A stretch of DNA of 64,000 nt from NCBI GenBank assembly GCA_032622095.1, contig CP136067.1:119461281-119525280 (forward strand), in the 5' to 3' direction. A program made the position numbers and the translations under genes. Shown piece by piece: positions 1-64,000 of the stretch. The number at the start of each line of letters is the position of its first letter. Within the stretch, counting starts at the first letter, position 1. Below the pieces are notes generated by a model. It saw only the letters and a program-made list of their open reading frames with translations, ran no database searches and had not been told where the DNA came from. The DNA comes from Siphonodentalium dalli. Lineage: Eukaryota; Mollusca; Scaphopoda; Gadilida; Siphonodentaliidae.

Positions 1-1297
1 AGGACACCACACACGCATAACCCACGAACATAGCAGGCATGTCATTGTGGTCAACACATCATCCCTATTTACAATTTAACCCCACGCAGCTGGATTTCTA
101 GAGCACGAGGTCAGCACGGGTCCCGACATATTCGTCGTGATTTCATATAAATTGGCATTTCTACCTAATTTCGAGGTACCAGGACACTCTACAGAGATAA
201 CCCTCCACATTAGTTGATTCATATGTGTAGACAGTGTGACCGCTGGTAGTGTAAAACCGCCCCACGCAGTTTAAATTTGGTAAAAACAGGTCATCACGGA
301 CTTCAATACGTCTATGTACAAACCGAACATTATCGCTATTATGGCCCGTTTTTAGGGCTCCAGGACACCACACACGCATAACCCACGAACATATGAGGTA
401 TGTCATTGTGGTCAACACATCAGCCCTAATTACAATTTAACCCCACGCAGCTGGATTTCTAGAGCACGAGGTCAGCACGGGTCCGGACATATTCGTCGTG
501 ATTTCATATAGATTGGCATTTCTACCTAATTTCGAGGTACTAGGACACTCTACAGAGATATCCCTCCACATTAGTTGATGCATATTTGTAGAGAGTGTGA
601 CCGCTGGTAGTGTAAAACCACCCACGCAGTTGAAATTTGGCAAAAGCAGGTCATCACGGAATTCAATACTTCTATGTACAAACCGAACATGATCGCTATT
701 ATGGCCCGTTTTTAGGGCTCCAGGACACCACACACGCATAACCCGCGAACATAACAGGCATGTCATTGTGGTCAACACATCAGCCATATTTACAATTTAA
801 CCCCACGCAGCTGGATTTCTAGAGCACGAGGTCAGCACGGGTCCCGACATATTCTTCGTGATTTCATATAAATTGGCATTTCTACCTAATTTCGAGGTAC
901 CAGGACACTCTACAGAGATATCCCTCCACATTAGTTGATGCATATTTGTAGAGAGTGTGACCGCTGGTAGTGGAAAACCACCCACGCAGTTTAAATTTGG
1001 TAAAAACAGGTCATCACGGACTTCAATACGTCTATGTACAAACCGAACATTATCGCTATATTATGGCCCGTTTTTAGGGCTCCAGGACACCACACACGCA
1101 TAACCCACGAACATATCAGGCATGTCATTGTGGTCAACACATCATCCCTATTTACAATTTAACCCCACGCAGCTGGATTTCTAGAGCACGAGGTCAGCAC
1201 GGGTCCCGACATATTCGTCGTGATTTCATATAAATTGGCATTTCTACCTAATTTCGAGGTACCAGGACACTCTACAGAGATATCCCTCCACATTAGT
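1..1297 (-). repeat. 361-bp satellite array, reverse-oriented block
   Basis: Tandem monomers of about 361 bp, reading as the reverse complement of the block that starts at 1298. The landmark CCCCACGCAG recurs at about one-monomer spacing. Short open frames here are shadows of the repeat and have no homology or codon signal. Monomers vary at the GGTTTTCCACTACC versus GGCTTTACACTACC segment, so at least two subtypes are interleaved. Confidence 0.95.
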
Positions 1298-4200
1298 GCT
1301 GACCTCGTGCTCTAGAAATCCAGCTGCGTGGGGTTAAATTGTAAATAGGGATGATGTGTTGACCACAATGACATGCCTGTTATGTTCGTGGGTTATGCGT
1401 GTGTGGTGTCCTGGAGCCCTAAAAACGGGCCATAATAGCGATAATGTTCGGTTTGTACATAGACGTATTGAAGTCCGTGATGACCTGTTTTTACCAAATT
1501 TCAACTGCGTGGGGTGGTTTTCCACTACCAGCGGTCACACTCTCTACACATATGCATCAACTAATGTGGAGGGATATCTCTGTAGAGTGTCCTGGTACCT
1601 CGAAATTAGGTAGAAATGCCAATTTATATGAAATCACGACGAATATGTCGGGACCCGTGCTGACCTCGTGCTCTAGAAATCCAGCTGCGTGGGGTTAAAT
1701 TGTAAATAGGGATGATGTGTTGACCACAATGACATGCCTGATATGTTCGTGGGTTATGCGTGTGTGGTGTGCTGGAGCCCTAAAAACGGGCCATAATATA
1801 GCGATAATGTTCGGTTTGTACATAGACGTATTGAAGTCCGTGATGACCTGTTTTTACCAAATTTCAACTGCGTGGGGCGGCTTTACACTACCAGCGGTCA
1901 CACTGTCTACACATATGGATCAACTAATGTGGAGGGTTATCTCTGTAGAGTGTCCTGGTACCTCGAAATTAGGTAGAAATGCCAATTTATATGAAATCAC
2001 GACGAATATGTCGGGACCCGTGCTGACCTCGTGCTCTAGAAATCCAGCTGCGTGGGTTTAAATTGTAAATAGGGATGATGTGTTGACCACAATGACATGC
2101 CTGTTATGTTCGTGGGTTATGCGTGTGTGGTGTCCTGGAGCCCTAAAAACGGGCCATAATAGCGATAATGTTCGGTTTGTACATAGACGTATTGAAGTCC
2201 GTGATGACCTGTTTTTACCAAATTTCAACTGCGTGGGGTGGTTTTCCACTACCAGCGGTCACACTCTCTACACATATGCATCAACTAATGTGGAGGGATA
2301 TCTCTGTAGAGTGTCCTGGTACCTCGAAATTAGGTAGAAATGCCAATTTATATGAAATCACGACGAATATGTCGGGACCCGTGCTGACCTCGTGCTCTAG
2401 AAATCCAGCTGCGTGGGGTTAAATTGTAAATAGGGATGATGTGTTGACCACAATGACATGCCTGTTATGTTCGTGGGTTATGCGTGTGTGGTGTCCTGGA
2501 GCCCTAAAAACGGGCCATAATAGCGATAATGTTCGGTTTGTACATAGACGTATTGAAGTCCGTGATGACCTGTTTTTACCAAATTTCAACTGCGTGGGGT
2601 GGTTTTCCACTACCAGCGGTCACACTCTCTACACATATGCATCAACTAATGTGGAGGGATATCTCTGTAGAGTGTCCTGGTACCTCGAAATTAGGTAGAA
2701 ATGCCAATTTATATGAAATCACGACGAATATGTCCGGACCCGTGCTGACCTCCTGCTCTAGAAATCCAGCTGCGTGGGGTTAAATTGTAATTAGGGCTGA
2801 TGTGTTGACCACAATGACATACCTGATATGTTCGTGGGTTATGCGTGTGTGGTGTCCTGGAGCCCTAAAAACGGGCCATAATAGCGATAATGTTCGGTTT
2901 GTACATAGACGTATTGAAGTCCGTGATGACCTGTTTTTAAAAAATTTCAACTGCTTGGGGCGGCTTTACACTACCAGCGGTCACACTGTCTACAAATATG
3001 CATCAACTAATGTGGAGGGTTATCTCTGTAGAGTGTCCTGGTACCTCGAAATTAGGTAGAAATGCCAATTTATATGAAATCACGACGAATATGTCGGGAC
3101 CCGTGCTGACCTCGTGCTCTAGAAATCCAGCTGCTTGGGGTTAAATTGTAAATAGGGATGATGTGTTGACCACAATGACATGCCTGATATGTTCGTGGGT
3201 TATGCGTGTGTGGTGTCCTGGAGCCCTAAAAACGGGCCATAATAGCGATAATGTTCGGTTTGTACATAGACGTATTGAAGTCCGTGATGACCTGTTTTTA
3301 CCAAATTTCAACTGCGTGGGGCGGCTTTACACTACCAGCGGTCACACTGTCTACACATATGAATCAACTAATGTGGAGAGTTATCTCTGTAGAGTGTCCT
3401 GGTACCTCGAAATTAGGTAGAAATGCCAATTTATATGAAATCACGACGAATATGTCGGGACCCGTGCTGACCTCGTGCTCTAGAAATCCAGCTGCGTGGG
3501 TTTAAATTGTAAATAGGGATGATGTGTTGACCTCAATGACATGCCTGTTATGTTCGTGGGTTATGCGTGTGTGGTGTCCTGGAGCCCTAAAAACGGGCCA
3601 TAATAGCGATAATGTTCGGTTTGTACATAGACGTATTGAAGTCCGTGATGACCTGTTTTTACCAAATTTCAACTGCGTGGGGTGGTTTTCCACTACCAGC
3701 GGTCACACTCTCTACAAATATGCATCAACTAATGTGGAGGGATATCTCTGTAGAGTGTCCTGGTACCTCGAAATTAAGTAGAAATGCCAATTTATATGAA
3801 ATCACGACGAATATGTCGGGACCCGTGCTGACCTCGTGCTCTAGAAATCCAGCTGCGTGGGGTAAAATTGTAAATACGGCTGATGTGTTGACCACAATGA
3901 CATGCCTGTTATGTTCGTGGGTTATGCGTGCTTGGTGTCCTGGAACCCTAAAAACGGGCCATAATAGCGATAATGTTCGGTTTGTACATAGACGTATTGA
4001 AGTACGTGATGACATACTTTTACCAAATTTCAACTGCGTGGGGTGGTTTTCCACTACCAGCGGTCACACTCTCTACAAATATGAATCAACTAATGTGGAG
4101 GGATATCTCTGTAGAGTGTCCTGGTACCTCGAAATTAGGTAGAAATGCCAATCTATATGAAATCACGACGAATATGTCGGGACCCGTGCTGACCTCGTGC

Positions 4201-4818
4201 ACTAGAAATCCAGCTGCGTGGGGTTAAATTGTAATTAGGGCTGATGTGTTGACCACAATGACATACCTGCTATATTCGTGGGTTATGCCTGTGTGATGTC
4301 CTGGAGCCCTAAAAACGGGCAATAATAGCGATCATGTTCGGTTTGTACATAGAAGTATTGAATTCCGTGATGACCTGCTTTTGCCAAATTTCAACTGCGT
4401 GGGTGGTTTTCCACTACCAGCGGTCACACTCTATACAAATATGCATCAACTAATGTGGAGGGATATCTCTGTAGAGTGTCCTGGTACCTCGAAATTAGGT
4501 AGAAATGCCAATTTATATGAAATCACGAAGAATATGTCGGGACCCGTGCTGACCTCGTGCTCTAGAAATCCAGCTGCGTGGGGATAAATTGTAATTAGGG
4601 CTGATGTGTCGACCACAATGACATACCTGTTATGTTCGTGGGTTATGCGTGTGGGGTGTCTAGGAGCCCTAAAAACGGGCCATAATAGCAATAATGTTCG
4701 GGTTTGTACATAGACGTATTGAAGTCCGTGATGACCTGTTTTTACCAAATTTCAACTGCGTGGAGCGGTTTTCCACCACCAGAGGTCACACTGTCTACAC
4801 ATATGCATCAACTAATTG
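1298..4818 (+). repeat. 361-bp satellite array, forward block
   Basis: About ten tandem monomers. The same landmark starts at 1356, 1717, 2080, 2441, 2802, 3163 and 3524, giving periods of 361-363 bp. Two monomer subtypes alternate irregularly (for example TGGTTTTCC near 1515, 2238 and 2599 versus CGGCTTTAC near 1878, 2961 and 3322). The last monomers (from ~4240) are more diverged, as expected at an array edge. The apparent 60-176 aa frames are repeat shadows. Confidence 0.96.
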
Positions 4819-5249
4819 TTCCCGGGATCAAAGTAGGCATATATACCAAATTTGAGTGGGATCGGTCAAGGTCCAGAAACATGCCTAGATGAGCATATAT
4901 GAGAGAGGTCAAGGTCAAGGACGCGATCGCATGTGAAATTTGACCCACCCGTATTGTTCCCGGGATCAAAGTATGCCTACATATTAAATTTTAGTCGGAT
5001 CGGTCGAGGTCCAGAAACATGCCTATATGAGCATATATGAGCGAGGTCAAGGTCAAGGCTAATGTCGGGACTAGTGCTGAGCTCGTTCTGATAAGTCTGG
5101 GCTCTGTATGGTGTTATTTTAATTACCACTGGTGCGCTGACTACAATGACATATTTATGATGTCGGTGGGTATATACGATCTGATCGCGATTTACGATCG
5201 CGATCGCGGGGCGCGATCGCGGTACGCGGTTGGCTAACAGAATCGTACA

Positions 5250-5250
<1 letters not shown>
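4819..5250 (+). repeat. satellite edge: 138-bp duplication plus diverged satellite copy
   Basis: The word TTCCCGGGATCAAAGTA starts at 4819 and 4957, a 138-bp direct duplication containing GGTCAAGGTCAAGG. After 5050 the sequence is a degenerate satellite monomer (TGTCGGGACTAGTGCTGA resembles the array's TGTCGGGACCCGTGCTGA). It ends in a CpG-rich cluster of GCGATCGC-type words (5184-5222) in an otherwise AT-rich region. Confidence 0.75.

Positions 5251-5251
<1 letters not shown>

Positions 5252-5293
<42 letters not shown>
5252..5293. repeat. (AT)n microsatellite
   Basis: About 40 bp of uninterrupted TA dinucleotides directly before the dispersed repeat at 5294. A shorter TA run follows that repeat at 6167-6180. 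Confidence 0.95.
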
Positions 5294-5294
<1 letters not shown>

Positions 5295-6168
5295 TAGAAG
5301 GTGACCCGACTTCGTCCGGGCTATTAAAAAACCAAATTTCAAGTCGATTGCTCCACCCGTTTCATAGATCTGGTCTGCGCATGCGCGAAGCTGGTGTCGC
5401 ACGTGCTCGGCGACCCGATAAAATTCGTATCCGGGGCAAGATACATTCACATACCAAATTTAAAGTCAATATCTCAACCCGTTTTCGAGATCTCGTCTGC
5501 GCATGCGCGAAGCTGGCGTCGCACGTGCTCGGCGACCCGATAAAATTCGTATCCGGGGCAAGATACATTCACATACCAAATTTCAAGTCGATAGCTACAC
5601 CCGTTTTCGAGATATATAGCCCAATGTCATTTGCGGATACCTCGGCCGGTGATGAGTTAACGCGACACAGTCAAATGCATCGGCAGGGTGAGAGTTAACG
5701 TAATCTAACTTTATGACCTCTGACGACGTCATAGAAATTACGCATTGATTTTATCCCGATAAAAGCATTGTACCACTTGTACCTAATAATTGAGGCAGAT
5801 AACTAAAACGGATACATACATATTATATATCGTTGGAAAGATGAAGCCACACAGATTCTAACCGTGCAAATTATATGACTGGCAAATTATTATTCGCGCT
5901 ATATCGAATCGATTTGTGAGCACCGAACTGAAATATATTAGCGCAAAAACGGCGTAAAAATAGATTTGACCTCCGCACGTGAAAAGTTGACCTCGCACGG
6001 ACAAATAAATATGCCTATGTTCGTCTCCGGCCGAAAATACCCTAAAATACCAAATTTCATCGAAATTGGCTTAGTCGTTTTGGAGTCCATCGATTTCAAA
6101 CACACAAACAAACACACACACAAACAAACACATACACACACAGATCTTTCAAAATATATAATAGATAT
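5294..6168 (+). repeat. dispersed ~875-bp repeat, copy 1
   Basis: Begins ACTAGAAGGTGACCCGACTT and ends in a CA/CAAA-rich tail plus CAGATCTTTCAAAATATAT. It contains an internal 122-bp tandem unit (ACCAAATTT at 5331, 5453 and 5575). A near-identical copy lies at 6564-7438. It may be the 3' end of a non-LTR or helitron-like element; I cannot classify it. No coding signal. Confidence 0.8.
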
Positions 6169-6563
6169 ATATATATATACGTACATGTAACACTGCATTA
6201 TGTGTAATGATATATAGTATGGAATATATACCCTACACTTAATAGTAACTATATATACGTTTTGTTGTTAGACAGCATAGTCAAGAACATGTGATATTTT
6301 AATGGAATGGTATATGCATCTATCCCCGTTGTTCATGCGTTAAAAGTAGAGGAAATTAATTAAATATGTAATCATGGAGTACCACCGTAATTGATATACA
6401 TGAATATGTGTAAGTCTCTGACCATGGTGTCTAGCATCCCTCCCATATATAAGGAGATATTTATGGTAATGTTGATATTAATCCTTAAAATTTTAAGTAT
6501 GTTAACTACATGTTAAAGATGCATTAAGGGATCCAGAAATTTAAGTCTCCAGTATATATAAAA
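6169..6563. other. spacer between the two dispersed repeat copies
   Basis: AT-rich single-copy-looking DNA. I see no gene, RNA or repeat in it. Confidence 0.5.
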
Positions 6564-7438
6564 CTAGAAGGTGACCCGACTTCGTCCGGGCTATTAAAAA
6601 ACAAAATTTCAAGTCGATTGCTCCACCCGTTTCCTAGATCTGGTCTGCGCATGCGCGAAGCTGGTGTCGCACGTGCTCGGCGACCCGATAAAATTCGTAT
6701 CCGGGGCAAGATACATTCACATACCAAATTTAAAGTCAATATCTCAACCCGTTTCCGAGATCTCGTCTGCGCATGCGCGAAGCTGGCGTCGCACGTGCTC
6801 GGCGACCCGATAAAATTCGTATCCGGGGCAAGATACATTCACATACCAAATTTCAAGTCGATAGCTACACCCGTTTCCGAGATATATAGCCCAATGTCAT
6901 TTTCGGATACCTCGGCCGGTGATGAGTTAACGCGACACAGTCAAATGCATCGGCAGGGTGAGAGTTAACGTAATCTAACTTTATGACCTCTGACGACGTC
7001 ATAGAAATTACGCATTGATTTTATCCCGATAAAAGCATCGTACCACTTGTACCTAATAATTGAGGCAGATAACTAAAACGGATACATACATATTATATAT
7101 CGTTGGAAAGATGAAGCCACACAGATTCTAACCGTGCAAATTATATGACTGGCAATTTATTATTCGCGCTATATCGAATCGATTTGTGAGCACCGAACTG
7201 AAATATATTAGCGCAAAAACGGCGTAAAAATAGATTTGACCTCCGCACGTGAAAAGTTGACCTCGCACGGACAAATAAATATGCCTATGTTCGTCTCCGG
7301 CCGAAAACACATCCAAATACCAAATTTCATCGAAATTGGCTTAGTCGTTTTGGAGTCCATCGATTTCAAACACACAAACAAACACACACACAAACAAACA
7401 CATACACACACAGATCTTTCAAAATATATAATAGATAA
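6564..7438 (+). repeat. dispersed ~875-bp repeat, copy 2
   Basis: Nearly identical to 5294-6168 in the same orientation, with the same three internal 122-bp units and the same CA-rich tail. Few mismatches (for example CGTTTTCGAG versus CGTTTCCGAG), so the duplication or the two insertions are recent. Confidence 0.8.
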
Positions 7439-7607
7439 CACAATGGGAACACGAAGTGGCACTTAATAAATACATCGAATGATAAGTACAATGTTTCCCC
7501 CGTTAATGGCAAGAAAACAAAAATTATTTTAGTTTACTTATTTACTCATTTATCTTCTGTAAGAAAGTGGAATCATATCTGTCTATTATCTGACAAACAT
7601 ACATCGA

Positions 7608-7766
7608 TTAACCCTTTACCCAAAAGAAGGGCCATGTAACTATCACAATGTGGTCAAGGAGCCGGTTCCAATGATATCCATATGTGTATGGTTCTATTGG
7701 GACAGACCGAAGATATTTTAGGCTGTTGAAGCTTTATTTGGCCGGTTTTGTTGGGTAAAGGGTTAA
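7608..7766. mobile_element. TTAA-flanked MITE (piggyBac-like), CCCTTTACCCAA family
   Basis: Bounded by TTAA on both sides, with terminal inverted repeats CCCTTTACCCAA and TTGGGTAAAGGG. TTAA target sites plus termini beginning CCC are the hallmark of piggyBac-type elements. It is 159 bp with its target sites, so non-autonomous. The same family, enlarged by two hairpins, lies at 42656-43055. Confidence 0.85.
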
Positions 7767-8414
7767 ATGTCATGTGACATGCAGGCGTTCAAGACGTTAT
7801 TCAGCGGTGTTGCATTCAGTTATATTCCACATCTTGTAACTGAAAGTCTAGTTCCCAATATACACCTTTAAATGTCAGTGAAACATTTTGAATCGCCATG
7901 CTGTTTTCCCGCACCCACATTATGTTATTAATTCATGTTCCTTATTATCATGTATTATTGGTTATTGGAATAAAAGTGTCAAACGAATCACATTGCCAAT
8001 CTATAAACAACTGCCTGTAGTAGAACATCACTACCCTTCCCAACAATAAAGCCGTGCATCAGACCATATTAACGACCAACCACTAATACACTCTATAGGA
8101 TCAGAACCACGATAAGCATAATGCAATATTTTACTTGACACCACACCACAATATTCACTGGGCACAAACTACCTTTTTATATGCATATACCCATACAAGG
8201 CTATTGACAAATCAGAGCCCAATGCCTTTTTCATTCTTTCATATAGCACTGCGTTAATAGCGAGAACCTGTGTGATTTCTCTTGTGGCCACACAGGAGAT
8301 ATGGTTGCGAATGTTCTATCGCGTTAGATCGGAAGAAATGTTCTTTAGCACATGTTTTTTAAGGCGCTGGCATTTGGAAATAAAAACACACATGCGTGTA
8401 TGCTAAATGCATAT

Positions 8415-8775
8415 TAGAAATAGAATATGGTTAGAACAAATGTGTATAAATTGTACACCATTTGTTTTAAATAATAACATAATTGTGTAGAAATGACACG
8501 TGTCGGTGGAATTTCATCAACATTGAATATGAGTGAATATGTGAGTGTATCGTAGTTACTATAGATGAGATGTGTTACCATAGGACAAAACAATGGCAGC
8601 AAAAATTGGTTATACAATATACTCACATATTCACTCATATTCAATGTTGAGAAAATTCCACCGATACATGTGTCATGTGTGTCATGTGTCATTTCTACAC
8701 AATTTTAATTTAGAGATCAAATTTAAAAATTATTATGCTGAATTTATACAAATTTGTTCTAATAGTGTATGCTAA
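8415..8775. mobile_element. foldback element (long inverted repeat)
   Basis: Arms around 8433-8556 and 8610-8761 are reverse complements: GAATATGAGTGAATATGTGA pairs with TCACATATTCACTCATATTC, and TGTGTAGAAATGACAC pairs with the right arm near 8690-8705. It is a palindromic MITE-like insertion; the family is unknown. Open frames within it are artefacts of the palindrome. Confidence 0.7.
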
Positions 8776-8786
8776 ATTTCCCTTTT

Positions 8787-9132
8787 AGTAGTGCTGAAGG
8801 TGTCACTCTCACCAAAAAAAGTGCTGAAGTGTACACATGATTTTCAAAATGTGCTGAAGAGTACACAGGGTTTGAAATGTCGTTCTAACGGACATTCAGT
8901 TTTCGTATCTGCCATGATTCTGTTAGAGAATAATTGTTTACGTTCCAATGAATATTAAAATGTACTGAAAACAAACTGCTAATGGGCGCCAGACTTTCAT
9001 AAACACAATTTAAGTAATGGTGTTCTTGCCGATCCGAAACCCTGTGTAACCTTCGGCACATTTTCAAACCCTGTGTACGGTGTACCCTTCGGCACTTTTT
9101 TTGGTGAGAGTGACCCTTTCAGCTTCTTTCTA
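8787..9132. mobile_element. inverted-repeat element with repeated GTGCTGAAG phrase
   Basis: The left side carries AGTGCTGAAG phrases at about 8787, 8820 and 8852, some followed by GTACACAGGGTTT. The right side carries the reverse complement (AAACCCTGTGTA, CTTCGGCAC) near 9047-9100. Outer arms TCACTCTCACCAAAAAAAGT and ACTTTTTTTGGTGAGAGTGA pair exactly. A non-autonomous DNA element with subterminal repeats is the best reading. Confidence 0.65.
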
Positions 9133-9819
9133 ATTGCGCAGCGGCACCATCTGTAAGCCTTTCTGTTATCAGAAGAACTTTGACGCGAAGTGAGATACAT
9201 TGCTATTTGGAGATCCTGCTCTACCTGATTGTGACAACGAACACATTTTCTTGGCTGTACATCATTTATACGTGAAACAAATCAAGATTATTTTGACTAA
9301 TTCTTGCAAATAATGATATGTATATGCCAGCAAACGAAACAAACAAATATGACTTTCAAGAAATATATATACAAACTCGTGACTGGGGGGCCGATGATCT
9401 GTATATACATATGTTCAACTTGTTTTTTTGGTAGTCATGTTGGTTTGCCATTATATTACTCTTTATTTATTTTTCTGTGTAGTAACATTAAGTGAGTCAG
9501 CACATGTCCTCCAATCCCATATGTCTGTATAAAAGTCTATGTGTTATATATCATGTGTTACAGAAAGTTAGACAGATAAATATGTTTAACTAGATACATG
9601 TACCCCAAAATTATGGAAGTTCGTAATATAACCGTAACCAAGCCTCCTTTGTGACCGCAAGGGCAATCACGCTAGTTCCAGCTTAGGGTACTTGCATACA
9701 CTGGCAAGTTTGCACGGCCTTTTTTTCAGGATTTTCTCATAGAATACACTATATTTTGACTGAATATGAAAGACAACTTATATATAAAATTCATGTATTC
9801 ACCAGTTAGCTGTGGTATA
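9133..9819. other. no recognisable feature
   Basis: AT-rich sequence. Short frames such as 9304-9495 lack homology, splice context or conservation. I see nothing supportable. Confidence 0.5.
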
Positions 9820-9990
9820 CAGTAATGCCCTAAGTAATCGACTTCCTAACTACAGCAGAATTATAGGTAACTTTTCAGGATTTAGTCGGAAATATGGCTT
9901 GTTGCCATTCATCGGAAAGCTCTCGGGGAGAGCTTTCTGATGAATGGCAACAAGCCATATTTCCGACTAAATCCTGAAAAGTTACCCATA
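9820..9990. mobile_element. palindromic MITE, CAGTAATGCCCTAA family (right end lost)
   Basis: Starts CAGTAATGCCCTAA after a TA dinucleotide. It runs through GGATTTAGTCGGAAATATGG and folds back through TTCCGACTAAATCCTGAAAA, then breaks off after TTACCCATA. The TA target and palindromic structure fit a Tc1/mariner-type MITE. Other copies: 19393, 20077, 34728, 49682 and 52836. Confidence 0.8.
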
Positions 9991-10195
9991 AGGCAAAATA
10001 TTAATGATCATACGAAAATGAGTTAAAGCAATGGTGTGGAATTGGATTGCCACTACTTCAATCTCAGATATCATTTCTGTGCTAAACTGAATTCAATTCG
10101 CTGATTAATGGGGTCGCTGCGATGAGATTCATATTCCCACTTCCCACCCGTATATGTTCATTGAAATAAACAATAAGGTTTGGCTCCAGGCCTGA

Positions 10196-10400
10196 TAATA
10201 TGTTGCTGGACATTAATTTTGCAGAATGAGGTCCCCAGAGGGTGAATTTAGTGACACTACCCGGGCTAGCGTCACCAAATTCATCCTATGCGGACCTCAT
10301 TCTACATGGCCTCATCTTCTATGGGAGACCTAGACTCAGATTTAAGTTCCCAGATGGTGAATATTGTAATATTCACCCATTGGGAACCTCGATTGGGTGC
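10196..10400. mobile_element. GCAGAATGAGGTCC foldback element, copy 1
   Basis: An 85-bp imperfect palindrome (GCAGAATGAGGTCCCCAGAG out, back through GGACCTCATTCT) at 10221-10305. It sits in a longer unit (CTATGGGAGACCTAGACTCA and following) shared with 19760-19960. Related palindromes lie at 38787-38936 and 39314-39510. Confidence 0.7.
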
Positions 10401-10734
10401 GTGAAATTTATAAGATGGTATTCCGGCACTATGCCAACTGGAGGAATGTGTGTTTTGTCAATTTGGATATAATATTTGCAAAAATAACTACGTATACTCT
10501 GAACAAGATTGTTCTCCATTTCTCACCCTACCGGAGTGTTTCACATCCGTTAAAATGCAAAGCAGGGAATAAGTTTCAATGAAGAAAGGAACAGGATTTG
10601 GCCGTTCCATTGGTGTATTTTCAATGATGCGTATAATCTAATTATGGTTGAGTGAATATTGATATTCTGTGTTGATACTTTCTCGTTTATTATGCTAAGT
10701 AAATTGTGTGAGTGAGTGCATGGGGTTATTTGTC

Positions 10735-12232
10735 CAATGGCCGGGTTACTAGGGTTAGCACAGTAAAGGCTCATATAAGTGCCTTATTTCCGCTGTGTTC
10801 ATACAATGGCCGGGTTAACACAGTAAATGCTCATACAATGGCCGGGTTAACACAGTAAAGGCTCATACAATGGCCGGGTTAACACAGTAAATGCTCATAC
10901 AATGGCCGGGTTAACACAGTAAATGCTCATACAATGGCCGGGTTAGCACAGTAAAGGCTCATACAAGTGCCTTATTTCCGCTGTGGTCCCTCGTCCAATG
11001 GCCGGGTTAACACAGTAAAGGCTCATACAATGGCCGGGTTAACACAGTAAATGCTCATACAATGGCCGGGTTAACACAGTAAATGCTCATACAATGGCCG
11101 GGTTAATACAGTAAATGCTCATACAATGGCCGGGTTAGCACAGTAAATGCTCATACAATGGCCGGGTTAACACAGTAAAGGCTCATACAATGGCCGGGTT
11201 AACACAGTAAATGCTCATACAATGGCCGGGTTAAAACAGTAAATGCTCATACAATGGCCGGGTTAGCACAGTAAATGCTCATACAATGGCCGGGTTAACA
11301 CAGTAAAGGCTCATACAATGGCCGGGTTAACACAGTAAATGCTCATACAATGGCCGGGTTAACACAGTAAAGGCTCATGCAATGGCCGGGTTAACACAGT
11401 AAAGGCTCATACAATGGCCGGGTTAACACAGTAAAGGCTCATGCAATGGCCGGGTTAACACAGTAAAGGCTCATACAATGGCCGGGTTAACACAGTAAAG
11501 GCTCATACAAGTGCCTTATTTCCGCTGTGGTCCCTCGTCGAATTGCCGGGTTAGCACAGTAAAGGTTCATACAAGTGCCTTATTTCCGCTGTGTTCATAC
11601 AATGGCCGGGTTAACACAGTAAATGCTCATACAATGGCCGGGTTAACACAGTAAAGGCTCATACAATGGCCGGGTTAACACAGTAAATGCTCATACAATG
11701 GCCGGGTTAACACAGTAAATGCTCATACAATGGCCGGGTTAGCACAGTAAATGCTCATACAAGTGCCTTATTTCCGCTGTGGTCCCTCGTCCAATGGCCG
11801 GGTTAACACAGTAAATGCTCATACAATGGCCTGGTTAACACAGTAAATGCTCATACAATGGCCGGGTTAACACAGTAAATGCTCATACAATGGCCGGGTT
11901 AGCACAGTAAATGCTCATACAATGGCCGGGTTAACACAGTAAAGGCTCATACAATGGCCGGGTTAACACAGTAAATGCTCATACAATGGCCGGGTTAAAA
12001 CAGTAAATGCTCATACAATGGCCGGGTTAGCACAGTAAATGCTCATACAATGGCCGGGTTAACACAGTAAAGGCTCATACAATGGCCGGGTTAACACAGT
12101 AAATGCTCATACAATGGCCGGGTTAACACAGTAAAGGCTCATGCAATGGCCGGGTTAACACAGTAAAGGCTCATACAATGGCCGGGTTAACACAGTAAAG
12201 GCTCATACAAGTGCCTTATTTCCGATGTGGTC
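10735..12232 (+). repeat. 32-bp minisatellite with higher-order structure
   Basis: More than forty tandem copies of a 32-bp unit of the form CCGGGTTAACACAGTAAA(T/G)GCTCATACAATGG. A different 32-bp variant (GTGCCTTATTTCCGCTGTGG) interrupts it near 10780, 10975, 11510, 11575, 11765 and 12212. Blocks repeat at larger scale: the rare GGTTAAAACAGTAAATGC variant occurs near 11229 and again near 11993. Confidence 0.95.
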
Positions 12233-12394
12233 CCTTTAATCGGATGACTCGGATTTGATGAGGTAATTTTGCCATTTACCCGTGACTTCATCGCCACGGA
12301 AGGGTTCTTTAACGTGCGTACGTTGTTTCATACGGGTCAGCCATTATAGTCGGCTCCCGAACCGACGGTGTGCCTAGCACGGTGTCGTCCCTGG

Positions 12395-13170
12395 GCCCTA
12401 TACTATAGAACACAATTATTGTAATCACAAGATTCTGTGGGGCACACAAAAGGTGTCGATTACCATAGACCTCCACTCTTATTCTAACAGTGAAAAGGCG
12501 ACTTCTTGTAATGCCGCGTTCACATGCATGGTGACCAATAAAATAATAGGTTTTCCACATGTGACTTGATTGACCAATGAAAAAAAAGAAAAGATTCCTC
12601 TGAGACACTCATTGATATGTTATCCACAGTGCATGGGTGATCCGTGAGCAATTTGTTTAGTGGTGATCGGTATCCTTTAAATAATCACTCAGTGAGTACA
12701 CCGCAACAGTTCGTGCATTGTATTATATTTCGCCAATGGTTATCGTCTGTTCCAACAATTATAGTTGTACGATGTATTTCAATTTCTAGTTGGGTTGTCA
12801 TTCAGAATCGCTGGAGTATTCTATTGATAATATGTACAAGAGACGTAGCTATAATAGGGTCTCGGGTGCAGGTTTAAACCCCAAGTTGTGTACCCACAAA
12901 GGAGACCCTCTAACAACGTCCCTGCACGAATGTCATAATTGGGCAATATACTCCAATACAGACTTTAGGTTGTTTGCCACGAGACAACCGCTTGATTGGC
13001 GCAGTGTGAATGCCATTCTGATCAAACCCAACCACCCATCGGTAATGCGCCCACGAGCACATGGGTGTAATCTACTATATTACAATACAGTGGTCTAGTG
13101 CACTTGACGCCTCCTGTGTACCTCCCATAACCTTGTGATTACAATTATTATGGTCCATAGTATAGGCCCC
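12395..13170. mobile_element. element with diverged terminal inverted repeats
   Basis: GCCCTATACTATAGAACACA...ATTGTAATCACAAG (12395-12435) pairs imperfectly with CTTGTGATTACAAT...CCATAGTATAGGCCC (13131-13170). The interior is unrecognised. Moderate arm divergence suggests an older insertion. Confidence 0.5.
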
Positions 13171-13324
13171 TGGACATGACGCCATGAGAGGAGCGGAAGT
13201 ATACGAAATTTATCCTGTACGTTTTTCGACGTGTTTGAGAGTATTTTGCTCATGGCATTATGGTTGATTCGTGATTATCATGGGGATACAGATAGCGACA
13301 CACAGTCCATGCATGGATACCATG

Positions 13325-13396
13325 CATGTCCGATTCGAGCCCACGACCGTGTCGAAATGTAGCTCAGTGGTCGGCCACCAATCAGGTGAGCTATCA
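13325..13396 (-). mobile_element. tRNA-like SINE head (A and B boxes)
   Basis: On the minus strand, an A-box-like TAGCTCACCTGATTGG (13393-13378) is followed by GTGGGCTCGAATC, a good RNA polymerase III B box (about 13342-13330). The spacing between boxes (~35-45 nt) fits a tRNA-derived promoter. I did not find a full acceptor stem, so this is a SINE or tRNA relic, not a functional tRNA gene. Confidence 0.5.
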
Positions 13397-14239
13397 GCTT
13401 AATGACGATAGTAACACTGTCATGATACGACTGTTCCATTCACGTATTTTCGATTGAGACTGTTTTTTTAATTTGACACAATAATATCGTGATTTATCAG
13501 CGTGCATGCAACACAAAGTGGCAACAAGCCTTTTTATACGCTCGTTTTGTTAAAAAGAAAACGGGTCGTATTATATTATTGGTCCGTATGTCCGTCCATC
13601 TAGCCCTATTTACGACATGTACGCTATGGAGTTATTTGTCTCTCCGTCACTGCATTGTGCGGTTATTTGGTATTATGGAATTAGCCTCATAACACTTTCA
13701 TTTTTAAACTCCCCAAGGTGCAATGTGGGGTCCGAAAATGTGTTTTTGAAAAATAACCTCACAATGTTTGTCCGTTGACCGATTTGCCCATATACCGATC
13801 TGTCCTTTGCCTTCTCGTGACAACACCGTGAAAGCCGAGAAATTTCCGTCATTTTCCATCTGAACTACGATTGTTTCCTCGTTATTTTCCGGAGTTTTCC
13901 ATCTGCCAATCGGAGATCGTGATGACATATTCTGTCACTTTTTGATATGTTCTTGCCGACTTTTTAAAACTGGAGACAAGTCGTAAGAAAACTCAACAAT
14001 GTTGGTACCTACATATTTGGTAACCCCTGTATGTACGGACAAAAACATGAGCATAAATTATCTCACAACTGCACGTCCATCCGCCCGTCTGTTCGATTTT
14101 TATTCGCCCGCTTTAAAAAACGGGACATATTATGTTCCGTCCATATGTCTGTCGAGCCGAACTAACAAATGGGTATATATGATTGTGGGTATGGTAGATA
14201 TGTGGCTATGGGTTATGTGGCTAAAATAATTATGTGTCT
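13397..14239. other. no recognisable gene
   Basis: A few short frames with no homology. CCGTCC-rich words near 13590 and 14085 resemble tails of dispersed repeats but no clear unit could be delimited. Confidence 0.45.
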
Positions 14240-15106
14240 TTAATTTGTTTGTGGCTTGGCATGTAGTTGATAAATTAGTATGTGGATATCAAGTAGTTGA
14301 TAGTGATAGCATTTGAGATTATGCATGAAGTGCTGTGTGTCAAACTCGGGTCTATATAGCGGCGAATATAATTTTTCAAAGTAAGATGCCCATCCTTCTG
14401 AAATTTCGTGATCATGGCGAAGAGTCTGTCCCTCATATGAAAAATATGCATTCTTATCGATGTGATTTTTCTGACGAATCGTATGTAAAATGCGGAATAA
14501 ATAGTTCTGATCAATTTGAGCACGTTTATCGATTTCATCGTTTTGTTCGGCCAGGTATTTACTAGAGGCTTTTCTATATTCTCTACGGAAGTCATATTTC
14601 GCATGTTTATAATTTACATAACTTTCCAAATGAGTATCTGCGCGAGGCCTGCCTTCATTCACCCAAGATTGCCGAAGAGTCCGCATATTTGCATGCATCA
14701 TTTTCAAATTTTCGTTCCAGAAGGGTTTCAGGTATTTTTTTAATTTCTTTTTTGGCTGGGTTGTTTTCGATGCATTTGATATTGCACTAACAATTGAATC
14801 GTATAATATACATGGATCGGTTTCCTGTTGATCTAATTGGTCAAATGAGTTCAATTCTGAATCAAGAATTCGGTTGTAATGTTCAAGAATTTCAGGGTGA
14901 TATTTGGCCCTTTTCCAATCTACAATGCCGTGTCCGTCAATGTCTGATTTAACTACATGTCGATCTCGTAATTTAATGCTTATGCTCAGAGTAACTGGTC
15001 TGTGATTGGACACATTGATGGCATCATCATCTAAAACGCGCACCTCTCGCATGAAAGGAATAAGTACTCGAACATTTTTGTGATTGGGAGATGTTTGTAA
15101 ATACAA
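14240..15106 (-). pseudogene. LINE (CR1/Jockey/L2-type) ORF2 fragment: end of endonuclease and linker to RT
   Basis: An uninterrupted frame of about 288 residues. Near the N-terminus, INVSNHRPVTLSI matches the SDHRP-type catalytic histidine motif ending the apurinic-like endonuclease domain of non-LTR retrotransposons (here SNHRP). A basic helical stretch (KPFWNENL, YVNYKHAKYDFRREYRKASS) follows, then EGWASYFEKLYSP, the usual segment just before the reverse transcriptase. The bulk of the endonuclease and all RT motifs are absent, and the frame is closed by a stop upstream near 15128. It is therefore truncated on both sides. The frame has no ATG start at this end. A dead retrotransposon piece is the confident reading; the exact clade is inference. 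Confidence 0.8.
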
Positions 15107-16649
15107 AGAACACGTACTATTTGTGATTTATGTTTGTAAACGTAGGTTCATAGCATTAGCGGAATGATAAATTGTTATTTCTTACAAACAATTGTAGATT
15201 CTTACAAAGAAAACGCTTCATAGTATTGACCCCTGGACTCACGTATTCATAGTTACAGCATGACCTCTTTCTATTGGTCATGCACGACGCGATAATACAT
15301 CGCTCATTCATTATCACGAACGGCCAATACAATATTTTTTCGGCTAATTAATTATTTGCTTTACAGTAAACGCTGAAAAATGATCACTATATGCGAAGAA
15401 ACGATCCATAGATTGTAGCTTTTATAAAGATAGCTGAATTTAATTTTAACATGTTTGTGAGACTTAATAATGAGACAATATACATTAAAATTGTGAGACT
15501 TTCAAAAAGTCTCATGAGCCAGAAAAAAGGTCCCTTACATACATTCGTAAAGGCCACATACTTATTGTGCGCGCCACATGTAACATTGCAATATGCCTGT
15601 GCGTGGATATGCACCCCTTATAGTTGAATATAACTATAATAGACTAATAGTTGAAATGTTGAATCCAGGCTGTGCCAGACTTGTTCATTAAAAAAAATGT
15701 TGATCGATGTTTTTTTTGTTTTTTTTTCTTAAGAAAAAGATTACTCACAGGTACACACATATAAGTTTTATTTGAATGCCGGTGAGCTCCACGTGATTAC
15801 AAGATATGTTCCCCAAAATAATATAGGCAATAATGATACTGATCTCCTGAAACGCCTTGTCAATAGGCTATATATATGTATCACATATTCTACAGGTATA
15901 AACATGTACAAATCTTCAAACAAACAAAATTTCAATATTCAAGAAATTTAGAGTTCCATCTCTGAAAACAGTGACCACTGTGCCAGGAAGACAAATCGAT
16001 CTAGTTTAGATAATGTATAAATCGATCGGTGGCTACAGAAGTCAATAATGCCAGTACAGATAACTTCACCTTGAATTTGGACAAATATGTTGACGTTAGA
16101 TTAGAAGGGCAGAATTCCTCGTATTGTTTATTCTGATATGACCAATGACCGATGTAGAAGCATTCATGACGAAATTTGGATAATTTCGGACGGGTGCCCA
16201 TCGTCGGTTGCATGCTGTGAATACCGTACTCATCTCATTCTCGCCTAAATTTGCAAACAATCCATATGTAATATATACACAGTGTGAACACCTTGTTAGT
16301 TGCCAATTAATTTTCGACATATCACTTAGAAAACGTGAGATGTCAATGCAAAAACCGAGACATTATCACGATTGTTTTGGCTGTTCTGTCAGCCGTGCGT
16401 GCCAGACGATCGTTGTTGTCGAGCAGAGACGTGGCGACAGGGAGGTTTGGGGGGGGGGGGGTGTCTCACTTTGGTCAAAATTTTCAAAAGTTGGAAATTT
16501 CATAACTGCCAAAACATTAGTTGGAAATTTCACACCAACAATAGGTTGAAAATGTTCTTGTAGTTTGATTTTCAAACAATTTATTGGGTGAATTAATTGT
16601 TTTTGGACCAATATTTGCATATTTTCCTATTTTTTTGGTCAAAATTTTG
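15107..16649. other. no recognisable gene; homopolymer runs
   Basis: AT-rich sequence with a G12 run near 16449. Frames at 15387-15614 and 16001-16320 have no support. None of it resembles the missing ADAM17 exons. Confidence 0.45.
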
Positions 16650-16749
16650 NNNNNNNNNNNNNNNNNNNNNNNNNNNNNNNNNNNNNNNNNNNNNNNNNNN
16701 NNNNNNNNNNNNNNNNNNNNNNNNNNNNNNNNNNNNNNNNNNNNNNNNN
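16650..16749. other. assembly gap (100 N)
   Basis: Exactly 100 undetermined bases, the conventional placeholder for a gap of unknown size. Order and distance across this point should not be trusted. It lies just beyond the last recognised ADAM17 exon. Confidence 0.99.
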
Positions 16750-17029
16750 GCGGAGTCCTACAATCAGTTTTTTGTGGTACAACTTGACCATACACACCGA
16801 TACACCGTGTATTTATTTCTTAATTAACTTAAAAAAAAAAAATATATTTATTATATATTTTTCTATTTATTTATTTATTATTTTTTTTTAAATTGAGCAA
16901 GGAATTTGTTTTGTTAAAGAGTGAATATTTTTTCGAAAATAGACAAATGTACATAACACAAATAATTGGAATTGATGGGTCACTCGCATTTATATAAGAG
17001 AATGCAGTACATAACACAATATTTTGCAG

Positions 17030-17260
17030 TTAAAATAGTCAGACCAAACCCATATTCGAACTCGATCTATACAAAAAAAAAATAGTCAGACCAAACCCAT
17101 ATTCGAACTCGATCTGTCTTTTGTGCTGAGAAATTCATATACAAAATTTGGTTCCGATCAGATAGAAAATATTTGAGTTACCGCACCATGCATAAAGTGT
17201 CTACAGACAGACAGACGGACAGACAGACGGAAGGACGGACTAACGACGAGTGGTCAATCC
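17030..17260 (+). repeat. dispersed repeat with 48-bp duplication and CAGACAGACGG tail
   Basis: AATAGTCAGACCAAACCCAT occurs twice in tandem (about 17034 and 17082). ATACAAAATTTGGTTCCGAT and a CAGACAGACGGA tail follow, a structure typical of the ends of dispersed elements in molluscs. Class unknown. Confidence 0.55.
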
Positions 17261-17422
17261 GGACAATGACACTATGTTTACCATGCTATGGTATGGGTAA
17301 ACATAAAAATGAACTCAAAGAAAACATAACACAGAAATTAAAAATAACTACCTGATAAATGATGACTACCGGTATTGAAAATAAATTTATTTTCTAAATA
17401 GGATAGTTTTAGAATAAACATA

Positions 17423-17694
17423 TTAACACTTCCATGACTGGATCTTCCTAAAAAAAATTATGAAAACCTGCGCCAATGCATTCTCTTATATATCCGAATC
17501 TCCCATAGGGAGCCTCACATATAAGAGAAAACATTGGCCTAACAATATTTATCTTGACCTTGTAAGCCAGTGGATTCTCTTATATATATGAGGTTCCCTA
17601 TGGGAGACTCACATATATAGGAAGAATGCACTGGCACATGATCTTTAATGCTGCACCAGCATAGCTCCCATCATGAAAGTCTTGAAAGAGTTAA
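17423..17694. mobile_element. TTAA-flanked element carrying two CCAATGCATT hairpins
   Basis: TTAA at 17423-17426 and 17691-17694; the ends (CACTTCCATGACTGG and CCATCATGAAAGTCTTGAAAG) are diverged inverted repeats. Inside are two imperfect hairpins (17473-17537 and 17567-17634) of the CCAATGCATTCTCTTATATA type also found in other TTAA families at 41.6, 42.8, 43.0 and 46.7 kb. It lies in ADAM17 intron 4, 42 bp from exon 4. Confidence 0.65.
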
Positions 17695-17735
17695 GAGAGT
17701 CAGATTGTCTTTGCAGGTCAGTAGACAATAATCAC

Positions 17736-17824
17736 CTCTATCACGTAGGTCACGACTCGGGTGTATATGGTGGCGATAATATTATCATCTTCCCAGTGAG
17801 CAATGACTTTGGATTCTTCTTCAT
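17736..17824 (-). CDS. ADAM17: ADAM17-like coding exon 4 (prodomain)
   Basis: Acceptor AATTGCAG before 17824, donor GTGATT after 17736; 89 bp, entry phase 1, exit phase 0. Encodes DEEESKVIAHWEDDNIIATI and on to YVIE, equivalent to the part of the vertebrate prodomain reading RVLAHIRDDD...YNIE. Read-through of the donor would meet a stop six codons later. Confidence 0.8.
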
Positions 17825-20800
17825 CTGCAATTGTAACAATTATCACAAATGAATCAACAATTATATATAGTATATATATTATATACCAAAAAAAAAAAAC
17901 TAACACATAAAACCAATCTATTCATGTGTAGGAAGGATTACAGTAAAAGATGCAACATAGATACTTCAACAACAATCTGTCCAAAGGTTAAATTTCCATT
18001 TTGTCAGAAAACCAGAAGCTGAGTGAACATGAAGAACAATGTGGAAAGGCATGCGAGAAAAAGGGGGGTTGGGGGGGGGGGGGGGGGGGGGGGGGGTTGA
18101 CTTGTGACATTGCCACCTTCTATATAGTGTACACAGCGAAGGTGGTATATCCCATATGTAGTATGGTTATTCTTTAGCAAGGGAAGCCAAACTGTCTTAG
18201 TAAAGCATAGGTCGGTATGAATTGTTGAAATGAATTGATTGTTAAGTATGATAACTTCAGGTGAATTGTCACGATCAGCAATCAGATATGTCTTCTGAGA
18301 AAACAAATGATTGCTGATCATGACAATTTACCTGAAGTTATCATACTTAACAAACAATTCACTTACTAGTACAACAATTCATACCGACCTACGCTTTATT
18401 AAGACAGCCAGGCTTCCCTTGCTAAACTATAATCTTGTAATTAATCACCCCAACTACTTAGTATATGGCTACATACATAACACCCACATCATCCTCCAGT
18501 GATGTATGGCTCACCTCAGAAACAGAAGTCGAACAATCCGACAAAGGTGAACCCAACACAAATACTGGAGTTTAGGAACGCCAAAAAAAGACGACTAACC
18601 GTTTCCGCCCATATACATGATAAACTTCCACATGTGAAGGTCAATATCCCTCACAGAAATTAGGCTACCTTTATACAAAGTCACCATAAATAAAGGAGAA
18701 TACAACATTTGTGACCTCTCATACAAGTCTAACATAGAGACACATATATCGAGACCAACACTCAACACAGAATATAACTGGATGTTCCTACTAAGGACAT
18801 TATATCCAGAGGGCACAAACATGTCGTGAAGACACTTTATGGTGAATAATATTAATCTCCCCTATGTAGTAATTACGTTAATTAAAAATTGGAGGTTATT
18901 TGCGGGATCAAAAGCAATATTCAATAGAAGAATTTAATTTCAACCACATTTCAAAGTCGGTCAGTTAGTCGATCTACATGTACTTATGTCTACAAAAACT
19001 ACATTTATATCCCAACACATGTACTTGTTTACAGAAAATTCTGAAAATCCTTTATGATATATAGAGGCCCGAAAAACCTGGGAACTTCTCATAGGAGTAA
19101 CAGCAAACTTTATAAACAAAACAAGCCTATGAGACATTTTTGACCAATCAGAGGTTGAATTGATTGCACTATTAAAGTGACATTGTGAACACAATTATTC
19201 CACCTGATTGCTATTGATTTCAATATGACATTTGCAGTTTTGACACTTCAACCCAAGCGCTTTGGGTTTGAGAATGTGAACCAAAATTATTCCGATATGC
19301 ATGGGGTGGAGTTAAGAACTGTCAAACTTTAGTTCAAAGGTGTGACATTACCCACTTTTATTTCACCGAGAAATCCTTATAAATCACCTATAAAGTAATG
19401 CCCTAATTAATCGACTCCATAACCACAGCAGAATTATGGGTAATTTTTCAGGATTTAGTCGGAAATATGGCTTGTTGCCAACAAGCCATATTTCCGACTA
19501 AATCCTGAAACATTACCCATAATTCTGCTGTGGTTATGGAGTCGATTATTTAGAGCATTACTGTAGGTGTGCAATAAAAGATAATAATTTACCTGCTAAG
19601 GTTCCTTGGAAGAAATCCTGTTTATCTACAAAGAATGGTGACTCGCTGCCATCTGCTTTCTCGACCATCACCTTAAAGTCCTCAGACAGACCATCCGTTT
19701 GAGGCTTCAGGAACATACGGAAATCCCTAGAGTAACAGAAATGTCAATAACAGGCCTCAAAATATGCTGCCAGAGGTTTGCAGAATGAGGTCCCAAGAGA
19801 GTGAATTTAGTGACACCTGCACATCGGGCTAGCATCACCAACTCAACAACTGGGGACCTCATTCTGCATGGTCTCATCTGCTATGGGAGACCTAGACTCA
19901 GATTTATGTTCCTAGATGGTGAAGATGTGAACCCATTGGGAACCTTGATTATGCACTGTGACATCTGCCAATTTGGGAGATATAGAGAAACTAAAAAAAA
20001 GAAAAGTTCTTTGAGATCAGCTACCTGTATATGAAATGTTGGCCTGGTGTGTAATAAACACAGAAAGTTCTTCATTCAGTAATGCCCTAAATAACCGAGA
20101 GCTTTCCGATAAATGGCAACAAGCATTATTTCAGATTAAATCCTGAAAAGTTACCCATAATTCTGCTGTTGTTAAGGAGTCGATTATTTAGGACATTACT
20201 GTATGTGTTATTTATCAGATAAACATCCTTTGTTGAGGTGGTTGTTCGGTGACTCATGCATGAAAACAGTCAACTTGCTGCTGTTTTCACAAACTGTTTT
20301 CATACAAGAATATCCTATGAAACAGGGTATGTTTATCTCCAGTATAATTCATTTAACAAAAACATTTTTAAAAACTGCACGAAAAGTACTTTTTATTGGC
20401 ATTATATGCCATACTCAGAACAGCACCAGAACAACTTTATGTTAGTTGATGACACCTTTATCTATAAAGTAAACAACTTGTGGTTGCGTGCAATTATGAG
20501 ACTCCTGTTTGATACTGTGACATATTTTACTCATGGTGTCAATAACAAGGCGCTAGCCTATATTAGTCATGAGTTCTCGACCAATAAAAATGCATGTTTT
20601 AGAAACAAATATTGATTTAACTTGAAATAAAATGGCTGACAGCACTTGTAGCATTCATGAGATCATGGAAAAATAACACTTGAGGCTATATAGATATCTT
20701 TCATGCTATCCTTGAAATATTGAACTAATGTCAGAACCAGTATTAACAGACATATTCCATATTCTGTGTACCTACCTCCCGAATCCAGAGAATGTAACCT

Positions 20801-23800
20801 CTGTGAGATGAGCATTAGGATTGTCTGTGTCAGGACTTCTCCGACTGCGCCTGTGTAAATCTGATGATTTCAGTGTTTCATAATAATTTAGCTTTAGGCT
20901 GAGATCACCTGGAAAAAAGTTGTTTTCTCATCATTATCTGATAAGAAATCCATCAGTGCCTGGAATCACTACTTAAGACATGTATACTAGTACCAGTATT
21001 TACCCCCCCCCCCCCACAAAAAATTCTACAGAAGTTAGCAAATATTAGTCTTACATTGCAACAATATAGCCCAGAATGAACTGTCCAACCTGCTATACCG
21101 GTACAGTATACCTACATGTATACATATATACTAGCTAACACACACATGGAATCGAGTCAGCTTGTAATAGATAAAAGGAACCCTTTAACGTACGAGTACC
21201 GGTAGTTTACTGTTTAGTTAACTTCAGTTAACTTAGTTGGTGGACCCAACTATTCAATCAGAGCTAGACGCTCTCGAATATGCTATGCTCTGATAATAAA
21301 AGTCAGGTTTACGGACTACAGTTAACTGTGTCACATCAGGGATACTATTACTAGTCGAAAACTTCAATTTATAGTAAATTTTGGACTACCGTAAAATGGG
21401 GTGACTTTGCCACCAATGGGGTGACTTTGCCACGTCACTGAGAAAAAGATAAGAATTAACAGCTCAGCACCAATAACTAGATAGCAAAATGATTCATATG
21501 TACTAATGATTTTACAAGTTCAGATTGTATCACACATGCCACAAAAATTGATGTATGTAAGTTCTGAAGGTCAAGGTCACCATGTGACCTTTATAGAACA
21601 TTTTGGCAAATTTTCTACATAACTCCAAATTTTCAGGGGTTCTTCGACACCAGCAATGATACACACCTGAGGGAAAGTTCATATTTAATGCTATTTTGTC
21701 ATGTTTACATGAATATATTTACTTTTTCCTGGTATTAGATTATTTAATTGTAATTTGGAAAAAAAAAATTCCATGTGAGAATTGAAATCACTCGAGGTCA
21801 CTTTGCCATAGTGGCAAAGTAACTTTGCCATAGTGGCAAAGTAACCCCGCATTAAATTAGAACAGTATGAAACTTGCATCTTCATGTATAAAAATTTAGC
21901 ATGCTATTTCATAATAAGCCCTATTGCATAAAAACTGCAAAAAGCCTACATAGATCTACATAGATGGATATGTTTACCATTGAAGGCAATAACATTTCGC
22001 ACCAATAGAATGCATGTACTTGTACCAGTTTAGAATCATAGGTTTTATTCAGCCATGACTGTGGTGAAAATTAAGTTACTAAGGCATTATCAAGCTCACA
22101 AATCTTCTCATTGCTTGGTAAACCTGTTGTTATATGGATTTCAGTCATTGGGCACCAGTCAATTTTGTATTTATAATACATGTGAGGGAGGTGTCCATAT
22201 CTTATACCACAAAAACCATCACGGTTACCCACCTCCACGCAAAACATTTCTCTCTGATGTGTAATCCCACCACACCTCAAAGTTACTTCACATGTGTGTG
22301 CTGGTCACATACTACAGTATCAAACAATAGGACTAGAGTAAACATACATGTATGAATACAGGTGTACATTAAGTGATTCAAGTGGTCATCACAGAATACT
22401 ATGCAATAATTCAGACGCCCAGCGACCGAATTCTCAACTGTTGTATTATATGTACTGGATTAACTGTAATTATAGTCTATCACTCATCTACAAAGTAGCT
22501 GTACCTTCATCACAACCTGAGCAGATACATGTATCTTAATTGGTAAGATCACCATAATCCACTGTATAGGATGCTATCTGGAAAAACCTGTGACTTGAAA
22601 TTCTTTGAGTATTTAGCTTAGGGCATGCTTTTTTGTGACTTTTCAGTGATAATCAAGACACTCTTGCGGAGTGAAGTTTAGGACATCGTCCCATCAGTAG
22701 CATAGTTTTCTCCATGTGACACCAAAAACAGCCTATCCAAATAGTTGTACAATATTAGCACATGTATTATTTTGATAATTATGTGTTCTCTATATTTCGT
22801 AATCAAGATTATAAAGGCATTAGTGATGCAGACCAGAGTGGTCCAGTCTAGGGTGGTCCAGTCCACCGACTAGGCAATCCTGTCCGGTCCAGGCCATTCT
22901 GGTCTGGTACCCTTGCATGGAGTTAGACCGGTCCAAAGCGGTCCGGTCCTCTTACATGTGAATTAAATTACCCTTTTAGCCAAATGTATACATTATACTA
23001 CACCAGGCCCATATAAAATGGACAAAAGATACATGTGGCACTGTTATTTTCAACACACATAGAAGCATACAGAGAATCGTACCGACATGTGGCAAAGTCA
23101 CCCCAACCCATGGGGTGACTTTGCCACCCAACTTTTTCAGTACATGCTCTCATTCCAAACAGACATGGACCATAAGGCCTAAAAAAAAAGACGTTTGTTT
23201 CCGCTAACCTGACCGACCCTATTTTAAACCCCCGACCCTAAACTTTTTATTGCCATTGCAAAAACAACACAAATTGGACCAACAAAAAAAAAAAAAAATT
23301 TATTTAAATTTTTTTTTTTTTAATTTAGGTCCCAATTCATATCATAACAAGATGCAAAACATTTATATATATATTGACATAAGAAATTTTAGTTTACAAA
23401 AAGATTTAAGTATAACAGTTGGAATCATACTGTAAAGTATGTTTGGCTTTATCTAGCTTTCATCTGTGAAAACTTCAAATAGTTTCAGTTCAGGTTTGTT
23501 ATGATTCAGCCTTCAGACTTCAGTATTTCAATCAAATACAGTACAGGAACATTAACAATTTGATCGAATAAACCTGGTTCTCAGGTGGGATCTCATAATA
23601 CCAAATGAAAAATTAACATAGACATTAATTAGTACTATAAAGGGTGATTCTCAGCGTCACGTATGTTACACTGAACCCATTTTGAAGAATAAAAGAAGTT
23701 ACTGTTTGAAAACTGAACACTGATATCAACAATTGTCTAAGTGTCCAGATAGTCGACAGAATATATAATCATAATAAAATAGTAGATCAGTGGATTGGTG

Positions 23801-26800
23801 GTGTTTTAATATTTTATGCCAAAACTGAAGTCTGTCACGTACGTTACTAGTACATGCAAAAACACAAACTATTGGTGTCATTCATTGTTTCTGTGATTTC
23901 TGACAACTATATGTCATTTCCAATCAACTACTAGTGACTCAGGCTCACTTTCTTTTGTTTTCAAGAATTAATTTATCTGCAGAGCCTCAAATTGTTTTGC
24001 AGTAACTCTCAATCTGTTGTCACGTACGTTACATTGAATTGTCACGTATGTTACATCTTCAAGTCATGGACAATGTTTTCATGAAAATAGCTTTATAATG
24101 CAGACATTTATTTGTAAAATTATTTTATTACCACATTTATGTTAAATTGTAACACAAAAAATGATTATCCGGAGAATGACAAATCCAAATTCTTTCAAAT
24201 GGTATAAAAGTAAATAGACACTCTTTTTAATTTAAGAGTGTCTATTTTCTTTTATACCATATGTAAATTAATGTAAGTATAATAAAATGAATCATGTCTG
24301 GGGTAAGGGAAGTTGTGTGGATAGAAACACACTCCTTCGGCCCCACTGCCTTAGGGCAATATAGCTATATATGTACATATTAAGTGTTTCTATGCATTGC
24401 ATGTAAACTATAGTTTGGATATCATAAGAAATCTTAAGATGAAAATTTTCAACCGATTTTTTGTGAATATCTTGCTGAAAACATAAATTTTCTAAATCCT
24501 AAGCCAATGGTATTGCATATTTGGGTGAAGTATATATTTCTTTTTCTATGTTCATCTAAAAATAATATCAGTAATAAATCTACCACGGGCCGTATTACAG
24601 ATAATATGCTAAGTTATAACAGTGCCGTATGTAATCTTAGAAATCACACCAATAAAATAATTCCCATATTCACTAAAATTGTGCAGATATCGTATATTTA
24701 TTCATTCCTTAACCCTTTCACGACATGAGCTGCGCTGGTGAACAAATTCAACCACATACAACAATGTTATTGATTCCACCACAATATGAGCCTTTAAACA
24801 TATAAATAATGGACAACTAATGTCAGAATAGAGCTCTTTGATTTTCACTGCCTATTATTTAGGCCACTGTTCTAATAAATAGCACTGGAAATAACAAAGT
24901 CATAGAATTGAAGGGTTAATTTGACATGCATGATCTATATGAAGTTGCTACACTTTCTGCTGAAATATTGCTACATTGTGTATGTGTTATGCTGTAGTAC
25001 AGCTGTACTGTATGAAATATAAATTGGGAGAAATGCTAACCAACTATTAGGTAGTTTCTGGAACTCTGGGTAACTGAACAGTAAGAAGTAACTGGCCTCT
25101 GCATTTCAATAATTTGACAATAAATGATAAAACATGTTTGTTTCACCATGTCTGGAACAATTTATTTCAAGAGATTGCACAAATCACCTATAACCACTAG
25201 AACTAATGTATATTAGCCAATCTGCTGGTAAACAATGGAGATGTAGATATCAAATCATGTAGCTTAAGTGCTTCTGTTAGTAGAAGCATCATAGTATAGA
25301 ACAGAAGGGGCAATTGATGTTTAGTTGCAATAAATTAAAATGTAACGTACGTGACGTCACGTGCGTTACATAACTTATAGAGTATTTAAGTGTTTTTACC
25401 TTCCACAAGCACACTTTTGATAAACCGTCATCATTTTCCAATCCATTTACTTCATACAATAATGCAACTGTTATATTCCTTTACATAGTTTTCGTGTAAT
25501 AAGAATACTAAACAGTTAATTTTTGTCACGTATGTTACAGTTAAACTCATAAGGTGTATTGTGTCATATCAAGAAATTGATGCACTGTTCTTGGAAGTAG
25601 TATGTTTGATTATAGTTTTGACTACTCAAACAATATAAAATGAGATAAAACTATGGCCTGGTGTATATTAGCAACTATTTTTTCATAATACTAATTTAGA
25701 ATTAGATTTTCACAAGTATTTGAGACTTTTTGTCCCCTGTGTCACACATGCATAACAAGAAATATTCTGGCAAACTGGAATAAAATTTAAATTTTTCAAA
25801 CAAATCAGAGTCTTCACAAACAAATAAAAAAAAATCACAATCTTAGGACAAATTCAAATTTTTATCCTTCTGGTTTACATTTTTTGAGAATCACCCTAAA
25901 TAGTAAATACTAACTAAATAGACATTGTTTCTGTACTACATGTAGTATATTATGTATGTGTCTCACTTGAATTTTATAAAATAGCCTATTATATGAATTA
26001 GAGTGATAATGGTATTACCATTATCACTCTAATTCATATAATAGGCTATTTTATAAAATTCAAAGTCTCATTCAAGCAGGATAAGCATAATCCATTGAAC
26101 CAAAAGATATCTGACAATAAGTTATAAGCATTTCCAATCCATACATATATAAACATTTCCAAAGTTATGCTTGAGAAACTTTATCAAATTGACCTCTCAG
26201 TAAAATTCAAAATACTGACTCAAAGTGCCCTAGATTAGCTCTAAATGCAATGGATTTTCAAAAAATTTCCAGGGGGAGAACCCCCACCATCAGCAGGGGG
26301 TCACCTCTCCCAAACCTTCCTCCGCTCAGGCCTTCAGGTTATGCCTTTGGCATATCATCGCCTAGAAACAGGTGTCCCCAAAAAATACCTAGATCGATCC
26401 TTCACTGAATGCGGAGGAGAAGGTGGGGTTGTGAAGCCATCATTAAGAGATCGGTACAAGACGGTCACTCCAATATGTGACAGTGCAGTGGTGCTGGACT
26501 GACTCCAGTTGTCGCCAGACCATATGGGAAATATTAGGATTATCAAAGACTATATTAGTATATAGACTAGTATATATGTAAATATTGAAGCATATATGTA
26601 AGATTGAATTGGAGTTTTTAGTTCCTCTGTCATTTGGGTTAACCTGATTGGGGCTAAGAAGTGCATAGTTTGGGTTATTGACAGGGTTATTATACAGTTA
26701 TTTTTAAAGATACTGAAAAAAAAAAGTTGAAAAAAAAATAAAAGTTAAGCCTGCATGTACCTCCTACCCTAATTTTTTTCAGCTCGTTAGCGGAAACAAA

Positions 26801-27240
26801 TGTATTTTTTGTTTAGGCCTAACCACACATGAAATATATAGCATGAAGTTACCTCAAACAAATGACTGTAGAATTGTTTTCTGAATTTAGCTTGTGAAGT
26901 TGTGTCAAGTTGTGACTGAATGCTACATAGAAATATGACAAAAAGGTGGCAAAGTCACACCGTTTACTACCATCATCATGCTCTCCTTATTCCCATAGTA
27001 TTCAGATGATCGACAAATCCATGGCATAGGAAGGTCACATAAGCGCATTAATTAAAACTAAAAGCCCCAGTGAAACTGTGTACCGTACAAGGATTGAAGG
27101 AATTCAACCGCGAGATTTCAAAAGTCATCGAAATTCGGCAACGTAATTTTTCTAAATAAGATTGAAGTCTCACCTGACGATAAACTAACTAAGACTGCAC
27201 TCGTAAAATAAGCAACGATTAAATAATTTTCGACGTTCAT
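17736..27240 (-). CDS. ADAM17: ADAM17/TACE-like disintegrin metalloprotease, 5' part (coding exons 1-4)
   Basis: ADAM17 is a membrane-anchored zinc protease that sheds ectodomains (TNF, EGFR ligands, Notch). Four minus-strand exons are visible: 27240-27174, 20908-20776, 19726-19593 and 17824-17736, all GT-AG and in phase (1, 2, 1, 0). The product starts with a hydrophobic signal peptide (residues 1-22). LNYYETLKSSDLHRRSRRSP, FRMFLKPQTDGLSEDFKVMV, KQDFFQGTLA and SKVIAHWEDDNIIATIY follow, matching the ADAM17 prodomain in order. RRSRR at residues 42-46 sits where the vertebrate upstream proprotein-convertase site lies. The cysteine switch, HExxH catalytic domain, disintegrin, EGF and transmembrane regions are not found between 1 and 17735. 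Either intron 4 is very large or the scaffold is broken at 16650. Recognition rests on residue-level similarity seen by eye, so ADAM17 rather than ADAM10 is likely but untested. Confidence 0.82.
18063..18097 (+). repeat. poly-G tract
   Basis: About 35 bases of G interrupted by one TT. Similar G or C runs occur near 16449, 21003, 37020, 45327, 55669 and 63182. They are probable sites of length error in the assembly. Confidence 0.9.
18110..18430. mobile_element. foldback element
   Basis: Arms at about 18170-18290 and 18305-18425 pair: AGTATGATAACTTCAGGTGA with its reverse complement near 18330, GGTCGGTATGAATTGTTG with CAACAATTCATACCGACC, and TAGCAAGGGAAGCC with GGCTTCCCTTGCTA. The loop is about 15 nt. 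A MITE-like long hairpin in ADAM17 intron 3; no coding content. Confidence 0.75.
18431..19392. other. ADAM17 intron 3, no further feature
   Basis: AT-rich intronic sequence. The short frames at 18595-18822 and 18961-19194 have no splice context or homology. Confidence 0.5.
19393..19563. mobile_element. palindromic MITE, CAGTAATGCCCTAA family (complete)
   Basis: Both ends present (AAGTAATGCCCTAATTAATC ... TTATTTAGAGCATTACTG), flanked by TA on each side. The arms meet almost directly at GGCTTGTTGCCAACAAGCC, leaving a near-perfect ~170-bp hairpin. It lies 30 bp from ADAM17 exon 3, inside intron 3. Confidence 0.88.
19593..19726 (-). CDS. ADAM17: ADAM17-like coding exon 3 (prodomain)
   Basis: Acceptor TTACTCTAG before 19726, donor GTAAAT after 19593; 134 bp, entry phase 2, exit phase 1. 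Encodes DFRMFLKPQTDGLSEDFKVM through KQDFFQGTLA. The DFF-G pattern aligns with WQDFFTGHVVG of the vertebrate protein. Confidence 0.85.
19760..19960. mobile_element. GCAGAATGAGGTCC foldback element, copy 2
   Basis: Palindrome at 19780-19867, with the downstream segment CTATGGGAGACCTAGACTCA shared with 10196-10400. It sits in ADAM17 intron 2, just upstream of exon 3. Confidence 0.7.
20077..20201. mobile_element. palindromic MITE, CAGTAATGCCCTAA family (left arm deleted)
   Basis: Left end CAGTAATGCCCTAAATAACCG jumps straight to the central GAGAGCTTTCCGAT. The right arm is complete to GGACATTACTG and is followed by TA. An internal deletion removed most of the left arm. Confidence 0.8.
20776..20908 (-). 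CDS. ADAM17: ADAM17-like coding exon 2 (prodomain start, RRSRR)
   Basis: Acceptor TTTTTTCCAG before 20908, donor GTAGGT after 20776; 133 bp, entry phase 1, exit phase 2. Encodes DLSLKLNYYETLKSSDLHRR, then SRRSP and HLTEVTFSGFG. The dibasic RRSRR matches the place of the RKR cleavage site early in the vertebrate ADAM17 prodomain. Confidence 0.85.
23641..25896. mobile_element. element C (GTCACGTACGTTAC family) nested in B copy 1
   Basis: Bounded by AGGGTGATTCTCA and TGAGAATCACCCT. The second B copy reads through the unoccupied site (TAGTACTATAAATAGTA on the B strand), which proves insertion. The phrase GTCACGTAYGTTAC recurs near 23656, 23834, 24019, 24039, 25340 (both orientations) and 25526. 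A 66-bp hairpin (24197-24262) and a TTAA MITE lie inside. No transposase frame seen. Confidence 0.82.
24709..24919. mobile_element. TTAA-flanked MITE nested in element C
   Basis: TTAA on both sides with ends CCCTTTCACGAC and GAATTGAAGGG. A fourth nesting level (A, B, C, this element). Piggybac-like by target site and CCC termini. Confidence 0.65.
25967..26063. repeat. 97-bp perfect palindrome inside element B copy 1
   Basis: Two 47-nt arms around a 3-nt loop (GATAATGGT-ATT-ACCATTATC at the centre). In the other B copy only one arm exists (about 59048-59104), so this palindrome arose after the copies separated. Confidence 0.9.
26271..26541 (+). pseudogene. conserved open frame of element B, frameshifted copy
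   Basis: Preceded by an acceptor-like AAATTTCCAG. It encodes KKYLDRSFTECGGEGG, then KPSLRDRYKTVTPIC. A missing base relative to the other copy (TGTGACAG versus TGTGAACAG) shifts the frame, so the frame ends DSAVVLD instead of a CxxC-containing tail. Shared with 55435-55725 (minus), where the tail reads CEQCSGARLTPVVARPYGKY. No family recognised; it may be the last exon of a transposon gene. Confidence 0.5.
27174..27240 (-). CDS. ADAM17: ADAM17-like coding exon 1 (start codon and signal peptide)
   Basis: ATG at 27240; 67 bp to donor GTGAGA, exit phase 1, which joins exon 2 as a glycine codon. It encodes MNVENYLIVAYFTSAVLVSL plus SSG, a short polar start and hydrophobic core typical of a signal peptide. 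Joining directly to DLSLKLNYYET is what an ADAM17 N-terminus requires. A CTTTATAG word on the minus strand near 27335 could be a promoter element, which is speculative. Confidence 0.72.
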
Positions 27241-27749
27241 CTTCAACATGGACTGGTGTTGGCACTAAAATCATAACAATGAAGTTTTTTGGACCATCCT
27301 AAACTGTTTTCCTTCCTGATTAAAAAACACTATAAAGCGCGGAACTTGACTACGGATGTGGGTATGAGCACCGTGAGCAAGTGCCCGTGGTTACATCAAG
27401 GCCCAATATAAGTCGTATGACTCGTGTATCTATCTACACATGTGACATGACTGTATCGATCTGATTTAAGATTTAATATTGAAAACACTAAATGGAGATG
27501 TGAAGAAAAAAACAGGCTAACAGTTTTGCCATGGAAGTTGATCCATGTAGACCTACTCTAAATGATCTATATATAGGGCTGTATATGTATATAGGCCCTA
27601 TATATATTGTAAGGCATTAGGCCCACTATACATGTATGTATAGGCCAGGTATAGGCCTGGGTCTGTATATTTTCAAGTCATAGTCATAAATGGCAGCCAC
27701 AATACCAATCTATAGCACAAAATATAATAGTCCTAGCTTATCTAATTTA
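27241..27749. other. ADAM17 upstream region
   Basis: Presumed 5' UTR and promoter side of the minus-strand gene. Contains GGCCTATA-rich short palindromes near 27570-27660. No coding signal. Confidence 0.4.
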
Positions 27750-28521
27750 TATGGGAGGCCCTTTTCACATTTATTATTTATTTACGCTTAAGCGCAAATA
27801 TTTGCGCTTAAGCGCAAATAACCTCTATCATAATAAAAATTAATATTCATTGATTCCCCCCTGAATTAATTTTAAATGGCACAGGCCTAAACACATCACT
27901 CAAGTCTATATACCGGTAGGCCCACCATATGAGGGAAGCAATCCCCCAGTAACCCTAGATCCCTTTTATGACATGGAAATGGTATAGATCTGTGCAGGAT
28001 ATGTCTCATTTATAAAATATACTTGATCTCTGTGATGGAGACACACATTCTTGGGGACAGGGATGCTGATAATATGAAAATAGGGTTTTTTCCCCTATTT
28101 CAAGTCAATAATTAAAGTACACAATATGAAGGAAGCAAGCCCCCCGGTAACCCCTAATTCCCTTTTTATGGCCATATAAATGGTACCGGTATATATCTGT
28201 GCAGGAGATATCCCTTTAATAAAATATACTAGAGCTCTGGGAGTGAAACACCAATTCCTGGGACACCAGGGACAGAGATGCTGATTATGCATATGGAAAT
28301 ATGTTTTTTCTTCAACTTCGAGTCTGTATGGGGCTATTACTATGGGCCCATCATAATAATATACTATGCCTCAGTATGAGATGGACTCAATCATTCACAA
28401 TCAGAGGGAAGTAAGGGAGTGTTAGGTATTTGATAGACACATAAATTGATAGACACATATTTGCGCTTAAGCGCAAATGATTTGCGCTAATAAATAATAA
28501 ATGTGAAAAGGGCCTCCCATA
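27750..28521. mobile_element. non-autonomous element with TATGGGAGGCCC termini
   Basis: Ends TATGGGAGGCCCTTTTCACA and its reverse complement extend inward about 33 bp. AATTTA flanks both sides (27744-27749, 28522-28527), a probable 6-bp target duplication. Subterminal copies of the 18-bp perfect palindrome TTTGCGCTTAAGCGCAAA occur on both sides (27783, 27803 region and 28462). The interior is a ~206-bp direct duplication (GGAAGCAATCCCCCAGTAAC and GGAAGCAAGCCCCCCGGTAA). Confidence 0.8.
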
Positions 28522-29360
28522 AATTTAGGCATGGTCATTATTATTAGCCAATATATATAGTGCATTATGTGCATATACAGGTCTAGACAACATAGGCCTA
28601 TGATATTTAAATTGGTTTATATAAACTAATAGACCTAAAGGTTTAATTAAACTAACATTATGTATAGGGCCTACATATGTATGGTAAATACGTTATGCTT
28701 AATAGATATACTTAAAAGCATAAATCAATAACATTGAATGCATCTCAATATTTATTAATAAACATATTAGTGTTGATCATTAATTTGGCCTCCATGCATA
28801 ACTGTAAGATATGCATGGGTCTATATATATATACACACCCCTATATGTATATAGTCAGTAGGGGTCAGTGGTGCCTCGCCGTGCCTGTCTGATAAATTCT
28901 CCAAATTTCCCAGCCCAGCCAATACAGCTGTTACAAATGATAAGCTGATACCCTTTACTTAAATATTTCCCAAATTATTACAACATTTTTCAACAAGAGA
29001 ATGGCAAAATATGCCTGTGGTAATTTCAACAAAGGGTCATAACTCTGGTGAAGATTGACTGGCGGAACTCAAATTCGAACCTAATTGACCTGTATTTTGG
29101 TCTAGTGAACTCACATACAACATTTCATTCAATTCAGTTTAGACTTGCTGAAGTTATCATCCAGAAACAAAAATTGAGTGCAGTTTTCAATACAGGTGTA
29201 TAAAAAGAGATAATGAGCAGAAATCTATTCCATTTCATATCTATATAATCCATTCCACTTTTTAAAATACAGACAAATTTAAGTCATTTGTCTTGTTTAA
29301 TTAAAGAACATTAGGAGTAATTAACTACTTTGAGACCACCCAGCTTTGTGAATAATTGAG
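28522..29360. repeat. intergenic; contains a dispersed CATAACTCTGGTGA repeat (28985-29190)
   Basis: 28985-29190 (AAAGGGTCATAACTCTGGTG ... GAAGTTATCATCCAGAAACA) belongs to a dispersed family also seen at 35590-35870 and 37888-38195. The rest is AT-rich with short TATA palindromes and no gene. Confidence 0.6.
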
Positions 29361-29808
29361 TTAAAGGTACTCAATCTGATCAGACGCTCCTAACTTACTA
29401 TTTCTTTGGCTTCAGGGTAAAAAATATTTGATTCGAGTCGAGGAACCCAACCAACAAAGCTCAGAGTGATCAGATATAGATTTTTGAAGTTTGTTATTTC
29501 TCAAGATGTGTAATACACGTGGTCAAACGGAAGGTCTCGGACAAAATTGCGGATGAAGATGGATAACTCTAAAATCAAGTGGTAATACGGCCAAATTATG
29601 TGATACTTAAGTGATAATACGTCCAAATTTTGTTGAACAAAATGTTGATAAATAACAAGTTTTGGGAAATTTGATACCATAGTTGATTGGTTAGCATTAT
29701 TTCGTTGCAATAAATTGATTCTGATAACTAAAGCATATTTTGAAGAAATATTGTTTTTGTTGTATCTTGATGATATGGGGACCGTCTGATCAGATTGAGT
29801 ACCATTAA
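29361..29808. mobile_element. TTAA-flanked MITE, AGGTACTCAATC family, copy 1
   Basis: Begins TTAAAGGTACTCAATCTGAT and ends CAGATTGAGTACCATTAA; the interior is partly palindromic (GACTCGAATC/GATTCGAGTC words, GATATAGATTTTTGAAGTTT). Full-length relatives at 31861, 39935, 48040 and 61977 share the TTAA boundaries. Confidence 0.8.
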
Positions 29809-29951
29809 TAGATTATAATTATACACTTCATATCTCATCCTATCTGACATTATTTAACATTTTCTATACTAAATGGATTCATCCACTCAGTTATAAAAGT
29901 ATACATTGGAATCTGTTGGAATGGACTATTTTTTTCATTTGGAAGGATGTT

Positions 29952-30412
29952 AGAGGCCCACTTAATTTTCGAGTCGCCAATTATTTGTTTTATAGTGACT
30001 TGATATAGGGTTTTAATAACAATCTATGGCATATTAAAATTATGATTAAAATGCTATAATTCATCACTATTTGAAACATCTGTGTCTCAGAAGGTGCCCA
30101 CAGAGAAATAGAAGACTTCCCCCCTTTGTCAACCAGAATGCAACAGAATTCAAACTTTTTCAATCGAAGGGGAAGAACTCTATCTTTAATATAGAGTTAT
30201 TCCCCCTACATTGAAAATACTACTGATTTTTAGTTCAATTTTGATGACAAAATGTGTTGGCAACTTAACAAAAACAACATGTCGACAGTTTATTACACCG
30301 GATAAGTTGATAATACAATGTTTTGGAGCTTCCTCTTTCAAATGGTATGTACTATGGCATATATTTTATATAATGTAATCTGGGGGTTCGAAAATTAAGT
30401 GGGCCTTTACGG
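29952..30412. mobile_element. MITE with AGGCCCACTTAATTTTCGA termini
   Basis: Left AGAGGCCCACTTAATTTTCG and right CGAAAATTAAGTGGGCCTTT are inverted repeats ~20 bp long; the interior is non-coding. Nested in the 29854-31773 element. Confidence 0.75.
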
Positions 30413-31216
30413 TAATATAATATTCAGATAATAAGTTCAACAAACAAGTAATTCCCTGCATGGCCCGGATAAGATTGTCTGGTGTATCCAAGAGAATTAA
30501 AGTACTACTTAAATCAGTTAATGATTTATTTGTCCGCAAAGTCGACCCAACGAAGCAAGGTCCACAGACACAACGAACACATACATACCAAATACAAACA
30601 TGACAAATAATAGGCTACACATGTTAAAACAATACTCATGTTAAGTGATTTAACAAACTCAATTAACTAAATAAATACACACATGGACACACACATAAAC
30701 ATAATAAATAAGCAACTGAAGGACATGCAACAGTTAATTAATTCATGCAGTACTCTGTTCATTGTGCCAATTCTATTTATACAAACTTAACTTCAAAGCC
30801 GCCAAGCCGAAGGCCGCCAAAATTATTTCAAAATTAAGAGATCATATAGGGTAGAAATAACCCACTCCGAGAAAACCAATTAAGTCAGAGCTGGAATCAA
30901 GTCGAGAAACTCTATCTCCGAATGACCACAAACGCAATGCCCTTGTGAAATCATATCAACTCATAGTGGACTATTTCTTGCTCAGCTTATATGATGCTGA
31001 TTATTGAATTGTGTAATCATCATGTGTTGACTGTTTGTATCGAGAATTAATGACAGATTTTCGTACTATCATGACTATGTATTGTAAAATCATGTGTTGA
31101 ATGTTCGTATAGAACTGACCGATTATGACTACTCTTATGAGAACTGAAGTGAAAATAAGAGGACTATACATTATAGGATGAGATTTGGCCAAGGCGGTGT
31201 CATACTGACTGAAACT

Positions 31217-31384
31217 TTACTCTAATCTATTAACCACCTGTATGAGGAATGATCTTAAACGACGAGTGCCTTCAAAATTGAGGTGTAACCCATCGTCTGC
31301 ATATAACTCGTCTTTGGGAGTCCCTCTCCCATAAAAAATGTTATAGGTTTTGAGGAACTGCATTTGGTTATGCACAAAATAATT
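31217..31384 (-). pseudogene. SGNH/GDSL-hydrolase-like C-terminal relic
   Basis: The minus strand encodes 55 residues ending at a stop: FLKTYNIFYGRGTPKDELYA, then DDGLHLNFEGTRRLRSFLIQ. DGxHLNxxG matches block V of SGNH hydrolases, with the catalytic Asp and His. An in-frame stop closes it upstream, so only the C-terminus survives. Such domains are carried by some retroelements, so a mobile-element origin is likely. Confidence 0.55.
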
Positions 31385-31860
31385 TCAACTAGCCCTGTTA
31401 GGCTCCCAAATCGGAAGACCTTATATATATATAATTGCTACGTTGGAGTCAATGTACTGAATGACAATACAAAGAATTCGAGCGAAAACTAGGTGTGATA
31501 GCTCATTAATTAACTGCGCCAATAATTTCCTCGATAAGAGTAACCAATGAGCGAATGGATAGCGCTCTCTTATTGGGTATGCAAATAAGGGTTTCTCTAA
31601 CTGTAATTAGGGACACTTGTCAGGTACCTCTCTGATGTCTATTTCTATGCCTAAACCACTTGGGAATTACGTAATTTGTAAACAAATACTACAATTTGTT
31701 GAACTTATTATCTGAACATTTCCTAAGGGAACTTCTCATCAATGACTACGGGTATTTGGTATAGAAGGGTTAAATCCACAAATAAATAACTGCTTCCTTG
31801 AATCATTAATAACCTAACCAAATGTCATTTGACCAATTATATTGTTCAATGATCCATATA

Positions 31861-32276
31861 TTAAAGGTACTCAATCCGATCAGACCCTCATAAATTACTA
31901 TTTCTTTGGCTTCGGGGGTAAAAAATATTTGATTCGAGTCGAGGAATCTACCCATCAACGCTCAGAGTGATCAGATATAAAAAAAAATTATTTCTATTGT
32001 TTGTGGCCCAGAAACACTCTGTCAAAAGGATGGTCTCGGTCAAAATTGCGCTATTATTACCACTTGATTTTAGAGTTATCCATCTTCGTCCGTTTGAATA
32101 AGTGTTTCTGGGGCAATTATTAGTACACATCTCGAGAAATAACAAACTTCAAAAATCAATATCTGATCACTCTGAGCATTGATGGGTGGGTTCCTCGACT
32201 CGAATCAAATATTTTTTACCCCTGAAGCCAAATAAATAGTAATTTAGGGGTGCTTAATCAGATTGAGTACCTTTAA
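31861..32276. mobile_element. TTAA-flanked MITE, AGGTACTCAATC family, copy 2
   Basis: TTAAAGGTACTCAATCCGAT at left and ATCAGATTGAGTACCTTTAA at right. The two halves are mostly reverse complements (GATTCGAGTCGAGGAA versus TTCCTCGACTCGAATC), making a long hairpin. Confidence 0.88.
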
Positions 32277-32788
32277 TTAGTGTCATCAAAATTAAATTAA
32301 GTATTATATTTGTTGTTTTTTTGTTGTGTTTCTGGGAACAAAACAGGCTGATATCCATTCTTCATATGAACTGACAGACTATAAAGTAATTGATATAAAT
32401 ATATTCACTGTTTTCAACTTTCCAAACTACACTGGGAATATACCATAATAGGGAACAAAATGTTCGAAAAATTATTGCAGCAAAAATGGGTTGATGGTCA
32501 TATAGTGATAACCACCTTATGGCTTATTCTCACTTATCCGGCAGGGATGTGTGAATGCATCTGAGCCGGCAGGTTATAGTCTGTTTTTACAATGTGTGAC
32601 TAGTGATCGCATCGCGGCAAGCAGTGTTTGTTTAAGCAAAGTGTAGCCCAAACTTACCGGCAATGACTGTATATCACGATATGAACTCTTGTCACTGAAA
32701 ACAACTCAAGTGAGTGATTTCCAGAGATCATCATGTTCTCACGCTAACATATAAATTACAGAGGTTCACAAAGACAGATCATATCAAA

Positions 32789-33095
32789 ATGGCAAACACT
32801 CAAGTACACATCTATTTCATTCCTAATGCTCGCGGTGGTAAATATCTCATCTTTAACAATTATAAGTTCTGTGTTAAGTCTAGAAGAAACGACAGTGTAC
32901 ATTGGCGATGCTGCTCGAAGACATGCAGTGCTACTGTAAATACCAAGAACGACATCGTGACATCATACAAAAGCCAGCATAACCACGAATCAGACCAGGC
33001 CCAAGTTGCTGCTGAAACCATCATCGCTGAGCTCAAAAACTTAGTTCGACAGACATCCAGACCAGTCACTGCTATCTACCAGGAAGAAATATCTA
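32789..33095 (+). CDS. FLYWCH zinc-finger exon of MULE transposase (exon 1)
   Basis: The ATG at 32789 is preferred over the in-frame ATG at 32714 because the domain begins right after it and the extension looks non-coding. The FLYWCH pattern is visible: YLIFNNYKFCVKSRRNDSVH, then WRCCSKTCSA and a terminal SQHNHE, giving the C2H2 zinc ligands (Cys-Cys then HNH). FLYWCH domains bind DNA and are often fused to MULE transposases. The exon ends at donor A|GTATGT (phase 1); the intron is 255 bp. Confidence 0.82.
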
Positions 33096-33350
33096 GTATG
33101 TATATCTTTGGAAATAATAACAATATAGTCTAGTATTAACAATACAATATAGTCTAGTGTTAACAATAAACTATAGTCTAGTCTAATTTTATTCTTATCT
33201 ATCATATTATAATTGATAACGCTCTTTATTATATTTCAACAATCATGAAACAAGGAATACATTAAAAACCAAAACAATTCTTATATATCATAATTGATAG
33301 CGCTTTTTATTATATACCGATATATTATATGATTATTTCCCTTTTTGCAG

Positions 33351-34391
33351 ATTTGCGGACAGACGAGACACATTCTGACATCATCGCAAAGGTTCCGACG
33401 TTCTATTCAGTGAAAGCGTCACTCTACACGAGAACGAAATGCCATTCAGCTACCAGAACGGTATACAAAGACGACAATGGACAGAGAATTTCTACTCATC
33501 GATGATGGTACGACTGACAGACTACTCATCTTCAGCACCGACGAGAATCTGCAGCACTTGTCGAACGCCCAGATGTTCTTCTGCGATGGAACATTCGACA
33601 AATGGCCGAAGACATTCCAACAGCTATATTCCATACATGCGTTTATCGACGGCCAGATGCACCCCCTCGTCTACGGCCTACTACCAGACAAGAAGCAATC
33701 GACTTATGAGAGATTTTTTCGACTCCTCAGCCTGAAAGCAGAAGAATTTTCAACACCACTAACACCAAATTACTGCTATACGGACTTCGAAATCGGAGCA
33801 CAGAATGCCATCAGAACAGTATTTCCTGGTGTGATAATGCGAGGATGCTATTTCCACTACAGCCAGGCAATATATAAGTATGCAACAACAACGGCCAAAC
33901 TTCCGTACGAAGGTGAAACGAAGAAGCTGATTCGAAGGGCAACTGCTTTACCATTCCTGCCGGTAGGTGATATCAGCGATGCCTGGTTCGAAGTACTTGA
34001 AGAGGCACCAGCAGGTAACGACATCGAGAAATTCACGGACTATGTCACATCGTACTGGGTGGAAGGCGACCACGGTAGACAGACATGGAATCACTTCGAC
34101 AATGACGGTCCAAGAACAACAAACCATGTCGAAGGCTGGCATAAGAAACTGCAAAATTATCTGCCGGGGGGCAAGCCGAACCTGTTCAACTTCATTGATT
34201 TCATTAAAAAAGAACAGGCGTATCATGAGTCGACAATACTACAAGTGAGCAATGGTGGTCGCGTCAGACCACAGCAGAGAAAATACAGGAGCGTCAACAA
34301 CAGCCTTCGGCATTACAAGAGAGTCTATAGAGAAGGGCAGTTGGGGATGTTAGATTATTTAGATTCATGTGGAAATTTTTCTGGCTTTTGA
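33351..34391 (+). pseudogene. MULE transposase exon 2 with a +1 frameshift
   Basis: Acceptor CCCTTTTTGCAG precedes 33351. The exon-1 frame continues as IIAKVPTFYSVKASLYTRTK, the expected start of this family, then stops. The homologous frame resumes from about 33477 as REFLLIDDGTTDRLLIFSTD, so a +1 shift near 33470-33485 is needed. It then shows FFCDGTFDKWPKTFQQLYSI (first Asp), CYTDFEIGAQNAI (second Asp), RGCYFHYSQAIYK (CxxH-type segment) and NHVEGWHKKL, through to a natural stop at 34391. Almost intact, so a recently dead copy or an assembly indel. Function if intact: cut-and-paste transposition. Confidence 0.85.
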
Positions 34392-34727
34392 TGTGCTATA
34401 TTGTATTGTATGTGATGATTATTATGTTGTATAAATGTATTATATTATATAAATGTATTATATTATAAATGTATTAACAATATATATAATATAATATAAT
34501 AAATCGTTTAAGTGCAACTGTTGTTCAAATGGTCCCCAAATGGAATACCGGTAAATCAGCCCAAATGTTGCTTAAATAAAAAAAACTGTAAAACAGTTAA
34601 AAACCTAAGTAACTGCAGATACAGACTATAAGCGGCAACTCTTTCATGTTGAGGATTATCACACCTACCTCCGATACAATACCTGCCGGACAAGTGAGAA
34701 CATCTCCAGCGCAGAGCCACAAGACTA

Positions 34728-34991
34728 CAGTAATGCCCTAAATAATCGACTCCTTAACCACAGAAGAATTATGGGTAATTTTTCAGGATTTAGTCAGAAA
34801 TATGGCTTGTTGCTTGTTGCTATATTTCCGACTAAATCCTGAAAAATTACCCATAATTCTGCTGTGGTTAAGGAGTCGATTATTTAGAGGGCTTTCCAAT
34901 GAATGCTAACAAGCCATATTTCTGACTAAATCCTGAAAAATTACCCATAATTCTGCTGTGGTTAAGGAGTCGATTATTTAGGGCATTACTG
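34728..34991. mobile_element. palindromic MITE, CAGTAATGCCCTAA family, three-armed copy
   Basis: TA-flanked; left arm 34728 on, then right arm to about 34888, then a second complete right arm (34889-34991) ending GGGCATTACTG. The extra arm differs at several bases (AATGCTAACAAGCC), so it is not a sequencing duplicate of the first. Confidence 0.85.
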
Positions 34992-35161
34992 TAGTCCCAT
35001 GACATCTTCAGAAATTTAATTACCGGGAAAGGATGGTTAGATTAAAGAGTGAACTACAGATGATTCAGAAGTGACCTGGAGATATGCACATTACTCAACA
35101 ACCTCTGGAACATTGACCCTGATGTCTTAAATTTTTTTTTTTATAAAGGGTTCTATGTACG

Positions 35162-35317
35162 ACAACTAGAGGACATAGTATGAAACTCCAGCGGGAGCAT
35201 GAAGACATTAAGAAGTCTTTCTTTACACAGAGAGTATTCATCTCATGGGACAACCTCCCGGACTTCATTGTTCAAGCACCCACATTGGGCGAATTTAAAA
35301 CTATAATAGACTCATAA
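35162..35317 (+). pseudogene. LINE pol C-terminal fragment
   Basis: Encodes TTRGHSMKLQREHEDIKKSF, then FTQRVFISWDNLPDFIVQAP, TLGEFKTIID and a stop. RGHSxKL followed by FxxRVxxxWxxLPxxxVxAxxxxxFK is the conserved carboxyl end of CR1/Jockey-type reverse transcriptase proteins. It is 5'-truncated right after a T-rich run (35129-35142), the usual state of a LINE insertion. Confidence 0.85.
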
Positions 35318-35869
35318 TTTTATGATTAAAAATATGACTATGACGTGAGATAACACCAGCATGAACACATTTCAATTCGGAACCAAAAGTCGAATTAATT
35401 TTGTTTCGATAAATAAATGATGAAAAAGATCCATATGAAATTTGGTGACGATTGGATGAGGGATGTGTCCTAAAGGGTGGAAGGAAGAACATTGTTGACA
35501 GATGAACACAAGGACGGATGCACGGATGGATAATGGATGCCAATCCATGGAAATATTTCAAACAGCTTCATCACTCTGAGCTAACAAGAGCATCACAAGG
35601 GCGTGGCAAAGGTGTGGCAAAATATGCCTGTGATTCCAACACAGGGCCATAACTCTGGTGGAAATTGGCAGCAGAACCCAAATTTGAACTTGACATGTAT
35701 TTCGGGCTAGTAAACTCACATACAAAATTTCATTCCATTCAGTTCAGACTTTACTAAAGATCATCCGGAAAAAAAAAGTGAGTGCAAATTCAAAAAAATG
35801 GCCATAACTCTAGTGAAAATTATTGCGCGGAACCCAAATGCGAACATGACCTGTACTTTGGGCTTTGGG
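35318..35869 (+). repeat. dispersed repeats (CCATATGAAATTTGGTGA and CATAACTCTGGTGG types)
   Basis: 35400-35560 holds AAGATCCATATGAAATTTGG and a GGACGGATGCACGG tail. 35590-35860 is another copy of the CATAACTCTGGTG family, itself in two diverged units (35648 and 35806). Non-coding. Confidence 0.6.
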
Positions 35870-36150
35870 GGGGAATATATTTATTACTTATTATCTATCC
35901 CTTAATATACTTCACTGTAGGTGAAAGTCCCAATTCTAAATTTAATGTTTTACTGTGACTTTTGTGAGCCAAAATCGCAATAAACATCAAATTAATTAAC
36001 CAGGAGAAATTCCATAATTGTAATCACAACGCAGAGCAAAATCATTCACAAAGTCACTTAAATCGTGAAATTTAAAATTGGAACCTTCACCCACAGTGAA
36101 GTATATTTTAAGGAATAGATAATAACAAATAAATATATTCCCTGCGTTAT
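35870..36150. mobile_element. foldback MITE
   Basis: GAATATATTTATTACTTATT...CTTCACTGTAGGTGAAAGTC at left pairs with TTCACCCACAGTGAAGTATA...AACAAATAAATATATTC at right; the loop is around 35950-36050. Non-coding long hairpin. Confidence 0.75.
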
Positions 36151-36744
36151 TTTTTCGACTTTTTAAGGTTCCCTGTTAAAATTTCAAAAAGTTCCCAGGT
36201 TTTGTACTGGTGGAATATGATCTCTATGAGCGTTAGCCAGAGTAGAGATTCGTGGGATGATCTACTCACAGACCAAATCACCCCACAAGTCAAATCTGTA
36301 GTCCAGATTTTCCTTAATTCAGCTTACCAGTACTCTTACAAGCAAGCGGACAGAAGATCCAAGGTATCTCATTGAAATATCAAGACAAATTTAATATATA
36401 TTATATATTTATTAAATGATCAACAAATTTCATAAATATTCAATGAACATGACTAACAATTCTGAAACATCATTAAATCAGAATACATGTATAAGTTGCC
36501 AAAGAAGGTGTATTCCCTTAGGCCATGCGAAGTCAACTTCTCATTTCTCAGGCCCACATGCATGGTCTCGAAAACCTGAATGAGCAACCTTCTTATGCAC
36601 AGTCGATCTGTCGGTAAATATATTTGGTCGGTACAAATAATTGTGGTACATTTTTTTTTTACAAATGCGTAGAAGTAAGATCAATCAGACATTCCGTTAA
36701 TATAATTGGTAAGTATGTTCAAACATGTGTATGCAACTGCAAAC

Positions 36745-37698
36745 CAGTGTTCGCGCTGGACCGAAAAAAACTTTAGCCAAAAGTTTAGCCAAATGAAAAT
36801 TTTATTAGCCAAATGAAAAAAACTTTAGCCAAATGTTTTTTAGCCAAATTAAAAAAAACTATGGCCAAATTAAATAATCGTTTTCTGGTCGGTTCACAAT
36901 TAATGACTAAAACGTCAAATCTAACAGACACAGGTAAAATACACAATAATTTAACTAATTTTTATGAACTAGAAATAATTTTATATATATCATTTATTAA
37001 AAAAATATTAATCTTTATGGGGGGTGGGGGGGGGGGGGGGGGGGGGGTAACCAGGGATTGTCCTTCTTAATGTCATTAAATTTTTGTTTTATATCAATAT
37101 CTTTTTTTAAATCATTAAATATTAATTATTCTTGCGAAAATATTTAAGTGACATCTGGAAACTAATAACTTAATATTGTTACGACATTATCAAATTGCAA
37201 TCTGTCATAAAAGCATGCATATTATTTTGAATGTATCGGTATTGACGACAAATATCTGTCGTGATTCACATTTGGCTGATTAAGCTATTGTCTTACACTT
37301 GGTGCTCATAAACCTTGGCCGTCATAAATACAATGTCATCATACACATGCATTGTGCAGGAGTCCCGTGAGTGACCAGACAGACAATGCGGGATTAGCGG
37401 ATTAAATGTAAAATAATGATTTTTTGCTGTTTCGTGCAGAGTGACGGGTTTCCCTTTGTACTGTCCGCGATCGGGTTTCCCTTTATACAGTCGGCGATAT
37501 ATTCCCACTTACGATGTTTTCGGACTAGATCGTTCACATCACAGAATTGAAAACACACTTGCCAAAAATTCATGCTTTCAGTCTCCATTTGGGGTCAAAA
37601 AAAGTTTAGCCAAAAGTTTAGCCAAATGAAATTTTTATTAGCCAAATTCGAAAAAGATTAGCCATTGGCTAATTTGGCTACCGACAGCGCGAACACTG
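36745..37698. mobile_element. hAT-type non-autonomous element with 8-bp target duplication
   Basis: Termini CAGTGTTCGCGCTG and CAGCGCGAACACTG, flanked on both sides by the identical 8-mer CTGCAAAC (36737-36744 and 37699-37706). An 8-bp duplication is typical of hAT elements. TTAGCCAAA recurs near both ends (36774, 36786, 36806, 36826, 36840 and 37606-37660), consistent with subterminal transposase-binding sites. Inside is a G-run (37020-37047). No transposase. Confidence 0.9.
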
Positions 37699-37887
37699 CT
37701 GCAAACTGAGTATGAAATGTGTCAATGATACTTTACTCGGTGATTTTTGACAAATTAAATCACATGGAATCTATCAAGTAACTTTTATGGACACCTGTTT
37801 GGGAAATAATGGCCATAAGCAACCAAAATTAAACCCACATCTAACCGACCCAGAACAGGAATGCTTCATTAGCATGTGCTCCAGAAA

Positions 37888-38195
37888 TAAACAAGAGCAC
37901 GCCTTCGGGGCGTGGCATAATACGCCCGTTTCTGGAGTAGAATGAGGCAATGTTTAATTCATTTGTTTGAAACCTTTGACTTAAGACGAAATAATAATAA
38001 AACTAAAACACAATAACTTCAAGTGTTGTATTTTTAATGAAAAATTCACATACCAAATTCTTGATCTGTATTTTGGTGTGGTAAACTAACATACCAAATA
38101 TGGTTCAGTTCACTCGATTCAATCGAAAGTTATCTTCCGGAAACCAAAAGCGGATGGACGGACAACCCATTTACATAATACGACCTTTTTTCAAA
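37888..38195 (+). repeat. dispersed repeat, GCACGCCTTCGGGGCGTGGC type
   Basis: Contains AATACGCCCG, TGTATTTTGGTGTGGTAAAC, GTTATCTTCCGGAAACCAAA and a GGATGGACGGACAA tail. Related to copies at 28985 and 35590. Non-coding. Confidence 0.55.
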
Positions 38196-38757
38196 CAGGT
38201 GTATAAAAATCAAATTAATAGCAGTGCACGTGCACATGCTTTTCAGATTTTGTTTTGGCCTGAGAAATGAGAAATTGACTTTGTATGGTCTTATCAATGA
38301 GAGAAACATCACAGAATGTAGCACATGTATAAATATCTTTCCAGACATCAGGGGTGGATTGTGTTGCATGCATATGATTATGAATTACAATAAATGTAAA
38401 AACATACATTGAACCTTTCAGACAGTGGCCTTTGCATGTGTGCCGACAGGTTACTTGGTGGATGGAAAGAACAATGTTGATATTTATCACATTATATACC
38501 TTTGATACTATTGATAATAATTATATAATTGTTTTTTATAACATCATACTCTCCATCAAATCACAAGATATTTCTTAAAGGGACACAAGGCCTTCGAAGT
38601 GGGTTTATGTAAAATGACATAACTTTTATAAACTCTATAAAACATCTATCATCAACAAGTGTATGAAAAAATAGATCGACTTTGTTCACATTTTCATTTT
38701 CATTTTCATTTTCTCATATCAAAACCATTGTTGAGTAAACAATACTGTTATAGTGGA

Positions 38758-38936
38758 CAAGCCTTGAAATAGGGTGTCTGTCATTTGCAGAATGAGGTCC
38801 CCAGAGGGTGAATTTAGTGATGCTACCCCGCATAGCGGGCTAGCATCACCAAATTCACCCTCTGGGAACCTCATTCTGCTGAGGTGTAAGCAGAATGAGG
38901 TCCCCAGAGGGTGAATTTAGTGATGCTAGCCCACTA
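38758..38936. mobile_element. GCAGAATGAGGTCC foldback cluster
   Basis: Flank AAGCCTTGAAATAGGGTGTC, then a full palindrome (38787-38878) and a further half unit (38890-38936) in direct orientation. Same family as 39285-39540. Confidence 0.75.
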
Positions 38937-39284
38937 AATCATATTTAGACATTTTTAGACTAAAATATTTGAACTCAGTATGCGATTGTTGACAAATCAC
39001 TGTAACAGTTTTGTTTACATAACAATGGTTTCAACATGTGAAATTTCATTATTGGAGAGTTATCAATGTTTAACATAAGAACAAAGTTGATCTATTTCTC
39101 CATGTTTTTCTCGGTGGGGAACTTTTTACAGATTTGTTGCACATTTTACCAACTGTGAGTGCCATGGGTCCTTTTTAAATAACACAGACTCCAATGTTTC
39201 TGCCATATGGGAATGGAGAAGGATGTATCATGGGACAAATATTCAAATAACATGTAAACTGAGACAAGTGAAATGACTCAAGGA

Positions 39285-39540
39285 TCCAAGCCTTGAAATA
39301 GTGTGTCTGTCATTTGCAGAATGAGGTCCCCAGAGGGTGAATTTAGTGACGCTACCCCGCATAGTGGGCTAGCATCACTAAATTCACCCTCTGGGGACCT
39401 CATTCTGCTTACAACTCAGCAGAATGAGGTTCCCCGAGGGTGAATTTGGTGATGCTAACCCGCTATGCGGGGTAGCATCACTAAATTCACCCTCTGGGAC
39501 CTCATTCTGCAAATGACAGGCACACTATTTCAAGGCTTGC
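39285..39540. mobile_element. double foldback element in the 3' flank of the docking-complex gene
   Basis: Outer arms CCAAGCCTTGAAATAGTGTG and CACTATTTCAAGGCTTGC enclose two back-to-back GCAGAATGAGGT palindromes (39314-39408 and 39419-39510). It ends 40 bp from the ODAD1/CCDC63 stop codon, so it would be transcribed as part of the 3' UTR. Confidence 0.82.
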
Positions 39541-39579
39541 AAGGATCTCAGCTTACTATAAACAAAGAATAAGTCAAAA

Positions 39580-39775
39580 CTACTTCTTTCCATCCTTTGG
39601 TTTTTGTTTCTGTTGTTTTTCTCTCGCATTTGATAAATCATATTTGAAGCCCTCTTTTCTGGCAGCAGTTTCACGCTTTCTGACGGTTTTCATTACCCGG
39701 TTTTGTAGTTCACTTCTCGTCAAAGGTCGGGAATCTTCATCACTGGCATCGCTCGCTTCACTTTCATATTCGTCA
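39580..39775 (-). CDS. ODAD1: ODAD1/CCDC63 exon 10 (C-terminus, stop)
   Basis: Acceptor TCTTTGCAG before 39775; entry phase 2; stop TAG at 39582-39580. Encodes DEYESEASDASDEDSRPLTR, then SELQNRVMKTVRKRE and a Lys/Gln-rich tail ending KPKDGKK. Acidic then basic, low-complexity. Confidence 0.9.
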
Positions 39776-42700
39776 CTGCAAAGAAAAACAGAAAGATGTC
39801 TTAGAAAATGAGAAACAGAAATCTCAACATATATTTTTCCAAGGATTTGTTATGATTTCAGAATTAACAAAATGTAGTCACACATCTCAAAGGAGACTAT
39901 AAAACACATGAGAATAATATATATAATTGAATGTTTAAAGACAGTCCCCTTATCATCAAGTTAACAACAACATTTCTTCAAAATATGCTCTTGTCATCAG
40001 AATCGATTAATTACAACAAAATAATGCTAACTGCTGTCAACTATAAAATTTCCCAATATTATTTACCAACATGTTGTTCAATGAAATTTGGCCATATTAT
40101 CACTTGCGTATCACAAAATTTAGCCAAATTACCACTTGATTTTAGAGTTATCGATCTTCATCTGCAATTTTGTCCGAGACCATCGGTTTGACGACTCTTT
40201 ACACATTTCGAGAAATATCAAATTTCAAAAATTGATATCTGATCACTGTGAGCAAACACCGAGCATTGATGGGTGGATTCCTCGACTCGATTCAAATATT
40301 TCACCCCCGAAGCCAAAGAAATAGTCATTTGGGAGTGTTAATTTGGATTATGCATCTTTAATACATTCAACGTTGGTTATTGATTCAAAAATGTCCAATC
40401 AATTATTAGAAGCTTGTAAAAGGAATTAAAGCAACATAACAAGAGTTTTGAAAGAATATCTCATTTAACATAGTTTAGTTATTCAGTATCTATTAACACT
40501 TTCTATACTAAATACTCATTGGTGAGTAGTTCACCTCGTAAATTATCAGATAATACATTGTAAGTTAAACGAAATGCCCATAGGTCATTTGTTGAACTTT
40601 TTAATATCTGAAGATTTTCCACTAAAGAAAATGGATTTTAATCCTTATGCACTTGTATCAACTTTTCATCTCTCATCAAATGCATACTTTTATAACTGAA
40701 TGGGGGAATCCATAATAAATAAAACAATTACCGCTATGTGGCTATAGGTCAAAATACAGAAAAACAAATTTAAATTTTCAGATACTTCAAAACATGAAAC
40801 ATATTTCTCTGAATTATGCAGCGGTATTGTGTTTTCATCACTGCTCTATGAAGGTAATGTTCATAAAAAGTACAAATGACTATGAAAATAAATATGAACA
40901 TGGGCCTTAAATTAATGACAAATAAAAACATTGCAATTTAGACTTTCACACATGTTTGTTTTCATTCATTCTGTATTTTCCAATAATGTCTACTTATATA
41001 TCCCTTCAAAATGCACATATTCATAAAGTCTTGAGGGAAAAATGAAATATTCATCATGCCCCAAAGACTAAATATGCTTAATGCGAAAGTTATTCATAAA
41101 CAGGAGGGCTATAATATACCAATTGACATGGCTAACTAAAACTGTTGAGAGTTGATAAGATCAGCACATTGTCTTTGACATACATTTGGAAATAAGATGC
41201 TTTAAGAATACTTACCCAACAGTAGGTGCAGGAATTGGGAACTGTGGTTGTGGGCCAGTTGGACCTTCACCTAGGAGACCTGGCGTCTTTGGATCATATT
41301 TCTCATAGTCCTGTAAAAAATAATTCATCTCATGAAGATATGAAGTATTGCATGCATATTATTGCATGTAGCCACAGCTGGCCAATGTCTTGTTATATGG
41401 TGTGATTGTTTGATAGGATCATCATTTGCTATCCTCGGGTGTTAACCCTTTGAGTGCCAGGGGCCGATCTCATCGGCCCTAAACCTACAAAATAAGTCTG
41501 TTAAAGAATATAAGAATAAATTATTAAAATTGTAAAAAATTGTGAAAAACAAAAAACAAAAACAAAACAATTGTTAGGCCAATGCATTCTCTTATATATG
41601 CGAGGCGACCTATGGTCGACTCGCATATATAAGAGAATGCATTGGCACAGGGTATATGGGTTGATACAAAAATCGACCTGGCACTCAAAGGGTTAAATTG
41701 GGATTTAGATTAACAGTTTGAATTGCCCAGTCAATGTTGCTGTTGGATCATGTTTCATGAAAATTGTTCAATGGCAAAATTAAATGGTCGCTTTCGGTAT
41801 TTTGATATCTGGAATAGTTACATAGACCTTATAGAAAGTCAATGAAAGTGACCCTGCATTCTAATCACAACTGCTCGCCCAAAAACGCGACATGATTACA
41901 CACTGGCAATGTCTTGTCATTGCAAACGAATATCTGAATTAAAATTGCTTGTGTATATCTCCTGGATACAAATGTGTATAATACACAAGCTTCGTACATC
42001 TTGCAACTGGCAGGAGTTTACTTTGATCATTTAATAATAGTCAGGGGCGCCGGAAGCATCCAAGGGCAGGGGGGGCAGAGCCTACAAAAAGGGCACTTTT
42101 CTGCAAAAAAGGGCATTTTCTCCGCAAACTCGGGAAAATAACCATAAATTCATTGTGGCAAAATCCCTATTTTAATGGTTTTTATGGCCGTTTTGTGATA
42201 AAATTGACAAAAAATTAATATTCCTTGTGAAATTGGTGGTATTTGGACCAAAAAAGTCACATTTTGCTATAAAAACACGAGATTAAACACACAAAAAGCA
42301 TTTTCTGTCTCCAGAAAAAGGGCAAGTCCTGCCCCCGCTCGCCCCCCTTGGTCAAGGGCAGGGGGTCAGCGGCCCCCTCTGCCCCCCTCTTCCGGCGCCC
42401 CTGATAATAGTTAGACGAATGTGGTTATCATACTGATATGGATGTCAACAGAAACATTTATCGGACATAAGGACATGCAAGTTTTTATATACATTGGGCA
42501 TCAGTATCATATTAAAATGTAAAAATAGAAATTTCTGCATTCTGGCATGATTCTCTCACTATTATTAATATATTGGAGATGTTGGATAATGGTATCATCT
42601 TTGTCACTTTGGTATCATGGGAAATAGTATTTTATATTGAAGCTGGATCATGTCTTTAACCCTTTACCCAACAAACCGGCCAAAACCGGCCAAATAAAGC

Positions 42701-45700
42701 TGCAACAGCCTAAATTATCTTGGGTCTGTCTCAATAAAACCATACAAATATGGATATCATTGGAACCGACTCATTTACCACATTGTGATGGTTACAGTTA
42801 CGCCCTGTGCCAATGCATTCTCTTATATATGCGAGTCGACCATAGGTCGCCTCGCATATATAAGAGAATGCATTGGCCTAAAAAAAATCTTTTTTTAACA
42901 CTTTTTACCATTTTTTCTTACATTCTTTAACAATTTTATAATTTTTAATGTGTTAAGCCAATGCATTCTCTTATATATGCGAGGCGACCTATGGTCGACT
43001 CGCATATATAAGAGAATGCATTGGCACAGGGCCCTTCTGTTGGGTAAAGGGTTAAACAAAGATGAAATGAAGTGATAAACATGTACCTACCTTACTGCTG
43101 ATGTATGTTTGTATGGCAAGAAGTTCATTCGTTCTCTGTTCAATGATACCCAGATATTGTATCATGTTGCCATCGGTAACACCAGATGCTGCTCCTAGCA
43201 TCTCATCTATTGCTGATCGATCACAGTTTATCTTGTTGAAGAGTGAGTCCACACCTTTAAAGATGCATGATTGAAATTAATAAAAATTATGGCAATATTT
43301 GTAACATATTTAATGGTGATAATCGTGTTAAACAAGATGACTACAGTAAGTGGGGTGATCAGAATGGAAGATGATGTAATAATACATGTCTGTGATTCAG
43401 TTAATATTAACCAACATAATAAAAAAATATATATATTCAGAAGCAACTTTATTTTTCAAATTTTCAGGCATATCCTATTAATCAAGATATGGCAATATAC
43501 TTGTTCATATTGTCCGGACAGACTTAAAATTCACTGTTCACTTAAGAATATCAATGTTTTTTTGTAGAAAATATTTAGTTTTTTTTTTACTGGTATTGGA
43601 AATTGAGCACATTCATGCGTGATTCATAGTTTGATGGTTAATCTGTGCCAAGTAATGTACCCATCCCTTCAATGAGTTTTGATCTCGTCGAATAATATCA
43701 TCTCTAAATGAATTCTGTATAGTACAGTACCTGCTCTGAGCTGATCGAGTATTTTGTTGATTTCTTTGTGTTTCGATTCATAATCATCACCGTCTTTGGT
43801 CGCTACGTTCTGTCGATCCTCTAACTGTCTCATTATAACCTTCCTCTCTGCTTCCATATCTGTACTCTGTTCCTTGAAGTTCGCAATCTCTTCCTTTATC
43901 TGCACATTAGAAAGGGAGAGAGAGTCAACAACTATAAATTTGAATGTTAATGCTGTCCTAAGATGCACTTTATATGAACATTAGATAGGGAGAGAAAGTC
44001 AGCAACTATAAATTTGAATGTCAATGCTGTCCTAAAAATCTCTGATGAAGATGCACTTTACCCTTTTCTTCACTAAATACTCATTGATGATTGATGAGTA
44101 GTTCCCTTAGGAAATGTTCAGATAATAAGTTCAACAAATGGCCATGAACAGGAATCCTTCTGTACTTATATTACCTTTATATTACCTTTTCGTCAGTTTA
44201 TTTTTCCTGAACACGGCTCGAAATGAATAATGGACCATTTCGATATAATAAATACATATATAACTAGGTGGGAGAGTCCATTAACCCTGTCTATACTAAA
44301 TACTCATTGATGAGTAGTTATCACATAGGAAATATTCAGTTAATAACTTCAACAAACAAGGTTGTTTCTTGACCTTATTATCTGAACATTTTCCATCAAT
44401 AAATATGAATCATTCTACACTTGTGTTATCTTTTTATCGGTATGGCATCTGCTTTTATTACCTGAACACCCCTCAAAATCAATAATAGACCTTTCCAATG
44501 TATACTTTTATTACTGAATGAGAGAATCCATTTAGTATAGAAAGGTATTAACTCACACTAGGCATTCTGTTAGTTAAGACTCTTGGTCATATTGTTGTAC
44601 TCTATACTGATTACATTGCCAGGTTGAGTCCTGCTCAAAAGTGAAGGACCTATATAGGGCATAGCAACGGTTTATATGTGGGAGTTTTATACAATGTTCT
44701 TCCATGTGATCAAAAAGCAGCATGGCATAGACTGGTATAGAACATAACTTTTATGTAGGACCAAATCACCTACAGATTGTTATCAAAGTGATATTCAAGA
44801 TTGTGATAAGATCAATTAAAATCAATCTTCCAGATTGAAATATCAGCATGTAATATTTTTATATCTTATTGCATCATGATAAATCTCTATCTGTTCTGTC
44901 ATTGTCTCTCTTGCAATCTATAATTTATAATAATAAAAAACCCCCACAGAAACATGAAACTGTTCATCCTGAGTGAACTTCATCTGCTGAGTAACATAAC
45001 TGTTTATGGTTGTTCTATTTCTGAAGTGATGCCATATATACTCACATTATAAATCTGTTCCTGTAACAATTCAATCTCATTGTTCTGTTCATTAACATAG
45101 TTGAATAGAGCGAAGTTCTTATCCTCAACTTCAATGAAGGTATTGACTAACAGGTCGAGATCATCTTCTCCAGTTATATCCTTAATCTTCTCAAATGCAG
45201 ACTCGTAAGTGTCAATAGAATCCTCCTGGCTCTCCTTGCGTTTTTCTGCTTCAATAGCTGAGAAAATAAAAAATAGAATGGCTTATTCAATGCTATAATA
45301 GCCGTACGGGCGCCAAAATTTTTAGGGGGGGGGGGGGGGGGGTTGAGACTTTTTGCCCAAAATTTTTAACATGATATATTCATGGTTGTAGAACAGTTTT
45401 TGTAAAATATACCTTACATATACATAAAAATATAAGAAAATGGATTCAAATTAACCTTAAATATGTACATGTGGGCAGAATGTGAAAAATATTGTAATTT
45501 GCCATAATTTCCCCCTGAAATAACAGTCAATTTGCACGAAAATGGCCTGAATTTGACCGAAAATATCTCCAATTTGCCCAATAAATGAGCCATCACGACC
45601 ACTCAGAGTTGAATGTATAGACCAGAAATTTTAACTTATAAAGGTTCCTCAATCTACACAAGAGCCAAAACGAGCTCAACATCAAGTATGTCAAATCTAC

Positions 45701-48700
45701 GGCACGTGCATTCGGTTGGTATCGCTTTCCGTGTTCGGAGGTAAAACTTAATGTATTCGTTCACTTTTGGACTATAAAAGCCGTCCGATGTTCGGAATAG
45801 AGAGCTTCCGGTTTACAGAGGTAATTTTTAGTGAGAATGCACTTAGGTGAATTCGGGACCGGATAATTTGTTGGGTATGGAGAGGGATTCGGTTTATAGA
45901 GGGCCCGGTTTGGAGAGGTTTTACTGTATTAAATATTCATTGATGACATTGATCCCTTAGATAATGTTCAGATAATAAGTTCAACAATGTTTGTTTAACT
46001 TATTATCTGAACATTTCCCTTCAATAAATAGGACTCATTCTGAACTTTTATTATCTGTTGTCGGCTTATTTTTCCAAAACATCCCTCCAGATGAATAATA
46101 GACCCATTCCAATGTATACATTAATAACTGGATGGGAGAAACCATTTAGAATAGAATGTTTTAACATACCTTTCCTCTGCCTCCAGGCGACCAGCTGTGG
46201 ATCCTCATGTCTCTCTTGACCCTTTATTCCCATGAAGTCTTTAAGCTTTCTGTCGTGGTCGATGACCCTGATGAGTTCCTTCATCTCAGCATTGTGTTGT
46301 TGTTGGTCCTTGTCGGCCTTCTCTTTCAACATGATCATCTTCGCCTGAGCTTCGTCTCTGAAATGAATTGAAAAAAATCAAATTGCATTCTCTGTTGCAA
46401 TGGAGTAAATGTATGGTTGATACACTACAGTTGAGTACTAGGCTAGGAAATATATCATTCAATCTGCTTGCAGAGAACTGTGATTTCAAAGAAAGAACCC
46501 AATGTAGTGTATTTAACCCTTTCAGTGCCAGGGGCCGATCTCATCGACCCTAATTTACGGTCTGTAAAATCGGCCCTAAAAAAATAAAAAACATTTTTTT
46601 CGATTGTTTAGATTTTTTTTAAATTATTAAAATTGTAAAAAATTGTAAAAAATAATAACAAATGATGAAAAATTGTTAGGCCAATGCATTCTCTTATATA
46701 TGCGAGGCGACCTATGGTCGACTCGCATATATAAGAGAATGCATTGGTGCAGGGTATATGGGTTGATACAAAAATCGGACCTGGCACTCAAAGGGTTAAG
46801 GGGGAGGTCAAGGGACCAATTTTGAATGGGAATTTCCATGCAAATCTGTGGAGCAAAAGTTAGAGAGTTGCACATACTTCGGAGTGTGACTTGATGTGGT
46901 ATTGGAAACAACAGGCATTTATTTGATGGGTCTGCTTGGATCTTGTTCCATTATAATGTTGGTGTATTTATTTATGAATTTTATATAAGTTTTTCAAAGG
47001 TAGTCATTATTGCAAAACTTTACAATGTTTTATAATGTTTATAGTTAAATATTATGACTGTTCAATGATATTTCTGCTTTGGTTTCTGAACAACTGCTTC
47101 ATACATTTATAACTTTTGCTCCAGAAATTTGCATGGAAATCCCAATTCAAAATTATTAATTTGACATCCCCCTTAACCCGCTGAGAGCATCCTACATGAG
47201 AGATGATTGACAGTGATGTGAAGTATATCAACCAGAATCTTACAAATAACAGTTTTCAAATATCGTTGTCAATCATGTCCCCAGGCGATGGGGGTCGACT
47301 TCTCCTGTCAACTTCTGAAAACCCCTAATCGTTTCAACACTAGGCTGGAAAATTCCATTTAGTATATAGAAAGCGTTAAGTTGCAGTTGATATACAAACC
47401 TTGAATCATAAGCTTGTGTTGAATTTTCAATCAGTTCTCCCTTCTCTTTACGAAGCCTTGTCAATTCCTTTTCAAGTTTTTTATAAAGCTGGTCAAATCT
47501 GTTTCTCTTGATACGTAGTCCTTCTATCTCATCCCTGAGCTGAGCATTCTCTGTCAGAATGTTGTTGAACTGCTTCTTTGACTACAAAATCCCCAAATTG
47601 AGAGCAGATTAATAAAACGGTTAAGAACCATCATTGCTGACAGAAACAGGTTTAAAATTCATAAAATCTTCCAGAAGATTGTCGACGTGCAGCGATTGAG
47701 CTCCTGTAAACACAACAAATCCTTATCTCGTTCCATAACCCCACCTGATGCCCCCAATGCCCTTTTCTATTACTCACTCAATCTACCCTTTCCTACTTAC
47801 CGGTTCCCTATTTATACAACCAAACACCCCCAACCAACCCTTACCCACCATCTACATTTGCTGTCAGTTGTCATACTATTTCTGTATATATATTTATATA
47901 TATACCCCTTTGCAATAAAACGATCAATATAAAATTAGTGTGATCAGCTTAAAGGTCCATCCCATATCGTCAAAATGTAGGGACATCATATAAATCTTCA
48001 AAAATTGAGCTATCTGCTGACTATAAAATTAGTATGCTTTTAAAGGTACTCAATCCGAATCAATGCTCGCAAATTAATATTTGAATCGAGTCAAGGAACC
48101 CACCCATCAAAGCTCAGAGTGATCACATATCGAAGTTTGATATCTATTATTTGAATTTGAGGTGGCCCAGTAAACAGTCAATGAGAAGACCAAATTGCAG
48201 ATGAAGATGGATAACTCTAAAATCAAGTGGCTTTTTTGTGTCAGATACTTGACAAACCGGCAAAATTTCGTTGAACAAAAAGTAACATATTTTTGTCAAT
48301 TTTATGCTATAGTTGAATGTGGCTAGCATTATATTTGGGCAATTAATCAATTCTGACAACGGAAGCAGAATTTCAAAAATGTTGTTGCTGTTGGAATCTG
48401 ATGATATGGGACAAATCGGATTGAGTACCTTTAACATTAATGAGAGATGTGAATGTGATATTTATTCAACTGGTCAAAAGTTTAAGTTTTTTCATTATTT
48501 CAAAACATCATCATAGAAAGTTACCTACAAGTGAAAGTCTCGAGTGACATTTCGAGCCCTGTTTGCAGACAGTACTCACATTATCAAGCCTGTCCTCAAG
48601 TGTTCTGATTGTTTTCTTTGTTTGTACGGTGTGGTGTCCAGCCTGGTGACAGCCACCCATGTTACGTCTCTGCTGACGGATCTTCTTCTCTGATTCTTTT

Positions 48701-51700
48701 ATCTTGGCATCCAACTCTTTGTTTCTCTTCTTTTCCTCCTCAATTTCAGCATCGTAATCATCTGCAATGAGCAATGAAGAATTGAGTCCCGAAGAATTGA
48801 ACAATGATTTGCATTCGCCATATAACAGTAGAAACTGTATTGTTTGGCACCATGTACCCATGAAAATACTATAATCAATGAAAAACTATATATACCGTAA
48901 ACCCTCACTTTACAATATTACATTGCAACTAACCATTGTAAATATTATAACCCAAATGAAAACATACACCATCATTCTTATATATACTCATTAAATGCAG
49001 TGACTCACAATGGCAAATAAATTTTGTTAGTTTACCACCGATAGTTGCATCCCGAATAGAGATGTAAATATTTACAATTGAGTGTAGTTCGGACGATATT
49101 TTCTACAGAGTGGTATGGTCGATTTACTTGAGATTTTTGGCGATTCCAGTAGAATGCTGCATTCCCCAAGTTGGCATAGTGCCTGGATACTATCTTATCA
49201 GTTACATGCACGCACCTGAACAAGCTCATTATATGTTTTAACTTCACTCAATGTTTCTCATAAAATCCTTATCAGACCATATCACACACCAATAATTCCA
49301 AATACACACACACACCTTTTTGTTTTTTCTATGTGTTCTTATTAATCTACATGTTCAGTATTTGAAAATAAGACTTCATCACTGTGGACCCATTACATCG
49401 GCATATTGATAAGCCGCATGTAAACAACAAGATAAAAGTCATTTATACTTGCATCATGTATTGTGTTCCTGATATGAAATTTATAGACTGTATTCGTTGA
49501 TTGAATATTAAACTATCTTAAGGTTTATTTAGATCCTTTCCCATCTCAGTTCAATTATGGGTGCGGGAAGGACTGCAGACTATTATAGTTTTCTTTTATA
49601 TTGTCATCAAACTACAGGGAGAGGCAATATATCATTAATTATAATAATTTATCAATTTTCCTCAAATGTTTGAAGCAGCTACAGTAATGCCCTAAATAAT
49701 AGACTCATTAACCACAGCAGAATTATATATGGGTAACTTTTCAGGATTTAGTCGGAAATATGGCCTGTTGCCATTCATCGGAAAGCTCTCACTGAGAGCT
49801 TTCCGATCAAATTGCAACAAGCCATATTTCCGACTAAATCCTGAAAAGTTACCCATAATTGTATATAAGGAGTCGATTATTTAGGTCATTACTGAATGAT
49901 CTGGGAGGCTTCCAACAGTTAATTAAATATCTGTCGCTAATTTTATTAAGAAGAAATTAGTCATGAATCCTTTGTATGAAGCATAACTTGCCTAATTCTA
50001 ACAGATTTCTATGGCTATATGATAATCAAATGATTGCTTGACAATATCTGAGAATAAAAATAGGGACCTATGTACTCGGTATATTTCATTTGTAGAATCT
50101 TACGTCTGAGGTGACGATGACTCAGGAATTTTGTTTATGCCCTATGTGAAACTCTGGAATATGCCATTTTTACATCTCCCACAAATTCCACAGTCTATTC
50201 ACAAAACAATCAGAGCCTGTATGCCTACATAGAAGTTTATCATCACAAAGATAATAACAAAACTGGAGTAGATTTAAATGCAAAAACTATATAAGATGAA
50301 CCGACAATAGTGATTACAACAACTACACTGCAATGCCATAATAATGTGGATCAATTGAATACTAGGTATAAGATGTCATTATGTCATTTCCAGATTAATG
50401 TGTTTCGAAATGTTCTTCCTGTTGTATGAGTCATCTATTGTCCAGGTGCATATATCTCGCCAGTTTAAAATGACAACAAATGGTGTCTAGTTTTACATAT
50501 CTTGAATAAATGACTATAAGAACTTCAAAAATCCATACAGAACAATTTTCAAGGTCAATTTCAGTAATTAATATGATGTCAGTAAAACCAAGCACAAAGA
50601 GAACTGAACTGGGGATCTGTTCTGAATTTTATCAAACAATATATGCATTCACATATCGTTATAATCCATTTCTTAGTATGTATCAATTGTTTTGATGATC
50701 AAGCAAAACAGAGATTCAAATAATAACCTGACTATCTGCTTGAATTATTAGATATAGCATGATTGATATCATAACTTGATTATGCAACCTGTTTCACACA
50801 GTCGTGAATAATGCTGGGGTTTATGTGACAATAGAAAATGTTTCAAATTCCGATTTTCATTTTAAGTAGCATTCAGAAAAATCTGTTGCGTTGGTCTGTA
50901 TGTTGTGTTGACATGATACAAATTTGTGTAGTATATTAACAGGAGACGACTTAGTCCAATGGACTGTCTTCGTGCGGCTGCCACACCCATTGACATGGGT
51001 GTAGCATGTTGAATCATAACGTAATACTTTCCCCACAAGAAAAAATATCATATCAAAATATCCCTAATTTTTTCTTAATTTTTTTTCTCACTCCATTAGC
51101 GGAAATATACAGTCTTTTTTCACCTTAAGACTACATTATTACCTTAGTCATTTTACAAGCCAACTGATTGTCCGTTTCCAGGCATTGTGCTATTGTTATG
51201 TATTATATATATCTGTCAATTTTATGGAAGTCTTTCACATGAGCAGTATCACAAATAGGGAAATTAAGTGATAAGTGATTGTGCAAAAGAAAAAATTTCA
51301 CATGTGAACACAGGTGACATTAAAACTGGAAATATTTGGCTGAACTGACCCAAGGGAATCAGATTTCCCAGTTGATACAAACCACATGCTTCACAATGTT
51401 ATTCCAAGCAACCTTAAATAAAGATATTTACCTTTTGCTTCAACAAGAGTTACCAGCGCATCTGTATGCTCATCATCCTTCACTTGGTTACTTCTGCTTT
51501 CAGCCAAACGTAAATCTTTCAGGAGCTCAGCTTTTTCTTTCTCCAAGTTTTGAACTTCATTACTGCAAATAAATATTTTTTCTACCGATATATGGCACAC
51601 TTCTATTGATTTACATACATGCTGACCACGGACATACTGGTATATGTCATGGACGTCCTGGTACTATTAGTCTGAACTGAGAATAGAACCATAAACCCAG

Positions 51701-52785
51701 TATGAAAATTCCTTCAATCACATGGTAAAATATAGGTGCACATAATGTTCGATTCCCCGTTTAATCCTACATAGAGTCAATAACGGGGTTGGCGCTGGAC
51801 GAAAATTTTCTCTTGCCAATTTTTTTGCCAAATTAAACAAATATTTGCCAAATTTAATTGCACGTATAATTGGGGAAATTATCGTGTTTTTATCTTTGTT
51901 AACAACTAACCACAGACACAGGTAAAATGAGCTACTACACAATGAACAGCCTCAATGAAAAATTTACAGAGGACATATTATGAATGGAGCATGGTGTCAT
52001 TGACAACACGCGTAAAATATATCTTGGATCTGCAAGGAGTCGCGCAATCGAGTCAACTGGAACTTAGTTTTCTATAGATATGGTTAACAGGAAGTTGTAC
52101 TGGCACTGTTACGAGTAACCCCATGGATTTACCCAGAGATTTGATCACCGAAAAAAAAGGATATCTCATTTTAAAGCATGTAATGTTGATAAAAAGTGCA
52201 GTTTTTAATAAATTTTTTGGTTGTTTAAATTACAACGGTATTATGGAGATAAACGTAACGTACACGGTTTCTTTGGATAATAGGGGCTTCGATCATGAAA
52301 ACAGTTTGTGAACTCTCATGAACTGTTCTCATGCTCAAATCCCTAAATATCTAACTCAACAGATTACGTTTTATCTCCTATAAAATGATCCATGACAATC
52401 TGTTGATGTTTTAATTGAGTGTACTATTTTTGTGATTTGTACATGTACATTTTAACAAGTAATATTAAGGCATATTATTTTCTGAATTTGTGTCAATAAA
52501 AAATAACTATATTTCTAACTAATAAACTAAATCAATAATTCCTGAATCAATTTGTAATTAAAATTTTTAATGATTCTCCAAGAGAGTAATATTTAGCATG
52601 CTAGAAATTAGTTAAAATACAAACTTTTGTTTTCTAATTTGATTCTGGGATTCCTCAACATATGCTGTCCTGTCATTTTCCATTATCCGATACTGCCTCT
52701 GCAGCCTCTGTAATTCTGATTCTTGGATGCCTTCCTCAGCATCACTGACATCAGACGCAGCAGATCTAGGTCTTTTTCGCATCAT
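39580..52785 (-). CDS. ODAD1: outer dynein arm docking complex coiled-coil protein (CCDC63/ODAD1, DC2 family)
   Basis: This protein helps anchor outer dynein arms to axonemal doublet microtubules in motile cilia and flagella. Ten minus-strand coding exons join in frame: 52785-52625, 51562-51432, 48761-48580, 47581-47400, 46357-46170, 45257-45046, 43899-43731, 43254-43091, 41310-41216 and 39775-39580, totalling 1680 nt or 559 residues plus stop. That is close to the usual length of CCDC63 (about 560). All donors are GT and acceptors AG, and phases agree at every junction. The N-terminal LQRLQRQYRIMENDR is the family signature; long heptad coiled coils cover most of residues 15-460. NMGG in exon 3, DEIEGLRIKRNRFDQLYKKL in exon 4 and MIQYLGIIEQRTNELL in exon 8 match the family in order. 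An acidic Ser-rich segment and a basic Lys-rich tail end the protein. Whether it is orthologous to CCDC63, ODAD1 or the pre-duplication ancestor needs a tree. Confidence 0.93.
39935..40361. mobile_element. TTAA-flanked MITE, AGGTACTCAATC family, copy 3
   Basis: Left TTAAAGACAGTCCCCTTATC and right GGATTATGCATCTTTAA are diverged ends. The interior matches 29361-29808 in reverse (TGATTTTAGAGTTATCGATC, CCTCGACTCGATTCAAATAT). Located in intron 9 of the docking-complex gene. Confidence 0.78.
40493..40713. mobile_element. TTAA MITE, CTATACTAAATACTCATT family, right end degraded
   Basis: TTAACACTTTCTATACTAAA at left; TATAACTGAATGGGGGAATC near the right end, where the terminal inverted repeat has been lost. 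Intron 9. Confidence 0.65.
41216..41310 (-). CDS. ODAD1: ODAD1/CCDC63 exon 9
   Basis: Acceptor TTTTTTACAG, donor GTAAGT; 95 bp, phase 0 in, 2 out. Encodes DYEKYDPKTPGLLGEGPTGP, then QPQFPIPAPTVG, a Pro/Gly-rich linker after the coiled coil. Confidence 0.9.
41442..41696. mobile_element. TTAA MITE, CCCTTTGAGTGCCAGG family, with 67-bp hairpin
   Basis: TTAACCCTTTGAGTGCCAGG and CCTGGCACTCAAAGGGTTAA are perfect ends. Inside, 41579-41645 is the CCAATGCATTCTCTTATATA hairpin. Sister copy at 46513-46799. Intron 8. Confidence 0.9.
42042..42403. mobile_element. hAT-type MITE with perfect 8-bp target duplication
   Basis: Termini CAGGGGCGCCGGAAG and CTTCCGGCGCCCCTG, flanked by ATAATAGT on both sides (42034-42041 and 42404-42411). 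362 bp, with AAGGGCA and GGGGGCAG words; non-coding. CAGGGGCG termini and the 8-bp duplication fit hAT. Intron 8. Confidence 0.93.
42656..43055. mobile_element. TTAA MITE, CCCTTTACCCAAC family, carrying two inverted 67-bp hairpins
   Basis: Ends TTAACCCTTTACCCAACAAA and GTTGGGTAAAGGGTTAA. Hairpins at 42810-42876 and 42958-43024 are oriented opposite to each other. A hairpin-less relative is 7608-7766. The right end lies 36 bp from exon 8. Confidence 0.9.
43091..43254 (-). CDS. ODAD1: ODAD1/CCDC63 exon 8
   Basis: Acceptor ATCTTTAAAG, donor GTAGGT; 164 bp, phase 1 in, 0 out. Encodes VDSLFNKINCDRSAIDEMLG, then MIQYLGIIEQRTNELLAIQT, the conserved segment ending the coiled-coil core. Confidence 0.92.
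43731..43899 (-). CDS. ODAD1: ODAD1/CCDC63 exon 7
   Basis: Acceptor CTAATGTGCAG, donor GTACTG; 169 bp, phase 0 in, 1 out. Encodes IKEEIANFKEQSTDMEAERK through EINKILDQLRA, continuous coiled coil. Confidence 0.92.
44057..44551. mobile_element. two adjacent TTAA MITEs, CTATACTAAATACTCATT family
   Basis: Copy one runs 44057-44284 and copy two 44281-44551 (TTAACCCTGTCTATACTAAA ... TTTAGTATAGAAAGGTATTAA region), sharing one TTAA. Both contain the palindromic TTCAGATAATAAGTTCAAC arm. Intron 6. Confidence 0.75.
45046..45257 (-). CDS. ODAD1: ODAD1/CCDC63 exon 6
   Basis: Acceptor TTATTTTCTCAG, donor GTGAGT; 212 bp, phase 1 in, 0 out. Encodes IEAEKRKESQEDSIDTYESA, then FEKIKDITGEDDLDLLVNTF and NNEIELLQEQIYN. 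The aspartate-rich ITGEDDLDLLV hinge between coils is a family feature. Confidence 0.93.
45660..45929. mobile_element. pogo/Tigger-type MITE fragment
   Basis: The right end reads GGCCCGGTTTGGAGAGGTTT-TACTGTA, whose reverse complement TACAGTAAAACCTCTCC is the usual terminus of pogo/Tigger-like elements, with TA target. GGTTTATAGAGG and GTTTACAGAGG variants repeat inside. Left end not clear. Confidence 0.65.
45929..46164. mobile_element. TTAA MITE, CTATACTAAAT family, abutting the exon 5 splice donor
   Basis: Contains AATGTTCAGATAATAAGTTC/GAACATTTCCC arms and ends AACCATTTAGAATAGAATGT-TTTAA. The left terminus is missing, fused to the pogo-type fragment. Its right TTAA begins five bases into intron 5 (GTATG|TTAA). 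Confidence 0.7.
46170..46357 (-). CDS. ODAD1: ODAD1/CCDC63 exon 5
   Basis: Acceptor TTCATTTCAG, donor GTATGT; 188 bp, phase 2 in, 1 out. Encodes DEAQAKMIMLKEKADKDQQQ through VIDHDRKLKDFMGIKGQER and QLVAWRQRK. The LKxFMxxKxQER motif is conserved in the family. Confidence 0.93.
46513..46799. mobile_element. TTAA MITE, CCCTTTCAGTGCCAGG family, with 67-bp hairpin
   Basis: Ends TTAACCCTTTCAGTGCCAGG and CCTGGCACTCAAAGGGTTAA; hairpin at 46681-46747. Sister of 41442-41696. Intron 4. Confidence 0.9.
47400..47581 (-). CDS. ODAD1: ODAD1/CCDC63 exon 4
   Basis: Acceptor GGATTTTGTAG, donor GTTTGT; 182 bp, phase 0 in, 2 out. Encodes SKKQFNNILTENAQLRDEIE, then GLRIKRNRFDQLYKKLEKEL and KGELIENSTQAYDSR. Strong family match. 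Confidence 0.94.
47640..47935 (+). repeat. pyrimidine-rich insertion with AATAAA end, possible retroposon tail
   Basis: TCTTCCAGAAGATTGTCGAC, then a C/T-rich low-complexity stretch, TATA words and GCAATAAAACGATC. Composition unlike the flanking intron 3. Possibly the 3' part of a retrotransposon; no coding match. Confidence 0.35.
48040..48434. mobile_element. TTAA MITE, AGGTACTCAATC family, copy 4
   Basis: TTAAAGGTACTCAATCCGAA to CGGATTGAGTACCTTTAA, with the GATAACTCTAAAATCAAGTG core shared with other copies. Intron 3. Confidence 0.85.
48580..48761 (-). CDS. ODAD1: ODAD1/CCDC63 exon 3
   Basis: Acceptor CTCATTGCAG, donor GTGAGT; 182 bp, phase 1 in, 0 out. Encodes DYDAEIEEEKKRNKELDAKI, then KESEKKIRQQRRNMGGCHQA and KKTIRTLEDRLDN. 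The RxxMGG turn is the clearest family landmark. Confidence 0.94.
48762..49681. other. intron 2 of the docking-complex gene, left part
   Basis: AT-rich, with a CACACACAC run near 49305. No separate gene or clear repeat. Confidence 0.5.
49682..49894. mobile_element. palindromic MITE, CAGTAATGCCCTAA family (near complete)
   Basis: TA, CAGTAATGCCCTAAATAATA at left and GATTATTTAGGTCATTACTG at right; the central GAAAGCTCTCACTGAGAGCTTTC forms the loop tip. Intron 2. Confidence 0.88.
49895..51431. other. intron 2 of the docking-complex gene, right part
   Basis: About 1.5 kb of AT-rich sequence. CTCCATTAGCGGAAATATAC near 51090 faintly recalls element B ends. No gene or complete repeat. Confidence 0.45.
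51432..51562 (-). CDS. ODAD1: ODAD1/CCDC63 exon 2
   Basis: Acceptor TTATTTGCAG, donor GTAAAT; 131 bp, phase 2 in, 1 out. Encodes NEVQNLEKEKAELLKDLRLA, then ESRSNQVKDDEHTDALVTLV, coiled coil. Confidence 0.92.
51785..51910 (+). repeat. fragment resembling the 36745 hAT-type element
   Basis: GGTTGGCGCTGGACGAAAAT and repeated TTGCCAAATT words recall the CAGTGTTCGCGCTGGACCG end and TTAGCCAAA repeats of the 36745-37698 element. A diverged relative; the second end was not found. Confidence 0.45.
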
Positions 52786-52799
52786 CTTGTGGTTTCTTC
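52625..52799 (-). CDS. ODAD1: ODAD1/CCDC63 first coding exon
   Basis: ATG at 52785 (a second in-frame ATG follows at once). The exon extends to 52799, where a T-rich tract and TAG form an acceptor, so a non-coding 5' exon lies further upstream and was not located. Donor GTTTGT after 52625; exit phase 2. Encodes MMRKRPRSAASDVSDAEEGI, then LQRLQRQYRIMENDRTAYVE. Confidence 0.92.
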
Positions 52800-52835
52800 C
52801 TAAAAAAAAAAAGAAAGACTATAGACCTTAATTAT

Positions 52836-53051
52836 AAGTTATCCTAAGTAATCGACTCCTTAACCACAGCAGAATTAAGGGTATTTTTTCAGGATTATAG
52901 TTGGAAATATGGCTTGTTGCCATTCATCGGAAAGTTCTCAGTGACAGCTTTCCGATGAATGACAACAAGCAATATTTCCGACTGAATCCTGAAAAATTAA
53001 CCATAATTATGTGGTTAAGCCTTAAGGAGTCGATTATTTAGGGCATTACTG
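52836..53051. mobile_element. palindromic MITE, CAGTAATGCCCTAA family
   Basis: Left end degraded (GTTATCCTAAGTAATCGACT); right end TTATTTAGGGCATTACTG with TA following. Arms meet at GGAAAGTTCTCAGTGACAGC. It lies just upstream of the first coding exon's acceptor. Confidence 0.82.
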
Positions 53052-53566
53052 TATGTACTTGTATTACATGTAGTTCCTTATATTAGTATACCATACAGTA
53101 CCAATTTATAAATTCGATTAAAACCTTACTTTTGCGACTTTAAGTCCAGTAGCTGTGCCAAGATATTGAAGATTCCAACAAGGCAAAAACAGATCAAAAC
53201 TGGCAAGACTCGGGTCAAGAGTGGCAAATGGCAAGATTTAAGAATGTGATCACAATCACATGCATGCTAGTTTGCTACTGCGAGGATTAGGATTTTCATT
53301 CCCTTGTTGACATTGTTAGGTACAGAAAATCCAAATCCCCAAACATGACAATTATGTCAGTTGACGGGGCCATTTAAATTATTTATTGTCATATTGATGT
53401 CACAGTGTTAATAAAACTAAATTCCCGGCCATTTCTTGATGTTTAATTGGTTTATTTTGAAATTTTTTGTCAACACTGCACACAAAACAGCCTACACTAC
53501 AGCCTGTGATGCTGTGTACAGCCTACACTACACGGTGTTCAAAATTTGCAAATAAATGACGGGCTT

Positions 53567-54866
53567 TACTCTTGTGTGCCAAATAATAGTACAGGGCGGA
53601 CAATGGGGGCAAAATTAATAATAGTACAGGGCGGAATAATAGTACAGGGTGATAACGCCGGGGTTTTCCCCTGAGTATTTTCACACTCGTACTGAGATTT
53701 CTAGTGCACTATTATCTCTATCATTTCATTCAAATAAATTTTTCGTATTACTAATATGAATTTGGATATTTCATGTCATAGTCGTTTCAATGTCCAAGTA
53801 TGATCCTATTCCTACAGTGAATGAATTGGACTATCATACACTAATTTCAGCGTCAATCTGACATTATAATTTACACCTTGTCCTATGTCCAGTGTCTGGA
53901 ATTTCTGCCAAAAATAAATATATCCAAATAACACCCCAATCAAGAAATAGTATGAATACTACTATAACTGAATATATATTGAACCATATTTTTGGATCTA
54001 TTTACATGTACTAGTATTTGTTTGTTCCAGCAACTGTTTACTGGTCAGGCCATTAAAAATATATCTGTTTTGTTCACCATTTGTTGGGTTTTCAATTGTC
54101 TTCAAATTTTATGTCAATTTCAAATCATTTTATTGCACAATTACCTAGTTTAACCGTGTGTAATATCACCATTGCAGAGTTGTGAGTTTTGGGGAAGTTT
54201 GGGACTCCAGTTTGTTATTTCTGCTCGCGACTGTACATATACAGCGCACGCGACAGTATGCAGACCACGTGGGAATTAAGACACCGGTCATGGAGGCAAC
54301 TTTTAACACGCTGTGTCTTTTTATTGGAATTAGAAAAAGTCATGCGTTACTAATTTGAATTCTGTGCCGTTCAAACACGGCTGTCATTTCGTAATTCCAA
54401 TGTTAAACACAAATTATTAACTGCACCCGCACAGAGCCCCGAACCAGTGACGACATGCATTATATCATCACTAAAAGCAGAACGTTCCATTGCGTCATTG
54501 GGATAACTGGTTAGGGACTGTTGCGAACCACTTGGTTCCCGTCATAGTATATTCAACAATCATTACCGAGTCACCAGAGATATGTGGGCTAAACAAAAGT
54601 AGACTCGTCCGCTGTTTTTTCGGAACATGATGCAAGCGTTTTTCCACGTGTCCAAATATTTACAACCGGCCGACTGTCCCGCGAATATATATACACATTT
54701 GATGAAAAAACAATAAACTGACTAGTTTGCCGAGTTCTTCGTGGACAGATCCATTGATTTTTAATAATCGTACAGGTGCGAATAAGGATCGTACAGGGCT
54801 GATTTTTTTATTGAAAATTAATAATCGTACATGTAGTGATGTACGATTATTTGGCACACTAGAGTA
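53567..54866. mobile_element. element F (AATAATAGTACAGGGCGG family)
   Basis: Ends TACTCTTGTGTGCCAAATAA and TTATTTGGCACACTAGAGTA are inverted repeats with TA at the boundary. The phrase AATAATMGTACAGG recurs near 53583, 53619, 53636, 54764 and 54822. No transposase frame. It lies within the likely 5' UTR or promoter zone of the docking-complex gene. Confidence 0.75.
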
Positions 54867-55434
54867 CCATCATGTTACATGTAACCATGGCTGGAATTGT
54901 GACCTAAATTCCTTGATTGCATGTTTATCCACACACGACACAGCAAGTTTCACTATCAGTATCACTGTATCAGTGACAGTATCAGCAGCAGCGCAGATCT
55001 CCAGACTTTCGATCGTGATTATTCATTGATTGGCTGCCTAAATCTGACGATTCACAAACAATCATTGATCGATTGACTGAACTTGAATCAAGAACGCAGA
55101 TTCAAATATCCCCTCGGCCTCACTCACTCACCCTTACCGAACATAATCGCTTATTAAGGCCTAACAAAAAAATACGTTTGTTTCCGCTAACGAGCTGAAA
55201 AAAATTAGGGTAGGTAGGTAGGCTTAACTTTTTTATTTTGGTTAACTTTTTTTTTTTCAGTATCTTTAAAAATAACTGTATAATACTTCTCAATAACCCA
55301 AACTATGCACTTCTAAGCCCCAATCGTGTTAACCCAGATGACAGAGGAACTATAAACTCCAATTCAATCTTACATATGCTTTAATATTTACATATATACT
55401 AGTCTATATACTAATATAGTCTTTGATAATCCTA

Positions 55435-55725
55435 ATATTTCCCATATGGTCTGGCGACAACTGGAGTCAGTCTAGCACCACTGCACTGTTCACATATTGG
55501 AGTGACCGTCTTGTACCGATCTCTTAATGATGGCTTCAGAACACCACCTTCTCCTCCACATTCAGTGAAGGATCTAGGTATTTTTTTAGGACACCCGTTT
55601 TTGGGCAATGATATGCCAAAGGCATAACCTGAAGGCCTGAGCGGAGGAAGGTTTGAGAGGGGTGACACCCCCCCCCCCCTGCTGATGGTGGGGGTTCTCA
55701 CCCTGGAAAATTTGTGAAAATCCAT
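55435..55725 (-). CDS. conserved open frame of element B (better-preserved tail)
   Basis: The minus-strand frame of 97 residues ends RSFTECGGEGGVLKPSLRDR, then YKTVTPICEQCSGARLTPVV and ARPYGKY before a stop. The same residues are encoded in copy 1, where a missing base breaks the last part. A CxxC pair is present. No known family recognised. The 5' part is altered by a C11 run near 55669, and B copy 1 supports a different frame there. Confidence 0.5.
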
Positions 55726-55824
55726 TGCATTTAGAGCTAATCTAGGGCAGAGTCAGCATTTTGAATTTTACTGAGAGGTCAATTTGATCAAGTTTCTCAA
55801 GCATAACTTTGGAAATTTTGTATA

Positions 55825-58800
55825 CCCCTTTTAAAACAAAAAGGGGGGTATACTGTTTTGCACCTGTCCGTCCGTGCGTCCGTCCATACGTCCGTCCGAT
55901 GTCTGTTCATGTCATAACTTGAACAGTAGTACTCGGATCTCAATGAAATTAGGTATATGGATGTTCACTACTATGAGGACATTAAATAGAGGGTTCCATC
56001 GTTTTGTTCGGATTTTCCATTCTAGAGTGTTTCATCTTTGTTTATCTGGAAATGTTGGCTTTTTGGTCTGTCTGGGGTCTGTTCATGTCGTAACTTCAAC
56101 AGTTGTGCTGGGATCTCAATGAAACTTGGTATGGATGTTCACTACTATGAGGACATTAAAAAGAGGGTTCCATCGTTTTGTTCGAATTTTTCCATTCTAG
56201 ACTTATACATCTTTGTTTATCCGGAAATATTGGCTTTTTGGTCCCTCTCGTGTCTGTTCATGTCGTAACTTCAACAGTTGTGCTGGGATCTCAATGAAAT
56301 TTGGTATGGATGTTCACTACTGGTCATTTCCACTTGTGACTGATGGGACAAGCTAGAAAATCTGCTTTTTGGACCCCTTGTTATTTAAAGTTGAGTAATG
56401 CTTCATATAATTATATATCTGTTTCTTGAAGAGTGTGAACTGCTCTCTAACACTATTTAGTACTGCTTCATTGAGGAAGTACAGCATGGACAAATAGTTT
56501 GATTGTTTGTCATGTGACTGTTCGGACACGACTTTTGAGTACCCTCAAGCAGAGGAGCACTACATATAACAAATAATGTTACACTCGCGTCTAATTGACT
56601 CAATATATAACTATTGCATTTTTCTTCTCCCTTATATGGTTTATGTTTCCATGACCATGCCCATTCAAAACCATGGAGTGGTAGTTGGCGTGACTGATGG
56701 GACATTATTTTCGTGACTGATGGGGCAGGTATCAACTTCTGCATGTTTTGTTGCAGTATTCTGGACAGGAAGTCATTGCTGACTTTTAAACACAATAGTT
56801 TTGAATCTTGGCAACAACCACAATGAAAATTTAATTGAAACGGTCCTAATAATAAAATAATTTATTCAGAACTAATATGCTGGGATTTTCAGTTTGTGTT
56901 TGGCTGGAGATAAGAACATGCTTTAAGGTGATCATGTTGATTAGTATGTACATGTTTGGTTTATAGTTTAGAAGAAAAAGCATCTGTACACAATGATGGC
57001 ATCAGTTGATACAGATGAAAATTGGCGACAAATTGGCGCTGATACATAGATAGTTAAGAGTTTGAGTAATATAAATATTTGAAGAAATTCTCACCATCTT
57101 TGCGCATTCACTGTTTGTTAGCATTTATATTGTTTTTATAATCCCTTTTGAAAAAAGGTCCTATTATGTAATCAGAATGCCCACCCTTATGTCCATTGAC
57201 ATTTTTTGTTTCCAATCGATAACTCTAGTTTGGATTATTTTATCTGAACCAAAGTTGGAATGTGTATTTCCCAGCTAAAAATACAGGCCAAGTTCGAATA
57301 TGGGTTCCATCCAATTATTTTTACTTGAGTTACGGCCCTTTTTCGACTTAGAATTTGAAGGTCTGTTAACATTTTTGGTTTCCTACCAATAACTCCAGTT
57401 TGGATTATTTTATCTCAACCAAAGTCAGTATGTGTATTTCCAAGCTAAAGATACAAGCCAAGTTCGAATATGGGTTCCGTCCAATTATTTTTAAATGAGT
57501 TACAGCCATTTTTAGACTTAGAATTTGACCGCATTTTGGCATTGAAATTATGGATACATTAGATATTTTTTGTAAGCTCAAATTATTATTTTATTTTGCA
57601 GTAGTACAATTAAAAACGGCGAAAGGGTGTATTAGCCACACCCTTGTTAACAAACAGAAATGTCCATATTTAACAGTAACATATCAGTGTTAGAGAGCTT
57701 CACATGTAGCAAATGATTCTAGTTCCAGGACAGTCACTAAGTAACACTTGATCATGATACGCAATACTTAAATGTTAAAACTGAATTCAATCTGATTATT
57801 CTCTATCAGAGTGTTGGTTTTTGTCATTGTTCACTATGGAATTATACAAGGATTAATTAATAATGACAAATTTAGACAGGCAATATAAACTACCGGTGCT
57901 CAATATGATACTGGCAGTCAATATTATGAAAAATAAAGTTTGTTTTCGATGTATATAGATGATTTCTAAAACAATTCAGGGCCATTTGAGTTTCGCTGTA
58001 TCATGGAATCCTGTGTATTTTGTGACTGATGGGACATTTTTGCATGAGCCCATACATGAAATCCTAAGATATTATGGCAACTGTTGGTGCAAACATGTTA
58101 AGACAAGTTGGTAGGGATATGAAAACATGATTTGGTTGGGGAAGATGAAACATTTTTTATGTACAATACTTTCACTGCATAATTTGTGACTGATGGGACA
58201 TAATTTTGGGCCAGAAACTAATCTTAGTCTTTTGACCATAAACTTTAGCGGTGAATATCCAACTAATAACACATCTGCAGAATTCGCCCCCCTTATTAAA
58301 ATTCACATATTATTTTATATCAGTCCCACAATTTTATAATATTGTGGCATATGTAAGAATTACACTGAAAAATAGAGTTTCACAATGAAAACATTATGTA
58401 ACAATGGGAATTGTCATAACTCTAGATTGGAGTGAGCAATCCACAGAATATCAAAAGTTTCGGGAAATTGGGGATTCATTTTTCCAAATAAACAATATCA
58501 CTGCATGAGTATTGAATTTTGTAAAATTGACCAAAATGGAACTTTTAAATGGAATTGACCTACTATGAGGACATTCAATAGAGGGTTCCATTGTTCTGTT
58601 CCGCTTTTGCATTCTAGAGTTATTCATCTTTGTTTATCTGGAAATGTTGGCTGTTTGGTCCATCCGACGTCTGTTCTGAGGTCATAACTTGAACAGTAAT
58701 GCTCGGATCTCAATGAAATATGTATATGTATGTATATATATCACTATTGGTGTGAGTCGATCGACAGATAGACTCGTGATTTTAAAAATGAATTTATTAC

Positions 58801-58960
58801 TTATATAATCCATATGTAGTATGATGCCAAAATGCTTATTGAAATATCTTATGTATATAGTGTATATATGTTCGTGTATGTTCCACCTTAAATGGTGGCT
58901 TTATGCATTAAACAATTCAAAAAAGAGGGTATGCACCGGACTACAGTCGATCTCTTGTGT
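55825..58960. mobile_element. insertion D within element B copy 2 (GTGACTGATGGGACA phrases)
   Basis: Flanked by TATA on both sides relative to the unoccupied site in copy 1. Contains ~180-bp tandem units beginning GTCTGTTCATGTC with GAGGGTTCCATCGTTTTGTT (55870-56330, again 58560-58730), a second ~180-bp tandem (57180-57540, AACTCTAGTTTGGATTATTT), and the phrase GTGACTGATGGGACA near 56335, 56690, 56714 (variant), 58022 and 58187. Probably composite. No transposase found. Confidence 0.65.
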
Positions 58961-59860
58961 TATATGTATGGATTGGAAATGCTTATAAGATATTGTCAGA
59001 TTTCTTTTGGTTCAATGGACTTGTTAGACTATGATTATCCTGCTTGAAATGAGACTTACCATTATCACTCCAATTCATATAATAGGCTATTTTATAAAAT
59101 TCAAGTGAGACACATACATAATATACTACATGTAGTACAGAAACAATGTCTATTAAGTTAGTAATTACTATTTATAGTACTAATCTCTATGTTGATTTTT
59201 CATATGGTATTATGATATCCCACCTGATAACCAGGTTGATTTGATCAAATTGTTAATGTTCCTGTACTGTATTTGCTTGAAATACTGAAGTCTGAAGGCT
59301 GAATGATAACAAACCTGACTCAAACTATTTGAAGTTTTCACAGATGAAAGCTAGATAAAGCCAAACATAATTTATTGTACGGTATGATTCCAACTGTTAA
59401 ACTTAAATCTTTTTGTAAACTTAAATTTCTTATGGCAATATATATAAATATATTAATGTTTTGCATCTTGTTATGATATGAATTGGGACCTAAATTGAAA
59501 AAAAAAAAAAAAAAAATGGCAATAAAAAGTTTACGGTCAGGGGTATAAAATAGGGTCGGTCGGGTTAGCGGAAACAAACCTCTTTTTTGTTTAGGCCTAA
59601 GCGTTTCCTTAGCGTTTGGGGCAATTTGTTAGCGTTTGAACGTTATGAGAAGACATTTCTTAGCGTTCGAACGCTAAGAAAACGCTTCTGTTAGCATTTG
59701 AACGTTAAGCATTGATGATCTTTAGCGATTTTTTTTATTCCTTAGCGTTTAGAAAGTTAAACGCTAAGAAAAACGTTAACATATTTGCGATTTTCTTATT
59801 CCTTATCGTTTAGAAAGTTAAACGCTAAGAAAAACGCTAAAATCTCTTCTCTGTTATTAT

Positions 59861-61843
59861 AAGCATTGATGGATCTGAAATTCTGATTATTTCTTTTTGT
59901 TTTCATATCTCCTATATATGTGATTAATGTTTTTGACAATCTACGTATGAGAATGACCAGAATTAGTTACACTGAACATTGATGTAGAATTCTGAAAATA
60001 TTTTTTTTACAATACATATTAAGTACATGTAGTTGTCTTGGAAATACTTTGAAAACTCCACACATTTAACTGAACAAGAGATAAATATCTGACATGTCTG
60101 GCAGGTATTACATGTACATGTACCGTACATGTACTACTGTATACCCTTTCTAAAAAAATCACTAAATAAGTGTAATATTTTATGGGATTTGTTCAACCAC
60201 TAATAGTTAATGTATAGTGCTCAAAATACAGAGAATTGTTTTGCTTTTGTGCAAACCAGTGCAAGCAGAGAATCTCTTGTAATTAAATTAATTAAGTCAT
60301 GGTCAACAAATATTTCATAGAAAAAGTGGGGGAAAAAATCTATTATTGTAAGAAATATTGGCTCATCTGTGCTTTATACATTATCAAAAGAAGTGGTTTT
60401 ATGAACATTTTATGATGAGACAAATATAAATGATATATTGTCAGATTGTCAACACCATTCAGATCATATATAAAGTAATTCTTTATTATTATTTTTTTAA
60501 TTTTTTTATATTTATAAAATAATAATTATATTTAAAAGTCAGACAGACCAGTCAATATGAGTAAATTTCTATCACTTGAAAAAAAAAAATTCTTTAATTA
60601 TTCTGAATAGGGACAGAAAATGTGGCTATTTTAGATATACTTTTAAAATTGTATTATTAATATGAATTGAAACTACCCCAATTCTAAATTAAAGTGAGAA
60701 TATTTGCTTAACTAATTCAAGTAATGAATTTGTCTCACTTTACTTGCTAGCTCTATGCATCCCCTAAAATATTCTTTGAACTAGTTAATGCCTATACATA
60801 AAATTCAATCACTGCCTTAGGCAATCATTAAATCTGCAGGATGATCCCCTGGGACAATTTAAAGTGGTTCTGTTAGTTAGGGCCCTTAGGGGCACTGGCC
60901 TATAAGCTTGGAATTTGATACTTCTTGAAATATGTAACAGATGTTGCACAGTGTTGACTCTTTGTTAATTGATCAGTTTGTCCCTCACTGGTGAATGATG
61001 TTCATGTGTATGCAGTTTTATACTCAGATTTTTGTTCTAATTAAGAAGCAATGTGAAAATTAAGAGATCATTACTCATTTTTGCTGTGTTTTTGATGGAT
61101 TAATTTAAGTCTCACAGAATCCACAGCACCTGGATGGGAAACCATTATTTGTGTCTGACTGGTAATTAAGTACTTTCATAATTCACTTTAATTTATGTTG
61201 CTTATAGCCTCATGAAACCTCAAAATATGATATTTTATGCATGTATGTGGAGAGTGTACAGTACAATTAATATTGGCATGATGATCTTTCCCACACAAAG
61301 GCAATATTAAATCTTAGCTACAGGGATCGAGCCATTACAATTAAGGCCCTCCACAATTCACCTACTCTCTCCCAGATTTTTGGATTCCCTTTAAACCATG
61401 CATGCACAACCCTGTATAAATGGGATTTAGTATATGAATCTCATAAGGATAAACCGATTTGAATAAAAACAAATGACTAACATATCCATGCAGGGTGTAA
61501 ATCTACATATTAATATATTGCAGGGGTGCAGGTGTCAGGGGAGGGGTCAATTGTATTATGAAATAGCCCCTGCATTGGGGAACTGCTGACGCCACCCCTA
61601 TATATTGCAATGTTTAAATGAAACTTACTCTGGGTGTATGTATGCATGCCCATGCATGTGAATTAATTTTGAAGTGCTAATTAAATTTCTACCTACAATT
61701 TTTATTAGACCAACATAATTCAATATTGTACATGGCTGAAGTATATATTTTCCTTCTATGGTCCCAAGATCAAAATGAAATAAAATATGGCTTGAATAAC
61801 ACCAGCATAGCTTTAACTATAACTTATTCTATTTCAATTTCAG
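59861..61843. other. interior of element E without recognised genes
   Basis: AT-rich; several stretches of A or T. No ORF with homology, no repeat boundary seen. Confidence 0.45.
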
Positions 61844-61962
61844 AGTTCACAATTTCTTTTTCAAAGAAAAACTACATGACTACAGTAAGGAAATATGCTT
61901 GAAATGTACCAGTGCAAGGAGTCAAAACAATCCCTCTGTCGAAGTGAAGATAGCAGTAAAGG
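61844..61962 (+). CDS. putative exon of unknown protein inside element E
   Basis: Acceptor ATTTCAATTTCAG, donor GGTAAGC, and an open phase between them: VHNFFFKEKLHDYSKEICLK, then CTSARSQNNPSVEVKIAVK. Contains a CxxC pair. Exit phase 1 agrees with the next candidate exon at 63089, which adds EFIISVSKKRDVGHHEGD and a stop (63144). No family recognised; it could be a transposon gene or chance. Confidence 0.35.
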
Positions 61963-61976
61963 GTAAGCTTTATACT

Positions 61977-62453
61977 TTAAAGGTACTCAACCCGATAAAA
62001 CTCCTCTCAATTACTATTTCAATGGCTTCCGGGGTCAAAAATATTTGATTCGAGTCGAGGAAGTCACCCATCAAAGCTCAGATTTGTTAGATATTGATTT
62101 TAGAAATCTATTATTTTTCATTATCGGGAATACTATCTGGCCCAGAACTCAGTCAAAATTGCGTTAAAATTACCACTTGATTTTAGAGTTATTCATCCTT
62201 GTCTGTTTGAATAGATTTGGAGTACACATCCAGAGCAGATTACGGCAGTTATTAGTACTCATCTCGAGTGCATAACAAATTTCAAAAATCAATATCTAAT
62301 AACTCTGAGCTTTGTTTGATGGGTTCCCCGACTCGAATCAAATATTTTTTACCCCCAAAGCCAAAGAAATAGTAATATAGGACCCTCTTATCGGATTGTT
62401 GTTGTTGGAATCTGTTGAGATGGGGACCCTCTTTACGGATTGAGTACCTTTAA
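61977..62453. mobile_element. TTAA MITE, AGGTACTCAATC family, copy 5
   Basis: TTAAAGGTACTCAACCCGAT to ATTGAGTACCTTTAA with palindromic halves (GATTCGAGTCGAGGAA / CCCGACTCGAATCAAA). Inserted 15 bp after the putative exon donor at 61962. Confidence 0.85.
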
Positions 62454-63088
62454 ATACAGTACAATTAATACCTTATCAGGTCCCCTCAATATAGAATTTC
62501 CACTGTGCTAAACATTTATCTCAGTCATTTATATGCTTCATTGAATGGGATTTCTACTATCATAATGAATATGAACTCCATATTAAATTTTGGGTATTAC
62601 CAAAAAAATTAACTTCACAGCAGAATTGATGAGTTTTAAATTTTCTCAGCAGATAATATTTCCATGGTGCTACAATACTAATAAAACACATATATTCTAT
62701 AAGTTGGCTGTAATGCACCTAATAAGAAGAACATATGTTTGACTTTGGAAATAGAGATATGCTCAGCCTGTAATCCTGTACAGATAATCTGCATTGTATG
62801 AATGTAGCTTCAGTACCAATTATTGGATTGTAATGTGATTTGGTACTACTGTGACAATATACCAGCATGGGAAGAAGGATATCCACATACAAACTATTTT
62901 ATCCATTAATTAACATCCATTCAAACTTTCAGCACTGCACCCTTTCCAAACTGCTAATCAGGAAATATGTCATGCTAATATGCATTACAGTTGTAATAAA
63001 TAAGCCAATCGTGAAATTGATCAATAATCAGGTGATACATGTACGAAGCCTTTAAATATTTATCATTGTATTAATTCTCAATTTTCAG

Positions 63089-63144
63089 AATTCATAATTT
63101 CGGTCTCCAAAAAAAGAGATGTGGGACATCATGAAGGAGACTGA
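63089..63144 (+). CDS. putative terminal exon inside element E
   Basis: Acceptor CAATTTTCAG before 63089; frame continues in phase from 61962 and ends at TGA 63142-63144. Short and unsupported by homology. Confidence 0.25.
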
Positions 63145-64000
63145 CGTTATTGCTCAAAATATGCTCAAAGTGTACAAATGAGGGGGGGGGGGGGATCAAT
63201 TTGCATAAAACAAAGAAAGCAGAGTAAAGTTGCTTAATTTAGCCTTAAATGTGTTAAATTGAAGCCTTGAAGGAAATTTCATCAATGATTCTTGGAAATC
63301 TTAATTTGTCCTTTTATTGTTTATGAATCACCAGGACACCAACAAAAGTAAAGAAAAGAATTCGATCAGGATAGAATGTTATATATTAATTACTGTATTG
63401 TTATAGCCTGAATTTCCTCTGGCCTTCACATGTCATTGTAACCGAGTGAAAGATAGAGTTAAAAAAACATCAAAATAATTGTGAGCAAATGGTGAGGCCT
63501 TCCTAAGCAGCATTTTAAGTCATAACCAGAAGACTGTACAATTCAGTAACTTGAGGGTTAATATTACTATTAGCGTTTATATGATAATTTATAAATTATA
63601 TTTGAACGCTAAGAAAACGCTAAGGAATTGCAATAGTATATTTGCCAACATACCAACAATATGCAAATGAGGTAAGCATTCAAACGCTAATTTTAGCGTT
63701 CGAACGCTAAGCTCATAAATATTTCACCCAATATATATGCATAAATATTTCACCCATACAATGATACACGCTAACCAAACGCTAAGATATCGTTTGAACG
63801 CTAAGCTTAACATTTGTTTGTCCCATTCATCTTAGTGTTTCTTTTATGCATTTGAACGCTAAGAAAACGCTAAGGATAATTGCTAAGCAAACGCTACATA
63901 ATGAATGGCGTTCGGTTTTGGTAAGGCCTAAGGAGTAAGGCCGGTGCAGTCACTCACTGCCACTGGCCAGTGGCAGTGGCCTCGATATCAGTCAAAGTGT

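Follow-up and report, generated by a model that had tools for sequence, protein, structure and literature searches.

A near-perfect 67-bp hairpin shared by TTAA MITEs with different termini

A 64-kb stretch of DNA (the window) was found to contain six full copies of one hairpin, four identical and two diverged, lying within four TTAA elements that have three kinds of termini. The sharing of the hairpin across families with different ends is real and needs either exchange or constraint, because the hairpin is identical at 67/67 bases between elements A and D on the one hand and element B on the other, while the linkers match at 38/48 positions in their best stretch and the outer flanks that were compared are unmatched, relative to shuffles, beyond CACAGGG. 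We propose, with moderate confidence, that short family-specific termini enclose a shared internal cassette that has been exchanged among TTAA families through recombination or template switching, with its base pairing kept. Five elements, with three different hairpin sequences among them, provide the evidence, all from this one window (Table 1).

The five elements (A to E) are best explained as piggyBac-type (TTAA) non-autonomous MITEs. The TTAA target duplication is present at both ends of all five, and every end starts with TTAAC. The motif given for piggyBac ends, CC[C/T]T (PMC2872659), is found at the start of the TIRs in four of the five (A, B, D, and E, with CCCTTT at both ends), while the degenerate ends of element C, CACTT and CTCTT, do not fit it strictly. 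The ends of A, B, D, and E have TTAACCCTTT in common, past which the TIRs diverge between families: A and D carry TTAACCCTTTGAGTGCCAGG (with one base changed in the left end of D), B and E have the common terminus TTAACCCTTTACCCAA, and the two ends of C, TTAACACTTCCATGACTGG and TTAACTCTTTCAAGACTTT, match each other at 14/19 positions. An earlier note on this DNA had described hosts with different termini and a hairpin-less element at 7608, and both descriptions were confirmed. A further candidate member at 24709-24919 (TTAACCCTTT...GAAGGGTTAA) was left out of the counts because it is without the hairpin and its ends part ways after TTAACCCTT.

The hairpins that the note had placed at 41579, 42810, 42958, and 46681, with 32-nt arms and a 3-nt loop, are present and are identical at 67/67 bases once the 42810 copy is turned over. 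In this canonical sequence 31 of the 32 arm positions are paired, the exception being a G·A mismatch, the loop is TAT, and the predicted fold as RNA is -50.9 kcal/mol. The direction that the mismatch gives to the hairpin and the inverted order of the pair at 42.8/43.0 kb, both claimed earlier, also hold, and the diverged hairpins were found at 17473-17537 and 17567-17634. Allowing up to 3 mismatches, 12 occurrences of the 20-mer CCAATGCATTCTCTTATATA were counted in the window, where 0.02 would be expected. The single half arm listed in Table 1 lies in a 45-bp stretch (16962-17006) whose two ends are marked by a 13-bp direct repeat, GTACATAACACAA. Another possible copy, at 40527-40560, was dropped as too weak (score of 33, against a maximum of 31 in five shuffled windows). 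Long hairpins are in themselves no rarity in this window: with arms of at least 25 bp, no more than 2 mismatches, and a loop of at most 10, others were recorded at 9897, 19449, 24200, 25986, 38804, 38855, 39333, 39384, 39436, 45962, and 52912.

Table 1. Coordinates of the TTAA elements, hairpins, and linker in the window
Feature	Position	Strand	Description
Element A	41442..41696	+	TTAA MITE, 255 bp including both TTAA; TIR TTAACCCTTTGAGTGCCAGG; one hairpin near right end
Element B	42656..43055	+	TTAA MITE, 400 bp; TIR TTAACCCTTTACCCAACA; two inverted hairpins
Element C	17423..17694	+	TTAA MITE, 272 bp; degenerate TIRs; two inverted hairpins
Element D	46513..46799	+	TTAA MITE of A's family, 287 bp; one hairpin
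Element E	7608..7766	-	B-family member without hairpin; junction GTTACATGGCCC
Hairpin A	41579..41645	+	67 bp; flanks TTGTTAGG / CACAGGG
Hairpin B1	42810..42876	-	Turned, equals hairpin A at 67/67; flanks TTTTTAGG / CACAGGG
Hairpin B2	42958..43024	+	Same sequence as hairpin A; flanks GTTAAG / CACAGGG
Hairpin C1	17473..17537	-	Diverged; flanks TTGTTAGG / CGCAGG(T)
Hairpin C2	17567..17634	+	Diverged; flanks TTGTAAG / CACATG(A); 4 double compensatory changes versus canonical
Hairpin D	46681..46747	+	Same sequence as hairpin A; flanks TTGTTAGG / TGCAGGG
AT-rich linker between B1 and B2	42877..42957	-	Reverse complement aligns with A linker
Single half arm	16978..17006	+	Score 42 versus ≤31 in 5 shuffled windows; in no recognised TTAA element

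Compared with the canonical hairpin, C2 carries four double Watson-Crick changes where 0.40 would be expected (a count of 4 was reached in 1 of 20,000 simulations, P ~5e-5), and C1 carries two (P 0.014). Broken pairs numbered 2 in C2 and 2 in C1, against 7.8 and 6.0 expected, respectively. C1 and C2 are not independent and have two compensatory pairs in common, so the independent events are fewer than these counts. The simulation assumed a transition share of 0.5 and random positions on MAFFT-aligned rows; pairs touching the 2-base gap of C1 were excluded, and the one-base insertion of C2 was ignored. The G·A mismatch is retained in all three hairpin sequences (canonical, C1, and C2). Since the double changes of C2 keep Watson-Crick pairs, we judge that pairing, and not just the letters, is maintained in the hairpin, which lends indirect support to the earlier suggestion of a required structural part.

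The similarity extends past the hairpin. Its inner flank is TTAGG in A, D, B1, and C1 and TAAG in B2 and C2, while its outer flank (CACAGGG in A, B1, and B2, TGCAGGG in D, CGCAGGT in C1, and CACATGA in C2) faces the nearest TTAA end in 6/6 full hairpins, giving them a single orientation. The A linker agrees with the reverse complement of the B linker at 38 of 48 ungapped nucleotides with a score of 28 (mean of 13.7 and maximum of 26 for shuffled sequences, 0/500 reaching 28), a modest similarity in AT-rich, low-complexity sequence, and the D linker scores 25 against that of B (reached by 1/500 shuffles). Likeness to the linker of C is nil or only weakly above chance, the scores being reached by 29/500 (A), 10/500 (D), and 155/500 (B) shuffles. 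In five comparisons of outer flanks between families, 120, 5, 489, 410, and 455 of 500 shuffles reached the score; the value of 5/500 reflects the CACAGGG match itself, and nothing was found beyond CACAGGG. The outer flank of D was compared with that of A alone, and within this family the hairpin shows no greater conservation than the right end. Because flanks and orientation are common to 6/6 hairpins, the linkers of A/D and B are similar, and abutting repeats are lacking, the shared unit is larger than the bare hairpin and probably comprises two inverted hairpins with their linker. The inner flanks of B and C correspond by position; this match, a matter of one letter, is suggestive only of a two-hairpin order older than the split of B and C. 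The junction of element E keeps ACATGG at the place where hairpin copy B has ACAGGG, the edge of the cassette itself, with a 3-bp ACA microhomology, and E looks like a deletion product that lost the cassette.

Under the proposed history, the ancestral cassette would most likely have been arranged as CCCTGTG-hairpin-CCTAA-AT-rich linker-TTAAG-hairpin-CACAGGG, a layout still present in B and, in diverged form, in C. Elements A and D would have retained a single hairpin with some of the linker, and in E a deletion would have removed the cassette. The termini, which differ by family, would determine which transposase mobilises an element, while the cassette, itself not transposing, would be transferred when elements recombine or when the template is switched from one element to another, such as in the repair of a post-excision gap, with the base pairing of the hairpin retained as it spread. 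The likeliest reason for its retention may be that mobilisation benefits from dyad-symmetric DNA lying within the termini, as it does from the palindromic subterminal sites of piggyBac and piggyBat, to which paired C-terminal domains bind. We infer the direction of exchange, the repair mechanism, and the use of the hairpin by a transposase. A helping role is not the sole possibility, because some subterminal sequence of piggyBat can restrain activity (PMC11707139). It is conceivable, if rather unlikely, that the cassette is an interchangeable mobilisation part selected for its structure, which TTAA MITEs with unrelated termini repeatedly acquire by recombination, the advantage lying in paired DNA (or RNA) and not in the letters.

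Simple descent would instead derive all the elements from one ancestral hairpin-bearing TTAA family whose termini changed, the hairpin-less members being deletions, with no exchange between families. The earlier note had named this account as the outcome that would speak against its own reading, and the deletion half of it looks right, since the junction of E keeps ACATGG; the two inverted hairpins of B and C with matching inner flanks, the TTAAC start of all the ends, and the TTAACCCTTT of A, B, D, and E are likewise in its favor. However, the termini that a transposase recognises would have had to change almost wholly, as the TIRs past TTAACCCTTT did, while the hairpin stayed the same in A/D and B next to linkers and outer parts that did not, and the hairpins of C demonstrate that this sequence can change. 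We consider simple descent unlikely.

We find it improbable that the hairpin or the double-hairpin cassette is a transposon, palindromic and Made1-like, that was inserted into other MITEs. This reading is favored by the presence of the cassette in B but not in E, its edges carrying a 3-bp ACA repeat, and by its ends, CCCTGTG and CACAGGG, which are inverted repeats that fit the CC[C/T]T piggyBac-end motif (PMC2872659). But the empty E has ACATGG, the counterpart of the edge CACAGGG, no TTAA occurs at the cassette edges, and a direct repeat abuts 0/6 full hairpins; moving the edges by as many as 3 bases gives just 2- to 3-bp matches that differ from copy to copy. The cassette was for the same reasons, no TTAA and no abutting duplication, rejected as a TTAA element nested in others. 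No complete hairpin lies outside a TTAA element within the 64-kb window. A self-mobile element would have its own target duplication and varied flanks; here, duplications were seen in 0/6 copies and like flanks in 6/6. A mobile bare hairpin is thus not supported, and the lack of free copies in the window, the lack of edge repeats, and the like flanks and orientation of 6/6 copies make the hairpin part of a larger cassette. Of the earlier idea of a module moving among piggyBac-like MITEs, the sharing across different ends is upheld and the self-moving hairpin is not; nor did any full copy occur alone or with a target duplication in the window.

It is very improbable that the homogeneity of the hairpins and their paired changes arose, with no function involved, purely from correction of one arm by the other (template switching across the palindrome). 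The neighbouring pairs 29-39 and 30-38 changed as one switched patch would yield, yet the G·A mismatch two positions off persists in all three hairpin sequences, and pairs 4-64 and 23-45 of C2 changed separately. Least probable is that the hairpin is kept for a small RNA from its transcript (hairpin siRNA or microRNA precursor), which its RNA fold, compensatory changes, and conserved mismatch and loop would suit, but the window holds no Rfam match at gathering thresholds and selection for host benefit is not expected for individual MITE copies.

Searches beyond the elements gave 0 matches, the outcome to be expected of animal DNA, in both viral contigs (two hairpin and two terminus exact patterns of 18 to 21 bases) and GTDB genomes (hairpin patterns of 24 and 19 bases). 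Among the 58 of 87 window frames of at least 80 amino acids that were scanned against Pfam, no piggyBac transposase family was found; the matches were to ODAD1_CC (4 frames; ODAD1/CCDC114), MULE, FLYWCH, and five weak single matches (E 0.0003-0.008). The ODAD1/CCDC114 matches point to a eukaryotic, probably animal, source. The other 29 frames comprised 19 in a satellite occupying positions 1-4816, 2 with Ns, and 8 that mostly overlap scanned frames. Terminus and hairpin strings searched in the literature gave one short string matched in two unrelated papers, and no description of the hairpin cassette was found in a search scope that lay outside Repbase and most subscription journals.

Made1 is a whole MITE consisting of a short near-perfect palindrome that folds into one hairpin and has its own TA target duplication. 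The hairpin described here is a near-perfect palindrome of similar size that likewise folds singly, but it sits inside other elements without a target duplication. piggyBac and piggyBat carry palindromes within their termini, with an asymmetric placement in piggyBac, and these are bound by paired transposase C-terminal domains (PMC11707139). The elements here also have palindromic sequence inside their termini, where binding would be by analogy only, and the palindromes measure 19 bp in piggyBac and about 14 bp (imperfect) in piggyBat (PMC11707139), as against 67 bp here.

The closest precedent for a shared core with different ends is that of the CMITEs of Acropora corals, TTAA MITE families of ~100 bp with different TIRs, piggyBac-like ends mostly beginning with CCCTTT, and one internal region that is more conserved than the TIRs (PMC2872659). 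The likeness comprises TTAA duplications, piggyBac-like ends, small size, and a shared internal region under different TIRs, seen here as the hairpin identical at 67/67 between A/D and B with TIRs that differ beyond TTAACCCTTT. The 60-bp CMITE core consensus, aligned locally with A to E on both strands, scored within the shuffled range (10 comparisons, the best score reached by 16/300 shuffles), and homology of the cassette to it was rejected. The CMITE core folds at -11.0 kcal/mol, against -50.9 for the hairpin here, and the available text of PMC2872659 describes neither a long hairpin nor paired inverted hairpins, both of which are found here. The origin of the internal region is an open question there, as it is here, and the CMITEs left open why internal regions are conserved under different TTAA MITE ends (PMC2872659). 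To this coral case, the present elements add signs that hairpin pairing was kept while letters changed. Since the core common to them is a long hairpin that has undergone paired changes and retained a mismatch, it can be tested whether a paired structure inside the termini alters transposition, and the joining of existing internal parts to new ends is suggested as a route to new MITE families.

The four hairpins that the earlier note had placed in the TTAA-bounded, piggyBac-like MITEs A, B (an inverted pair, B1 and B2), and D were all found at their positions and, once oriented, were identical at 67/67 bases. This canonical hairpin has 32-nt arms paired at 31/32 positions, with a single G·A mismatch at pair 27 and a TAT loop. 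Two diverged copies, C1 and C2, lie in element C. The six hairpins are thus spread over four elements, and a fifth, E, has none; all five carry TTAA at both ends. A sixth stretch bounded by TTAACCCTTT (24709-24919), hairpin-less and with weaker ends, was excluded from the counts. Besides the six hairpins and a single half arm, a local-alignment scan of the window, which passed over N-containing stretches, gave no match scoring at least 34; the next best (40527-40560; score, 33) was left uncounted. The half arm lies within a 45-bp stretch that has the 13-bp sequence GTACATAACACAA as a direct repeat on either side (at 16949-16961 and at 17007-17019), and this site, 16949-17019, falls outside recognised TTAA elements. 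Other palindromes form a cluster of adjacent long hairpins based on GAGGGTGAATTTAGTGATGCTA and CACCCTCTGGGGACCTCATTCTGCT (38804-39494) or have arms of 25 bp or more without a mismatch (19449-19507 and 25986-26044).

Host elements, diverged hairpin copies, and adjoining reading frames
Feature	Positions	Description
Element A	41442-41696	one hairpin; ends and most of right part common with D
Element D	46513-46799	one hairpin; ends and most of right part common with A
Element B	42656-43055	two inverted hairpins; ends and interior common with E
Element E	7608-7766	no hairpin; ends and interior common with B
Element C	17423-17694	two inverted hairpins; degenerate ends (14/19)
Hairpin C1	17473-17537	diverged
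Hairpin C2	17567-17634	diverged
Half arm (single)	16978-17006	local-alignment score 42; maximum 31 in 5 shuffled windows
ODAD1 coiled-coil match	43669-43980	reading frame, minus strand
ODAD1 coiled-coil match	45004-45282	reading frame, minus strand; matches ODAD1/CCDC114 chains among solved structures
ODAD1 coiled-coil match	46066-46377	reading frame, minus strand

Elements A, B, and D adjoin frames matching the ODAD1 coiled-coil family, which was matched by 4/58 scanned frames. These matches mark the window as eukaryotic genomic DNA, probably from an animal. Between A and B lies a hAT-like element (42034-42411) with inverted ends CAGGGGCGCCGGAAG and an 8-bp duplication, ATAATAGT, on its flanks. 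A second TTAA-bounded type, 395 to 477 bp long with ends (A/T)AAGGTACTCAA(T/C)C or near, occurs at 29361-29808, 31861-32276, 48040-48434, and 61977-62453. The window also holds a tandem array of an about 361-bp unit (1-4816; orientation switch at about 1297), an array in which a 32-bp unit is repeated about 44 times (10799-12210), and adjacent frames for a FLYWCH zinc finger and a MULE transposase (32714-34391), possibly one MULE transposon gene.

On the side towards the nearest TTAA end, the hairpin is followed by CACAGGG in A, B1, and B2 and by the variants TGCAGGG (D), CGCAGGT (C1), and CACATGA (C2); it is preceded by TTAGG (A, D, B1, and C1) or TAAG (B2 and C2). The linker of A matched the reverse complement of that of B at 38 positions over 48 nt, with a score of 28 reached by 0/500 shuffles (mean, 13.7; maximum, 26), and linker D versus B scored 25, with 1/500 shuffles as high. 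The 29-nt linker of C had no clear likeness to those of A, D, and B (scores equalled by 29, 10, and 155 of 500 shuffles, respectively), except for ATTGTTAGG, common with A and D. Five comparisons of outer flanks between families revealed no similarity apart from CACAGGG, and the hairpin lies 51 (A), 154 (B1), 31 (B2), 52 (D), 50 (C1), or 60 bp (C2) from the nearest element end. The inverted order hairpin-linker-hairpin is found in both B and C, and one hairpin is kept in A and D. Given this order and the shared flanks and linker, the shared unit is interpreted as a cassette, larger than the hairpin itself, in which a linker joins two inverted hairpins. The suggestion that the hairpin alone is the unit was not supported, as the flanks are shared and direct repeats abutted the hairpin in none of the six copies checked; moving its edges by up to 3 bases gave direct matches of 2 to 3 bp at most.

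The hairpin-less E matched B at 122/132 aligned bases of the left part (plus 10 gap positions) and 27/29 of the right. The junction is GTTACA-cassette-ACAGGGCCC in B and GTTACATGGCCC in E, whose ACATGG agrees with the cassette edge ACAGGG at 5/6 bases. Because the edge retained in E is also present in A and, in diverged form, in C and D, E is more readily read as a B copy that lost the cassette, probably by deletion at a 3-bp ACA repeat, than as a pre-insertion state. The difference may also stem from insertion with a 3-bp duplication or from recombination at CACAGGG.

The hairpins of A/D and B agree at 67/67 bases, and their linkers at 79% in the best stretch; at the linker divergence rate, the chance of a 67-mer staying unchanged would be about 1e-7, a hand calculation that is rough given the low-complexity linker alignment. 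Between A and D, the hairpin (67/67) is conserved on par with the right end (49/51 and one gap), and the left part less so (114/127 and 51 gap positions), so that the hairpin does not stand out within a single family. Of the 12 substitutions at paired columns that separate C2 from the canonical hairpin, 8 make up four double changes restoring Watson-Crick pairs (4-64, 23-45, 29-39, and 30-38); random placement gave a mean of 0.40, and four were reached in 1/20,000 simulations. C1 has 9 substitutions in total and two restored pairs (P = 0.014). Broken pairs numbered two in each, versus 7.8 (C2) and 6.0 (C1) expected, and the G·A mismatch and TAT loop are constant in 6/6 hairpins. Pairs 29-39 and 30-38 changed in both C1 and C2, so those changes are not independent events.

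That the hairpin is common to families with different termini was borne out, and the sharing is best explained, partly in line with the earlier note, by exchange, here of the cassette, between TTAA families. Simple descent from a common TTAA ancestor without exchange is less well supported, because the termini would need almost complete change and the hairpin none. Internally altered elements are known to arise by template switching when the gap from an excision is repaired; the cassette could have been exchanged by this route, which a long palindrome would favour. The pairing may have been kept because a palindrome inside the termini helps mobilisation: the part of PMC11707139 on piggyBac and piggyBat describes paired transposase C-terminal domains binding palindromic subterminal sites, and part of the piggyBat subterminal sequence as restraining activity. 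A small-RNA role of the hairpin is also possible.

In architecture, the elements resemble the coral CMITEs, described in PMC2872659 as families of TTAA MITEs that differ in their TIRs but have in common a highly conserved internal region, its origin unknown. Relative to that description, they differ in their sequence, long hairpin, inverted hairpin pair, and paired changes.
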